Shown in pieces: positions 1 to 39,788 of a stretch of DNA of 39,788 nt. The notes under the pieces are model-generated. The model had not been told where the DNA came from. It did not search any database and saw nothing but the letters and a program-made list of their open reading frames with translations. Numbering within the stretch: position 1 is the stretch's first letter; each line of letters opens with the position of its first letter. The DNA is from a virus. The position numbers and the translations under genes are program-made. The stretch lies in IMG/VR virus record IMGVR_UViG_3300035216_001220, positions 1-39,788 of that record. One strand, 5' to 3'.

Positions 1-2824
1 TAGAAGCGGTAGTACCAGAGAGGTCCTGAATCTGAGGAACTGACGAACCCCCTGTGGCAGTTAGGATTCCGTTGCCGTCAATCGATAGACCAGAACCGAT
101 CTTAACCCCTCCAAGAGTCCCCGCCGCCGCTGCTGGTAGTGTATATGCTCCAGCATTAGCGCTAAGGATTCCGTTTCCATCAATGCTTAGGTTAGCACCA
201 ATCTTAACTCCTCCAAGAGTACCAGCCGCGGCCGCTGGTAAAGTGTACTCTGGTGGGATATTAGGCTTATTGAGTATCTGCTCTAAGCCAGATGAGGCGT
301 TCCAATCAGATTGGACTGGTGTTGTGCTACTAATAGTGACCCTGCTATTAGCATTATCCCAGCTTACTGATGTACCTCCTCCTCCGGCTATCTCAATGTC
401 ATCGTCGTTATTGGAGGCATCTCGTAGCCTAATGATCGCATTATTGCTAGTGGTGTTTGTTCCTATTAAGTCATAAGTAGTACCACCGCCTCCACCACTA
501 CCAACAGAGAGCACAGTGATAGTTCCTAGCATTGCTGAGTGAACACTGCACTGATAGTAGTACGTCCCTGCGGTTGTAGGTGTCCAAGATACAGTTGCAG
601 TTCCCTCTCCAGTAGGGGCTGGGCTGCTTACGCTTGCACCTTGATCGCTGACCCTAATGTACATAGGATGCGCAGAATACGTGGAGGTATTATCAAAGGT
701 AATTGTATCTCCAGCGTAAACAGTTATAGTTGGATCAGCATCTCCGGTAAAGGTGTTACTGCGATCTGATCCCGTTACTAAGTAATTGCCTACCTCTGCC
801 GATGTGGTAAAGCTAAACGTTGAAGAAGTAGTAGACCCACCACCAGTAGCTTGTGCATTAATGGTGTTATTAGTGTCGTTATATGTAAAACTAATACCAG
901 TGTGAGTTCCGTTTGCAAAGAGTTGAGCTGCAGCGTCTTGAGCATCCTCTGCGTTAAAATTTCCTGAGCTTCCAGAAGGAGCTCTAAATGTTAAAGTATT
1001 GGCATCGGTTCTTTCTATAGTCAGTCCGTCAGCACCTGCAAATATGATTTCATCGTTATTATTGGCATTATCAGTAAGCCTAAGAGCTGAGTTTGATGCC
1101 CCTGTAGCTTCTTCTGCAGAGATAGAGTATGTAGAATCTGCTACATCGTTTGTGAAGGTAATCTCGTTATTAGACTTTATTACAGAGAGTCCTGAGCCCG
1201 CCGTTAAAATAATCTCTGTTGTGTTACCTAAAGAGTCACCTAGTACTATAGCTTTTCTTGCCGCGTTATAAGCTGCATTTCCAGTGGTGTAGTTATTAGC
1301 TCCAATGGAATACGTTAATTGAGTGTTTGCTAGTAGAGTCGCAAAGTCTGATGTAGTAGAGTTATTAGTAGTAACAAGTCGTTGACTAGTCCAACTAGTA
1401 GCGTTAGAGTAGTACATTGCGTTTGTTGCTTCAGAATACGCAAACCTACCCTCATTTACATTAGCCCCAGGGAACAAGGAAACACTTCCATACACATCTT
1501 CAAATGGATCACCTCCTGTCGGCGAGGCATCAACCCAAGCAGAGTTGTAATAGATCTTTAACGTAGCGTCATTCTGCTTCCACCATAGATCACCGGCTTC
1601 TGCTCCTGCAGGCGCAGTGTTCTGAATTGTGATTTGGGCCTCGTTTGTTTTATCCTCATTTACCCAATTGCTTCCATTGTAGACCAGGATCTGCTCACTA
1701 GAAGGACTAGTAACAGTGACGTCAGTATTGTTACTTATCGAACCAACAGACGTTAAGAAATTAGCATCATTTGTTAACTCTGATGTTTTTGTAGGGATGT
1801 TCTGATAGTTGCTTCCGTCATTGGTAAACTGCCAAGTGTCATTAACTTCGTTCCAGATGATACTCACATCAGCGTCAGTTCCCCTATCGTTTCTGATAAC
1901 AGCATTTAATGCTCCAGATGCCTGGTTCTCGTTAATAACAATCTCGTTGTTAGTTACGTTTAACGTGGCTACGTTACTTTGTGTAGTTGTACCAACAACA
2001 TTTAAATCTCCACTTACAGTTAGGTTTTGGAACGTACAGGCCGTAGATGTAGAGGCTCCTCTAGCAGTAACGCTAGCGAGAGTATCTACTTCTGTATAGG
2101 AAGTTAAAGCGTCTGAGTCAACATTGACCCAGTTTGTTCCGTTATATTGCAATATCTGGTTTGTTGTTGGGCCACTAACAAAGATATCGCTAAGGTCATT
2201 GACAGAAGATGACGAGAGATTTGCTAGGTAGCCTGCTCCACTATGATCTCCCCACCCGTAGGCTGTGTTCCAATTAGAAATTAACGCGGCAGTCACTCCT
2301 GCAGCAGCAGAGGCAGTGAAGACTGGATCTGTTTCTGCAACCGAAGTTATGTAACCTGCACTAGCATGGTTCCCCCAGCCATAAGCGTTGTTCCAATTGG
2401 CAAGGTCTTGCGAAACGATGCCACCCGCAGCAGAAGCAGTGAAGACTGGATCGGTCTCGTTTGCGCCTGTAAGATACCCAGCTTGAGCGTGGTCTCCCCA
2501 ACTATAGGCAGAGTCCCAGTCAGAGATCTTAGAGGTTGTTACATTAAATGCAGCGGAAGCAGTGAAGACTGGATCTGTTTCTGCAAAAGAATTTGTAAGA
2601 TATCCTGCGCTGGAGTGATCTCCCCAGCTATAAGCAGAATCCCAATTACTTGTGTTAAGTCCTGCAAGAACCCCGCTCTTTAGGACAGAGAAGGATACTC
2701 TCTTAGTCTCTCCAGAAGCACTAGAAGTGGTTGCGCTACTATCTACGACTGGTATAATATCGCTATCAGCAAGCTCTGATAAGCTGTTAAGTTGTGAGAT
2801 CTTTCTTGGAATAGAATTAGTCAT
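1..2824 (-). CDS. Tail fibre protein with WGDH repeats and a cupredoxin domain (C-terminus off the window)
   Basis: Open without a stop from the ATG at 2824 to the window edge (at least 941 residues). The N-terminus (MTNSIPRKISQLNSLSELAD) is a clear paralogue of the neighbouring fibre. Next come four units of the type W-(D/N)-x-AY-x-WG-(D/N)-H-x3-GY, joined by E-T-D-P-V-F-T-A-S-A-A linkers with an exact 123-base (41-residue) period around 2200-2650. Further on are Ser/Thr/Asn-rich beta-type segments. Around residues 700-775 lies a cupredoxin-like domain with all four type-1 copper ligands in place (His719, Cys759, His762, Met765). The visible end has two copies of a GTLGGVKIG...LSIDGNGIL repeat typical of phage and prophage fibres. 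Likely a host-contacting fibre. An overlapping ATG at 2834 hits a stop after five codons, so 2824 is the start. Fibre role confident; copper binding is inference. Confidence 0.85.
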   Translation of the reverse strand, partial: MTNSIPRKISQLNSLSELADSDIIPVVDSSATTSSASGETKRVSFSVLKSGVLAGLNTSNWDSAYSWGDHSSAGYLTNSFAETDPVFTASAAFNVTTSKISDWDSAYSWGDHAQAGYLTGANETDPVFTASAAGGIVSQDLANWNNAYGWGNHASAGYITSVAETDPVFTASAAAGVTAALISNWNTAYGWGDHSGAGYLANLSSSSVNDLSDIFVSGPTTNQILQYNGTNWVNVDSDALTSYTEVDTLASVTARGASTSTACTFQNLTVSGDLNVVGTTTQSNVATLNVTNNEIVINENQASGALNAVIRNDRGTDADVSIIWNEVNDTWQFTNDGSNYQNIPTKTSELTNDANFLTSVGSISNNTDVTVTSPSSEQILVYNGSNWVNEDKTNEAQITIQNTAPAGAEAGDLWWKQNDATLKIYYNSAWVDASPTGGDPFEDVYGSVSLFPGANVNEGRFAYSEATNAMYYSNATSWTSQRLVTTNNSTTSDFATLLANTQLTYSIGANNYTTGNAAYNAARKAIVLGDSLGNTTEIILTAGSGLSVIKSNNEITFTNDVADSTYSISAEEATGASNSALRLTDNANNNDEIIFAGADGLTIERTDANTLTFRAPSGSSGNFNAEDAQDAAAQLFANGTHTGISFTYNDTNNTINAQATGGGSTTSSTFSFTTSAEVGNYLVTGSDRSNTFTGDADPTITVYAGDTITFDNTSTYSAHPMYIRVSDQGASVSSPAPTGEGTATVSWTPTTAGTYYYQCSVHSAMLGTITVLSVGSGGGGGTTYDLIGTNTTSNNAIIRLRDASNNDDDIEIAGGGGTSVSWDNANSRVTISSTTPVQSDWNASSGLEQILNKPNIPPEYTLPAAAAGTLGGVKIGANLSIDGNGILSANAGAYTLPAAAAGTLGGVKIGSGLSIDGNGILTATGGSSVPQIQDLSGTTAS
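510..735 (-). other. Cupredoxin-like domain inside the fibre gene
   Basis: The stretch contains TITVYAGDTITF, then SAHPMYI, and ends YYYQCSVHSAMLGTITV. This is the layout of small blue-copper proteins: a first His, then a C-x2-H-x2-M loop just before the last beta strand. The ligands would be His719, Cys759, His762 and Met765. The spacing closely matches amicyanin (His53, Cys92, His95, Met98). All four codons are in the fibre frame. Copper binding or electron transfer in a virion protein is not shown; the fold may serve only as a stable beta-sandwich. Confidence 0.75.
2200..2655 (-). repeat. In-frame 123-bp tandem repeats (41-residue WGDH units)
   Basis: The block GCAGTGAAGACTGGATC (plus strand) recurs at 2313, 2436 and 2559, exactly 123 bases apart. 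It encodes TDPVFTASA, and each copy is flanked by a W-x2-AY-x-WG-x-H-x3-GY unit. Four WGxH units are present. The neighbouring fibre gene has one. The codons have diverged between units while the aromatic positions are kept, so this is a protein repeat and not a CRISPR array. Confidence 0.85.
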
Positions 2825-2871
2825 AGCGATTCATAAATAGTAGTGTATCTGGTAGTTCTGTAAGTAGTATA
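2825..2871 (-). repeat. Fossil copy of the end of the gpI-like gene between the two fibre genes
   Basis: Read on the minus strand, this spacer repeats the junction in front of the other fibre gene (about 4780-4832). Both contain TAATATACTACTTACAGAA, and both end in GATGAATAGCAATG or the variant TATGAATCGCTATG directly at the fibre start codon. At 4785 the sequence codes for the C-terminus NILLTESSDPLTDE of the 805-residue protein. Here it is non-coding, and its first bases supply the stop codon of the 636-residue fibre. This is what a tandem duplication of the fibre gene with some upstream sequence would leave. Confidence 0.75.
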
Positions 2872-4782
2872 TTAGTTGTGGTTAATGATCTGAATGCCAA
2901 CAGCACCCGTATTTACTGCATTATCATTAGCTTGGTTCTTAACTATTATATCCACATATGCTGTGGATCTAGCAACTCGGATATAAGATGATGCGCTGGC
3001 GCTATGATCCATGCCCTGAGCTATAACAAAATAGTCAGAGTTATTGCTGTAAGCGGTCGCAAAGGTTAATCTGTACGTACCGCTACTTTCCTGAGTCACA
3101 GTTAAACCAGAGGAGCCTTTCCATACTGGAGTGGATCCCAACGCAATCTCTCCTTTCTTGTCAGCTGGTGGAGGTAATATCTGTGTCGTATCACCTGTAA
3201 CAGGTAGTTGAGTAGTCTCAGGCGTAAAGTTTGCAGTGCGACGGGTACTCTTGGAGATCCTAATGTCGTCTATTATACCGTCAAAATCGAAAGCTTGGTA
3301 GGGTTGATACCCCACATAAAAATCGTCTGGGTTAAGGATCTCGTTATCTCTTATTACAGTACCTTGAGCAGAGCCGTCTAGATATAATGTTTGATCACCC
3401 GTTTCGCTACTCTTAGCGTAAGCTACATGATGCCAAGATCCCACGTAGCTGGAAGTGGAAACATTAGCAATTGTCGTTCCATTGGAAGAATCGTGGTCAT
3501 TATTATTTTTATTATACCACCTGAAGTCCATAGTGCCATTAGAAAACGTCTCTATAAGTAGGGCCCAATTTTGATTTCCAGAACTCCCTCCTCCACCAAA
3601 AATACAATCTGGAGTATTAAAGCCGTTGATCTCGTCTATATAGACCCAGGCTTCCATTGTCCAGGCGCCAGTGAACTCATACTTTGAGGTGTCTGTTGTA
3701 TCCCAGTGAATGTAAGCGTCATCTAACCTTAGGGCTTTTACCCCGACTTTAACAGGGGAGCTAACAAGAGCAGTAGTTGTGGTGCTGCTTCTTGTGGGTG
3801 TTACGTTATACTTAACGTCATTAAAATCAGAGTCAAAAGTGGCCCTGATCATCACATTCCCCCAGTCTGTATCCGCCTGCAAAATAGTTGCGCTACTATC
3901 AATAAGGAAGAAAGGTCTCCAGTCAGTACCATCGTAGAAATGTGGAGCGTTGCCTATGACTTTTATCTCTCTTGTGTTTCCTGATGATGGCGTAGTAGCA
4001 TTATTTGAGAGTCTAAGAGTACTACTTTTTACATCGCCCGTGATATCAATCGTGCCAGCTCCTTCTATTGTCTTACTATTAAGGCCTAGATTGCCTCCTA
4101 GTTCGGGAGTGAGGTCATCAATAACGTCTGAGGAGAAAGACGATAAGTCTGGGGGAGTGTAAGTGAACACCCCGTTAGTATTATTATAAGATAGGCTAGG
4201 AGACGAAGAAGCAGCATTTTCGCTTACGGAAAAACTAGCAAGGCCTATGCTAGCGGCGATTGTCTGATTTTTCCATTTTTGAGTGCTAGAATCGTACCTG
4301 AGTACCTGATCGTTAGCAACACTATTAATATCTACATCACCTACATCATTTAATCCGTTGATTGTGGTGCCCTGTGATTCGGCCGCAGCAACCCAAGAAT
4401 TACCGTTCCATTTTAGTATATCGTCCGGTGTTGCTGTTGAGGTATCTACATCGTTTAAAACGTCAATACTCTGAGCTGAGATAGATTGCAGATATCCTTG
4501 TACTGCATGATTACCCCACCCATAAGCGGCGTTCCATTGCGCTGTGTTTGTAGAGGTGATACCACTGGCCACCGACGCAATAAACACTGGATCTTCTTCA
4601 ACAAAATCTGTATTAATTTCTTGTTGTATCGTAGCCTTAAATACGGAGTAAGATACTTTCTTAGTCTCTCCAGAAGTATTAAAAGAGGTGTCGCTAATAT
4701 CCACGACTGGGATTAAATCGCCGTCTGAAATCCCGCCTAAAGTAGGGAGCTCTGAAATTTTCTTGGGTATAGGATTAGTCAT
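2872..4782 (-). CDS. Tail fibre protein with one WGNH unit and a LamG/concanavalin-like domain
   Basis: 636 residues. The N-terminus MTNPIPKKISELPTLGGISD matches the next fibre downstream, including the later SGETKKVS motif, and probably attaches the fibre to the baseplate. One unit with WNAAYGWGNHAVQGYL follows at about residue 85. Residues 370-530 look like a laminin-G/concanavalin-type jelly roll: EAWVYID, WHHVAYA, TLYLDG and a closing DGIIDDIRIS strand. Such domains often bind glycans, so this may be the receptor-binding part; that is inference. It starts 2 bases after the stop of the gpI-like gene and ends inside the duplicated junction repeat, so it is probably co-transcribed with both neighbours. 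Confidence 0.85.
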   Translation of the reverse strand: MTNPIPKKISELPTLGGISDGDLIPVVDISDTSFNTSGETKKVSYSVFKATIQQEINTDFVEEDPVFIASVASGITSTNTAQWNAAYGWGNHAVQGYLQSISAQSIDVLNDVDTSTATPDDILKWNGNSWVAAAESQGTTINGLNDVGDVDINSVANDQVLRYDSSTQKWKNQTIAASIGLASFSVSENAASSSPSLSYNNTNGVFTYTPPDLSSFSSDVIDDLTPELGGNLGLNSKTIEGAGTIDITGDVKSSTLRLSNNATTPSSGNTREIKVIGNAPHFYDGTDWRPFFLIDSSATILQADTDWGNVMIRATFDSDFNDVKYNVTPTRSSTTTTALVSSPVKVGVKALRLDDAYIHWDTTDTSKYEFTGAWTMEAWVYIDEINGFNTPDCIFGGGGSSGNQNWALLIETFSNGTMDFRWYNKNNNDHDSSNGTTIANVSTSSYVGSWHHVAYAKSSETGDQTLYLDGSAQGTVIRDNEILNPDDFYVGYQPYQAFDFDGIIDDIRISKSTRRTANFTPETTQLPVTGDTTQILPPPADKKGEIALGSTPVWKGSSGLTVTQESSGTYRLTFATAYSNNSDYFVIAQGMDHSASASSYIRVARSTAYVDIIVKNQANDNAVNTGAVGIQIINHN

Positions 4783-4784
4783 TG

Positions 4785-7202
4785 CTATTCATCAGTAAGT
4801 GGGTCTGAAGATTCTGTAAGTAGTATATTACTGCCTTCTGAAGTAATATTATCAATTAATATACTTTCATCTAAGAGGGTAGGTGAGTTCTCAGTAATAA
4901 GTGAGTCTAGGAACTCTGTAATTAGCTTATCGCTTTCTTCGGATAGGATATATGGATCTAAGGCGGTGTCTACAAAACCTGGATCAAAAAACGCATCGCC
5001 TTGTTTCCAGAGTCCGGCCGCCAGATAGGCATATTGAACTCTAGAGTTAAGCTTTGCTTGAACCCAGTAATTTGCTATGGACTGTACTAAGTCCCAAGAT
5101 TTTCCGTCTCTATTATAATAAAAAGGGAGCCTGAAAAATATGTTATCAGATTCCTCAGCAGTGGTGACTTTTGTTCTATCGGCCACTAATTGATTCTCAA
5201 AAGAACCAACTCTATAATGCTCTAAAGTCCCCACCTGAGGCATGTCATATTTTGTTGGCAAGAGGATAGGAGCATCTAGCTCTTGGGCTCTCAACCCGCT
5301 CTTTACTTGGAATTTCCCATTTTTAGAGATTATTTCTCCCTCTGTGTGGGCCTTAATTTTAAATAGACTAAATAAGAAGATGAGAGTTAAAATGCTTCCC
5401 TTAGATTCTCCTAGCCCATCCCATTCTTTTTTATATACAGAGATATCTTGAGGAGAAGTCGATGATAAATCTATTCCGAACAGGTCAATCTTATCATCTG
5501 GAGTATCTTCCTCATTTCTCCAAGGAGCCGCATTAAAGGGATGGAGGCTTAGCACCTCTCCTTTTATTGTTTTATACTCTTTATTATTTACTTCTTGCAC
5601 TAGCTCTCTATCAAACCATCCTAAAGAGTTTTTAATTAGTGCCCTTTTATATTCCGCTGCCCATTCTGTGTTCCAGACAGGAGCAGATAGGCCTACATGC
5701 TGAGCGAGCCAATCTAGGTTCTTAGGGCTACACTCTGTAGGATCTAAGTAGGTATAATAGAAATCTTCTATCTCATGCTTCTTCTCTCTTAAGAACTCGT
5801 CAGCACCAGCCAGCATCCACTTAGCAACAGGGGATTTTGGAAGCTGATCTTCTATTATCCTGGACCAAGACTTATCGTCTATAGGGGAATATAGTTCTTC
5901 TTTTGTTCTTGAAGAGTATAAAGGAGACATTTTAAATCTCCTTCGCTCGGTTTCGTCTGTTATCACTCTAGGTAAGAACTGATAAGAGATCTTCCTGTCA
6001 GATGTCGTTACCATTGTGCCGATCTCAAGAGAAGATATTGGCAGATTAAATCTATCTTGTTCTTTTGCAATTATTAATACTTCTTCGTATCCTTCTGGTC
6101 TGTAGCTATTTGAAGAGGCGGGTAGTCTCAGGTAAATAGGTCTTACTGACTCGTCAGATATATATCTAATACTCGATCTTTTAAGTCCGCTTCTAGTAAC
6201 TTGAGTAGTCTTTGTGAACAAAGATCTCATGTATCTGAACGTAGTGGTAATAAACTCTCTGTTTGTCTCATGTGTGGTATGCTTAACATCCCACTTTGCT
6301 TCCATATAAGACTTGACTTTCTCTTTCCAAACATCTGGTAAAGAAAATACTATGTCCTCAATAGAACTCATAACTTTTCTGTCCAGAGGGCTATCACATA
6401 TGGAGGAGTACGTAGGTCCAGTATTTAAAGCATAAAGGGTTTTATACCCTATGTCAATAATCTGTCTTATAAAATCTTCTTCTGTGGTTATTATACCATT
6501 TAATGTTTCGCTATTATCAAGAGCCATGGTCAAGTTAAAGAACTTAACGTAGGTGTCAGAGAATACGCTTCCTGCATATCCCACAGGAGGTAGGTATACA
6601 GTAGTATTTTTACTCGCTGGTTTATCTACAGATACCTCTGTGCCGTCAGGGTTTTGATGATTACCTCTGATAATAGTCTTTAGCTCTAAGAACTCTTTAC
6701 CGCCTATAAAGTACTCTAACTTTGCTCCATTATAAGTTGAGGCAGAGATGTATTTCCATTTGTAATTGCTAATCTTTTTCAGCTTTCCTATCAAACATTT
6801 CCCAGGCTTACAATCTTTGTCTGTACCATCGGTGCAGATCATCCCTTCTACAACACAATTTTCGTTTCCACCACTAAGATCTCCAGGTATGGGCTCTCCG
6901 TGGGCAAGCACGCTGTACTCTCCGTTAGCATCAGGGGACTGTAAATTATCTTCGGTGAAATAGACGTTCCCTACACTCTCATACGTAAAACCGGAGCTAT
7001 CTATCTTTTTTATATCTCTATCAATTACTTTATTTCTATCAGAGTTTAGCTCTAACTTGAAATTAAATCTCACCTCTCCTAAGGAGTGGTTTACAATCTT
7101 TAGTTTTTTTGTCCTTTCAAACTCCGACGTAAAGTGGGCTGCTTTAAATCCTCTACGAATAAATGCCCTGTTTTTCTGATCCCAAATAGATAAAGAGTTC
7201 AT
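4785..7202 (-). CDS. Baseplate protein with a P2 gpI-like (tail protein I) region
   Basis: 805 residues. The diagnostic part lies at about residues 465-545: WMLAGADEFLREKKHEIEDF, then a Pro-rich hinge, then LDWLAQHVGL, a Trp-containing stretch and ALIKNSLGWFDR. This follows the P2 gpI family, which joins baseplate wedge to tail fibres. The protein is several times longer than gpI. Residues 1-460 carry several Cys around 115-140 (C-x5-C and similar) and look like an added adapter; the C-terminal tail is acidic. One base separates it from baseplate J upstream and two from the fibre downstream, giving the P2 order J, I, fibre. The role follows from family and context; the N-terminal half is not recognised. 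Confidence 0.72.
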   Translation of the reverse strand: MNSLSIWDQKNRAFIRRGFKAAHFTSEFERTKKLKIVNHSLGEVRFNFKLELNSDRNKVIDRDIKKIDSSGFTYESVGNVYFTEDNLQSPDANGEYSVLAHGEPIPGDLSGGNENCVVEGMICTDGTDKDCKPGKCLIGKLKKISNYKWKYISASTYNGAKLEYFIGGKEFLELKTIIRGNHQNPDGTEVSVDKPASKNTTVYLPPVGYAGSVFSDTYVKFFNLTMALDNSETLNGIITTEEDFIRQIIDIGYKTLYALNTGPTYSSICDSPLDRKVMSSIEDIVFSLPDVWKEKVKSYMEAKWDVKHTTHETNREFITTTFRYMRSLFTKTTQVTRSGLKRSSIRYISDESVRPIYLRLPASSNSYRPEGYEEVLIIAKEQDRFNLPISSLEIGTMVTTSDRKISYQFLPRVITDETERRRFKMSPLYSSRTKEELYSPIDDKSWSRIIEDQLPKSPVAKWMLAGADEFLREKKHEIEDFYYTYLDPTECSPKNLDWLAQHVGLSAPVWNTEWAAEYKRALIKNSLGWFDRELVQEVNNKEYKTIKGEVLSLHPFNAAPWRNEEDTPDDKIDLFGIDLSSTSPQDISVYKKEWDGLGESKGSILTLIFLFSLFKIKAHTEGEIISKNGKFQVKSGLRAQELDAPILLPTKYDMPQVGTLEHYRVGSFENQLVADRTKVTTAEESDNIFFRLPFYYNRDGKSWDLVQSIANYWVQAKLNSRVQYAYLAAGLWKQGDAFFDPGFVDTALDPYILSEESDKLITEFLDSLITENSPTLLDESILIDNITSEGSNILLTESSDPLTDE

Positions 7203-7203
7203 A

Positions 7204-8511
7204 TCAACCTCTTAGAGCAGAATCATAATCTTTATTTACAAAGGTATATGTCAATGGGGCCTGTGTGCTTGCCGCTACTAAGCTAACAATTACCCTATAG
7301 CTTCTATACGTTCTAATTGGATTTGTATTCTTATAGGTAGTATTTACGCTATCTATGTAAGCCTCAGAAGATTCTATGCAAACATTATTTACCAACTCTG
7401 AGACAAATAAGTCACTACAATAATCAGGACCCGTAGCTTCAGGTGGATTGACTAAGATTTTAAAAGCTAAAGTTTTGATTTTGTCGACAAAAGATAGCCC
7501 GTATATAGTGTTAAATACTTCTTGATAGTCTACTTCTTCACCTAAGGGTAAAGACTCTGGACTTATAGTACTTGTTATGATTTCATTTATCTGAGAAGCG
7601 TAAAGATCCAAACCTCCATTAAACGTTTCGTCATCGTACTCGCAAGAGATAGTAGATTCTACAGGAGTTACTTCTGGTGATATTAGAGAGAGGCTATTGC
7701 CTAATGGAATCCTACTCTTTAGAGACTTAACAATATTTGCCCTTGTTAAAGTACCAAGTTCTGATCCGTTAGCGTCCCCTACACATATAACAATATTTCC
7801 TGACTGCTTCTCTGCTGGGATATTAAACCTATCTTCATAGGTCAGCGCTTTTATAACCGCGGCTTCTGGAGCAACAAGAGCTACCTCGTTTTCGTAGTCT
7901 TCCGCAGAAATCAAACCTCTTCTCCTAAGCAAACTAAAGGCTTTTGCTTTAAGGCTATCGATTGATTCTAGATCTTTTCCGCCCTGAGAAGAAGTTAAGT
8001 TTGTAGCTCTTTCTAACCCCAGTATATTCCTATTAATCTTCTCAATAGACTCTGCAGGGACATTATAAACGCTCCCCCATTTCTCTGATTCAACTATCCC
8101 CTTAGCGGAAGATTGGACATCTCCAATCCTAACCTCGTTCTTGAGTATAAAAGCTAAGTTATTAGATGTAGAGACTATGGTGTTAGCAGGGATGACTACA
8201 GATCTGTTAAACCCTCTTGTCTTTATAAAAGTTACTTCTACAACAGACCTAGCTCCAATGGCTCTCTGTATCCCGAGTTGTCTTAACCATTGCAGAGTGT
8301 ATGCTTCTGGAAGGCTGTTTAAATAATATAGTAATTCTCCTTGAGCAAATGCTTGTCCCTCAACCAACGCCGATAGCGGTGAGGCTGGAGAGAAGTCATT
8401 TAGCTGACCATCAGACTCTAAGAAGATCTTCGTCTGCATGTCTCTAACAAGAGCAGAAGTATTTCTAGGATCTAATTGAAGCGGAAGAATTGGTCCGTAT
8501 ATATTTGGCAT
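7204..8511 (-). CDS. Baseplate J-like protein
   Basis: 435 residues, close to the size range of Mu gp47/P2 gpJ relatives. Signs of the family are the early segment in which many copies choose between inner and outer wedge contacts (LSALVEGQAFAQGELLYYLN), then GARSVVEVTFI and VVIPANTIVST (the usual added beta module), then GGKDLESIDSLKAKAFSLLR and the GLISAEDYENEVALVAPE helix. These last two are strongly typical of baseplate J proteins. It forms the wedge part of the contractile-tail baseplate. ATG start; one base separates it from the genes on either side, so translation is probably coupled. Confidence 0.88.
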   Translation of the reverse strand: MPNIYGPILPLQLDPRNTSALVRDMQTKIFLESDGQLNDFSPASPLSALVEGQAFAQGELLYYLNSLPEAYTLQWLRQLGIQRAIGARSVVEVTFIKTRGFNRSVVIPANTIVSTSNNLAFILKNEVRIGDVQSSAKGIVESEKWGSVYNVPAESIEKINRNILGLERATNLTSSQGGKDLESIDSLKAKAFSLLRRRGLISAEDYENEVALVAPEAAVIKALTYEDRFNIPAEKQSGNIVICVGDANGSELGTLTRANIVKSLKSRIPLGNSLSLISPEVTPVESTISCEYDDETFNGGLDLYASQINEIITSTISPESLPLGEEVDYQEVFNTIYGLSFVDKIKTLAFKILVNPPEATGPDYCSDLFVSELVNNVCIESSEAYIDSVNTTYKNTNPIRTYRSYRVIVSLVAASTQAPLTYTFVNKDYDSALRG

Positions 8512-8512
8512 T

Positions 8513-9400
8513 TTAGTAATTACCTAGATCTATTCTTGCAAGATTTAAATTATAGATTCCCTGTTCACCCACAGGAATACCAGAGTTATCATTTAGTTCT
8601 CTTAATAACGATAAGTTAGTATCGCTAAGACTCAAATTGTTGTAGCCTGCTGGATTTAGTAAACTTTCACCTAGTAAAGAGACCAGAGGATAACCAACAT
8701 ATCCCTGTACTACTGATTTTCTTATGGAATCTCCTTCTCTCGCGTACCCCATCCCGCCAAAATAGTCCCTAGGAGAGATACTTCCGTAGCTTCTCTCTGT
8801 GCCTCTATAGTCTTTCTCTATCTCAGAAGACGTAGATAGAGACACGGTAGTGTCTGGGATCACTGATGTGATTTTAGTAATAGGGTTATTAGATGCTAAC
8901 GCTACTACTTTGCTCACGTCTTGCCCAATAGAGTCTAATTTAATTATCTCTAATAAGACAGAGTCCACAAGACTTTCTATATTTATCTCTATATCTTCTT
9001 TCTTTTTCTCTCTCAATAGAGATCCTAGTATAGATTCTCCTACGATCTGGGAAGCGGTGGTATTATAGGTGGAGTCTCTATTTAAATTCCTAAAAAATTC
9101 TTTAGTGCATAGATAAGAGAAGTGGTCTATAGACGAATGTATATCTATAAAATCAGTGAAAGATCCTAGCCTATCGTACTCTGTCTGAAACACAGACTTA
9201 AATACATCTAGCAAAACAGTCTCTGTCCCAAGGAAGTCTAATAGTACATTTGACGGGAGTTGACTATCCAAAGACTTTGTTATCGAGCCTCTTTTCATTT
9301 GGTCGCCTACTGTACCGAATGATAGGGAAGACCCGTAAGCTACAGCAGCTAGTCCTCCTAAAGTAGTAAATTTATCTGTAAGAAAATTATTTCTAGCCAC
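8513..9400 (-). CDS. Unknown virion-associated protein, first gene of the leftward late operon
   Basis: 295 residues starting at GTG (9400); the nearby out-of-frame ATG codons are followed at once by stops. No family recognised. An N-terminal hydrophobic stretch (LGGLAAVAYGSSLSFG, residues 13-28) precedes an alpha-helical middle (about 85-165, with a charged LLREKKKEDIEINIESLV helix) and a Gly/Tyr-rich segment (RDYFGGMGYAREGD) near residue 210. The place directly before baseplate J, where P2-type phages have gene W or a gp25-like gene, suggests a baseplate or tail-completion part, but no gp25 motif is visible. It ends one base before the J start. Confidence 0.7.
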   Translation of the reverse strand: MARNNFLTDKFTTLGGLAAVAYGSSLSFGTVGDQMKRGSITKSLDSQLPSNVLLDFLGTETVLLDVFKSVFQTEYDRLGSFTDFIDIHSSIDHFSYLCTKEFFRNLNRDSTYNTTASQIVGESILGSLLREKKKEDIEINIESLVDSVLLEIIKLDSIGQDVSKVVALASNNPITKITSVIPDTTVSLSTSSEIEKDYRGTERSYGSISPRDYFGGMGYAREGDSIRKSVVQGYVGYPLVSLLGESLLNPAGYNNLSLSDTNLSLLRELNDNSGIPVGEQGIYNLNLARIDLGNY

Positions 9401-9481
9401 ATTAGAACATTTATCTAATATAGCTTTAAACCGTAGAAAGCAGTTTAAAGACCATTAGGCTAAATACAATATACTTTGTAA
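9401..9481. promoter_or_regulatory. Divergent start region between two late operons
   Basis: 81 bases, AT-rich, separating leftward and rightward virion genes. There is no convincing sigma-70 pair. On the minus strand AGATAAATG (9416-9408) lies 7 bases before the GTG start. On the plus strand CTAAATAC (9460-9467) and TATACT (9470-9475) lie just before the ATG at 9482. Both could be T4-like late promoter elements (consensus near TATAAATA), but the match is partial and leaders would be very short. Confidence 0.35.
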
Positions 9482-10033
9482 ATGAGTCAAGCATCGATTC
9501 AAATTTTAACATCTAACGTTGTTGGCGAAGAGCCTTTCATCGGGGATTTAGATGAGGGTGAATTATTCGCCAATAACGCTGACGGAAGAATCTGGATCGG
9601 GGATTCTATTGGTACGCCTATAGAATTAGGAGGAGCGGTAAAGAGCCAACCAATCGGTTCTTTGAGATACGCTAACTATCTAAGCATTGATGTTAGTAAT
9701 GCCGATAACCTCCCGGTCTCAAATATGAACCCTCTGCTAATACCAGAAGGATTCTATAGAGAAATGAGGATTCTTTTAGTGTTTCCGCAAGCGCCCGTGA
9801 CTGCTAATTCGGTTTATTTTGATTACCCTGTGGACTGGGGCTCTAAAGATTCATGGTTCATCCAATCAAGCGGGGTAAAATGGGGTACTGGGATAGATGC
9901 CGTTGAAGATAACGCAGACAACCCCATAGATACTTATAAAGCTCAAGGAAGACAAATGATGGTAGAATTGAGCGCGTTCGGCCCGAACGATAAATGGATG
10001 GGCAGACTACTTTGGATCAACAATAATTCTTAA
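9482..10033 (+). CDS. Small structural protein with a fibre-type N-terminus
   Basis: 183 residues. The opening part (about residues 15-50: PFIGDLDEGELFANNADGR, then IWIGDS and PIELGG) matches the short N-terminal module found in many tail fibres and tropism-determinant proteins, where it attaches the fibre. The rest (SVYFDYPVDWGSKDSWFIQS and a beta-rich C-terminus) is not recognised. It stands 14 bases before the giant fibre gene and probably forms a connector or short fibre with it. First gene of the rightward late operon. Confidence 0.75.
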   Translation: MSQASIQILTSNVVGEEPFIGDLDEGELFANNADGRIWIGDSIGTPIELGGAVKSQPIGSLRYANYLSIDVSNADNLPVSNMNPLLIPEGFYREMRILLVFPQAPVTANSVYFDYPVDWGSKDSWFIQSSGVKWGTGIDAVEDNADNPIDTYKAQGRQMMVELSAFGPNDKWMGRLLWINNNS

Positions 10034-10047
10034 TTTGAACTCCTACG

Positions 10048-13000
10048 ATGCTTGATAAAATTACGTTTGTAAACGGAACAATCGTTACTAGTGACTATCT
10101 TAACGAAGTTCAAAAGGGGACAGACTTCTCAGGAGCGACCCCTAGAGCAGATTACTATTCTGTATCTGCCGCTGACCATAATTCTTGGAAAGTTAGTCAA
10201 AGAGACAAACTAAAAGACTACGAGATAGCAAACCCAAGAGAGGAACAAGAAACCGGCATTGGCCGCCTTGCTCATGATGGCATCATATTAGGGTACCCTG
10301 GAACCGCCACTGTCGGTTGGGTGCTAAATGACGCGACCTTCTCTGAGCCAAAAACCTTAACAATTGCTGTTGGAGATAACAATACTATCTCAGTAGTAGA
10401 TAGCGGCCAGACTCATGGCCTCATAGTAGAAGCTGGTAAGATCACTCTGTCTGACGGAACGATAGGCACATGGCCTCGTCAGATCGTAGGTCTTATAGAC
10501 GAGACCGGACAGGCGTTTATCTACGCAAACGAGATAACAGCAAACGGAGTCTTATCTGTTCAGATCACAATTAGTTCTTCTCTTCCTAGCCCAGAATCAA
10601 ACCCATACGTACCTTTAGCAGAGATTAACACTGTGGCAGGGGCGTTTAGTACAGACGCAGAGGGCGCTGTATACGGAACTGGGGTTAAAGACCTTCGCCC
10701 AAACCTATACGTCGGGGCTTTAAATAACTATTCTACTGGTGTATTAAAGAACACAGATATCTTAAATGTAAATGCAAACTTAAGAGGCTGGGACAGAGCT
10801 ATTGTAGATACAAGAAACGGATCTGTAATTGTAACTCTACCGTCTTCTAGTTCTGACAACGATCGTATTGCTATTGTCGACTTAGAGGGGTCTTTTGATC
10901 GCTACCCCGTAGTCCTTCGTCCTTCTGGAACAGACAAGATTAACAACTCTGTAGATGATTGGATCATAAATATACGCGATGCACATATCGAGTTGTTCTA
11001 TCATGAGGCTACTTCAGAATGGAGGTTTGAAGAGACTCCAGGTTCTGAATGTAATCCCAAGCTAGGAAGCTTCTTAAGCTGTGGCGGTAAAGAGTACATT
11101 GGCATGAGGACCGCAGGAGAATGTCCTGACGGCCAACCGATTCCTGGAGCGTACCCTAACCCATCCGAAGGTGTATATAGATTTGAAGCTGCCTCTGGTA
11201 AATGCTATAAAGAAGTTAGCGGCGTAACAGCTATCTACTCTAATGGAGAGGGAGGCCTAATTAAGGTATTTGGCGCTGATCGTTGTACAAAAATTGGAAA
11301 TAACGGGGTTTCTGCAGGTTCTGAGATCATTAAGAACATTATCTATGTAGACCCAGCTGCTGGAAATGACCAGTTGATCAACAACGGCACAAACCAAAAT
11401 GAGCCTTTCAGGACTATTGAGAGGGCACTGTTAGAAGCCTCAAGGGCAAGTAGAAGAAATATCGGACTAGATGCATATGACACCACCGTTATTGAATTAG
11501 CGCCCGGAGACTACTACGTTGATAATAGCCCTGGCCTAAACGCTGTAGGAGGCCCTGGTGCTGGTGATACATACATCAAGCAAGTATCAACTGGTTTCAC
11601 TGCACTAAACTCTTGGAGCGTTGATTTACCATATATCACTATTAAAGCAGATGATAGCGCAAGCCTTCAGCCTCCTTCTCTGTTCAATCTAGGTAGAACT
11701 CTCTACACAGCAGCTGGTGGTATGGGAACGATATACAAGATCGAGAAAGATGCTCTTGCTTCTCCCATCTGGAGAGTGTATCTTCAGTATGTTCAAGGAG
11801 CCTTCTCTGTAGGAGAAGAGCTCAGGATCAACAGATTATCTGACTATAACCCATCTTCTGGCGGGCTTGTCGTACCCAGAGGTATCTCTATTAACGGTGT
11901 CGATCTAAGAAAAGTTCGTATCAGACCGATGTACGTCCCAGAGTTAACCCCAGGGTCAAACGTTGCTCAAAGAAATATCACTTATATATTTAAAGTAACC
12001 GGTGGTACCTACATCTCTCTCATCACCTTTACAGATAACCAACAGTTCTCTAGGACTCACAACACTGTTACTGCAATTGGTTATGCATCTGAAGCAGAAA
12101 TTAAAGGAGGAGCCGGTGAGACCTCTTATTACACAAAGATCCAGTCATTGTTTGGCGGAATCGACGGCTGGGGTATAGATAAGACTATCGGAGCTGTATC
12201 TGCAGAAACAACTATTGTTGCTCCTCTTGCTAGCAGTAAAGAGAATAGAAGTGAGGATAGAGAAGAAAACCAAACCGGTGTTGCTAGCCCAGACTATCAG
12301 GTAAATGTTAAGCCTTCTTACCCCGGCCCGGCCGTACTCTCAGCTTCAGAAGGCGGTACTACAAATTACTTTGCCCTTCCTGACGTTAACTCTACAAGAT
12401 CTTCTTCCCCGTATGTATTTAACTGCTCCGTAAGATCTATATTCGGTCTTAACGGGATGTGGATCGACGGTTCTAGAGTTAGTGGATTCAAATCTATGGT
12501 GTCTGCAAACTACACCCAGGTATCGCTACAGACTGATCCTGACTGCTTTGAGACTCCTTCTCTAGAGTACTACAATGACCCTCCAAGAAATAAGTCCGGC
12601 GATGGCGGCAAGAGGTACAGAGAGTGCTTTGCAGACAAATTTAAGTATCGTCACTTTGGATTTAGAGCTAGCTACGATGCTCAAGTCCAGCTTGTGTCTT
12701 GCTTTGTTATTGGTAACGCCGATCACTTTATCTCAGAAAATGGTTCTGATTTATCTATCACAAACTCTTGTTCTGACTTTGGAGACATTTCCTTAAGAGC
12801 AATTGGATATAAGGAATCGGCTTTCTCTCAGGATGGAGCACAGCCAAAAGGCATTTACACAGGAACTAGGCTTACTCAAGTTATTCCTCCTATCCCACTA
12901 TCTTACAATACGTTATCTAACGGAAGAGACGCAACATTAGAAGATATAAACGTAAACACCGGCCTTGTTATTGAGTATAGCCAAACGCTTAAGTATGTCC

Positions 13001-15171
13001 TTGGCGCGAGCTCAGGAGGTTCTTCCCCTAGTCCCATGAGGATCTATGTAAGAAACGCTAACAGCGCAAGTCCTTTTACTTTGAACAATCCTCCTTCAGC
13101 GGCTGACATTGGCTTAGGACAATTTAGCTACACAAGAAAGGTAGCAGACGGAGCATATGAGCTCGCAGGAGGAACCGCTAGGAGAAACAGAAACCGGATA
13201 TATGTTAATGGATTCTCTAAAGCAGGAGATGCCATACTCTACGCTGGTGACCTAAAAGTCGGAGCAGGAGAGGTAACTCCAGGATTTGATCAGTTAGATG
13301 ATAGATCAAAAGTATTTACTTGGGACGAAACAGCTGTAGATCTAGATGACGACGGTAACGTTATTCAGCAAGGATACTGGTACCTCGCAGTAGACACAAC
13401 AAATATCGACGAAGAGATAGTTGACGTTGATAACGATGGCTATCTTCTAAAGAAATTTGATTTTGCCTTTGAATTCAAATTGTCAGGAGGAGACGCGGTA
13501 GAAGACGAGATAAACCGCTCTCTAGACTTCATCTTTGATAGGTCTCCTATTAAAACTATCAGAGGCGCAGATAGAAGATTAGATAAGGAAAGAGTATATA
13601 AGCTCGTGTTTGAAGGTTTCTTGAGAGACCAAGGTGTTAGAAGACCTCAGCCCTACTATATCCTAGAGAAGCAGGCGGGAGTTGATGGCGGTGTGATAAA
13701 TGCCGGTAATGACTTACTGAACGATCCTTTAACGGTTACTCAAGTACTGACTTATAATCAATATTATAAGATTACCGACGATAGCAAAGACGGACAGGCC
13801 AACCTTGGTAAGTTTGTTGCGTATGTTACCCAAGGATCTAACGCAAGAGACGTCTTTACAGGGGATTTTGTACCCAGCTTAAATGCAGACGAACCAGAGT
13901 TAACAGAAGACCCTTCTAACTCTATAACTAAAATTGCCCTTAACCTACTAGGTAGTAGACCTGGAGTCGAATACTCTGTTAGCGCCCTTGCTCCTAGCAC
14001 GAGTCTTGTTAATATCTCTACTTCTGCAACGGCTCCTCCTGGATTCTTGGTAGAGACTAGACGACCTTCTGTAATTAGAGCCTCTGGGCACACATGGGAA
14101 TGGACCGGGTACCTTAACTACGATACTTCCTTCCCAGCTTTCCAAGGTGATCCCCTGGAACAAGATTTTGCCCTTGGCAAGATTATCGTTGAAGAAGTTG
14201 CCGGTAGAGTCTATGCCACTGGCATGAACGAAGAAGGTAATTATTATCTAGGTACTACCGTATTTGACCTAAGATCTGGTGAGCAGTTCTCTATACCTCT
14301 TAAGGCCGACAACGAGATCGGATCTGTTACAAACCAGGTGCTTAATAACGTAATCATCAAAGGAACCTTGCTAATGCAAGATGATTCTCAGATGGTCTTT
14401 GGGGACGACACTAAGGTTATCTTCAGCAATAGCACGACCTTCACAAGCACAGCTGGTGCGATCACAGCCCCTGCGGGCGGAACACCAGGACCCGGCGTAT
14501 ATGCCACAACAGAGAAAGCAGGGCTAGTAGAGTTAGCGACGGCCCAGGATATCAGAGGAGCGTTTGGAGCTGCTGTAGGTGTTTCTGCTAATGTTGCGGT
14601 GACTGCTTTAGACCTTGCAAATGAGCTTAAGTTCCGTCAAGAAAATCAAATCCAAGGAGATGTAGTAACTGGTGTTGTAGTTGGAGATGGGGTCCCGGTA
14701 GAAGCTCCTGGTGGTGATCCTCTTGACCCCAGCGATGACTTTATACCCAGAAAGATCTCTATTGGTCAAAACGTTGATCCTCCAACTGTTGCTAGTGGGT
14801 CTTATGTTGCTAATACTGGAGCTAATGTTGCATTCCAGTCTATTAAAGCAACTAAAGACATCTCAGCTTTTGATACAGTTGCGTTCTCTGACTCGAGATT
14901 GAAAGAAAATGTGATCTCTATTGATAACTCCTTAGAGAAACTAGAGAAGTTAGAGGGTGTCAGTTATAACTTTAAGATGTACCCAGAGCAACAAAGAATT
15001 GGTTTGATTGCTCAAGACGCCGGAAAAGTCTTCCCCGAGCTTCTAAGGACCGACGAGCAAACAGGAATGTATAACCTAGCTTACAATGACCTGATCCCTG
15101 TTCTTATTGAGTCTATAAAAGAGCTTAGCGCAAAAGTTAAGATCTTAGAAGAAAAGTTAAATGACTACTAA
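10048..15171 (+). CDS. Giant tail fibre with beta-helix region and self-cleaving S74 chaperone
   Basis: 1707 residues. The N-terminal third resembles fibre attachment and shaft sequence. Residues about 345-425 hold a Cys-bearing patch (CNPK, LSCGG, GECPDGQP, GKCYKE, DRCTKIG). From about 430 the sequence IIYVDPAAGNDQ, NEPFRTIERALLEA and TVIELAPGDYYV is the standard opening of a right-handed parallel beta-helix (pectin-lyase type). The C-terminus is a peptidase S74/endosialidase intramolecular chaperone: SDSRLKENV, then YNFKMYPEQQ, RIGLIAQDAGKVFPEL and a closing coiled coil. Ser1614 and Lys1619 match the catalytic pair of that family, with cleavage expected before Ser1614 to release about 94 residues after trimer folding. 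The next gene starts inside its last codons. Function confident, receptor unknown. Confidence 0.9.
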   Translation: MLDKITFVNGTIVTSDYLNEVQKGTDFSGATPRADYYSVSAADHNSWKVSQRDKLKDYEIANPREEQETGIGRLAHDGIILGYPGTATVGWVLNDATFSEPKTLTIAVGDNNTISVVDSGQTHGLIVEAGKITLSDGTIGTWPRQIVGLIDETGQAFIYANEITANGVLSVQITISSSLPSPESNPYVPLAEINTVAGAFSTDAEGAVYGTGVKDLRPNLYVGALNNYSTGVLKNTDILNVNANLRGWDRAIVDTRNGSVIVTLPSSSSDNDRIAIVDLEGSFDRYPVVLRPSGTDKINNSVDDWIINIRDAHIELFYHEATSEWRFEETPGSECNPKLGSFLSCGGKEYIGMRTAGECPDGQPIPGAYPNPSEGVYRFEAASGKCYKEVSGVTAIYSNGEGGLIKVFGADRCTKIGNNGVSAGSEIIKNIIYVDPAAGNDQLINNGTNQNEPFRTIERALLEASRASRRNIGLDAYDTTVIELAPGDYYVDNSPGLNAVGGPGAGDTYIKQVSTGFTALNSWSVDLPYITIKADDSASLQPPSLFNLGRTLYTAAGGMGTIYKIEKDALASPIWRVYLQYVQGAFSVGEELRINRLSDYNPSSGGLVVPRGISINGVDLRKVRIRPMYVPELTPGSNVAQRNITYIFKVTGGTYISLITFTDNQQFSRTHNTVTAIGYASEAEIKGGAGETSYYTKIQSLFGGIDGWGIDKTIGAVSAETTIVAPLASSKENRSEDREENQTGVASPDYQVNVKPSYPGPAVLSASEGGTTNYFALPDVNSTRSSSPYVFNCSVRSIFGLNGMWIDGSRVSGFKSMVSANYTQVSLQTDPDCFETPSLEYYNDPPRNKSGDGGKRYRECFADKFKYRHFGFRASYDAQVQLVSCFVIGNADHFISENGSDLSITNSCSDFGDISLRAIGYKESAFSQDGAQPKGIYTGTRLTQVIPPIPLSYNTLSNGRDATLEDINVNTGLVIEYSQTLKYVLGASSGGSSPSPMRIYVRNANSASPFTLNNPPSAADIGLGQFSYTRKVADGAYELAGGTARRNRNRIYVNGFSKAGDAILYAGDLKVGAGEVTPGFDQLDDRSKVFTWDETAVDLDDDGNVIQQGYWYLAVDTTNIDEEIVDVDNDGYLLKKFDFAFEFKLSGGDAVEDEINRSLDFIFDRSPIKTIRGADRRLDKERVYKLVFEGFLRDQGVRRPQPYYILEKQAGVDGGVINAGNDLLNDPLTVTQVLTYNQYYKITDDSKDGQANLGKFVAYVTQGSNARDVFTGDFVPSLNADEPELTEDPSNSITKIALNLLGSRPGVEYSVSALAPSTSLVNISTSATAPPGFLVETRRPSVIRASGHTWEWTGYLNYDTSFPAFQGDPLEQDFALGKIIVEEVAGRVYATGMNEEGNYYLGTTVFDLRSGEQFSIPLKADNEIGSVTNQVLNNVIIKGTLLMQDDSQMVFGDDTKVIFSNSTTFTSTAGAITAPAGGTPGPGVYATTEKAGLVELATAQDIRGAFGAAVGVSANVAVTALDLANELKFRQENQIQGDVVTGVVVGDGVPVEAPGGDPLDPSDDFIPRKISIGQNVDPPTVASGSYVANTGANVAFQSIKATKDISAFDTVAFSDSRLKENVISIDNSLEKLEKLEGVSYNFKMYPEQQRIGLIAQDAGKVFPELLRTDEQTGMYNLAYNDLIPVLIESIKELSAKVKILEEKLNDY

Positions 15172-17407
15172 GGTAAGTTTTGAAAAAAGGCCGAGTGGTT
15201 ATAACGTTTTTCTTAATAACACTGCCTTAATATCAGCAGATGTAACCCTTACATTAGATTGGGAGCACAACAACAGACTCCAGGGCGATCCTGTAGGTAA
15301 AGTTGTTATAACAGGGTCCGATAATAAAAGAAAAGAGATATTTACTCCGGGGAGGAGCGGCAGTGCATCTATCACGTTCCCTGTTCATAGGGATCAAGGT
15401 AGAAGATACCCATTAACGTTTGACATAAACGTCGATGCTGAGATATCCCCTAATACTACCAGGATCCTACGTCTCTATCATACGGGTCTATCTTTAGATA
15501 CCATAACAAAAGAAACCTTTATAACCACGGAAGGTAGTGATTGGGGATTAAAAATACCTAATGGGCTGGCCGAAGGTAGCGTTGTTGAGTTCTATATGGA
15601 GAGGAACGATGACCCTAGCAACGCTGGCACAGCCCTCACGGCTTTTGAATGCCCTGTACCCGCGTCTGAAGGACGGGAATATTCTAACAATAGGATGTCA
15701 TTTAATAACGTCAAGAAAGATGATGAGTACGAAAGAGTAAACTTGGGAGGCGATGGTACGCAGTTTTATAAATTTAACTTGTTGGGCACCCAAAGAGCAC
15801 CCAAGAGGAACGAGGGCGGCTCATGGGCCCGCGGGGACTTCCCTCCTGGCCCTAGATTGGAGTTCTTTGACAGTGATGGGAACGACGTAAATGCTTTCCT
15901 CCATATAAGAAAGAAAGAACTAAAAGTTCTCACTAATAGGCCAGAAGGTGCCCGCATAACACTAACCGTAACAAACCCAGTGATGGACGGAGGCACTGTT
16001 ACCCCAACCACTGTCCCAAATCCAAACCCTCCCAGTGCTTGCGGCACTGAGTCTCCTATAATCAGAAAACAAGGAGGAAACTTTGGGGTCTCTATACCTG
16101 GTAGTGTAATAAATCCTAGCACAATAACTCTAAAGTTTCAAAAAGATGACAACCCAGACGATGCTTCGGTGGCCATATCAACGTTATCCATCACCGGCTC
16201 AAGCGGGGGGAAAACTACGCTCTCTTTAGATAGAAGCAAAGAAAGAGACGAAGACGAAAAAACTTTCAATGTCTCTAGTGCCGGAGGTACTTTCTATAGC
16301 TTTACTGATATGGATAATATCAGAGATCCTAGGTTGAGTAGCGATAGCCGGCTTGAATTTTTGGATAGCGACGGCTCGGATGCAAATGGGTGGATAGAAA
16401 TACAAAGTTACTCTTTTACTTGCGACGAGACCGGAGAAACCATAGGCCCATCAGACTGCCAGCCAGGCCCTTGGAAGATTGGCGGAGGAGTTTATGACCC
16501 AAGCTCCCTTATAGAGCCTGTTACTCCTAGTATAGATACCTCAGGAGGTGCGCGAGGGGTGCTCTGCACTAAAGAAGGAGATAAGAACATAATCCTTGAC
16601 TTAAGAAACTATGCAAATAAGTTAGTTACTCTAGAGTTAACTTACTCTATTGATGCTTCTTGGACACAGTATTTTGACTTTGATATACCAAACTGCTCCG
16701 ATCTATACATAGACGAAGGAAGATATGGGGGCAATGGCAACGAATACAGCATCCCTCCTTACAGCCATGCCACAAACACAGCAAACAACAAAACATTCAA
16801 GATCTATAACTTAGATGGCGGCTATCAATACACGTTTAAGCATAATCATGACGTAGGCCCTGAGCCAGTAAGAGAGAAGTTCAAACTAGTATGTGTAAAA
16901 ACTGAAGAAGCTGTAGACTTCCCTGATGGGTCCACAGGAATTAACGTGGTAACGACGTGCACATGCGATTCAGATGGGTATGAGACCTGGACCGAAACAG
17001 GAAAGAGTTGGCCAAGATTCCAAGGTGGGGTCTATATTACAAAGTCAGGTGGTACTTCAGTCTCTTGGATATATGAGGACGGAGGAGGGACTACAAATGG
17101 AAGGCCAGATGACGTGTACGTAAACGTCACTGTTAAAAAAATAAGGGACACGGTTCCCTTCCCTCCAGCTCCGTTACGCCTAAAAGATACTCTACAAAAG
17201 CTTGCCTGGACTCCAAGTGATACCCCAGATACAATCTATAACTACGGCGCGGTCGACGGCCAAAGCCTGGCTGACTTCTATGACCATTCCGACAAGATAA
17301 GGTTGAGAGTACCTACAGAGAAAAGATCTCTTATTAATCTGCGACGAGGTGGTGCGGATATGTCGGAGTTTCGTGGCTGCGCTGGCGCTACTTATGATGC
17401 ATTTTAG
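15161..17407 (+). CDS. Adhesin-like virion protein A, paralogue of the next gene
   Basis: 748 residues; its ATG lies 11 bases inside the end of the giant fibre gene. No database family recognised. The protein is modular. A unit ending in DSDGNDVNAFLHI occurs at about residues 125-245, a second ending in DSDGSDANGWIEI at about 300-410. Each begins with W/F-G-(L/V)-x-IP and passes through DDP-S/D-(N/D)-A. The C-terminal 300 residues pair with the next protein: KSGG, GAVDG-x-SLAD, H-x-DK-x-R-x-R-x-PT and GG-x2-MSE-x2-G. The acidic D-x-DG-x-D-x-N stretches look like calcium-binding loops. Probably a fibre tip, fibril or decoration protein from its position; the function is inference. Confidence 0.75.
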   Translation: MTTKVSFEKRPSGYNVFLNNTALISADVTLTLDWEHNNRLQGDPVGKVVITGSDNKRKEIFTPGRSGSASITFPVHRDQGRRYPLTFDINVDAEISPNTTRILRLYHTGLSLDTITKETFITTEGSDWGLKIPNGLAEGSVVEFYMERNDDPSNAGTALTAFECPVPASEGREYSNNRMSFNNVKKDDEYERVNLGGDGTQFYKFNLLGTQRAPKRNEGGSWARGDFPPGPRLEFFDSDGNDVNAFLHIRKKELKVLTNRPEGARITLTVTNPVMDGGTVTPTTVPNPNPPSACGTESPIIRKQGGNFGVSIPGSVINPSTITLKFQKDDNPDDASVAISTLSITGSSGGKTTLSLDRSKERDEDEKTFNVSSAGGTFYSFTDMDNIRDPRLSSDSRLEFLDSDGSDANGWIEIQSYSFTCDETGETIGPSDCQPGPWKIGGGVYDPSSLIEPVTPSIDTSGGARGVLCTKEGDKNIILDLRNYANKLVTLELTYSIDASWTQYFDFDIPNCSDLYIDEGRYGGNGNEYSIPPYSHATNTANNKTFKIYNLDGGYQYTFKHNHDVGPEPVREKFKLVCVKTEEAVDFPDGSTGINVVTTCTCDSDGYETWTETGKSWPRFQGGVYITKSGGTSVSWIYEDGGGTTNGRPDDVYVNVTVKKIRDTVPFPPAPLRLKDTLQKLAWTPSDTPDTIYNYGAVDGQSLADFYDHSDKIRLRVPTEKRSLINLRRGGADMSEFRGCAGATYDAF

Positions 17408-17409
17408 AT

Positions 17410-19470
17410 ATGACTAGACAAAATGAAATTGCTGCCAGTATAAAGTTTGCGAGAGTGGCCGGGCAATGGGGTATAAGGATAACCGACACGGGCTTCTCTA
17501 GTTGTTCCATTGATATTAAGATCGTCAGAGCTGATGGTCATAGCTACTGTAGAGACAGATTATACGAGAATATTAAGTTTGCTCAAGATGGTTCTGGTAG
17601 ATGGGGAGTTGCAAACTATTTTGCATCATTTTTAGAACGACGCAGCGAACATGACCACAAGATACAGCTGAAAGGAACAAATGAAGACAATCCTGACAAT
17701 GCCGGCATTGCTCTTAAAAGCTGGGCTATAAATGCTGGGAACGTAAACATAAGTTCTAGTTTTTCTAACTCTCAGCTCGATGGCGGAAGCGATGAGAGAG
17801 ACGATCTAAAATTTAACAATCAAGAGAGGTTCCATAGATTCAGCACGTTAGAAGGGAGAAAACAAGGTGGTGGTACACTAGATTACCAAAGTAATCCTAC
17901 GGCCGATGGTAGGAGAGCTCCTGAGGTAAGTAGCAATAATAGTGGGGCGAGTTTCCCTAAGAGTCTGAAGTTTTATGATGCAGATGGCAACGACGTAAAT
18001 GCAGAACTAATACTTGATCATCCTAATTTTTCTATAAAGAAAACGCCCTCCTTGGAAACTTTTACGATGGTGTCAACTGATGGTACTTACAAATCAAAAA
18101 CCATTAGGAACGATAAAAGCACTATTGTTTCAAAAAATCTAGTTCCAGGACTAAAGACCTTCTATGCTATACAGTTTGAGGGTAACTATCGTGGCCCAAC
18201 TAAAGTAGACGATTCAACTCTGACTATGGGAGATAGCTGCGAGGGTGACGGCATTACCAACACAACAATAACAATTGACTGCGTCTATAACATAGTACTC
18301 TCTGGCCCTCCAGACACAGTAGACCCTCCAGCACCAATACCTGACCCCCTCTTGCCTCCAACTGTCACCACTGTTACTGCCGGAGCTTCTTCTTGTCCTA
18401 CTAATCCTGACTGGAGCAATGGCTGGGCTGGAAGTTATCGCCCCAGTTGCGCTTCGAATCCTAGCACAGACAGATCACAAGAAGGCCAGGGTGGGCTAAT
18501 CCTTAATGTAAACCCTGGCGATAAAAAAAGATTTAGCTTAAGTTTTGGCGAACTCGCTGGGTCGGGTAATCCAATTAGACGACAACTTGGTTTATCAAAC
18601 TCTGTAGGTGATAAGTCTCTAGCTAACAAACTTATTACTATAAGGGTTGATTGGTACCGACAGGCGTTGTGGGCTCAAAACTTTAGTATATCTGGTAGTT
18701 GTTCTGATAGTAAAAACGGAGGTTCTACAAGTAGTAGCGGCTCTTCATACAGCACATCAATAAACCACGCAACTGCCGCGGAAGGGTCAGTTACCCAGCA
18801 ACCTCGTGAGTTTGTATTGTATAATATAGAAGGAGGCAGTACTATTGAGTTTGCCTGTTCTTCTACTCCGGGCACTCGTCCTAACCGGACAAGGTATACT
18901 GGAGAGACGGAAACAGTTACTTTATCTGGACCAACCGGAGACCCCCCTGTGATAACACGAACAGTTACTAAGACTTGTATACCACCCGGGGGTATATATG
19001 AGGAGTACGATCCATGGCCTCCCTGCCCAGAAGAGGTTGTTATAACAAAGTCCGGCGGGACTACGGCAACAGCAGTCTATAGCGATGGCGCACCTGACGG
19101 AGCTAACGATCAGTTCATCACAATAACCCTCTTAGCAGTAAGAGAGTCTGTCTTAGATATACCAATTAACTCTATAGGTATGGTGGAAGAATTACTAAGA
19201 AACGTCTGGGTAGTTGATCAAAATCCCGGAGACGCGACTGCAGATAACCTTGGTGCCGTTGACGGAAGGAGCTTGGCAGACTATCATGAGCATCCTGACA
19301 AAACTAGATTTAGAAACCCTACTACTAGGACTTCAGCAACAACACTAAGCGCCGGAGGCACCGGTATGAGCGAACTCAAGGGTCACTCTGGAGCGATGTA
19401 TCCTGGTAATATAGACTCTGCTGTAACAGCCGCAGGTAGTTCTCTTCCAATTAATCTTTCCAATATATAA
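17410..19470 (+). CDS. Adhesin-like virion protein B, paralogue of the previous gene
   Basis: 686 residues, starting 2 bases after the previous stop. It has one copy of the shared unit (residues about 18-205: GQWGIRITD, EDNPDNAGIALKSW, RFHRFSTLEG and FYDADGNDVNAELIL). A Pro-rich hinge (PPDTVDPPAPIPDPLLPP) follows at about residue 300. The C-terminal half mirrors protein A, with ITKSGGT, GAVDGRSLADYHEHPDK, RNPTTRTS and GMSELKGHSGAMY. One unit here against two in protein A points to duplication followed by unit loss or gain. Presumed virion surface protein; not recognised beyond the paralogy. Confidence 0.75.
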   Translation: MTRQNEIAASIKFARVAGQWGIRITDTGFSSCSIDIKIVRADGHSYCRDRLYENIKFAQDGSGRWGVANYFASFLERRSEHDHKIQLKGTNEDNPDNAGIALKSWAINAGNVNISSSFSNSQLDGGSDERDDLKFNNQERFHRFSTLEGRKQGGGTLDYQSNPTADGRRAPEVSSNNSGASFPKSLKFYDADGNDVNAELILDHPNFSIKKTPSLETFTMVSTDGTYKSKTIRNDKSTIVSKNLVPGLKTFYAIQFEGNYRGPTKVDDSTLTMGDSCEGDGITNTTITIDCVYNIVLSGPPDTVDPPAPIPDPLLPPTVTTVTAGASSCPTNPDWSNGWAGSYRPSCASNPSTDRSQEGQGGLILNVNPGDKKRFSLSFGELAGSGNPIRRQLGLSNSVGDKSLANKLITIRVDWYRQALWAQNFSISGSCSDSKNGGSTSSSGSSYSTSINHATAAEGSVTQQPREFVLYNIEGGSTIEFACSSTPGTRPNRTRYTGETETVTLSGPTGDPPVITRTVTKTCIPPGGIYEEYDPWPPCPEEVVITKSGGTTATAVYSDGAPDGANDQFITITLLAVRESVLDIPINSIGMVEELLRNVWVVDQNPGDATADNLGAVDGRSLADYHEHPDKTRFRNPTTRTSATTLSAGGTGMSELKGHSGAMYPGNIDSAVTAAGSSLPINLSNI

Positions 19471-19775
19471 TGTTTACAACTAGATCCTCGGGCGGTAGTA
19501 AAGCCCGAGCTCCTCGATGGTGGGGTAAGTTTGGAGAGGTGCTGCCTAAATTTCGGGCACCATTCCTTCAGCCTAAGAAGTGGAACAAAAAACTAGCATA
19601 TAAATGGATTAATGCTGTGCCAGATAAATGCCCGTTTGAGAGGCAGTTGTGGGTGGGAGAAACACTTGTGCTATATATACCGCCATTGTGCCCTCTCAAC
19701 CCATTCTCGAAGCAGCTCTATGAGATAAAGTTAGAAGCAAAGACCTATATCTACGACTTAGAGAAACTAGATTAA
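19470..19775 (+). CDS. Small protein of the Mo-dependent nitrogenase C-terminal (Mo-nitro_C) type
   Basis: 101 residues; the start ATG shares a base with the previous stop (TAATG). The core DKCPFERQLWVGETLVLYIP, then PLCPLNPFSKQLYEIKLEA and TYIYDLE, follows the pattern CPFER...IPPLCKLNP-x2-EQL...R-x-RA-x-YL of small cyanobacterial proteins named after a domain first seen next to nitrogenase genes. The name does not imply nitrogen fixation; the function of these short proteins is unknown. The basic N-terminus (about residues 1-45) is extra. It is the last gene of the late operon, and its family supports a cyanobacterial host. Family call from memory of the motif. Confidence 0.72.
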   Translation: MFTTRSSGGSKARAPRWWGKFGEVLPKFRAPFLQPKKWNKKLAYKWINAVPDKCPFERQLWVGETLVLYIPPLCPLNPFSKQLYEIKLEAKTYIYDLEKLD

Positions 19776-19789
19776 AGAGAGTTGTGGGG

Positions 19790-19818
19790 TTGACATGACG
19801 TCTTTTCCATGATATAAT
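19790..19818 (+). promoter_or_regulatory. Consensus sigma-70-type promoter
   Basis: TTGACA at 19790-19795, a 17-base spacer, and TATAAT at 19813-19818, a perfect match to the bacterial consensus. It also has TG one base before the -10 (extended -10). It drives the 308-residue gene at 19877 with a leader of about 50 bases and marks the switch from late virion genes to early or middle genes. Confidence 0.88.
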
Positions 19819-19876
19819 AACTAAGTGAGCTAAGAGAGATCTTACTCCAAAGGACCCATTACTAAAAGGATCAAGC

Positions 19877-20803
19877 ATGTCTTTTCAAATCAATACAATT
19901 GATATCTCTACAAACGCACCGTCACTAGCTCCTCTGGCCGGTCGTGAGTACAACAGTGAGTATACTTCTCTTCCAAACGCGAACCTCCCTAAAGGACTAC
20001 GTAAAGATCTCGATACTGTGTTTCAGTTCTTGACCAAAGAAGAGCTTCCCCTTGATGAAAACACCTTCCTCATCAAGTCCCGTGATAGCATCTACTTCCG
20101 TCTCTTTGGCCCCGTACTTAAAGTCGGCGCAGAAGGCGTTGAAGGTACTAAAGATGGCGAACTCTATGTTCAATGGGGTCCTCGGTTCATCCCTGTCCAG
20201 CTTGGCAAGGATGGCTTCAAGACCACAGATGGCCGAGAGATCGAAGCTGAATTCGGTTCCTATAACTTCTCTGGCAGAGGCGAAGATGCAGCTCTGTTCA
20301 TGGCAGTTGACGTAGAAGACGGACAGACCGTCCTTCCCGTCGCTGTTCGCTTTACTGACTGGGAGAATCCAGTTGAGCCCAAAGCAATGAACGCTCTTGC
20401 TAAGAAGAAGCCTGCTGATATTGTCGGCTTGCTTCAGAAAGTCACTGCTAAAGGTTCCGGTGGTGGTAATCGCATCGAGGCAACCAATGAGATTGACTTC
20501 CGCGAGCTTGACCTCAACAACCCCTACGAGGTTATTGGGTATTACCCTTGCAAGACATCTTATGGTCTGACCTACCGCATCTTGATCAATAACTGTCCCG
20601 AAGAAGGAAACATTGCAGGCGCATGGGCTCATAGCTCCATCCGTCCTCTCTTGGCAACAAAGCCAGAGATCAATCAAGAGAAGCCTGCTACGCTAACCCT
20701 GCGTAGCAAAGAAGAAATGGATAATGGACGTATTCGTATTCGCTCCACTCTGCTCCTTGCTCAGCAGGAGACAGGTGACGAAGACCTTAACTTAGACTTC
20801 TGA
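19877..20803 (+). CDS. Abundant unknown protein, possible ssDNA-binding protein
   Basis: 308 residues. No family recognised with certainty. Beta-rich body (ENTFLIKSRDSIYFRLFG, GELYVQWGPRFIPVQL), a flexible Gly-rich linker (TAKGSGGGNR, about residue 195) and an acidic tail ending DEDLNLDF. Short acidic tails of this kind are the hallmark of phage and bacterial ssDNA-binding proteins (T4 gp32, T7 gp2.5, SSB). The gene stands alone as a transcription unit between a perfect promoter and a strong terminator, and its codons favour C-ending forms more than the neighbouring virion genes, which fits high expression. SSB is an inference from tail, context and expression; other abundant early proteins are possible. 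Confidence 0.6.
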   Translation: MSFQINTIDISTNAPSLAPLAGREYNSEYTSLPNANLPKGLRKDLDTVFQFLTKEELPLDENTFLIKSRDSIYFRLFGPVLKVGAEGVEGTKDGELYVQWGPRFIPVQLGKDGFKTTDGREIEAEFGSYNFSGRGEDAALFMAVDVEDGQTVLPVAVRFTDWENPVEPKAMNALAKKKPADIVGLLQKVTAKGSGGGNRIEATNEIDFRELDLNNPYEVIGYYPCKTSYGLTYRILINNCPEEGNIAGAWAHSSIRPLLATKPEINQEKPATLTLRSKEEMDNGRIRIRSTLLLAQQETGDEDLNLDF

Positions 20804-20832
20804 TATAGATATAAAAACTTAATAGTTCTATC

Positions 20833-20863
20833 TCCCTGTGACTACAATCACGGGGATTTTTTT
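20833..20863 (+). terminator. Rho-independent terminator
   Basis: Stem TCCCTGTGA (20833-20841), loop CTACAA, stem TCACGGGGA (20848-20856) with one G-T pair, followed by a run of T to 20863. It closes the single-gene unit of the 308-residue protein. Confidence 0.88.
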
Positions 20864-20895
20864 GTTTAAAGAAAAGTTACCGCATAAAATAAAAC

Positions 20896-21078
20896 ATGGA
20901 AGAAAATGAGCTAATAGTCCCTGAGGGCTGGAGTGCTTACTCTGAAGAAAACGTTGGTTTGGTAGACCCAGGCCCACAGACCGGTGAGGATGAGTACCAT
21001 TCTCAGTACGTAGATCCTAACGGCGAGTACGGAGCAGCTAAGTCCGACGAGCCCGATGTCAGTTCTTATGGTGGCTAA
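20896..21078 (+). CDS. Small acidic protein, unknown
   Basis: 60 residues, strongly acidic and Gly/Tyr/Pro-rich (EGWSAYSEENVGLVDPGP, then EDEYHSQYVDP). No family, membrane segment or clear ribosome binding site. It sits between the terminator and a promoter, reading in the same direction as its neighbours. Such short acidic proteins are common in phage early regions, where they often bind host proteins. The function is unknown and the gene itself only moderately certain. Confidence 0.5.
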   Translation: MEENELIVPEGWSAYSEENVGLVDPGPQTGEDEYHSQYVDPNGEYGAAKSDEPDVSSYGG

Positions 21079-21084
21079 TGGCTG

Positions 21085-21113
21085 TGTACACTGGGCCTAG
21101 GCCATGATAGAAT
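21085..21113 (+). promoter_or_regulatory. Probable promoter with extended -10 and a palindrome in the spacer
   Basis: TGTACA (21085-21090), a 17-base spacer, and TAGAAT (21108-21113) preceded by TG one base upstream. The same TGTACA serves as -35 before the NTP pyrophosphatase gene. The spacer holds the perfect palindrome GGCCTAGGCC (21094-21103), a possible operator. It would drive the phosphoesterase, nrdB and the small ORFs after it. Confidence 0.5.
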
Positions 21114-21134
21114 AGCTTTATCTACAGGCCACTG

Positions 21135-21872
21135 ATGCCGGAAAACATCCTTTTAGTCTCAGACATCCACTCGCGAGATGATGCTCTTCCCCGGCTCATA
21201 GACAGTCTCTCTGCCCAACTCAACAACAAAGCCCACCTTGTTTTTCTAGGGGACTTAAATGATTGCAGAGATAAATCCTATCAAGATAAGTGCAGCTTTC
21301 AAAAGATCTACACCTTAGTTCGTCAGTTATGCGACGAAGGCTACGCCACCCTAGTCCATTCAAATCATTCACAAAATCTTTGTGACCACTATATTGGTCG
21401 AAGAAAAGTAAGAAAGAACATAATGGGGTTCAAGCACACCTTAGCAGAACTAGATGAATTAGAGGAGACATATAGAGAAGATATGATAGAGTGGCTGGAT
21501 ACCAGACCCCTCGGAGTAAGTTATACCCTAAATAACGGAAAGCATTACCATATTGCTCACGCGTACCACGACCGAAATTTAGACTACAGCGCTCCCTCTC
21601 TACTATCTCCTGACGAAGTCAATCGTACCCTAAGAGGGATAAAAACTAGCTGGCTTTACCAGGGTAAAAAATATAGCAAACACATCGGCTTCTGGCGTAA
21701 TCCCAAGAAACGAGGAGCAGTTGATAACCATGTTTTATGTGCAGGACATTGGGAACAAGTGATTGTTACCGATAATTGTGTAGTTAATGACCCAGGTGGC
21801 CACGAAACTAACGGAAGGATCGGAGTCTACAACGCTTTACAAAATGATATTACTATTTACGAAAACAAATGA
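21135..21872 (+). CDS. Calcineurin-like metallophosphoesterase
   Basis: 245 residues. The order of metal-binding motifs fits the PPP-type phosphoesterase fold: D10-x-H12 (LLVSDIHSR), G39-D40 with Asn/Asp (VFLGDLNDCRD), N77-H78 (VHSNHSQN, in place of GNHE), then a later His in YHIAHAYHD (about 141) and GH in LCAGHWEQ (about 201). It would hydrolyse a phosphoester using two metal ions; targets of phage members include protein phosphates, diadenosine polyphosphates and RNA or DNA ends. The stop overlaps the nrdB start by 4 bases (ATGA), so translation is coupled. Substrate unknown. Confidence 0.82.
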   Translation: MPENILLVSDIHSRDDALPRLIDSLSAQLNNKAHLVFLGDLNDCRDKSYQDKCSFQKIYTLVRQLCDEGYATLVHSNHSQNLCDHYIGRRKVRKNIMGFKHTLAELDELEETYREDMIEWLDTRPLGVSYTLNNGKHYHIAHAYHDRNLDYSAPSLLSPDEVNRTLRGIKTSWLYQGKKYSKHIGFWRNPKKRGAVDNHVLCAGHWEQVIVTDNCVVNDPGGHETNGRIGVYNALQNDITIYENK

Positions 21873-22864
21873 CAAGTATACTAGAACACGATCCAATGCT
21901 ATTCAAGAAAGACGGAGGTTTTGACTTCCCAGAGTTCTATGAATATTATGAGAAGGCGGTGGCCAGCGTATGGCGCCATCAAGAGGTAGCCATGGAGTCC
22001 GATCTTCGCGATTGGCAGTTCAACTCAACCCCAGAGGAGCGTAACGTTATCGCCGGGATCCTCAAGGGGTTTGTTAGTGCAGAACTAGGTATCGGCTGCT
22101 ATTGGGCTGATAAGGTCTGTTCTATTTTCCCTAAGCCAGAGATCCAATCTATGGCCCGTGCATTTAGCTTCTTTGAAACAATCCATGCCGGAGCCTATTC
22201 TTATCTCAACGATATCTTAGGTCTTGATGAGTATGACCAGTTCATCAACGATGAAATTGCACGGAGAAAAGTCGAAACTTTCTTTAGTTCCTACTCCGAT
22301 AAGGTCTCCCTAGGAGTGTTTTCTGGTGCAGGAGAAGGAGTAAGTCTATTTAGCTCTTTTTCGGTACTCTTAAGCTTCAATAAGGACGGCAGGTACAAGG
22401 GTTTAAGCCAAATCATTTCATGGAGCGCTATTGACGAACAGATCCACTCAGAAGCTGGGTGTAAATTATTCAGATATCTTGTAGAAGAGACTGGCTTATC
22501 TGCAGAGGAAGAAGAGGCCGTTTATGAGGGTTTCAGATTAGTGGTTGACAACGAAGAAGCTTTCATAGATAATATCTTTAATGGTTACAAGCTAACCACT
22601 ATAGACGCCCAAGAGTTGAAGGCTTACATAAGGAATCGTGCAAACGAGCGCCTTCTTCAACTTGGGCTTGATCAAATTTTTAAACTCTCTACCGAAGAGT
22701 TATCTAAAGCAAAATCTATTGCAGCATGGTTTGATCCTACAATCAGGGGTGCAAGTAGCCATGACTTCTTCGCTCAGTCTAAAGATGGATCAAACTACAC
22801 TGCTAAGATCTCTCAAGATTTTATGTCAGTGGACTTATCCACTCTAGAACTAGCACTTGTATGA
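21869..22864 (+). CDS. nrdB: Ribonucleotide reductase class I small subunit (beta)
   Basis: 331 residues, somewhat short for NrdB. It generates and stores the radical that the alpha subunit uses to reduce ribonucleotides. The di-iron ligands can be placed: E72 (SAELGIG), E103 and H106 (ETIHAGAY), E156 (GAGEGVSLF), E190 and H193 (DEQIHSEAG). Tyr110 stands four residues after H106, as in the E. coli radical site (E-x2-H-x3-Y), so it should be a Tyr-radical enzyme. It overlaps the phosphoesterase upstream and a 48-residue ORF downstream by 4 bases each. The partner nrdA follows after small ORFs and an HNH gene. Confidence 0.92.
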   Translation: MTSILEHDPMLFKKDGGFDFPEFYEYYEKAVASVWRHQEVAMESDLRDWQFNSTPEERNVIAGILKGFVSAELGIGCYWADKVCSIFPKPEIQSMARAFSFFETIHAGAYSYLNDILGLDEYDQFINDEIARRKVETFFSSYSDKVSLGVFSGAGEGVSLFSSFSVLLSFNKDGRYKGLSQIISWSAIDEQIHSEAGCKLFRYLVEETGLSAEEEEAVYEGFRLVVDNEEAFIDNIFNGYKLTTIDAQELKAYIRNRANERLLQLGLDQIFKLSTEELSKAKSIAAWFDPTIRGASSHDFFAQSKDGSNYTAKISQDFMSVDLSTLELALV

Positions 22865-23007
22865 TTAAAGAACCTCGCTACGAACCAAGAATTAGGCAAT
22901 GGATAGTAGAATACAGCGACCGTGCCCATTACTTTGCTGATGGGGAAACGGCTGAAGACTTCTATCTACTCAACAAAGCACGATACAATGAAACCAAGAA
23001 CCCCTGA
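22861..23007 (+). CDS. Small hypothetical protein after nrdB
   Basis: 48 residues (starts MIKEPRYEPRIRQWIVEYSD, ends NETKNP). The ATG overlaps the nrdB stop by 4 bases (ATGATT), which implies coupled translation and supports a real gene. It is charged and aromatic, with W-I-V-E-Y-S-D-R-A-H-Y-F-A resembling short cyanophage proteins that begin with a beta strand carrying a modified substrate-like loop. Function unknown. Confidence 0.6.
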   Translation: MIKEPRYEPRIRQWIVEYSDRAHYFADGETAEDFYLLNKARYNETKNP

Positions 23008-23125
23008 AGTGAACCAAGAGCTCCTAAAACAGGCAACAGGAGCACTATATTTAATCACAGATCCTAGATCAGAAATCTTCTTAAAGAAAAATGAGCGACT
23101 ACAAAGTACCAGACGGGTGGTCTGA
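22988..23125 (+). CDS. Possible small ORF overlapping the HNH gene start
   Basis: 45 residues from the ATG at 22988 (MKPRTPEVNQELLKQATGAL...). It overlaps the previous ORF by 20 bases and the HNH endonuclease by 35. The amphipathic sequence is plausible and it fills an otherwise uncovered gap, but there is no ribosome binding site or family to confirm it. Confidence 0.35.
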   Translation: MKPRTPEVNQELLKQATGALYLITDPRSEIFLKKNERLQSTRRVV

Positions 23126-23450
23126 TTTTGCTGAACAATGGAAACAATGGAAAAAGTCTCCATATTCTGTAAGCAACAAGGGCCGGATCAAAAGAGACGG
23201 AGAGATCCGTGCTCCTAGAGATGATAGCCGAGGACATTATAGAGTCAATCTGACCTATGATGGCAAGAGAGAGGAACCTAAGATCCATCAGATGGTCATG
23301 GACCTCTTCGGCCCTTCTAAGCCCTCTGGTAGCCCTGTTATAATGCATAAGAACAATAACGGGCAAGACAATAAGATCTCCAACCTCAAATGGGGCACGA
23401 GACAACAAAACACTCAAGATGCCTATGACGACGGCCTCATTGACAAATAA
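23091..23450 (+). CDS. HNH endonuclease of the NUMOD4/HNH_3 type, likely homing
   Basis: 119 residues. The N-terminus (SDFAEQWKQWKKSPYSVSNK, then GRIKR) is the NUMOD4 signature seen in phage homing endonucleases. The HNH part gives IHQMVMDLFG, then IMHKNNNGQDNKISNLKWGT, then NTQDAYDDG. It nicks or cuts DNA at a site usually in a neighbouring conserved gene. Its place between nrdB and nrdA, both classic homing targets, suggests it spreads with the RNR locus. No intron is visible: nrdA and nrdB read through without interruption. Confidence 0.85.
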   Translation: MSDYKVPDGWSDFAEQWKQWKKSPYSVSNKGRIKRDGEIRAPRDDSRGHYRVNLTYDGKREEPKIHQMVMDLFGPSKPSGSPVIMHKNNNGQDNKISNLKWGTRQQNTQDAYDDGLIDK

Positions 23451-23454
23451 TCAA

Positions 23455-23489
23455 TCTATCGATTAAAGATAGAAAAATTTTGGTATAAT
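23455..23489 (+). promoter_or_regulatory. Promoter -10 with a hairpin before nrdA
   Basis: TATAAT at 23484-23489, 22 bases before the nrdA start. A -35 at the normal distance is poor (AT-rich). Just upstream a short hairpin (TCTATC, loop GATTAAA, GATAGA) is followed by AAAATTTT; it may be a weak terminator of the nrdB unit or part of promoter control. Confidence 0.5.
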
Positions 23490-23511
23490 AGACTAACAAG
23501 CCACTTTAAAT

Positions 23512-25422
23512 ATGACGCTACAGGTTCCTGAATGGATGAGCCAGGAAGCCGTTGATACATTGTCACGCGGTTATCTTTGGCAGGCAGAAACCCCACGAGG
23601 TATGTGGGAGAGGGTGGCTAATAATGCTGCCCGCATTTTAAAAAGAGATGACATTGGAGCAGATCTATTTGAGGCTCTATGGAATGGGTATATTGGTCTT
23701 GCGACTCCAGTAGCTGCTAACTTTGGAGTGCCACGAGGTCTTCCAATCTCTTGCTATTCTGTCCATCTATCTGACTCTGTGCAGTCTATCTACTCTCACT
23801 TAAAAGAGGTAGCAGCTCTGTCAAAGAATGGTGGAGGAGTGGGAGTTTACTTCGGGGACATCCGTCCAGCCGGAGCTCCCATCACTTCAGGTGGTAAGAG
23901 TACAGGAACTGTACCCTGGGCTCAGCAATATGACCTAGCTGCTAGCGTTGTGAGCCAGGGTGGAGTTAGGAGGGGCAGCTTTGCGATTTACATGCCGATC
24001 ACGCACCCAGACCTCCCTGAGATGCTAAGGTCAAAAGACCACTCTCAAGGAGACCCACGTAAGTTCATCGATAGTAATATCGCAGTTACGGTTGATGATG
24101 AGTTCATCAACTCTATGCTTGCTGGTGATTTAGATAAGCAGAAGCTCTTTGGAGATGTAATGAAGATCCGTATGGTTAGCGGGTCACCTTATATAGTATA
24201 TATTGACAATGCTAATAGACAAAACCCAGAGTGCTATGACCAACGAGGGCTGAAAGTCTCTACCTCTAATCTCTGTTCCGAGATCTTCTTACATACCGAC
24301 GAAAGCCACTCTTTTGTCTGTGTACTTAGCTCTCTTAACTTAGCAAGATATGAGCAGTGGAAAGATTGGAAAGCTCCTAACACAGGCAAGACTGTGCCGG
24401 AACTCGTCACCTACCTACTTGACGCCGTTGTGGAGGAGTTTTGCCATAAAGCCGAACGTTTGCCATCTATGGGACGAAGTGTACGTTTTGCCAGGAAATC
24501 AAGGGCGCTAGGCATCGGTACAATGGGACTTCATGCCCTTTATCAATCAAAAGGATATGCTTTTGAATCTAAAGAGGCTAGGAAGCTAAATATAGAATGT
24601 CATAAGTTCATCAAAGATAACGCAGAGAAGGCTTCTAAGCAGATGGCCAAGGAGTATGGTGAGCCCGAATGGTGCAAAGGCAACGGGATGCGACACACAC
24701 ATTTAATCGCCATAGCGCCGACTAGATCCAACTCTGTTATCAGCGGAGCAATCTCCCAAGGTATCGAGCCGATCGACGCGAACTACTACGTGGCAAAACA
24801 GGCTAAGGGTACGTTTATTAGGAAGAATCCTTATCTTGTTTCTTTACTGGAGGCTATTGACAGAAACACAGACGAAGTCTGGGAGAGCATCTTAGAGATG
24901 AGAGGATCAATCCAACATTTGAAGTTCTTGACCACAGACCAAAAGAAAGTATTCAGGACCGCAAGAGAGATTAATCAGTTCGAGCTTATCAAGCAAGCCG
25001 GTGACCGCCAGCCTTTTGTTTGCCAGGGCCAATCCCTTAACTTATTTGTAGATCCTGAGGCGGACCCTACGTATATCTTCAAGCTCCATCTCAGCGCTTG
25101 GAAGAGCGGGCTAAAGAGTTTATATTATTTAAAGAGCTCTTCTATTCTTGTTAAGAAGAAAGCGCCTAAAGTTGCAGAACAAAGAGTAAAGATAATCACA
25201 AAAGATGATTGTCCATACTGTGTAAGAGCAAAAGCACTTCTCTCCCAAAATGGCATTTCCTACCAAGAAATCGACAGAAAAAATGTTGAGGACTTTCCTT
25301 ATAAGACTGTTCCGCAGATCTGGCTTGATGGGGATTATGTCGGTGGGTATAACGAGCTCGTTGAAAAGCTCGAAGGGGTCGCTGAACCAGAGTACAAAGA
25401 ATGTGTTGCTTGTGAGGGATAG
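23512..25422 (+). CDS. nrdA: Ribonucleotide reductase class I large subunit with an internal glutaredoxin domain
   Basis: 636 residues. The core (about 1-545) lacks the N-terminal ATP-cone and is compact, as in several phage enzymes. Active-site Cys81 (ISCYSVHL), Asn253/Cys255/Glu257 (NLCSE) and Cys270 (FVCVLSS) match E. coli C225, N437/C439/E441 and C462. Tyr538-Tyr539 match the Y730-Y731 radical pair, and the loop APTRSNSVISGAISQGIEP is intact. Residues about 558-622 are a glutaredoxin: C567-PY-C570, TVPQIW and GGYNEL. The chain ends ECVACEG; C631 and C634 fit the redox tail that normally ends NrdA, so the glutaredoxin sits between core and tail. It would reduce the enzyme in cis. The partner is nrdB. 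Confidence 0.93.
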   Translation: MTLQVPEWMSQEAVDTLSRGYLWQAETPRGMWERVANNAARILKRDDIGADLFEALWNGYIGLATPVAANFGVPRGLPISCYSVHLSDSVQSIYSHLKEVAALSKNGGGVGVYFGDIRPAGAPITSGGKSTGTVPWAQQYDLAASVVSQGGVRRGSFAIYMPITHPDLPEMLRSKDHSQGDPRKFIDSNIAVTVDDEFINSMLAGDLDKQKLFGDVMKIRMVSGSPYIVYIDNANRQNPECYDQRGLKVSTSNLCSEIFLHTDESHSFVCVLSSLNLARYEQWKDWKAPNTGKTVPELVTYLLDAVVEEFCHKAERLPSMGRSVRFARKSRALGIGTMGLHALYQSKGYAFESKEARKLNIECHKFIKDNAEKASKQMAKEYGEPEWCKGNGMRHTHLIAIAPTRSNSVISGAISQGIEPIDANYYVAKQAKGTFIRKNPYLVSLLEAIDRNTDEVWESILEMRGSIQHLKFLTTDQKKVFRTAREINQFELIKQAGDRQPFVCQGQSLNLFVDPEADPTYIFKLHLSAWKSGLKSLYYLKSSSILVKKKAPKVAEQRVKIITKDDCPYCVRAKALLSQNGISYQEIDRKNVEDFPYKTVPQIWLDGDYVGGYNELVEKLEGVAEPEYKECVACEG

Positions 25423-25433
25423 AAAAAATAATC

Positions 25434-25462
25434 AAAGAGGGGTCTGTACAGGCCTCTTTTTT
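25434..25462 (+). terminator. Terminator after nrdA
   Basis: Stem AAAGAGG (25434-25440), 12-base loop region GGTCTGTACAGG, stem CCTCTTT (25453-25459) and a T run. The loop contains the TGTACA used as -35 by the promoter of the next gene, so terminator and promoter overlap. Confidence 0.8.
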
Positions 25463-25472
25463 ATGATATAAT
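25445..25472 (+). promoter_or_regulatory. Promoter for the NTP pyrophosphatase gene
   Basis: TGTACA (25445-25450), a 16-base spacer, and TATAAT (25467-25472) in the extended form ATGATATAAT, identical to the -10 region at 19809-19818. The leader to the ATG at 25497 is short. Confidence 0.7.
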
Positions 25473-25496
25473 ATACAGAGAGTTCTTTACATAACC

Positions 25497-25958
25497 ATGC
25501 TTGACTACGCTGAATTTATCGAAGAAGGCTACCAGCACCAGCAGAAATATGCTAAAGCTGCCGGCCAGATTGGTCCGCTTGACGGACTAAGTCCTGAGCA
25601 ACGCCACGGTAAAGTAATCGAGCACATCGGCCACCTCATTGAAGAGACTATAGAAGCCAGGGTTTACGTTCCCAGGCGTAGTTGGAAAAACAATGAGCCA
25701 TCTTTCTTAGACTCTGATGAACTTCGCGAGGAGTTTGTCGCAGAGATGTTTGACATCCTCCTATTCCATAGAGCAGCACTTGCTTATGCTGGGATCCGCG
25801 GAGACGAGTTTGAGAGGATCGCCGCAAAGAAAATGAACTACAACTCTAAAAGGAAAGACCATAACGTAAATGGTACTGAATCTGCATCTCAAAACCCGGC
25901 TGAAGAGCTCCAAGGCAACTGTGCTTCGGCAGACTTTAGTAAAGATGAAAAAAACTGA
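25497..25958 (+). CDS. All-alpha NTP pyrophosphatase (dUTPase/dCTPase or MazG-like)
   Basis: 153 residues. The pattern EHIGHLIEETIEARVYVPRR, then SWK, then EFVAEMFDILLFHRAALAYA, GDEF and KMNYNSKRKDH follows the dimeric all-alpha NTP pyrophosphatase superfamily. The E-E-x3-E and E-x2-D motifs bind magnesium; the closing KM-x2-N-x3-K clamps the phosphates. Members hydrolyse dUTP, dCTP or other NTPs to the monophosphate. Placed between RNR and a thymidylate-synthase-family enzyme, it most likely feeds dUMP or dCMP to the latter, like T4 gp56. A Ser/Asn-rich tail (about 125-153) is extra. Superfamily confident, substrate not. Confidence 0.82.
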   Translation: MLDYAEFIEEGYQHQQKYAKAAGQIGPLDGLSPEQRHGKVIEHIGHLIEETIEARVYVPRRSWKNNEPSFLDSDELREEFVAEMFDILLFHRAALAYAGIRGDEFERIAAKKMNYNSKRKDHNVNGTESASQNPAEELQGNCASADFSKDEKN

Positions 25959-26130
25959 CAAAAGTAACGGAACAGAATATAGAGCATTTGGGCCAACCAA
26001 GTGTCACTACTGCGATGGCAGAGGATTTCAAATAATTCAATGCACTACTCTAGAAGGAAAGATACTACCTAACTTGGTAGAAGAATGCGAATGGTGTAAT
26101 GAAACAGGCGTGCTTAACCGAAATCAGTAA
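25945..26130 (+). CDS. Mini zinc-finger protein (DnaJ-like CxxC pairs)
   Basis: 61 residues from the ATG at 25945, which overlaps the previous gene by 14 bases; the frame is open further upstream but that part lies inside the pyrophosphatase gene and is not expected to be used. Two pairs of Cys, TKCHYCDGRGFQ and EECEWCNETGVL, follow the C-x2-C-x-G-x-G style of DnaJ zinc modules and probably bind one zinc. Many phage proteins of this size use such a knuckle for RNA, DNA or protein contacts. Partner unknown. Confidence 0.65.
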   Translation: MKKTDKSNGTEYRAFGPTKCHYCDGRGFQIIQCTTLEGKILPNLVEECEWCNETGVLNRNQ

Positions 26131-26593
26131 GTTGGCTAGAGAGCAAATCCTTGTTCTCAACGCCTCATATGAACCAATAAACATCACTTCTTGGAAAAGA
26201 GCTTTTGTTCTCTTACTCAAAGAGAAAGCCCTGGTTATTAGCCAGAAGGTTATCCGCTTGGTCAATTTTATTAAGATCCCTTTTAATAAGATGATGAGAG
26301 CAAAGCCTAGTAGGAGTTCCATCTACGCAAGAGACAATAATAAGTGTCAGTACTGTGGCTCTACTAGAAGACTCACAATAGATCACGTCTTGCCTAAATC
26401 AAAAGGAGGGACAGACGACTGGGATAACCTAGTTGTTGCATGCTCCTCTTGTAATACAAAGAAAAGCGATAAACTGCTAGAGCAGAGCGGGTTAAAACTG
26501 ACTAGAAGGCCAGCAAAGCCAAGGACTCACCTAGATCTTACTATTTTTCAAACCAAGTGCGAAGAATGGAAAGAATATTGCTTTATAGTTTAA
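26099..26593 (+). CDS. HNH endonuclease (cyanobacterial/McrA type)
   Basis: 164 residues from the ATG at 26099; a TTG at 26132, directly after the previous stop, would give a start nearer to the family's usual beginning (AREQILVLNASYEPINITSW). The HNH core has C-x2-C zinc pairs and catalytic residues: NKCQYCGS, LTIDHVLPKSKGG, WDNLV and ACSSCNTKKSDK. This architecture, an ILVLN-x-SYEP leader followed by HNH, is common in cyanobacteria and their phages. It may be a free-standing homing or DNA-processing nuclease. Its role next to dNTP genes is unknown. Confidence 0.85.
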   Translation: MKQACLTEISKLAREQILVLNASYEPINITSWKRAFVLLLKEKALVISQKVIRLVNFIKIPFNKMMRAKPSRSSIYARDNNKCQYCGSTRRLTIDHVLPKSKGGTDDWDNLVVACSSCNTKKSDKLLEQSGLKLTRRPAKPRTHLDLTIFQTKCEEWKEYCFIV

Positions 26594-26606
26594 ATACAAA
26601 TATAGA
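26578..26606 (+). promoter_or_regulatory. Weak candidate promoter for the riboswitch transcript
   Basis: TTGCTT (26578-26583), a 17-base spacer, and TATAGA (26601-26606). Both boxes are only partial matches, but the spacing is right and the start would fall about 20 bases before the riboswitch fold. Confidence 0.35.
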
Positions 26607-26629
26607 GGAAGTGTAAAACTTACTACGCT

Positions 26630-26682
26630 TCTTCCGTTCATCTCACTTTGTGAGACGCAAGTAAGTCGCGCAACGGAACGTT
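26630..26682 (+). promoter_or_regulatory. Glutamine-II riboswitch (downstream-peptide / glnA motif)
   Basis: The fold CGTTC (26635-26639) with GAACG (26676-26680) closes the element (P1). P2 is the perfect hairpin TCTCAC-TTT-GTGAGA (26641-26655). The joining segment GACGCAAGTAAG (26654-26665) and the end AACGGAACG are the conserved core of the glutamine-binding glnA/downstream-peptide RNAs known from Synechococcus, Prochlorococcus and a cyanophage. An alternative longer pairing TTCCGTT (26632-26638) with AACGGAA (26672-26678) also exists. P1 covers the only purine-rich ribosome-binding sequence (GGAA, 26675-26678) before the ATG at 26689, so glutamine binding should change translation of the peptide. 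I could not draw the third helix or pseudoknot with certainty. Confidence 0.87.
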
Positions 26683-26688
26683 GATCCC

Positions 26689-26850
26689 ATGATTGAATTT
26701 CTTTTATATTCATCACTCACATGCCAACAAGCTGATGCAATAATGCTGAGGATGAAAGCAAACGAGAATATCTCTAATGTTTTCAAGATAGAGTTGGTAG
26801 AGGTAGTAAAGGAATCTACACCTGAGTGTATCTGGGACGCAAACGACTGA
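26689..26850 (+). CDS. Downstream peptide controlled by the glutamine riboswitch
   Basis: 53 residues (starts MIEFLLYSSLTCQQADAIML, ends ECIWDAND). It begins 8 bases after the last P1 base of the riboswitch, the arrangement that gave the downstream-peptide motif its name. Pattern: a short hydrophobic start, T-C-x2-ADAI, a helical charged middle, and ESTPEC-x-WDAND, which I recall from other cyanophage and picocyanobacterial small proteins. Two conserved Cys (11 and 47) could pair. Function unknown; control by glutamine suggests it reports or adjusts host nitrogen status during infection. Confidence 0.82.
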   Translation: MIEFLLYSSLTCQQADAIMLRMKANENISNVFKIELVEVVKESTPECIWDAND

Positions 26851-26891
26851 AGGAACGGACTTAAAAATCCAACTACTTCAGGAGTACCAAA

Positions 26892-27059
26892 ATGAACACA
26901 CTCAATATGATCAAGAAGCAGATCGCGAGAGCCTCTGCTATCCACAATGCACAGATTACTCACACTACATACCGTGGTGTTACGTATGAAGTTAGCTGTG
27001 ATGGTTACGATGAGTCCCACGGAACATACTGTTATCGTGGTCGCATCTACACTAAATAA
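26892..27059 (+). CDS. Small DUF4278-type protein
   Basis: 55 residues (starts MNTLNMIKKQIARASAIHNA, ends RGRIYTK). A good ribosome binding site (AGGAG, 26880-26884) precedes the ATG. Two YRG-x-x-Y repeats, TTYRGVTYE and CYRGRIYTK, are the mark of DUF4278, a small family found in cyanobacteria and their phages. Function unknown. It lies between the riboswitch peptide and a terminator and is probably on the same transcript. Confidence 0.75.
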   Translation: MNTLNMIKKQIARASAIHNAQITHTTYRGVTYEVSCDGYDESHGTYCYRGRIYTK

Positions 27060-27065
27060 TGATCA

Positions 27066-27088
27066 GGGGCCTTTGAGCCCCATTTTTT
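27066..27088 (+). terminator. Terminator between convergent genes
   Basis: Stem GGGGC (27066-27070), loop CTTTGA, stem GCCCC (27077-27081), then ATTTTTT. It ends the riboswitch operon and sits directly at the stop of the convergent methyltransferase gene. Confidence 0.82.
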
Positions 27089-28304
27089 ATACGCCCCAGA
27101 TAGGCTCCATTGTTTTCTTAGAGACTACGTTAGATTGACGTAAGATCTTTGGAGTGCCATCGGCTTTGAGCTCAGGCTCGATCCAATCACGGTTGCCATC
27201 GAGAGCCGCTGCGACTTCGCTGATCCAGTCTCCAGCGGTGCAAGCGGGAACGTTCTGACAGATGACATTAGAGTTCTTGGAGTCCACTTGGACTTTCTTA
27301 TTGAACTCGTAGGGGAAACCCATCATACCCAAGGCCTCAGACGTATTGAGCCAGCGGTCCTCGTATGGGTGCATGAGCATCGGGAGCGTCTTCCACATCA
27401 AGCTCTGGGTCCTATGCCAGGCGAGCTTCATAGAGCCATCCATGATATTCTTGCCAGCCGCTTTCTTATCGCGAGTATAATTCAACCATCTATTCATCCT
27501 CTCGTCTTGAACGGCTACGCAAGCCTCATCTAACCACCCAGAGTTATAGATAACTTCCCATACACTCACCATCTTCTTGGCCGCTACAATGGACAATATG
27601 TCTTGAGTTGTAGATCCCCTGTACTTCTCTTGGATGAACCTCCAGAGGTGGTCGTCAGAGGGTTTGGTGCCTTTCGTGTTAACAAATGGGCTTGGGGAAA
27701 ACTCTCCCTCTTTTATGAACTGGTGAAAAGGTTTATAGCTTTTGTTGATAGGTCTTAACATAGGCACTTTCTTACCTTTCCATAGGAAAAAGAAACTGCG
27801 GGTCCTCTCTTGAGGCACCCCATGCTTGATTGTTGACGTCTTAACTAGACTCATCGTATAATCATGTTCCTGTGCAAGCCTGTTTATCCGCTCAGCAAAC
27901 TCTTCTCCCATCTTTGAGAAAAGAGTGGGTGCGTTCTCCACCATCATTGCCTTAGGCTTTAGGTGGGTCATAGCGTACTCCGACGCATGTACCATGTGCA
28001 TATTGCTGGGAGCCTGGCATCCTCTGGGGTTGTTAGCCGTATCACCACTCGTGGTGTTAGCCATACTCAACCCAGCGCATGGAGGCAAAGATGTTACGAT
28101 ATCTACGTATTTCTTTGGATAAGCGCCCTCATCTAAATTGAAAAATGGGACTTCTGAAAAGTATTTTAGACAAAATGAATCGTTCAGACCGAAAGTATCA
28201 GACCATGATGCAATCCACTCTGGATCACGACCGAGAGCAATGGTTGTGCCTACAGCCGATCCACCAACCAAAGGAATTATATGACCGTGAGAAAAACTAC
28301 TCAT
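27087..28304 (-). CDS. DNA cytosine-C5 methyltransferase
   Basis: 405 residues from the ATG at 28304; the frame is open to 28379, but the extra part is low-complexity and overlaps the divergent gene. Methyltransferase motifs in order: S-adenosylmethionine site PLVGGSAVGTTIALG; catalytic loop SLPPCAGLSMAN with Cys76; ENAP (123-126, usually ENV); HGVPQERTRSFFF (Q165-E-R-T-R169); a recognition domain; then LNTSEALGMMGFPYEF and QNVPACTAGDWI (usually GN-x-VPP). The catalytic PPC is intact but Ala replaces the usual Gln after it. It transfers methyl groups to cytosine C5, protecting phage DNA or altering host DNA. No matching restriction enzyme is clear, though an HNH protein stands head to head with it. 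Confidence 0.85.
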   Translation of the reverse strand: MSSFSHGHIIPLVGGSAVGTTIALGRDPEWIASWSDTFGLNDSFCLKYFSEVPFFNLDEGAYPKKYVDIVTSLPPCAGLSMANTTSGDTANNPRGCQAPSNMHMVHASEYAMTHLKPKAMMVENAPTLFSKMGEEFAERINRLAQEHDYTMSLVKTSTIKHGVPQERTRSFFFLWKGKKVPMLRPINKSYKPFHQFIKEGEFSPSPFVNTKGTKPSDDHLWRFIQEKYRGSTTQDILSIVAAKKMVSVWEVIYNSGWLDEACVAVQDERMNRWLNYTRDKKAAGKNIMDGSMKLAWHRTQSLMWKTLPMLMHPYEDRWLNTSEALGMMGFPYEFNKKVQVDSKNSNVICQNVPACTAGDWISEVAAALDGNRDWIEPELKADGTPKILRQSNVVSKKTMEPIWGV

Positions 28305-28360
28305 AATATTGACATTTACTTCGATCTTTAGACTGAATGAACTCAGTTTAAAGTAGAGGG

Positions 28361-28368
28361 AGATAATG
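28361..28368 (+). promoter_or_regulatory. AGATAATG box upstream of the large HNH protein
   Basis: AGATAATG lies 9 bases before the ATG at 28378; the identical octamer lies 10 bases before the GTG of the virion gene at 35553 (35535-35542), and AGATAAATG precedes the late gene starting at 9400. It may be part of a phage late promoter. Based on three sites only. Confidence 0.3.
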
Positions 28369-28377
28369 CTATAGAGC

Positions 28378-30066
28378 ATGAAAGACGATATTAATTACGA
28401 AGCCCCGAGTGATTGGGGCGTTTCTTCAAAAACAGAATGGGTTAGTCATAGCGAGCTGACAGATAACGGAGCACCGACGTTAGAAGGCAAAGATGTTGTC
28501 GGTTTTATAGAATTTGCTCAAATTAAACTTGCTCCAGGCAAACCTCCTGGGGCTACGTCTTGGCGTTCTGTAGATAACAAGCCAGTACAACTAGACCCAT
28601 CTACAAAACGCTGGAGATATTCTCAAGTAAAGCCTAAAAAGCCTGTAGAGCAGCAGAAGCAAGGTACTACTGCTGAGAGGTACAAGAAAGGATTCGAGAA
28701 AGCAAAAGCTTCAGGGCAGATTCCAGAAAGGTCCTTAGACGAACCTATGGAGTCAGAAAGCGTAAAAAAACAAGCAACAGAAGTTAACAAAAGAAAACAG
28801 CCTAAGCCTTCAAAAGAACAAGAACAAAAAGAATTTAATAAAAAAGGATATCTTTCAGAGATGGTGAAGTCGATAATGGCAGACAACACTGCTGGAAGGG
28901 GAGCCGGTAAATACGAGTTATCTAGAGAAGATATGGAAACTTATCTAGGTTATTTAGATGGCAATAAACCCACTATTCCTTCTTACGATATTTCAGATGA
29001 AGACGTTGACGAAGTAATCTCTCAGATTAAGGGGATTGTAGGCAAGGGAAAACCGTACGCTCAATTTGTATCTAAGCTGGGAAGAAAGGGTGATCCGCCT
29101 AGAAATCTTGTTAACGTTGCTAGAGGAAGAGCCGTTCTCCAACATTATCTCTCTACAGGTGGCATTAGCGCAATTACGGGAGAAAAAATCCCGTTCTCTG
29201 ATTCTCAGTTAGATCATAGGCTTTCTTTAGATAACGGCGGTATCGATGGCCCTGCAAACTGGGAGTGGGTAGAGGCAAGATTTAATCAATTTAAGCAGGC
29301 CTTTACAGATGAGACCGTAAAGGAAAAATTAAAAAATGGGCTCGCAAAGTCTCCTTTGGAAGATAAAAGAAAAGCTCTACAAAATGAGATTAAAAATATA
29401 TCTAGAAGCTCTTACAAAGATCACTTCAAGGCTAACGGTTTTGAAGGAATAGCCCTGGAAGATATTAATAGTGCAAAGGGAGCGAAAGGTGAACAACTAC
29501 TTAAAGCAATGGCAGAAGTTGCCGGCGTTTCAAGATATCAAGAGGGTGCTCAAAGAGATTCGGGCCGAGCAGGCGGGGGTAGATTTATTGGCTATCCTGC
29601 TCTAAAGCAAAAACTAATTGATAGAATTCAGCCTTTAGAAAGAAACAAAATTACTAAAGTCGATGAAGGGTTGATTAAGATCTCTAATCAGATTAGATCT
29701 AAGGAAGGAGAGGTTAAAGAGATCTCTTCTCAGATCAAAAAAGAAAAAGTAGATAACCGTAAAAAAGCTAAAGCTAATATGACCGAGATGGATTATCTCG
29801 AGTTAATTAAGTTATCTCGCAGCCCCGAATATGCCGATTCTATGGTATATTATAGGGGTAAAGCCTTAGGACGTTGTCCTGCAGGTACTACAAAAGTTGG
29901 CAAGACGTGCGCTCCGGTTCAAAAAGAAGAAGCTGGGCGTAAGTATAATAAAAACGTACTTGGTGGGCTATCAAGGCAACAAGTAGCCAGGCTCTCCAAG
30001 GCGAAATCTACCGAGCAGATTATAGAAGCTCACAAAGAAAAGACAAAGAAAAAAACAGATGATTGA
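28378..30066 (+). CDS. Large phage protein with an HNH-like centre, function unknown
   Basis: 562 residues. The N-terminal 85 residues (PSDWGVSSKTEWVSH, APGKPPGATSWRSVDN) are followed by a long charged linker rich in Lys, Glu and Gln. About residues 255-310 hold an HNH-type nuclease motif: ISAITGEKIPFSDSQLDHRL, SLDNGG, then NWEWVEARFNQFKQ (His near 279, Asn near 284 and 293). A coiled-coil-like stretch (QIRSKEGEVKEISSQIKKEK) follows near 440, then GRCPAGTTKVGKTCAPV near 500, a Cys pair seen in other cyanophage proteins, and a basic tail. It could be a nuclease used in packaging or homing, or a structural protein with an inserted HNH. It overlaps the next gene by 8 bases. Confidence 0.7.
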   Translation: MKDDINYEAPSDWGVSSKTEWVSHSELTDNGAPTLEGKDVVGFIEFAQIKLAPGKPPGATSWRSVDNKPVQLDPSTKRWRYSQVKPKKPVEQQKQGTTAERYKKGFEKAKASGQIPERSLDEPMESESVKKQATEVNKRKQPKPSKEQEQKEFNKKGYLSEMVKSIMADNTAGRGAGKYELSREDMETYLGYLDGNKPTIPSYDISDEDVDEVISQIKGIVGKGKPYAQFVSKLGRKGDPPRNLVNVARGRAVLQHYLSTGGISAITGEKIPFSDSQLDHRLSLDNGGIDGPANWEWVEARFNQFKQAFTDETVKEKLKNGLAKSPLEDKRKALQNEIKNISRSSYKDHFKANGFEGIALEDINSAKGAKGEQLLKAMAEVAGVSRYQEGAQRDSGRAGGGRFIGYPALKQKLIDRIQPLERNKITKVDEGLIKISNQIRSKEGEVKEISSQIKKEKVDNRKKAKANMTEMDYLELIKLSRSPEYADSMVYYRGKALGRCPAGTTKVGKTCAPVQKEEAGRKYNKNVLGGLSRQQVARLSKAKSTEQIIEAHKEKTKKKTDD

Positions 30067-30298
30067 AAAATTACAAAAGCCTATCAGGTTCGACAAAGAC
30101 GTCGAATGGCTGGTAGTTGCCCGGGACGGCGAGAAGTTTTATGTATCTAAAGCTACAAATGTCTCGGAAGACGACTCTATCGAACTAATGGATATTAAGT
30201 CTAAGCCTCTTTTACAATGGGCATTAGAGTTTGACTATCCACTTCGTAAGTTTGTTAAGCTACAGAAAACGTTGGTAGAGAAGTTCTTCGGAACTTGA
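30059..30298 (+). CDS. Small hypothetical protein
   Basis: 79 residues, starting inside the last codons of the HNH-containing gene. No family recognised. It looks like a compact alpha/beta protein (VEWLVVARDGEKFYVSKATN, then LQWALEFDYPLRKFV). Its stop codon overlaps the -35 box of the following promoter, a tight fit that supports a real gene end here. Confidence 0.7.
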   Translation: MIEKLQKPIRFDKDVEWLVVARDGEKFYVSKATNVSEDDSIELMDIKSKPLLQWALEFDYPLRKFVKLQKTLVEKFFGT

Positions 30299-30323
30299 CA
30301 TAACCGACCAAATATGATATGAT
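30295..30323 (+). promoter_or_regulatory. Strong sigma-70-type promoter before the thyA-family gene
   Basis: TTGACA (30295-30300), a 17-base spacer, and TATGAT (30318-30323) with TG one base before it. The start CTTGACATAACCG is identical to that of the helicase promoter at 32594. It drives the thymidylate-synthase-family gene, the exonuclease and the small ORF. Confidence 0.85.
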
Positions 30324-30340
30324 AGGGTCATAGTTACACA

Positions 30341-31183
30341 ATGTCTATGGCCCTTTCTTTTGACCAACAATACACCAGGATTGCCAAAGAGATCCTTGAG
30401 GATGGTGTGGAGGTCGTAGGTCGCAACAATCTGCGTTACAAGCAAGTATTCGGACAGACAATCAAGATCGATCTAAGGGACGGGTTCCCCGCTCTGTCCC
30501 TACGCAAGATGCCTGTGAAGAACCTCTTCAGAGAGTTCATGTGGGACATCAATGGAAACTATGAAGTCAGTAACCTTGGGCCTGCAAAACATTTCTGGGA
30601 CTTCCTCGCCGATGCAGAAGGACGTCTGGCTGGTGCCTATGGACGTAGCTGGAGAGCTTTCCCCAAGGTTTGCCCTGAACAACACATGGAGTGGGAGAAC
30701 TTCCGTGACGGACCTTTTGACCAGCTTAAGTGGATCCATCAGCAACTCAGGACCAGCCCGACTAATCGTCAGCTCGTTCTTCAGACTTTTAACCCTGCTT
30801 ATCAGTCTCTCCATTGCCCTCCTTGTCATCCTAACATCACTTTTTCTAGCGATGGGACTTTCCTTGACATTCTCGTAAACGCAAGATCCAACGACATGGC
30901 CACTGGGGTACCTTTGGATATGTTCAGATACGGACTCCTCTGTACCAAGATGGCACAAGACGCTCTCCTAACTCCTAGGTTTGTGATGTTTGCCTCTGCT
31001 AACAATCACATCTATTCCCAAAACGAAGAAGCTATCTCTGAGATCATCAGGAACTTCCCCATGGGAAAATGTGGCGTTGTCATGAACAACCTCAAGACAA
31101 TCTTTGATCTAGATCCAGAGACCGACTTTGAACTCGTAGGATATAGTTCTCATAAAAACGTTAAGATGGAGGTGGCTAATTGA
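30341..31183 (+). CDS. Thymidylate synthase family enzyme, predicted dCMP (hydroxy)methylase
   Basis: 280 residues. Fold and active site are of the ThyA/T4 gp42 family: FREFMWDINGN (E. coli Glu58 region), GAYGRSWRAFP, catalytic Cys162 in CPPCHPNITF, RSNDMATGVPLDMF (Arg182 onward) and NNHIYSQN. The residue aligned with Asn177 of E. coli thymidylate synthase is Asp193 (R-S-N-D-x3-G-x3-D). Asp at this point is what T4 dCMP hydroxymethylase has, and the Asn-to-Asp change is known to shift thymidylate synthase from dUMP to dCMP. I therefore expect 5-hydroxymethyl- or 5-methyl-dCMP as product. The alternative is an ordinary but unusual thymidylate synthase. The stop overlaps the TTG start of the exonuclease by 4 bases. 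Confidence 0.88.
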   Translation: MSMALSFDQQYTRIAKEILEDGVEVVGRNNLRYKQVFGQTIKIDLRDGFPALSLRKMPVKNLFREFMWDINGNYEVSNLGPAKHFWDFLADAEGRLAGAYGRSWRAFPKVCPEQHMEWENFRDGPFDQLKWIHQQLRTSPTNRQLVLQTFNPAYQSLHCPPCHPNITFSSDGTFLDILVNARSNDMATGVPLDMFRYGLLCTKMAQDALLTPRFVMFASANNHIYSQNEEAISEIIRNFPMGKCGVVMNNLKTIFDLDPETDFELVGYSSHKNVKMEVAN

Positions 31184-32433
31184 TACACTACGATCATACA
31201 GAGACCCTCCTAGAAGACATCTTCGAGGTAAAGACAACACCGCTCTTACCCATATATGTTGTTGACTTTAAAGTCGCTGCTCACTTCATCAATGGGTTTT
31301 ACGAGATTGCAGAGGATATAGCTCAAGGCGATCAGGAACTGCTTAAGAACATCATCAAAGCTATGTGGGCCTATAAGTTAAACCGTGGGCCTGACATGCT
31401 CGACCCCTTTGACTTTGTAGCGGTAATCGCGGACGATTATAAAGGACCCGTGGGCGATGACGCCTCGGTGAATGGAAAGGGCTACTGGCGCCATATCGAG
31501 GCCCATAAGCTCAAGATGCAAGAGTACAAAGCTGGTCGTGCTCCTAAGAAAGATAACTTTATCTTTGTTCAAGATATAGGATACGAGTATATTGACAGCA
31601 AAAACTCAAGCTTTCATTACTTCTCAAAGGAGTACTTTGAAGCCGACGACATCGCTGGTAAGATCGCACGAATGAAGCGTAACTCTTCTAAGCGCTCTAA
31701 GCTTGGCAAACGACAAGTCCTCCTTGGCACTCTTGACGGAGACTGGCAAGGGATTGTCTCAAATAAAGAAGAGATCCTTTGGTGTAACACAGGGCCTTGG
31801 CTACCTCGTATGAGAGGAGACGCTGAGGTTGTTGATTACTACCTTCGTAAAGAAGGACTAAAGATTAAAGAAGCAAAAGAATGCTACACCGTTAAAGTAG
31901 AAGTCGGCGACATTGGCGATGGCTTACTCCCTGGCTCACCACTACGATTTTTTGACCTTTATGACGAAGATGATACTTGGTATTTTTCAGAAAAAGATAC
32001 CTCTTACTTATCAAAAGTACTTAAGTCTAACGATAGATCAAACAGGCCGGATCACTTTGAATCCGCTAAGAAATTCCTCTTATCTCAAGGGATGTACCTC
32101 CCTGAACTCTCTAAGACTAACGACCACGACAAGAAGCTTTTCTTTCAAAAAGCCAAGAGGATCCGAAGAGAAAAGTCGAATCCCGAGCTCAAAGGTAGGA
32201 ATAAAAAGCTTTGTTTGGAGGCTCCTAAGATTGATTTTGAGAAGTGCAAAGACCTTGTTGTCAGGGACGAAGACACTAAGCAGAAGATCAAGTACGAAGA
32301 GCAGAACCTTAAAGACTGCAAAGAAGATAAGCTTTGTAAAAAAGCCGTGAGGCAAGCAATACAAGCTTATAAGACTCTACGTGAAGATATAAAGGAAAAG
32401 CTTAAATCATTCTCGGCCCATGACTCAGTTTAA
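31180..32433 (+). CDS. 5'-3' exonuclease of the FEN/T4 RNase H type
   Basis: 417 residues from a TTG start that overlaps the previous stop (TTGA). The PIN/FEN nuclease core is visible: PIYVVDFKVAAHF, the acid pair in VAVIADDYKG, FEADDIAGKIA (Glu154, Asp156, Asp157), GTLDGDWQGIV (about 185) and VGDIGDGLLPGSP (about 244, the helix-hairpin-helix entry). The C-terminal 150 residues are very rich in Lys and Glu with scattered Cys and are not recognised. It would remove RNA primers or 5' flaps at the replication fork and fits its place before the helicase and primase genes. Confidence 0.8.
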   Translation: MIHYDHTETLLEDIFEVKTTPLLPIYVVDFKVAAHFINGFYEIAEDIAQGDQELLKNIIKAMWAYKLNRGPDMLDPFDFVAVIADDYKGPVGDDASVNGKGYWRHIEAHKLKMQEYKAGRAPKKDNFIFVQDIGYEYIDSKNSSFHYFSKEYFEADDIAGKIARMKRNSSKRSKLGKRQVLLGTLDGDWQGIVSNKEEILWCNTGPWLPRMRGDAEVVDYYLRKEGLKIKEAKECYTVKVEVGDIGDGLLPGSPLRFFDLYDEDDTWYFSEKDTSYLSKVLKSNDRSNRPDHFESAKKFLLSQGMYLPELSKTNDHDKKLFFQKAKRIRREKSNPELKGRNKKLCLEAPKIDFEKCKDLVVRDEDTKQKIKYEEQNLKDCKEDKLCKKAVRQAIQAYKTLREDIKEKLKSFSAHDSV

Positions 32434-32578
32434 CGTTAGTGGGAGATATACAGACTCCCGTGGCAGATCACATAACTTCTCTATAACTTCAGACTCAGCC
32501 GACCGTAGATTCTTAGAGGAGCTAGTAAGAGCCCAATACCCAGCTGACAGGGTTTTTATCAACAAAGTCAGTCAATAA
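32420..32578 (+). CDS. Small conserved-looking protein
   Basis: 52 residues (starts MTQFNVSGRYTDSRGRSHNF, ends PADRVFINKVSQ), overlapping the exonuclease gene end by 14 bases. The beta-turn pattern GRYTDSRGRSH followed by an amphipathic helix resembles short proteins common in marine cyanophages. Function unknown. Confidence 0.65.
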   Translation: MTQFNVSGRYTDSRGRSHNFSITSDSADRRFLEELVRAQYPADRVFINKVSQ

Positions 32579-32584
32579 ACCGTC

Positions 32585-32624
32585 CACTCCCCTCTTGACA
32601 TAACCGTCTTGAGGGGGTTATAAT
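32585..32624 (+). promoter_or_regulatory. Helicase promoter with an overlapping inverted repeat
   Basis: TTGACA (32595-32600), an 18-base spacer, and TATAAT (32619-32624). An inverted repeat CCCCTC (32589-32594) and GAGGGG (32611-32616) flanks the -35 box and reaches into the spacer. It could be an operator, or a remnant terminator without a T run. The element shares CTTGACATAACCG with the promoter at 30294. Confidence 0.82.
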
Positions 32625-32648
32625 AGAACTCCCTAGTGGAGATGATTT

Positions 32649-34526
32649 ATGCCAAGAAAAAAGCCAGAGAAAGAACACGACTCGGCGTTCGCTACATTGA
32701 CCCCGAGTACTCCGGCTGAGATGTACAACATCCTGACACCTTGGCTTCAGAAGAAAGGATGTATCTTGCGTTTTGATTACAGCGCAAAGCTTCAGAGTTA
32801 CCATAGCTTATACACCTGGGGAGATCCAACTCCTATCAAGGGTATTAAGTTCCCAAACGGGTTCTCTGTTGCAATGCCTGCTGATGAGAACTATCTACAA
32901 GGTATACAGAAGACTCTTCTTGGTATTGCAAACGGACAAGATGGAGACGGACTGACTGCAGAAGAAGCAGACTTTGCCCTACCTCTTGTAATCTATCGAC
33001 AAGGAAGAGCATCAGATATTGTTGATCATGTTCTGGGTCTCCAGACACTCAAAGCCCGTTACCATAAGAAGATGGGCGGAGGGCTATATGAGCAAGGGAT
33101 CGCATTTAAGCCAGAGACTACTCTAGGTAAGAACACCAGTGTTAGTCCGATCTTTGCTTACATCCCAGAGAAGTCTTGGTTCAAGAAAGAGATCCAAGAC
33201 CTAAAGTTTGAGGATATCGTAAAGATCTTTCCTAAGTACGAGGCCACTATGATGAAGTTGATTCTTGGCCGAGCTGTTGTTGGCCGTAGTGGTACCGTAC
33301 ACCCTGGCACAGCAGAGATCATAAACCACGGGTTCCGTAAGGCCGGAGTTGTTATCGGAGAACCTGGAGTAGGTAAGACGATCACTCTTAACGGAGTGCT
33401 AGATGCTATGAAGTATCTGGGGTATGAAGTCACAGCTATGGGAGACTTCGGCTCACGCTTCAATCAGGGAGAGATCATCACTTCTCACTTGGCTTACAAC
33501 GATGACCTTACAACGGAAGGTTTGAAGTCTATGCTTACAGCCCATAGCTTCAAGTCCGTTGTTACAGGAGGTACAGAAAGAGTTGAAAATAAAGGGACAG
33601 ACGCTGTTGAAGTCGTTGCAAACACGGTCATCTTGGCAAACTGCAACGAATGGAAACCTGAACTTACTTACGACTTAGACTCCGGTGCAATCTCTCGCTT
33701 GGCTCCTATTGCCACCTATCGATTATACGAACTTGAAGAAATGTCCGAAGAAGCCGGGCATGATCTCCACCCTGCTGCACACATTCGGTTTCTGTGCGAA
33801 AAGTACCAAGTAGATCCAAGGACTCTGTACATTAAGTTGCTACGCGATTGCGCAGATTTCTTTATTAGTAGATGCCAGGGAGAACAAGGAGAGGACATTC
33901 ACTTCTACTCAGAAGCCCTGCTCCCCTACATGAAGATCCAGATGCATAAAGCCGCGCTGGAGAGCTTCTTGAGGTTCATGCTCATTGCATATGCAATTCG
34001 TAAACGCTTAGGTAAAGGACTCTGGTTACCCGAGTTAACTCTGAATAGCTTTGAAGATGCTTACGAAGCAACAAGGTTCTTGATGATAGACAAGAGAGCG
34101 GACCATCTTCGCACCCTAATGAAGCAAGACTGGGAATACAATAATCGACCATCTCGGCATCCTTACTGGGCACAGAGGAAGCTTTTGATTACCTCAGTAG
34201 ATAAGGCTTGGGCCGCTCTTCAAGAATCCAAAGCAAGTAAAGATGTAGCTCTAAGTGTAGAGATGGTTCTAGATGTCCTCCGCCTCCGCGATGGATTTAA
34301 CATGGGTAAGAAGATGCCTTACGTTGTTCGGACTTGGGAGTCTGTGAAAGGTGAGTCAAAGAAGATCTATGCCCTTGCCGGAAGGCTTATCGATCAGATC
34401 TCTGAGGAAGAACGTAGTGTGATCTGTAACCCCATAACTGCATGTGATTCTCAGTGGCTATATGATCCAGATTACGACCCTAAAAAAGTGGGAGGGGGTA
34501 CCATGGCAAATTGTGACAATCAGTGA
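32649..34526 (+). CDS. Replicative helicase, SF3/D5-like AAA+ ATPase
   Basis: 625 residues. The ATPase core lies in the middle: Walker A GEPGVGKT (about 237-244), Walker B as LAYNDDL (about 280-286), a conserved NTVILANCNEW (about 325, motif C of SF3 helicases with its Asn) and a finger SGAISRLAP (about 348). The order and spacing fit superfamily 3 or D5-type helicases, which unwind DNA as hexamers at the fork. The N-terminal 230 residues could hold an origin-binding or hexamer-forming domain but no motif is seen. It has its own strong promoter and is followed at once by the candidate primase. SF3 assignment is from motifs; another AAA+ replication ATPase is possible. Confidence 0.78.
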   Translation: MPRKKPEKEHDSAFATLTPSTPAEMYNILTPWLQKKGCILRFDYSAKLQSYHSLYTWGDPTPIKGIKFPNGFSVAMPADENYLQGIQKTLLGIANGQDGDGLTAEEADFALPLVIYRQGRASDIVDHVLGLQTLKARYHKKMGGGLYEQGIAFKPETTLGKNTSVSPIFAYIPEKSWFKKEIQDLKFEDIVKIFPKYEATMMKLILGRAVVGRSGTVHPGTAEIINHGFRKAGVVIGEPGVGKTITLNGVLDAMKYLGYEVTAMGDFGSRFNQGEIITSHLAYNDDLTTEGLKSMLTAHSFKSVVTGGTERVENKGTDAVEVVANTVILANCNEWKPELTYDLDSGAISRLAPIATYRLYELEEMSEEAGHDLHPAAHIRFLCEKYQVDPRTLYIKLLRDCADFFISRCQGEQGEDIHFYSEALLPYMKIQMHKAALESFLRFMLIAYAIRKRLGKGLWLPELTLNSFEDAYEATRFLMIDKRADHLRTLMKQDWEYNNRPSRHPYWAQRKLLITSVDKAWAALQESKASKDVALSVEMVLDVLRLRDGFNMGKKMPYVVRTWESVKGESKKIYALAGRLIDQISEEERSVICNPITACDSQWLYDPDYDPKKVGGGTMANCDNQ

Positions 34527-34537
34527 TAGGGGGTATT

Positions 34538-35524
34538 ATGAATAACATTCTTGTTTCAATTGACGAAGAAAACTGGGATCACAAGCCAAGTGTTAAGCTT
34601 CAGTATAAAGATTGGATAGATAAGTTTGGCAACCCTCGCACAGAGGTGAGTGTTATTGGAGCACGTATGGGCTCTAATATCGATAAAATCTCTCCAACTT
34701 CTCTTGCTAGAGCTATCTCTCAAGGGAGGACTTGGTCACCGTTTGTATTTAACGAGTGTCCACATTGGAAACGCCCTCGTCGTATCGAAACACTTTTTAA
34801 GTCTTGCCAAGTATTTGCTATTGATTTTGATAATGGAGAATCCACTGAACAGATTAAAGATCGTGCTAAAGAACTCGGGATTGGGTTCACGATTATTCAC
34901 AACAGCTTCTCGAGTACAGAAGAGTTTCCAAAGCATCGCGGAATCGTATTCACAGAAGAAAAGATTACAGACTTTGAAGAAGCTAAGAGATTCTCTATTG
35001 CCCTAGCTTATGCTTTTGAGGGCGATAAGCAATGTATTGACGTCGCACGACTCTACTTTGGATCTAAGCCCGACTCTATCATTGAGGTGAACAAAAATGC
35101 TACAGTATCTATCGAGAAGCTTCAAAGCCTTGCGAAAGAGATCAACGCAGATCAGTACCTTGTTAAAGTTGCAGAGAGGGGAGCCGAGAAACCAGAGGCT
35201 ACGCACTGGGGAGATTCTGCTGCTCAGAAGAACATTCTGCACAGGCTCAGCAAATCAAAGCAGACATATGTACGTAAGAAGGCTATTGCCATTCTTAAGG
35301 AAGTAGAGGTATTCGATGGATCTAAGGGGTCTAGGTACGAATGTGTATGGAGAAACACATCTAGGTTGGCCAGGATGCCTGAACTCGTGGGATCAGCCGT
35401 GTATCAATGGATGACCGACTCTATAAAGAAGAACCCTTACTTCAACGATTGGGACTGGGAGCCAGAAGGGGTTGTGATGAACGCAATCAAATGGAGCATT
35501 GACCATTCTGACGATCCAGTTTAA
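34538..35524 (+). CDS. Candidate DNA primase of the archaeo-eukaryotic (AEP) type
   Basis: 328 residues from the ATG at 34538, chosen because it has a ribosome binding site (AGGGGG, 34528-34533); a GTG at 34523 would overlap the helicase. The order of motifs fits AEP primases: Asp96-F-Asp98 in VFAIDFDNGES (metal binding), a Ser-rich turn and KHR in FSSTEEFPKHRGIVF (about 125-140, the sxH motif), and a third block CIDVARLYFGSK (about 165-175). The C-terminal half carries a long helical region with no clear motif. It would lay down primers for the SF3 helicase next to it, a pairing common in plasmids and viruses. A different nucleotidyltransferase cannot be excluded. Confidence 0.65.
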   Translation: MNNILVSIDEENWDHKPSVKLQYKDWIDKFGNPRTEVSVIGARMGSNIDKISPTSLARAISQGRTWSPFVFNECPHWKRPRRIETLFKSCQVFAIDFDNGESTEQIKDRAKELGIGFTIIHNSFSSTEEFPKHRGIVFTEEKITDFEEAKRFSIALAYAFEGDKQCIDVARLYFGSKPDSIIEVNKNATVSIEKLQSLAKEINADQYLVKVAERGAEKPEATHWGDSAAQKNILHRLSKSKQTYVRKKAIAILKEVEVFDGSKGSRYECVWRNTSRLARMPELVGSAVYQWMTDSIKKNPYFNDWDWEPEGVVMNAIKWSIDHSDDPV

Positions 35525-35534
35525 AGTATTTGAT

Positions 35535-35542
35535 AGATAATG
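35535..35542 (+). promoter_or_regulatory. AGATAATG box before a virion gene
   Basis: Same octamer as at 28361-28368, here 10 bases before the GTG at 35553. No sigma-70 promoter is visible in the 28-base gap where transcription returns to virion genes, so a late promoter element is expected here. Confidence 0.3.
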
Positions 35543-35552
35543 TAAGATCATC

Positions 35553-37604
35553 GTGGCAATTGGCTCTAGTTATTACAAAGATCCCTTTGCAGAGGATGAG
35601 CCTCTTACGCCGGCACAGGAAGAATCCTTAAAGGGTAAACTAGGTACAGAAATATTTCAAACTGATAGCATATTTTCTGATACAAGGGTATATAATAGGC
35701 TAACAGAGCCCTCTCAAAGTAGCACATCACCCGCTCCATCAAACTATTCGAGCCCTTTAGGTGGCGGTAGTACTGGTAACCCAGACTACTACATCTACGA
35801 TAAGGAAAGCTACGATCAATCTTACGCTGTACCTCAAGCAAAGAATTTATTTGGCGCTAACCTAGACGTATTAGCCACACTAAGCGACGAAGATAACATC
35901 CAATTTGAAGCTATGGGAGATAGCTCATTAAGGAACGCTATTGCATATATTGTACCTTGGCAAAGAGCCTCATCTTCTAGTAGGACTCAGTCAGCCTCTT
36001 CTGTAGTTAACGCCCCGCGCACAGATTTCTTCCAAGAAGTGATAGATGGGCTTAGCCCAGACTTTGGGTTTGCAGAACCTGGGTATTTTGATAGTATACT
36101 AGATGGTATAGATACCTCTTTTGTCCCAAGCTGGGACGAGACTAATAGTGCATGGGACGCAGATATTGATTACTTTAATACAGACCTAGACTTCTTTGTA
36201 GGAGACGATTTCAAAGGTAATTTAAATAGCGGGTATTACACTAAGATCCTAAATACAGGTACTGAAGATCAGGCCACTCTAGATCAATCACCCGCAGAGA
36301 AGAGACAAGCATCCGTTTCTTCTGAGATACCTATGGGCTGGAGGCAGGGTATATTGGCCGGTGGGAGATTCCTAGCCGGAGAGTTAATAGAAGACACCGG
36401 CACAAGGGGCCTCGTAGATACGGCCTTAACTCAAGGTGCAGGGCTGCTTAATACTCCCACTGGGCCAGTATATATAGGTAATGCTAATGGCCTTGTTAAT
36501 CAAGTCTTAGATATAGCCACTATGTTTGGAGTGAATGTTCCTAGAGGCCTCACCACATCAATACCGCCTAACCTACAATCAAATAGATCTAAGCTCGAGG
36601 GATTCGCTGCAAAAGCAAAACCCACCAACGGGATGTGGCAGTTCCTTTTTAACCCCAGCGAGATAGCCTTAAGTGCCGGGCCTAAGTTTAAAACAACAGA
36701 GACCTGGGGAGTGAGCGACGAAGCTAACTCAGGACAACCACTACATTGGACAAACAATAAGAACACCACCCTACAGTTCAGTAAGGTACTCCTTAACGGA
36801 TACATATTTGGCAAGAAAGTAGAGAGCCTAGAGCAAGGTCTATTCAAGTTATTCTTAGAGAATCCAACAAATGACGCAAAGCATGGACCTAAAGTACTAG
36901 AGTTTGTATGGGGTAAGAGGAGCTTTGGCCCTTGCGTCATAAAGGACATAAGAGTGAATGAGAAGATGTGGGATGAGGGGTGCCTTGTAAGCGCCGATGT
37001 TAGTTTTACTCTAGAGAAAGTGCCAGAGTGGACTATTAATGATGGCCAGGTAAGCACATTTGATCCTACCGCCCACCCTGTATCTGCACCTCCTAAAAAA
37101 ACAACTCCTTCTGAAGCAAAGCAGCCAGACGCAGAAGATAAATCTCAGCCACCTGCAGTGGAGCAGACAAATAAGCCTATCTGTAAGAAGCTAGCCACAG
37201 CAATAAAGAATAGTATACAGTTGTTAAAAGAATTTGATTATCTAGCAAAAGAGGCGGCAACAAATGTAAATCCTCTTGCTTTCTTTGTAACAGATATAGC
37301 GGCTGTCCCAGCATTTGAAAAGTCATTTTCTATGTATAGCAATTGGCTACAAAGAGTCCAGCTCGCCAATAGCTCCACGACCTACCCATCAAAATGTGGC
37401 AGAGACTATTTTGGGAAAAAAAGGAGCGAACTTTCTCTACAGCCCGGGGCAATTAACGGTGAAGAGAAGAGAGCCTTCTCTAAGAAAATCATATTAGAAA
37501 TGAAATCTTGCGTAAATGTTGTTATCATGGGCCCTAAAAAAGCCTATGTGGACGGCAATTGTAAAGTCTTTGAATCAAGCACTGAAAAATACGAGATACT
37601 CTGA
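35553..37604 (+). CDS. Baseplate/tail protein with a CIS-tube-like domain
   Basis: 683 residues from a GTG start. The N-terminal 340 residues are low-complexity, rich in Ser, Asp and Tyr, and look disordered. Residues about 360-490 match the domain found in contractile-injection tube-initiating and LysM-linked baseplate proteins: FLFNPSEIALSAG, PLHWTNNKNTTLQFSKVLLN, LEQGLFKLFLENP, PKVLEFVWGKRSFGP and VSADVSFTLEKVPEW. Such proteins join baseplate hub and tail tube. No LysM domain is visible. A helical region with three or four Cys ends the protein. It directly precedes the tape measure gene, as baseplate and tail genes do in myoviruses. The CIS-tube call is from pattern memory. Confidence 0.72.
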   Translation: MAIGSSYYKDPFAEDEPLTPAQEESLKGKLGTEIFQTDSIFSDTRVYNRLTEPSQSSTSPAPSNYSSPLGGGSTGNPDYYIYDKESYDQSYAVPQAKNLFGANLDVLATLSDEDNIQFEAMGDSSLRNAIAYIVPWQRASSSSRTQSASSVVNAPRTDFFQEVIDGLSPDFGFAEPGYFDSILDGIDTSFVPSWDETNSAWDADIDYFNTDLDFFVGDDFKGNLNSGYYTKILNTGTEDQATLDQSPAEKRQASVSSEIPMGWRQGILAGGRFLAGELIEDTGTRGLVDTALTQGAGLLNTPTGPVYIGNANGLVNQVLDIATMFGVNVPRGLTTSIPPNLQSNRSKLEGFAAKAKPTNGMWQFLFNPSEIALSAGPKFKTTETWGVSDEANSGQPLHWTNNKNTTLQFSKVLLNGYIFGKKVESLEQGLFKLFLENPTNDAKHGPKVLEFVWGKRSFGPCVIKDIRVNEKMWDEGCLVSADVSFTLEKVPEWTINDGQVSTFDPTAHPVSAPPKKTTPSEAKQPDAEDKSQPPAVEQTNKPICKKLATAIKNSIQLLKEFDYLAKEAATNVNPLAFFVTDIAAVPAFEKSFSMYSNWLQRVQLANSSTTYPSKCGRDYFGKKRSELSLQPGAINGEEKRAFSKKIILEMKSCVNVVIMGPKKAYVDGNCKVFESSTEKYEIL

Positions 37605-37610
37605 TAAATC

Positions 37611-39788
37611 ATGGCAAATATATCATTAGACATTAAGGCCAATACTAGTAAGGCCCTTGGAGAATTTAAGAAGTTATCTAGGGAGCTAGATAATAAGTTC
37701 TTAGTCCAAGGGCTAAAGCTTGATGTTGTTAAAAACGCGTTTCGCCAGATCACCAAAGAGTTTGATACTGCATTAGGCGATCAGGGATTTAAGACATCAG
37801 AGAGTACAAACCAGCTCCAAAGGAATGCGGCAGCAAACTTAGCGGCGTTAAATAAATTAGGGATTGATGCTGCGTTTAGCATCACAAAGAACATGACAAA
37901 CAGCCTTAGGGACCTAGAGGCCCAAGGCGAAATCACAAATGAGGCGTTAAAGGAAACACTCAACGTAGCGGGATTCTTTGATTTTAGCGGAAGTGATGCT
38001 CAGATCGCCGCTCAATTTGATTCTTTCTCTAGGAGATTTGCAAAATTTGCAACTGACACAAACGATGCGTTTGGAAAGTCTTCTGCTGGTCAGTTACAAC
38101 AGGTCCTTACAGGAAAAGCTAGCATAGACAGCCTGTTAAATCTTGACTTTGGAGCAGGTGGAGCTGGAGCCAACGTAATCTCAAAATACCTCAGAGAAAG
38201 AGCTGGGGGTAACATACAAAATCTTTCTCCAGAGATAAGGACTCAGATTGCTGAGCAATTACTCAAAGATATAAAGGACGACACCACAGAAGTAGGCGAG
38301 GTATATAAAAAAGCAACTGAGCAAGCTAGAATAGATGACCCATTTAGATTTTTAAAGAGAGAAATTAGTTCTATATTCTCTTCAAAGGGAGTATTTGGTA
38401 ACCTTAGAACTCTTAGTGAAGATGCCACGTTTAAAAACTTAAATGAGCAAAGTGTTCCAGAAAACGTTCTTCAGCTAACAGCTAATCTTTTAAATACTAT
38501 CTTTAATAAAGACAAAGGATTATTTGCTGTCTTATTCAAGTCATTACAGGATGTATTTGGCGAGGGAGACCCTCTAGCACCTATAATCGGAGGGATCAAG
38601 TTACTCACCAGAGCACTCAGAGCCGTGTCAAGGTTCTTTGCTTCTGATGAGTTCAAGAGTTTCTTAGAGATATTCAAGCCCCTCGCTGACACCATAAGAA
38701 ACATAGATGTCTCTAACATCACAATTGACTTAGATACCATAAAAGGTTTTATTGGAAATATAGGAAATGCTATAAGGGAGCTATTTAATAAGTCCGCAGA
38801 GTTTATTAGGAACCTTGATACAAAGGCCGTTAGCGAAGTCCTTGGGACTATAATAAGAGAGCTCGTAAAGACAATACCTAGCCTATTGAACCTGGTGTTC
38901 TCTTCTTTAGGCAAGGTCATTGGGGTACTGTTTGACACCATCAACTCGTCGGGTGGTAGTGCTACTCTGATATACTCCGCTATTATCGCGGGGTTTGTAA
39001 ACTTTGCTGATAAGTTATTCGGTGGGCCAGGGCTTGTTGGTAGGATAAGAAACGTCCTGCTTAACTCTTTTAGCAGATTAGCAGCAACTTTAGGATTAGG
39101 TGCTAGGGCAGGGTTAGGTGGATCTAGGGCCGGCAGTCAAAGAGTGGTGGACGCCCGCACTAATAGAGTCACTGGGCTCTTTAACAATCGTGTTATCCGT
39201 AGTTTAAACACCATAATCAGGTTGCTGGGAGGATCGGCTCCATTAGACCCATCAGGTAGAGGCCGTGACGGCCCACGTAGAGGAGCACCGGGAAGAGATG
39301 GCAGGACCGCTAGCCAGAGAGCTAGAAACATTAACCGCATCAGACGTAGCAGAAGGATCACAGGCATCACTTCTAGGATCCCCGGCCTTCGTCAACTTAG
39401 ATCTGCTCAGTTGGCAAGAAATTTCTTAGGTGGGGCCTCAAGAATCCCTGGAGCCTCCATTCTGTCTCAAGGGCGAAGTTCGAGTGTAGGCAGGTTACCT
39501 GGGGACTATCGTAACATACCAAACAGAAATAACGCTAGGATAGGAAGTCCTGCAGGTCTATTTCAAGAAAGAGCTCCTAGGATTCCTAGGCCAGCTCAAT
39601 TTAGAAGTCCCGTAATTCCCAGGATTCCCACAGTTCCTAGAGTACCTCCAGTAAACGTTGGAGGAGGCTTATTAGGTAAGCTTGGTGGCGCTGGTCGCGG
39701 TGTTGCTAGAGGTCTGGGCGGTGGATTAAGAAGAGTCCCCTTACTGGGAACTCTATTGGCGGGAGTTTCAATCGCCTCTGTACTAGGA
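37611..39788 (+). CDS. Tape measure protein (C-terminus off the window)
   Basis: 726 codons are visible from the ATG at 37611, with no stop. The start MANISLDIKANTSKALGEFK and the following long helices are typical of tail tape measure proteins. Hydrophobic stretches (ATLIYSAIIAGFVNFADKLF near residue 450 and LLGTLLAGVSIASVLG at the window edge) and a Gly/Arg/Pro-rich stretch (about 520-680) follow. The protein sets tail length inside the tube and is ejected with the DNA, where the hydrophobic parts may enter the host membrane. A 6-base gap separates it from the CIS-tube-like gene. Confidence 0.82.
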   Translation, partial: MANISLDIKANTSKALGEFKKLSRELDNKFLVQGLKLDVVKNAFRQITKEFDTALGDQGFKTSESTNQLQRNAAANLAALNKLGIDAAFSITKNMTNSLRDLEAQGEITNEALKETLNVAGFFDFSGSDAQIAAQFDSFSRRFAKFATDTNDAFGKSSAGQLQQVLTGKASIDSLLNLDFGAGGAGANVISKYLRERAGGNIQNLSPEIRTQIAEQLLKDIKDDTTEVGEVYKKATEQARIDDPFRFLKREISSIFSSKGVFGNLRTLSEDATFKNLNEQSVPENVLQLTANLLNTIFNKDKGLFAVLFKSLQDVFGEGDPLAPIIGGIKLLTRALRAVSRFFASDEFKSFLEIFKPLADTIRNIDVSNITIDLDTIKGFIGNIGNAIRELFNKSAEFIRNLDTKAVSEVLGTIIRELVKTIPSLLNLVFSSLGKVIGVLFDTINSSGGSATLIYSAIIAGFVNFADKLFGGPGLVGRIRNVLLNSFSRLAATLGLGARAGLGGSRAGSQRVVDARTNRVTGLFNNRVIRSLNTIIRLLGGSAPLDPSGRGRDGPRRGAPGRDGRTASQRARNINRIRRSRRITGITSRIPGLRQLRSAQLARNFLGGASRIPGASILSQGRSSSVGRLPGDYRNIPNRNNARIGSPAGLFQERAPRIPRPAQFRSPVIPRIPTVPRVPPVNVGGGLLGKLGGAGRGVARGLGGGLRRVPLLGTLLAGVSIASVLG

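What the first reader, a model, noticed from the sequence alone, without database searches (positions are those of the whole stretch)
26630..26850. Phage glutamine riboswitch controlling a short peptide
The sequence reproduces the glutamine-II core: P1 CGTTC/GAACG, P2 hairpin, GACGCAAGTAAG and the GGAACG end, 8 bases before a 53-codon ORF. Known: glnA and downstream-peptide RNAs bind L-glutamine, and the second occurs in marine picocyanobacteria and phage. The ribosome binding site lies in P1, so control is probably at translation. A phage sensing host glutamine, the signal of nitrogen status, and answering with a peptide of unknown function is a little-explored host-takeover circuit. In cyanobacteria a related riboswitch controls an inhibitor of glutamine synthetase, so the peptide may act on nitrogen assimilation.
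Basis: partly seen in the sequence, partly recalled or inferred. Interest (0 to 1): 0.85.

Follow-up and report, generated by a model that had tools for sequence, protein, structure and literature searches.

The report
Phage glutamine riboswitch wrapped around gene
A marine cyanobacterial virus carries an RNA sensor, probably for the amino acid glutamine, whose two halves lie on either side of a complete small gene, so the gene sits inside the sensor, and the sensor appears to control the next gene along; hundreds of related viruses share this layout.

Summary
The window comes from a T4-like cyanophage. The 26632-26685 stretch matches both glutamine riboswitch models below threshold, because it is only the 5' part of the element. 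About 160 related loci show the rest: the strand that pairs with CGTTC (26635) lies after the 53-codon ORF (GAACG, ending 26857). The whole is best read as one glutamine-I (glnA) type aptamer with the ORF filling a peripheral stem-loop (P4) inside it. P4 pairs in 98% of cells across 118 distinct ORF-bearing loci, with double changes; an inner hairpin flips G-C to C-G at least nine independent times. Natural ORF-less versions hit RF01739 above its cut-off (38-44 bits) in four loci. Some phages carry a second ORF inside P2. The gene after the aptamer is a DUF4278-like protein, the usual partner of host glutamine riboswitches; a covarying helix next to its ribosome site suggests glutamine turns it on. 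The 53-residue protein (phrog_504) is nested inside the sensor rather than being its simple target. Glutamine binding, polarity and the effect of translating the nested ORF are inferred. I found no description of this architecture in the papers held.

The parts
26635..26639 (+). P1, 5' strand (CGTTC)
   Evidence: Pairs with 26853-26857; 121/121 distinct relatives keep all five pairs
26641..26655 (+). P2 hairpin (TCTCA..TGAGA); in some other phages this loop holds another complete ORF
   Evidence: Covarying stem in 129 short-hairpin loci; an ORF of about 59-75 codons in the P2 loop in 28 of 160 loci
26656..26663 (+). Conserved core CGCAAGTA (5' side of the loop-E motif)
   Evidence: Aligned to the RF01739 consensus in ORF-less relatives
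26664..26668 (+). P3, 5' strand (AGTCG)
   Evidence: Pairs with CGACT 26844-26848; 121/121 paired, almost invariant
26671..26683 (+). Inner hairpin SH (CAACG-GAA-CGTTG)
   Evidence: First pair G-C or C-G, always matched; 9 independent switches on supported branches, p=0.004
26685..26689 (+). P4, 5' strand (TCCCA; its last base is the A of the start codon)
   Evidence: 98.0% of cells paired, 19 double-change cells; slid registers at most 65.6% paired
26689..26850 (+). Nested ORF, 53 codons, phrog_504: the P4 loop holds nearly all of it; its last codons (DAND, stop) are P4, core and P3 sequence
   Evidence: PHROGs hit 1.1e-29; third-position-biased substitutions; start and stop at fixed places in the RNA
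26833..26837 (+). P4, 3' strand (TGGGA)
   Evidence: As for the P4 5' strand; the D-to-G change (WGAND) goes with T-to-C on the other strand in L111, L131, L149, L188
26844..26848 (+). P3, 3' strand (CGACT)
26847..26852 (+). 5' strand of the putative expression-platform helix (CTGAAG), overlapping the stop codon TGA and the loop-E 3' side
   Evidence: Variable pair in 155 loci: G-C 71, A-T 47, G-T 37, A-C 0; independent pairs, median p=0.004
26853..26857 (+). P1, 3' strand (GAACG)
26876..26881 (+). 3' strand of the expression-platform helix (CTTCAG)
26880..26884 (+). Shine-Dalgarno-like AGGAG of the next gene, partly inside that helix
   Evidence: sequence
26892..27059 (+). 55-codon gene phrog_545, double YRG motif, DUF4278-like: proposed regulated gene
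   Evidence: phrog_545 3.9e-29; PF14105 12.9 bits (cut-off 25.3) for this copy, 26.0 and 28.8 for two counterparts at the same place

Best explanation
Window 26635-26857 is a glutamine-I (glnA) type riboswitch aptamer of a T4-like cyanophage with a protein-coding gene inside it. P1 (CGUUC:GAACG), P2, P3 (AGUCG:CGACU) and the loop-E strands form the aptamer core. The P3 arm carries a small hairpin and a stem P4 whose loop holds the 53-codon phrog_504 gene; its start codon touches the P4 5' strand and its stop codon overlaps the P3 3' strand. The gene read out in the usual way is the next one, a DUF4278-like protein. Without glutamine, CUGAAG pairs with CUUCAG beside the AGGAG of that gene and holds it off; with glutamine, CUGAAG is drawn into the aptamer core and the ribosome site is freed (an ON switch, as for cyanobacterial type 1 and type 2 glutamine riboswitches). 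Because the nested start and stop are built into the aptamer helices, a ribosome on phrog_504 and a folded aptamer should exclude each other, linking peptide synthesis and glutamine sensing in one RNA. Shown by comparison: anatomy, covariation, conservation, gene order. Inferred: ligand binding, ON polarity, competition with the ribosome, protein functions.
For: Natural ORF-less versions match RF01739 above cut-off across the whole composite: L092 43.6, L136 42.9, L120 40.3, L112 38.4 bits (cut-off 35), with P1, P2, AAGUA, P3 and (G)AAGGAACG aligned. In 121 distinct spliced composites P1 and P3 pair in all, SH in all but one cell, P4 in 121, 121, 121, 120 and 109. P4 around the ORF: 98.0% paired, 19 double-change cells, slid registers at most 65.6%. 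The SH pair switched at least 9 independent times together with its partner, p=0.004; the expression-platform pair likewise. The SH change breaks both P1 pairings of a two-aptamer reading in 21 of 121. Each of 142 distinct downstream proteins carries a YRG motif, and in 8 of 8 phage genomes the only DUF4278-like match is at this place. Host glutamine riboswitches are mainly linked to DUF4278 genes and activate on glutamine (PMC6316151). The element occurs once per genome in the 8 records tested. A sigma-70-like -10 box lies within 25 nt of CGTTC in 133 of 152 loci, mostly 7-9 nt away (background 0.12).
Against: The window's own score is below cut-off for both families. P1 is invariant and P3 nearly so, hence no covariation support for them; in the S-PM2-like group P3 would hold two mismatches. 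Two other ORF-less relatives (Bellamy 34.5, S-PM2 33.3) score just under cut-off and only on the second half. Unconstrained folding prefers the platform-helix state by about 5-6 kcal/mol in the window and L092, so the bound state must be paid for by the ligand. No binding or expression data. The window's own downstream protein scores only 12.9 bits to DUF4278. The window lacks the clear sigma-70 promoter of most relatives.
Confidence: 0.7

Rival explanations
1. Two tandem glutamine aptamers: unit 1 (26635 to about 26680) and unit 2 (CGUUG at 26679-26683 to GAACG at 26857), the second with the ORF in its P2 loop. The ORF is still inside an aptamer, but each unit binds its own glutamine.
For: Both halves carry CGUUCA..CGCAA..GGAACGG-type blocks, including the residues that contact or frame glutamine in glutamine-II (C1, G2, G18, C19, C39, G40, G41; PMC6698751). 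Unit 2 alone scores 34.5 bits to RF01739 in Bellamy and 34.0 to RF01704 in L112.
Against: 21 of 121 distinct relatives, like this window, carry changes that break the last P1 pair of both units while keeping the inner hairpin. Unit 1 alone scores only 18-25 bits in S-PM2 and Bellamy, less than the composite elsewhere. The loop-E strand AAGUA belongs to unit 1 and its partner GAAGGAAC to unit 2.
Confidence: 0.16
2. One reading: a glutamine riboswitch of about 52 bases upstream of, and controlling, the 53-codon ORF.
For: Local sub-threshold hits at 26632-26685; the ORF starts 8 bases on.
Against: The 3' P1 strand used is part of the inner hairpin. P1, P3 and P4 all have their 3' strands at or past the end of the ORF. 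ORF-less relatives keep the element, followed by the DUF4278-like gene.
Confidence: 0.06
3. A conserved translation-coupling or protein-binding leader derived from a glutamine aptamer that no longer binds glutamine: ribosome passage over phrog_504 alone controls the platform helix of the next gene.
For: The stop codon lies inside CUGAAG, so a terminating ribosome would free the next ribosome site. Third-position bias indicates that the ORF is translated.
Against: Core nucleotides are almost unchanged, also in ORF-less relatives that have nothing to couple, and those relatives pass the RF01739 cut-off.
Confidence: 0.08

Closest known systems
Glutamine-I (glnA) riboswitch, RF01739
   Same: P1 CGUUC:GGAACG, P2, AAGUA/GAAGGAACG strands, short P3, DUF4278-type gene downstream. 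An S-PM2 sequence (AJ630128) is among homologues used for this family (PMC6806525); S-PM2 carries the ORF-less form
   Different: P3 arm enlarged by an inner hairpin and a stem holding a whole conserved gene; in some phages a second gene in P2; not detected above cut-off when an ORF is present
Glutamine-II (downstream-peptide) riboswitch, RF01704
   Same: CGUUCA..CGCA..GGAACGG core; small-protein gene downstream; found in marine picocyanobacteria
   Different: Pseudoknot fold without loop E; the peptide gene lies after the aptamer, not inside it
umetE2 uORF inside the B12 aptamer of the M. tuberculosis metE riboswitch (PMC11260477)
   Same: A translated ORF within an extension (P9-P10) of a riboswitch aptamer, affecting the downstream gene
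   Different: A short uORF (+123 to +170 nt) in one species group; here conserved 53-66-residue protein families whose start and stop are fixed in covarying stems across hundreds of phages
Glutamine riboswitch of methylophage Melnitz (PMC9004378)
   Same: glnA-like RNA in a T4-like marine phage
   Different: Linked to ssrA/tmRNA; no nested ORF described in the passages read

Membership tests
Glutamine-I riboswitch (RF01739) | Model score at or above the gathering cut-off (35 bits) | tested here: inconclusive
   Window 24.6 bits, the model being split by the ORF; ORF-less homologues 43.6, 42.9, 40.3, 38.4; others 30-34.5
Glutamine-I riboswitch (RF01739) | P1 CGUUC:GAACG closing the junction | tested here: met
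   121/121, invariant, across the ORF
Glutamine-I riboswitch (RF01739) | P2 stem with covariation | tested here: met
   Pairs 1-3 paired in 127-129 of 129; pairs 3-5 far above shuffles
Glutamine-I riboswitch (RF01739) | P3 and loop-E strands AAGUA / GAAG | tested here: inconclusive
   Sequence and pairing present in 121/121 but nearly invariant; the S-PM2-like group has two mismatches
Glutamine-I riboswitch (RF01739) | Selective binding of L-glutamine | not testable with these tools
   Needs in-line probing or calorimetry
Glutamine-II riboswitch (RF01704) | Model score at or above cut-off (33 bits) | tested here: not met
   Window 23.5; one relative, L112, reaches 34.0 on its second half
Glutamine-II riboswitch (RF01704) | Peptide ORF downstream of the aptamer (for phrog_504) | tested here: not met
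   phrog_504 is enclosed by P1, P3 and P4
DUF4278 (PF14105), gene 26892-27059 | Score at or above 25.3 bits | tested here: not met
   12.9 bits for the window copy; counterparts 26.0 and 28.8, several at 24-25. Hence 'DUF4278-like' only

The most novel reading that the evidence does not exclude
A metabolite-sensing aptamer that carries one or two complete, conserved protein genes inside its own helices, with start and stop codons as part of covarying stems, so that translation of the nested gene(s) and ligand binding compete on one RNA and together set expression of the third gene.
Probability: 0.6. Interest if true: 0.88.

Novelty: new variant of a known kind. Interest (0 to 1): 0.8.

Why it matters
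It would be a riboswitch architecture in which genes are nested inside the sensor. It is widespread in cyanophages that infect abundant marine photosynthetic bacteria, and is missed by covariance-model annotation because the gene splits the model. It points to a phage DUF4278-like protein, of the kind related to the N-terminal part of the glutamine synthetase inhibitor IF17, as the glutamine-controlled product, which makes phage manipulation of host nitrogen status directly testable. It also warns that aptamers with gene-sized loops may be hidden elsewhere.

Tried and rejected
Tandem-aptamer reading: my first model, kept as a rival; lowered by the 21/121 changes that break both units and by composite hits above cut-off. 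Mobile repeat or cassette: rejected, one element per genome in the 8 records tested, with no reversed-control hits. Host origin: the 3' core pattern gives 3 hits among 84,980 bacterial/archaeal genomes; one (Nonlabens contig) is 99% cyanophage P-TIM40 over the 8 kb compared, and the other two are on MAG contigs that carry the same phage-type element. Function of the nested protein: AlphaFold gives a helical hairpin, pLDDT 81, with no structural match at E<=0.001 and no PDB sequence match of weight. DUF4278-like protein: model weak, pLDDT 66. The WT1-AS_7 hit at 5502-5796 is far below its cut-off. Searches of the held papers for glutamine riboswitches in phages and ORFs in aptamers found no account of this arrangement; Klahn 2018, Ames and Breaker 2011 and Ren 2015 are not held.

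Full report
1. The observation. The sequence described is present. cmscan finds RF01739 (24.6 bits, cut-off 35) and RF01704 (23.5 bits, cut-off 33) at 26632-26685, each below threshold. The window is a 39,788-base virus record with ribonucleotide reductase, thymidylate synthase, tail fibre and HNH genes; its nearest annotated relatives around this place are Synechococcus phages such as S-TIM5.

2. The element is larger than claimed. Relatives from IMG/VR show a fixed order: promoter, CGTTCATCC, P2, GGACGCAAGTAAGTCGCGGAACGGAG, CGTTCATCCC, ATG, ORF, TGGGACGCAAACGACTGAAGGAACGG, then a Shine-Dalgarno site and a small YRG protein gene. The conserved C-terminus DAND and the stop codon of the ORF are encoded by the conserved RNA itself: the ATG is at offset 10 from CGTTCA and the stop ends at offset 13 of the 3' core in 144 of 154 loci. 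Six loci have no ORF there, only a short loop, as have the isolates Bellamy and S-PM2.

3. One glutamine-I aptamer with a gene inside. In four ORF-less loci RF01739 matches above cut-off across the whole composite, with 38-48 bases in the P3 loop. This sets P1 as CGUUC (26635-26639) with GAACG (26853-26857), and P3 as AGUCG with CGACU. In 121 distinct spliced composites P1 and P3 pair in every case, the inner hairpin in every cell but one, and P4 in 121, 121, 121, 120 and 109 of 121. In 118 distinct ORF-bearing loci P4 has 98.0% of cells paired and 19 double changes, against at most 65.6% and 10 when the register is slid. One change alters the protein: TGGGGC for TGGGAC (D to G) goes with CACCCC for CATCCC on the other side of the ORF. 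The inner-hairpin pair switched at least nine independent times on supported branches, the partner always following, p=0.004. Those changes break the last pair of both P1 helices in a two-aptamer reading, so I prefer the composite. In both readings the ORF is inside an aptamer. P1 itself is invariant and P3 nearly so, so these two rest on the family match, not on covariation.

4. A second nested gene. In 28 of 160 loci the P2 loop also holds an ORF of about 59-75 codons; 27 of these have both ORFs. There too start and stop codons fall in or at the stem (TCTTA..TAAGA, TCTCA..TGAGA, TCCTA..TAGGA), with 85.7% of cells paired and 12 double changes against at most 53.3% and 4 when slid. S-TIM5 is such a case.

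5. The gene controlled. Each of the 142 distinct downstream proteins listed carries a YRG motif; two of six counterparts tested pass the DUF4278 cut-off, three sit just under it, and the window copy is weak. In eight phage genomes the only DUF4278-like match is here. A review states that cyanobacterial glutamine aptamers are mainly linked to DUF4278 genes, that DUF4278 covers the N-terminal part of IF17, and that both riboswitch types activate expression on glutamine binding (PMC6316151). Between the aptamer and this gene, CU(G/A)AAG can pair with CUU(C/U)AG next to the Shine-Dalgarno site; the variable pair is G-C 71, A-U 47, G-U 37, A-C 0, with independent changes in step. CUGAAG is needed by the aptamer (end of P3, loop E), so the two helices exclude each other. 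Folding gives the platform helix as the free state and the aptamer 1-6 kcal/mol above it in the window, L092 and L120, and slightly below it in L112. This predicts an ON switch; polarity is an inference.

6. The nested protein. phrog_504 is found in 318 phage records; substitutions fall mostly on third codon positions (8457, 4383 and 16491 for positions 1, 2 and 3). It and its replacements share a hydrophobic start and two cysteines, and it is predicted as a helical hairpin. Its function is unknown. My most likely reading is that its synthesis is coupled to the sensor: initiation needs P4 open and termination occupies P3 and loop E, so glutamine binding and translation compete. That step is not shown.

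7. Known or new. Glutamine riboswitches in cyanophages have been noted (PMC9964418, PMC9602691), and S-PM2 contributes to RF01739 homologue sets (PMC6806525). The nearest precedent for an ORF inside an aptamer is the short umetE2 uORF of M. tuberculosis (PMC11260477). I found no account of conserved protein genes nested within the covarying stems of a riboswitch aptamer; the held library lacks several key papers, so this is absence in what was searched.

Noticed in passing
upstream of the element in most relatives, e.g. L084, L102, L118: The -10 box TATAAT lies inside a palindrome GGTCTATAATAGACC; its role (operator?) is unknown.
   Followed up: partly
L073, L172, L186, L196, L204 upstream of the aptamer: These lack the sigma-70 box and have a T4-late-type TATAAATA followed by a hairpin instead, so the same switch may be driven early in some phages and late in others.
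   Followed up: partly
L017, L031, L036, L148, L224, L243 (and others), between the aptamer and the next gene: An inserted conserved hairpin ACGGATCC..GAGAAGGTT; a second type CGGATCAC..GTTAAAGGAGAA in L176, L180, L189. No Rfam match seen in the loci scanned.
   Followed up: partly
L215 (NZ_RMVE01000006.1): A 188-kb contig in the Nonlabens xiamenensis assembly whose first 8 kb are 99% identical to cyanophage P-TIM40: likely contamination.
   Followed up: yes
L157, L198 inside the element: Foreign sequence inserted right after GGAACGGAG, interrupting the inner hairpin.
   Followed up: no
L227-L236, S-PM2 (L250): A divergent group with AGCCGACU (or near it) on both P3 strands, giving internal mismatches in P3.
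   Followed up: partly
window 26606-26634: A possible GGAAG..CTTCC hairpin directly before the aptamer, shared with L040; S-TIM5 has a different one at the same place.
   Followed up: no

Follow-up and report, generated by a model that had tools for sequence, protein, structure and literature searches.

The window analysed here, a 39,788-base virus record from IMG/VR, encodes a protein of the thymidylate synthase (TS) family with Asp at the position that decides between dUMP and dCMP. Which nucleotide does this enzyme act on, and which group does it add? We propose, with a probability of about 0.7, that its product is a dCMP 5-hydroxymethylase derived from within the TS family, which feeds hydroxymethylcytosine, plain or glucosylated, into the phage DNA. 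The gene and the codons considered below are as follows.

30341..31183, + strand: TS-family gene, predicted dCMP 5-hydroxymethylase (ORF, PF00303, AlphaFold2 model, Foldseek)
30605..30607, + strand: Leu89 codon (E. coli Trp83; T4 Val85), folate-site and solvent-gate position (residue table; role per PMC6400193)
30767..30772, + strand: Arg143-Gln144 codons (E. coli Arg126-Arg127), partner-subunit phosphate site (alignment)
30815..30817, + strand: Cys159 codon (E. coli Leu143; T4 gp42 Asp145, water-activating) (residue table)
30824..30826, + strand: catalytic Cys162 codon (E. coli Cys146) (invariant alignment column)
30917..30919, + strand: Asp193 codon, GAT in the window (E. coli TS Asn177; T4 gp42 Asp179), cytosine-specifying residue (alignment, residue tables)

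A full-length thymidylate synthase homologue

The open reading frame starts with ATG at 30341, ends with TGA at 31183 and yields a product of 280 aa, which matches Pfam PF00303 (Thymidylat_synt) along its whole length with an E-value of 2e-50. The NCBIfam TS models also match, and the counterparts in relatives of cyanophage S-TIM5 are labelled ThyA or thymidylate synthase in GenBank. The AlphaFold2 model has a pLDDT of 87.9. Foldseek searches with this model returned TS structures first (TM about 0.86-0.93), and the Lactobacillus casei TS mutant N229D with dCMP (1njc) was among the matches. Comparison of the family profile with T4 gp42 gave a probability of 98%. The catalytic set is kept, comprising Cys162, Arg143 (R126 in E. 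coli), Arg182, Ser183, Asp185, His223, Tyr225, Glu65, Trp86 and Tyr100, and the protein has both the fold and the catalytic Cys, Arg, Asp, His and Tyr of the TS superfamily. Judged from the alignment, the 280-aa protein is a full-length TS homologue with all catalytic residues present and Asp193 at the dUMP/dCMP-deciding position.

The first-pass annotation had described a motif R182-S183-N184-D185-x3-G189-x3-D193 and had equated its last residue with E. coli N177 and T4 gp42 D179; the alignment confirmed both points. Its reading of NRQLV as the loss of one Arg at the phosphate site was also right, as R143 corresponds to the retained E. coli R126 and Q144 stands at R127.

The TS-family and primase genes of the window share 91-92% identity with their counterparts in cyanophages S-TIM5, S-TIM54, S-TIM61 and S-TIM66. 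Codon comparison with the S-TIM54 gene over 280 codons revealed 101 synonymous and 22 nonsynonymous differences, and the window gene is therefore under purifying selection.

Asp193 and linked substitutions

A scan of IMG/VR with the TS-family alignment returned 80 loci. Asp at the position of E. coli 177 defines two clades, the S-TIM5 clade with 77-93% identity to the window protein and a sister clade with 38-42%, which group together in the tree (support 100/98). All 35 sequences of these clades carry Asp, whereas all 43 ordinary TS carry Asn, so that the Asn of TS proper is missing from the window protein and from 35/35 clade members. Both GAT and GAC occur as Asp codons within each clade. 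Since Asp is found in 35/35 against Asn in 43/43 and both codons are used, Asp193 is neither a chance substitution nor a sequencing slip.

Asp is accompanied by a fixed package of changes, consisting of K48R, I79F, W83L, L143C, R127Q/H, Q165A, N168 and a C-terminal Asn, among which K48R, W83L, L143C, R127Q/H and N168 are common to the 35 Asp-type sequences. The column of E. coli 143 holds Cys in 35/35 Asp-type sequences, Leu in 43/43 TS and Asp in the T4-type and SPO1 enzymes. The column of E. coli 83 holds Leu in every Asp-type sequence covering it and Trp in 43/43 TS. Compared with E. coli ThyA (PF00303), the window protein shares the fold (TM about 0.86-0.93), the length, the C-terminal tail, His147 and the core catalytic residues, but the identity is 27% and the differences include Asn177Asp, Lys48Arg, Trp83Leu, Leu143Cys, Arg127Gln, Gln165Ala, 168Asn and the C-terminal Asn.

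The ARSND stretch together with Ala165 was considered as a mark of hydroxymethylases and rejected, as TS of the phi3T/B. subtilis type have both. The motif ARSNDMA alone is not diagnostic because the B. subtilis and phi3T ThyA proteins share this stretch; they differ from the window protein in keeping Asn177, Trp83, Leu143 and Lys48.

In the free tree gp42 stands apart from the cyanophage Asp clades, which suggested an independent origin of the Asp state, but a topology uniting them is not rejected by the AU test (p=0.606). The Asp state may therefore have either a common or a separate origin. The sister-clade genome G011 (IMGVR_UViG_3300035703_000020) carries two photosystem II genes with 93% identity to those of S-TIM5 and is, on this ground, a cyanophage; here a single small gene separates the DNA polymerase gene from the TS-family gene downstream.

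The substrate is very probably dCMP

The first-pass annotation had favoured dCMP over dUMP, and three lines of evidence support this preference: the fixed Asp, published work on position 177, and the separate ThyX and dCMP deaminase of complete relatives. The exchange of Asn to Asp at the 177 position switches TS from dUMP to dCMP (PMC8670742). In phage metagenomes, Asp at this position is one of the two residues most associated with modified cytosine, and it marks modified contigs (PMC8670742). Asp is found in T4 gp42, MilA and BcmA, which act on cytosine substrates, and Asn in TS and in the SPO1 dUMP hydroxymethylase (PMC5175136). The window protein, with Asp, thus differs at 177 from the SPO1 enzyme gp29.

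The complete TS fold, the full catalytic set and the GenBank labels ThyA and thymidylate synthase would also suit an ordinary TS in which Asp at 177 is tolerated without loss of the dUMP-to-dTMP reaction. However, Asp is absolutely conserved together with its linked changes, the known Asp enzymes use cytosine nucleotides, and dTMP already comes from ThyX in the relatives. All complete or near-complete relatives that were searched (S-TIM5, S-TIM54 and the 159-kb IMG/VR genome G005) have ThyX, as do the sister-clade genomes G011 and G020, and dCMP deaminase is carried by S-TIM5, S-TIM54 and G005. The dTMP supply is therefore already covered in the relatives. No second ThyA was found in the 21 IMG/VR records searched. 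An ordinary TS is thus highly improbable. That the substrate is dCMP is predicted with high confidence and is the best-supported element of our proposal.

The product: hydroxymethyl or methyl

The first-pass annotation had left the product open between hydroxymethyl and methyl. The hydroxymethyl group is now favoured by a homologue of the T4 DNA alpha-glucosyltransferase (AGT), by a gene of the 5-hydroxymethyl-dU DNA kinase family and by the absence of dihydrofolate reductase (DHFR), whereas the signature residue of the T4 enzyme is absent. This signature, derived from the T4 ternary complex, consists of Asp or Glu three residues before the catalytic Cys together with Ser-x-Tyr, and the mutation D145N abolishes the T4 hydroxymethylase activity (PMC6400193). 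The residue equivalent to T4 Asp145 is Cys159 in the window protein and Cys in 35/35 sequences. At the Ser-x-Tyr position the window protein has Gly-Ala-Tyr, which lacks the Ser as in the rest of its clade, and the sister clade has Ser-Ala-Tyr. Because the T4 signature is absent, the residues alone do not settle hydroxymethyl against methyl.

Comparison with T4 gp42 (PDB 1b49, 1b5d, 6a9b) revealed the same family, the cytosine-specifying Asp, the R-S-N-D motif, the catalytic Cys, Tyr96, Glu60 and the His/Tyr pair, and neither protein has Trp at E. coli 83. The identity is 22% only, however, and the window protein has Cys for Asp145, Gly for Ser94, a TS-like His147 in place of the T4 Thr, and a TS-like C-terminal tail. 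This tail, which ends in VAN, is missing from the T4 type. In TS the C-terminal tail seals the active site for methyl formation. On these residues, membership in the T4 gp42 type fails on the defining features, and the working likeness stands.

The TS residues W83 and L143 control solvent access (PMC6400193), and both are replaced in every Asp-type sequence covering those positions. A homologue of T4 AGT is encoded by S-TIM5; it matches PF11440 above the cut-off and T4 AGT in PDB with an E-value of 2e-14. T4 AGT acts on hydroxymethylcytosine. The S-TIM5 homologue is divergent from the T4 enzyme (PF11440) and carries an insertion, but the T4 residues H114-D115-H116, R204, E306 and E311 are kept and are invariant among the homologues; its acceptor is predicted only. 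Such homologues were found in S-TIM5, S-TIM54 and the IMG/VR genomes G005 and G027, and at 24 IMG/VR loci. The AGT/BGT-type glucosyltransferase expected of a T4-like hydroxymethylcytosine pathway is thus present in these four phages, its gene lying outside the 39.8-kb window fragment. Several S-TIM5-clade contigs lack AGT, and their gene positions indicate that they probably do not reach the genome end that carries it. A search for AGT in the sister clade found none. Two sister genomes, G011 (L153:18024-19202) and G023, encode a protein with PF18723, the helical domain of the 5-hmdU DNA kinase, which would be expected to need hydroxymethyl groups on the DNA. DHFR was found neither in 5 phage records nor in 8 Synechococcus/Cyanobium genomes, and these 8 host-type genomes also yielded no ThyA. 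A dihydrofolate-making reaction would therefore be costly.

The main rival reading is a reductive dCMP methylase, which would make 5-methyl-dCMP for 5-methylcytosine DNA as in phage Xp12 or L. casei TS N229D. The window protein is otherwise TS-like, with Asp177, a retained tail and no T4-type Asp145, and the Asn-to-Asp exchange alone turned TS into a dCMP methylase (PMC8670742). L. casei N229D (1njc), and presumably the Xp12 dCMP methylase, share this single switch with the window protein. However, N229D makes 5-methyl-dCMP, and the cyanophage family adds the solvent-gate changes and an AGT partner. In addition, a methylase would produce dihydrofolate, yet no DHFR was found in phages or host-type genomes; all 35 Asp-type sequences have lost W83 and L143; and the AGT homologue and the hmU-kinase-family gene of the relatives call for hydroxymethyl. 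We therefore consider the methylase unlikely and prefer the hydroxymethylase.

The hydroxymethylase might then represent a second route to cytosine hydroxymethylation, in which the TS tail is kept, Cys replaces Asp145 and the site is opened by the loss of Trp83 and Leu143, and which would serve a whole lineage of marine cyanophages with glucosylated hydroxymethylcytosine in their genomes, or with hydroxymethylcytosine tailored in another way in the sister clade. This wider proposal is tentative, with the odds slightly against it.

Neighbouring genes

The TS-family gene sits in a block of nucleotide and replication genes.

21869..22864, + strand: ribonucleotide reductase small subunit NrdB (PF00268, E=1e-50)
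23512..25422, + strand: ribonucleotide reductase large subunit NrdA with a C-terminal glutaredoxin domain (PF02867, PF00462)
25497..25958, + strand: 153-aa possible all-alpha nucleotide pyrophosphohydrolase, weak dCTPase/dUTPase candidate (phrog_12184, E=4e-5)
27087..28379, - strand: DNA cytosine-C5 methyltransferase (PF00145, E=2e-14)
31180..32433, + strand: flap endonuclease-like replication gene (phrog_26716; annotated as flap endonuclease in S-TIM54)
32649..34526, + strand: DNA primase, S-TIM5 type (phrog_25243, E=1e-275; 92% identity to the S-TIM5 group)

The first 4 bases of the flap endonuclease-like gene overlap the 3' end of the TS-family gene. The 153-aa protein shows a K-N-R-D pattern and a PRA-PH match below the cut-off. 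As a gp56-type dCTPase it is a weak candidate only, with an AlphaFold2 pLDDT of 55.8 and no support from Foldseek, PDB or hhalign.

The DNA C5-methyltransferase (27087-28379) has PPC, ENA and QERTR motifs and is conserved in S-TIM5-like contigs. It would be redundant if all cytosines were C5-modified, which suggests partial modification or another target. One refinement compatible with the hydroxymethylase is that the dCMP-derived nucleotide replaces cytosine only partially or is differently tailored, with a sugar or phosphate on hydroxymethylcytosine, and that the methyltransferase acts on the remaining plain cytosines. Besides the conserved methyltransferase in the same module, this would fit the lack of a clear dCTPase or dNMP kinase among the genes found and the different tailoring genes of the S-TIM5 and sister clades. 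A methyltransferase gene by itself is no proof of its activity, however, and we regard the refinement as possible but rather doubtful.

Several other genes of the window were recorded. The S-TIM5 version of the NrdA-glutaredoxin protein is of equal length, and NrdA is flanked by small HNH-type endonuclease genes (23091-23450 and 26099-26593), possibly homing endonucleases. The gene at 10048-15171 encodes a large tail-fibre-like protein with SDSRLKENV in its C-terminal region, which we take to resemble the S74 intramolecular chaperone domain. A 562-aa protein (28378-30066) has no Pfam or NCBIfam match and shows an HNH-like DH..N..W stretch; its S-TIM5 counterpart is annotated as a virion structural protein. 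In the replication block, a 333-aa protein (34523-35524) matched only phrog_25531 (unknown function), and weakly.

Proposed pathway

We propose a reaction scheme in which Cys162 probably attacks C6 of dCMP, as in the usual TS chemistry, while Asp193 would hold the cytosine and protonate it at N3/N4. 5,10-methylene-tetrahydrofolate would then donate a methylene group to C5, and in the final step water probably replaces hydride, giving 5-hydroxymethyl-dCMP and tetrahydrofolate. Meanwhile dTMP would be supplied separately by ThyX and dCMP deaminase. The modified nucleotide would be phosphorylated and then incorporated by the phage polymerase. In S-TIM5-type phages, the AGT-type enzyme would glucosylate the hydroxymethylcytosine and the genome would be shielded from host nucleases. 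Substrate, product, incorporation and glucosylation are all four deduced, and for AGT, ThyX and the deaminase, which lie outside the 39.8-kb fragment, we infer their presence from relatives about 90% identical over the TS-family and primase genes. Similar to these relatives, T4 has a separate dTMP-making enzyme, a dCMP deaminase and an AGT elsewhere in its genome. A scan of 38 proteins from the relatives, all with unknown or vague function, revealed no recognisable T4 gp1-like dNMP kinase. TET/JBP oxidation of 5-methylcytosine was considered as another source of the hydroxymethyl group and rejected, with no such family among the same 38 proteins.

Implications

The biochemical kind is already known from the T4 dCMP hydroxymethylase and AGT. 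A search of open-access papers, to which the original S-TIM5 paper does not belong, turned up no report of hydroxymethylcytosine or a dCMP hydroxymethylase in the S-TIM5 group; a prior mention is possible. Marine cyanophages related to T4 are listed without gene 42 in PMC2993671. Counts of TIM5-like phages have been made across the North Pacific (PMC8975747). S-TIM5, a close relative, is in culture, so that the claim is directly checkable.

If the proposal is true, the ThyA annotation would be corrected, and the co-presence of ThyA-like and ThyX genes in these phages would be explained. A hydroxymethylase breaking the published residue signature would also bear on how the water step works. The DNA of this ocean cyanophage is thus probably disguised in a manner similar to that of phage T4, and a T4-style cytosine disguise would then exist in a widespread group of marine cyanophages.
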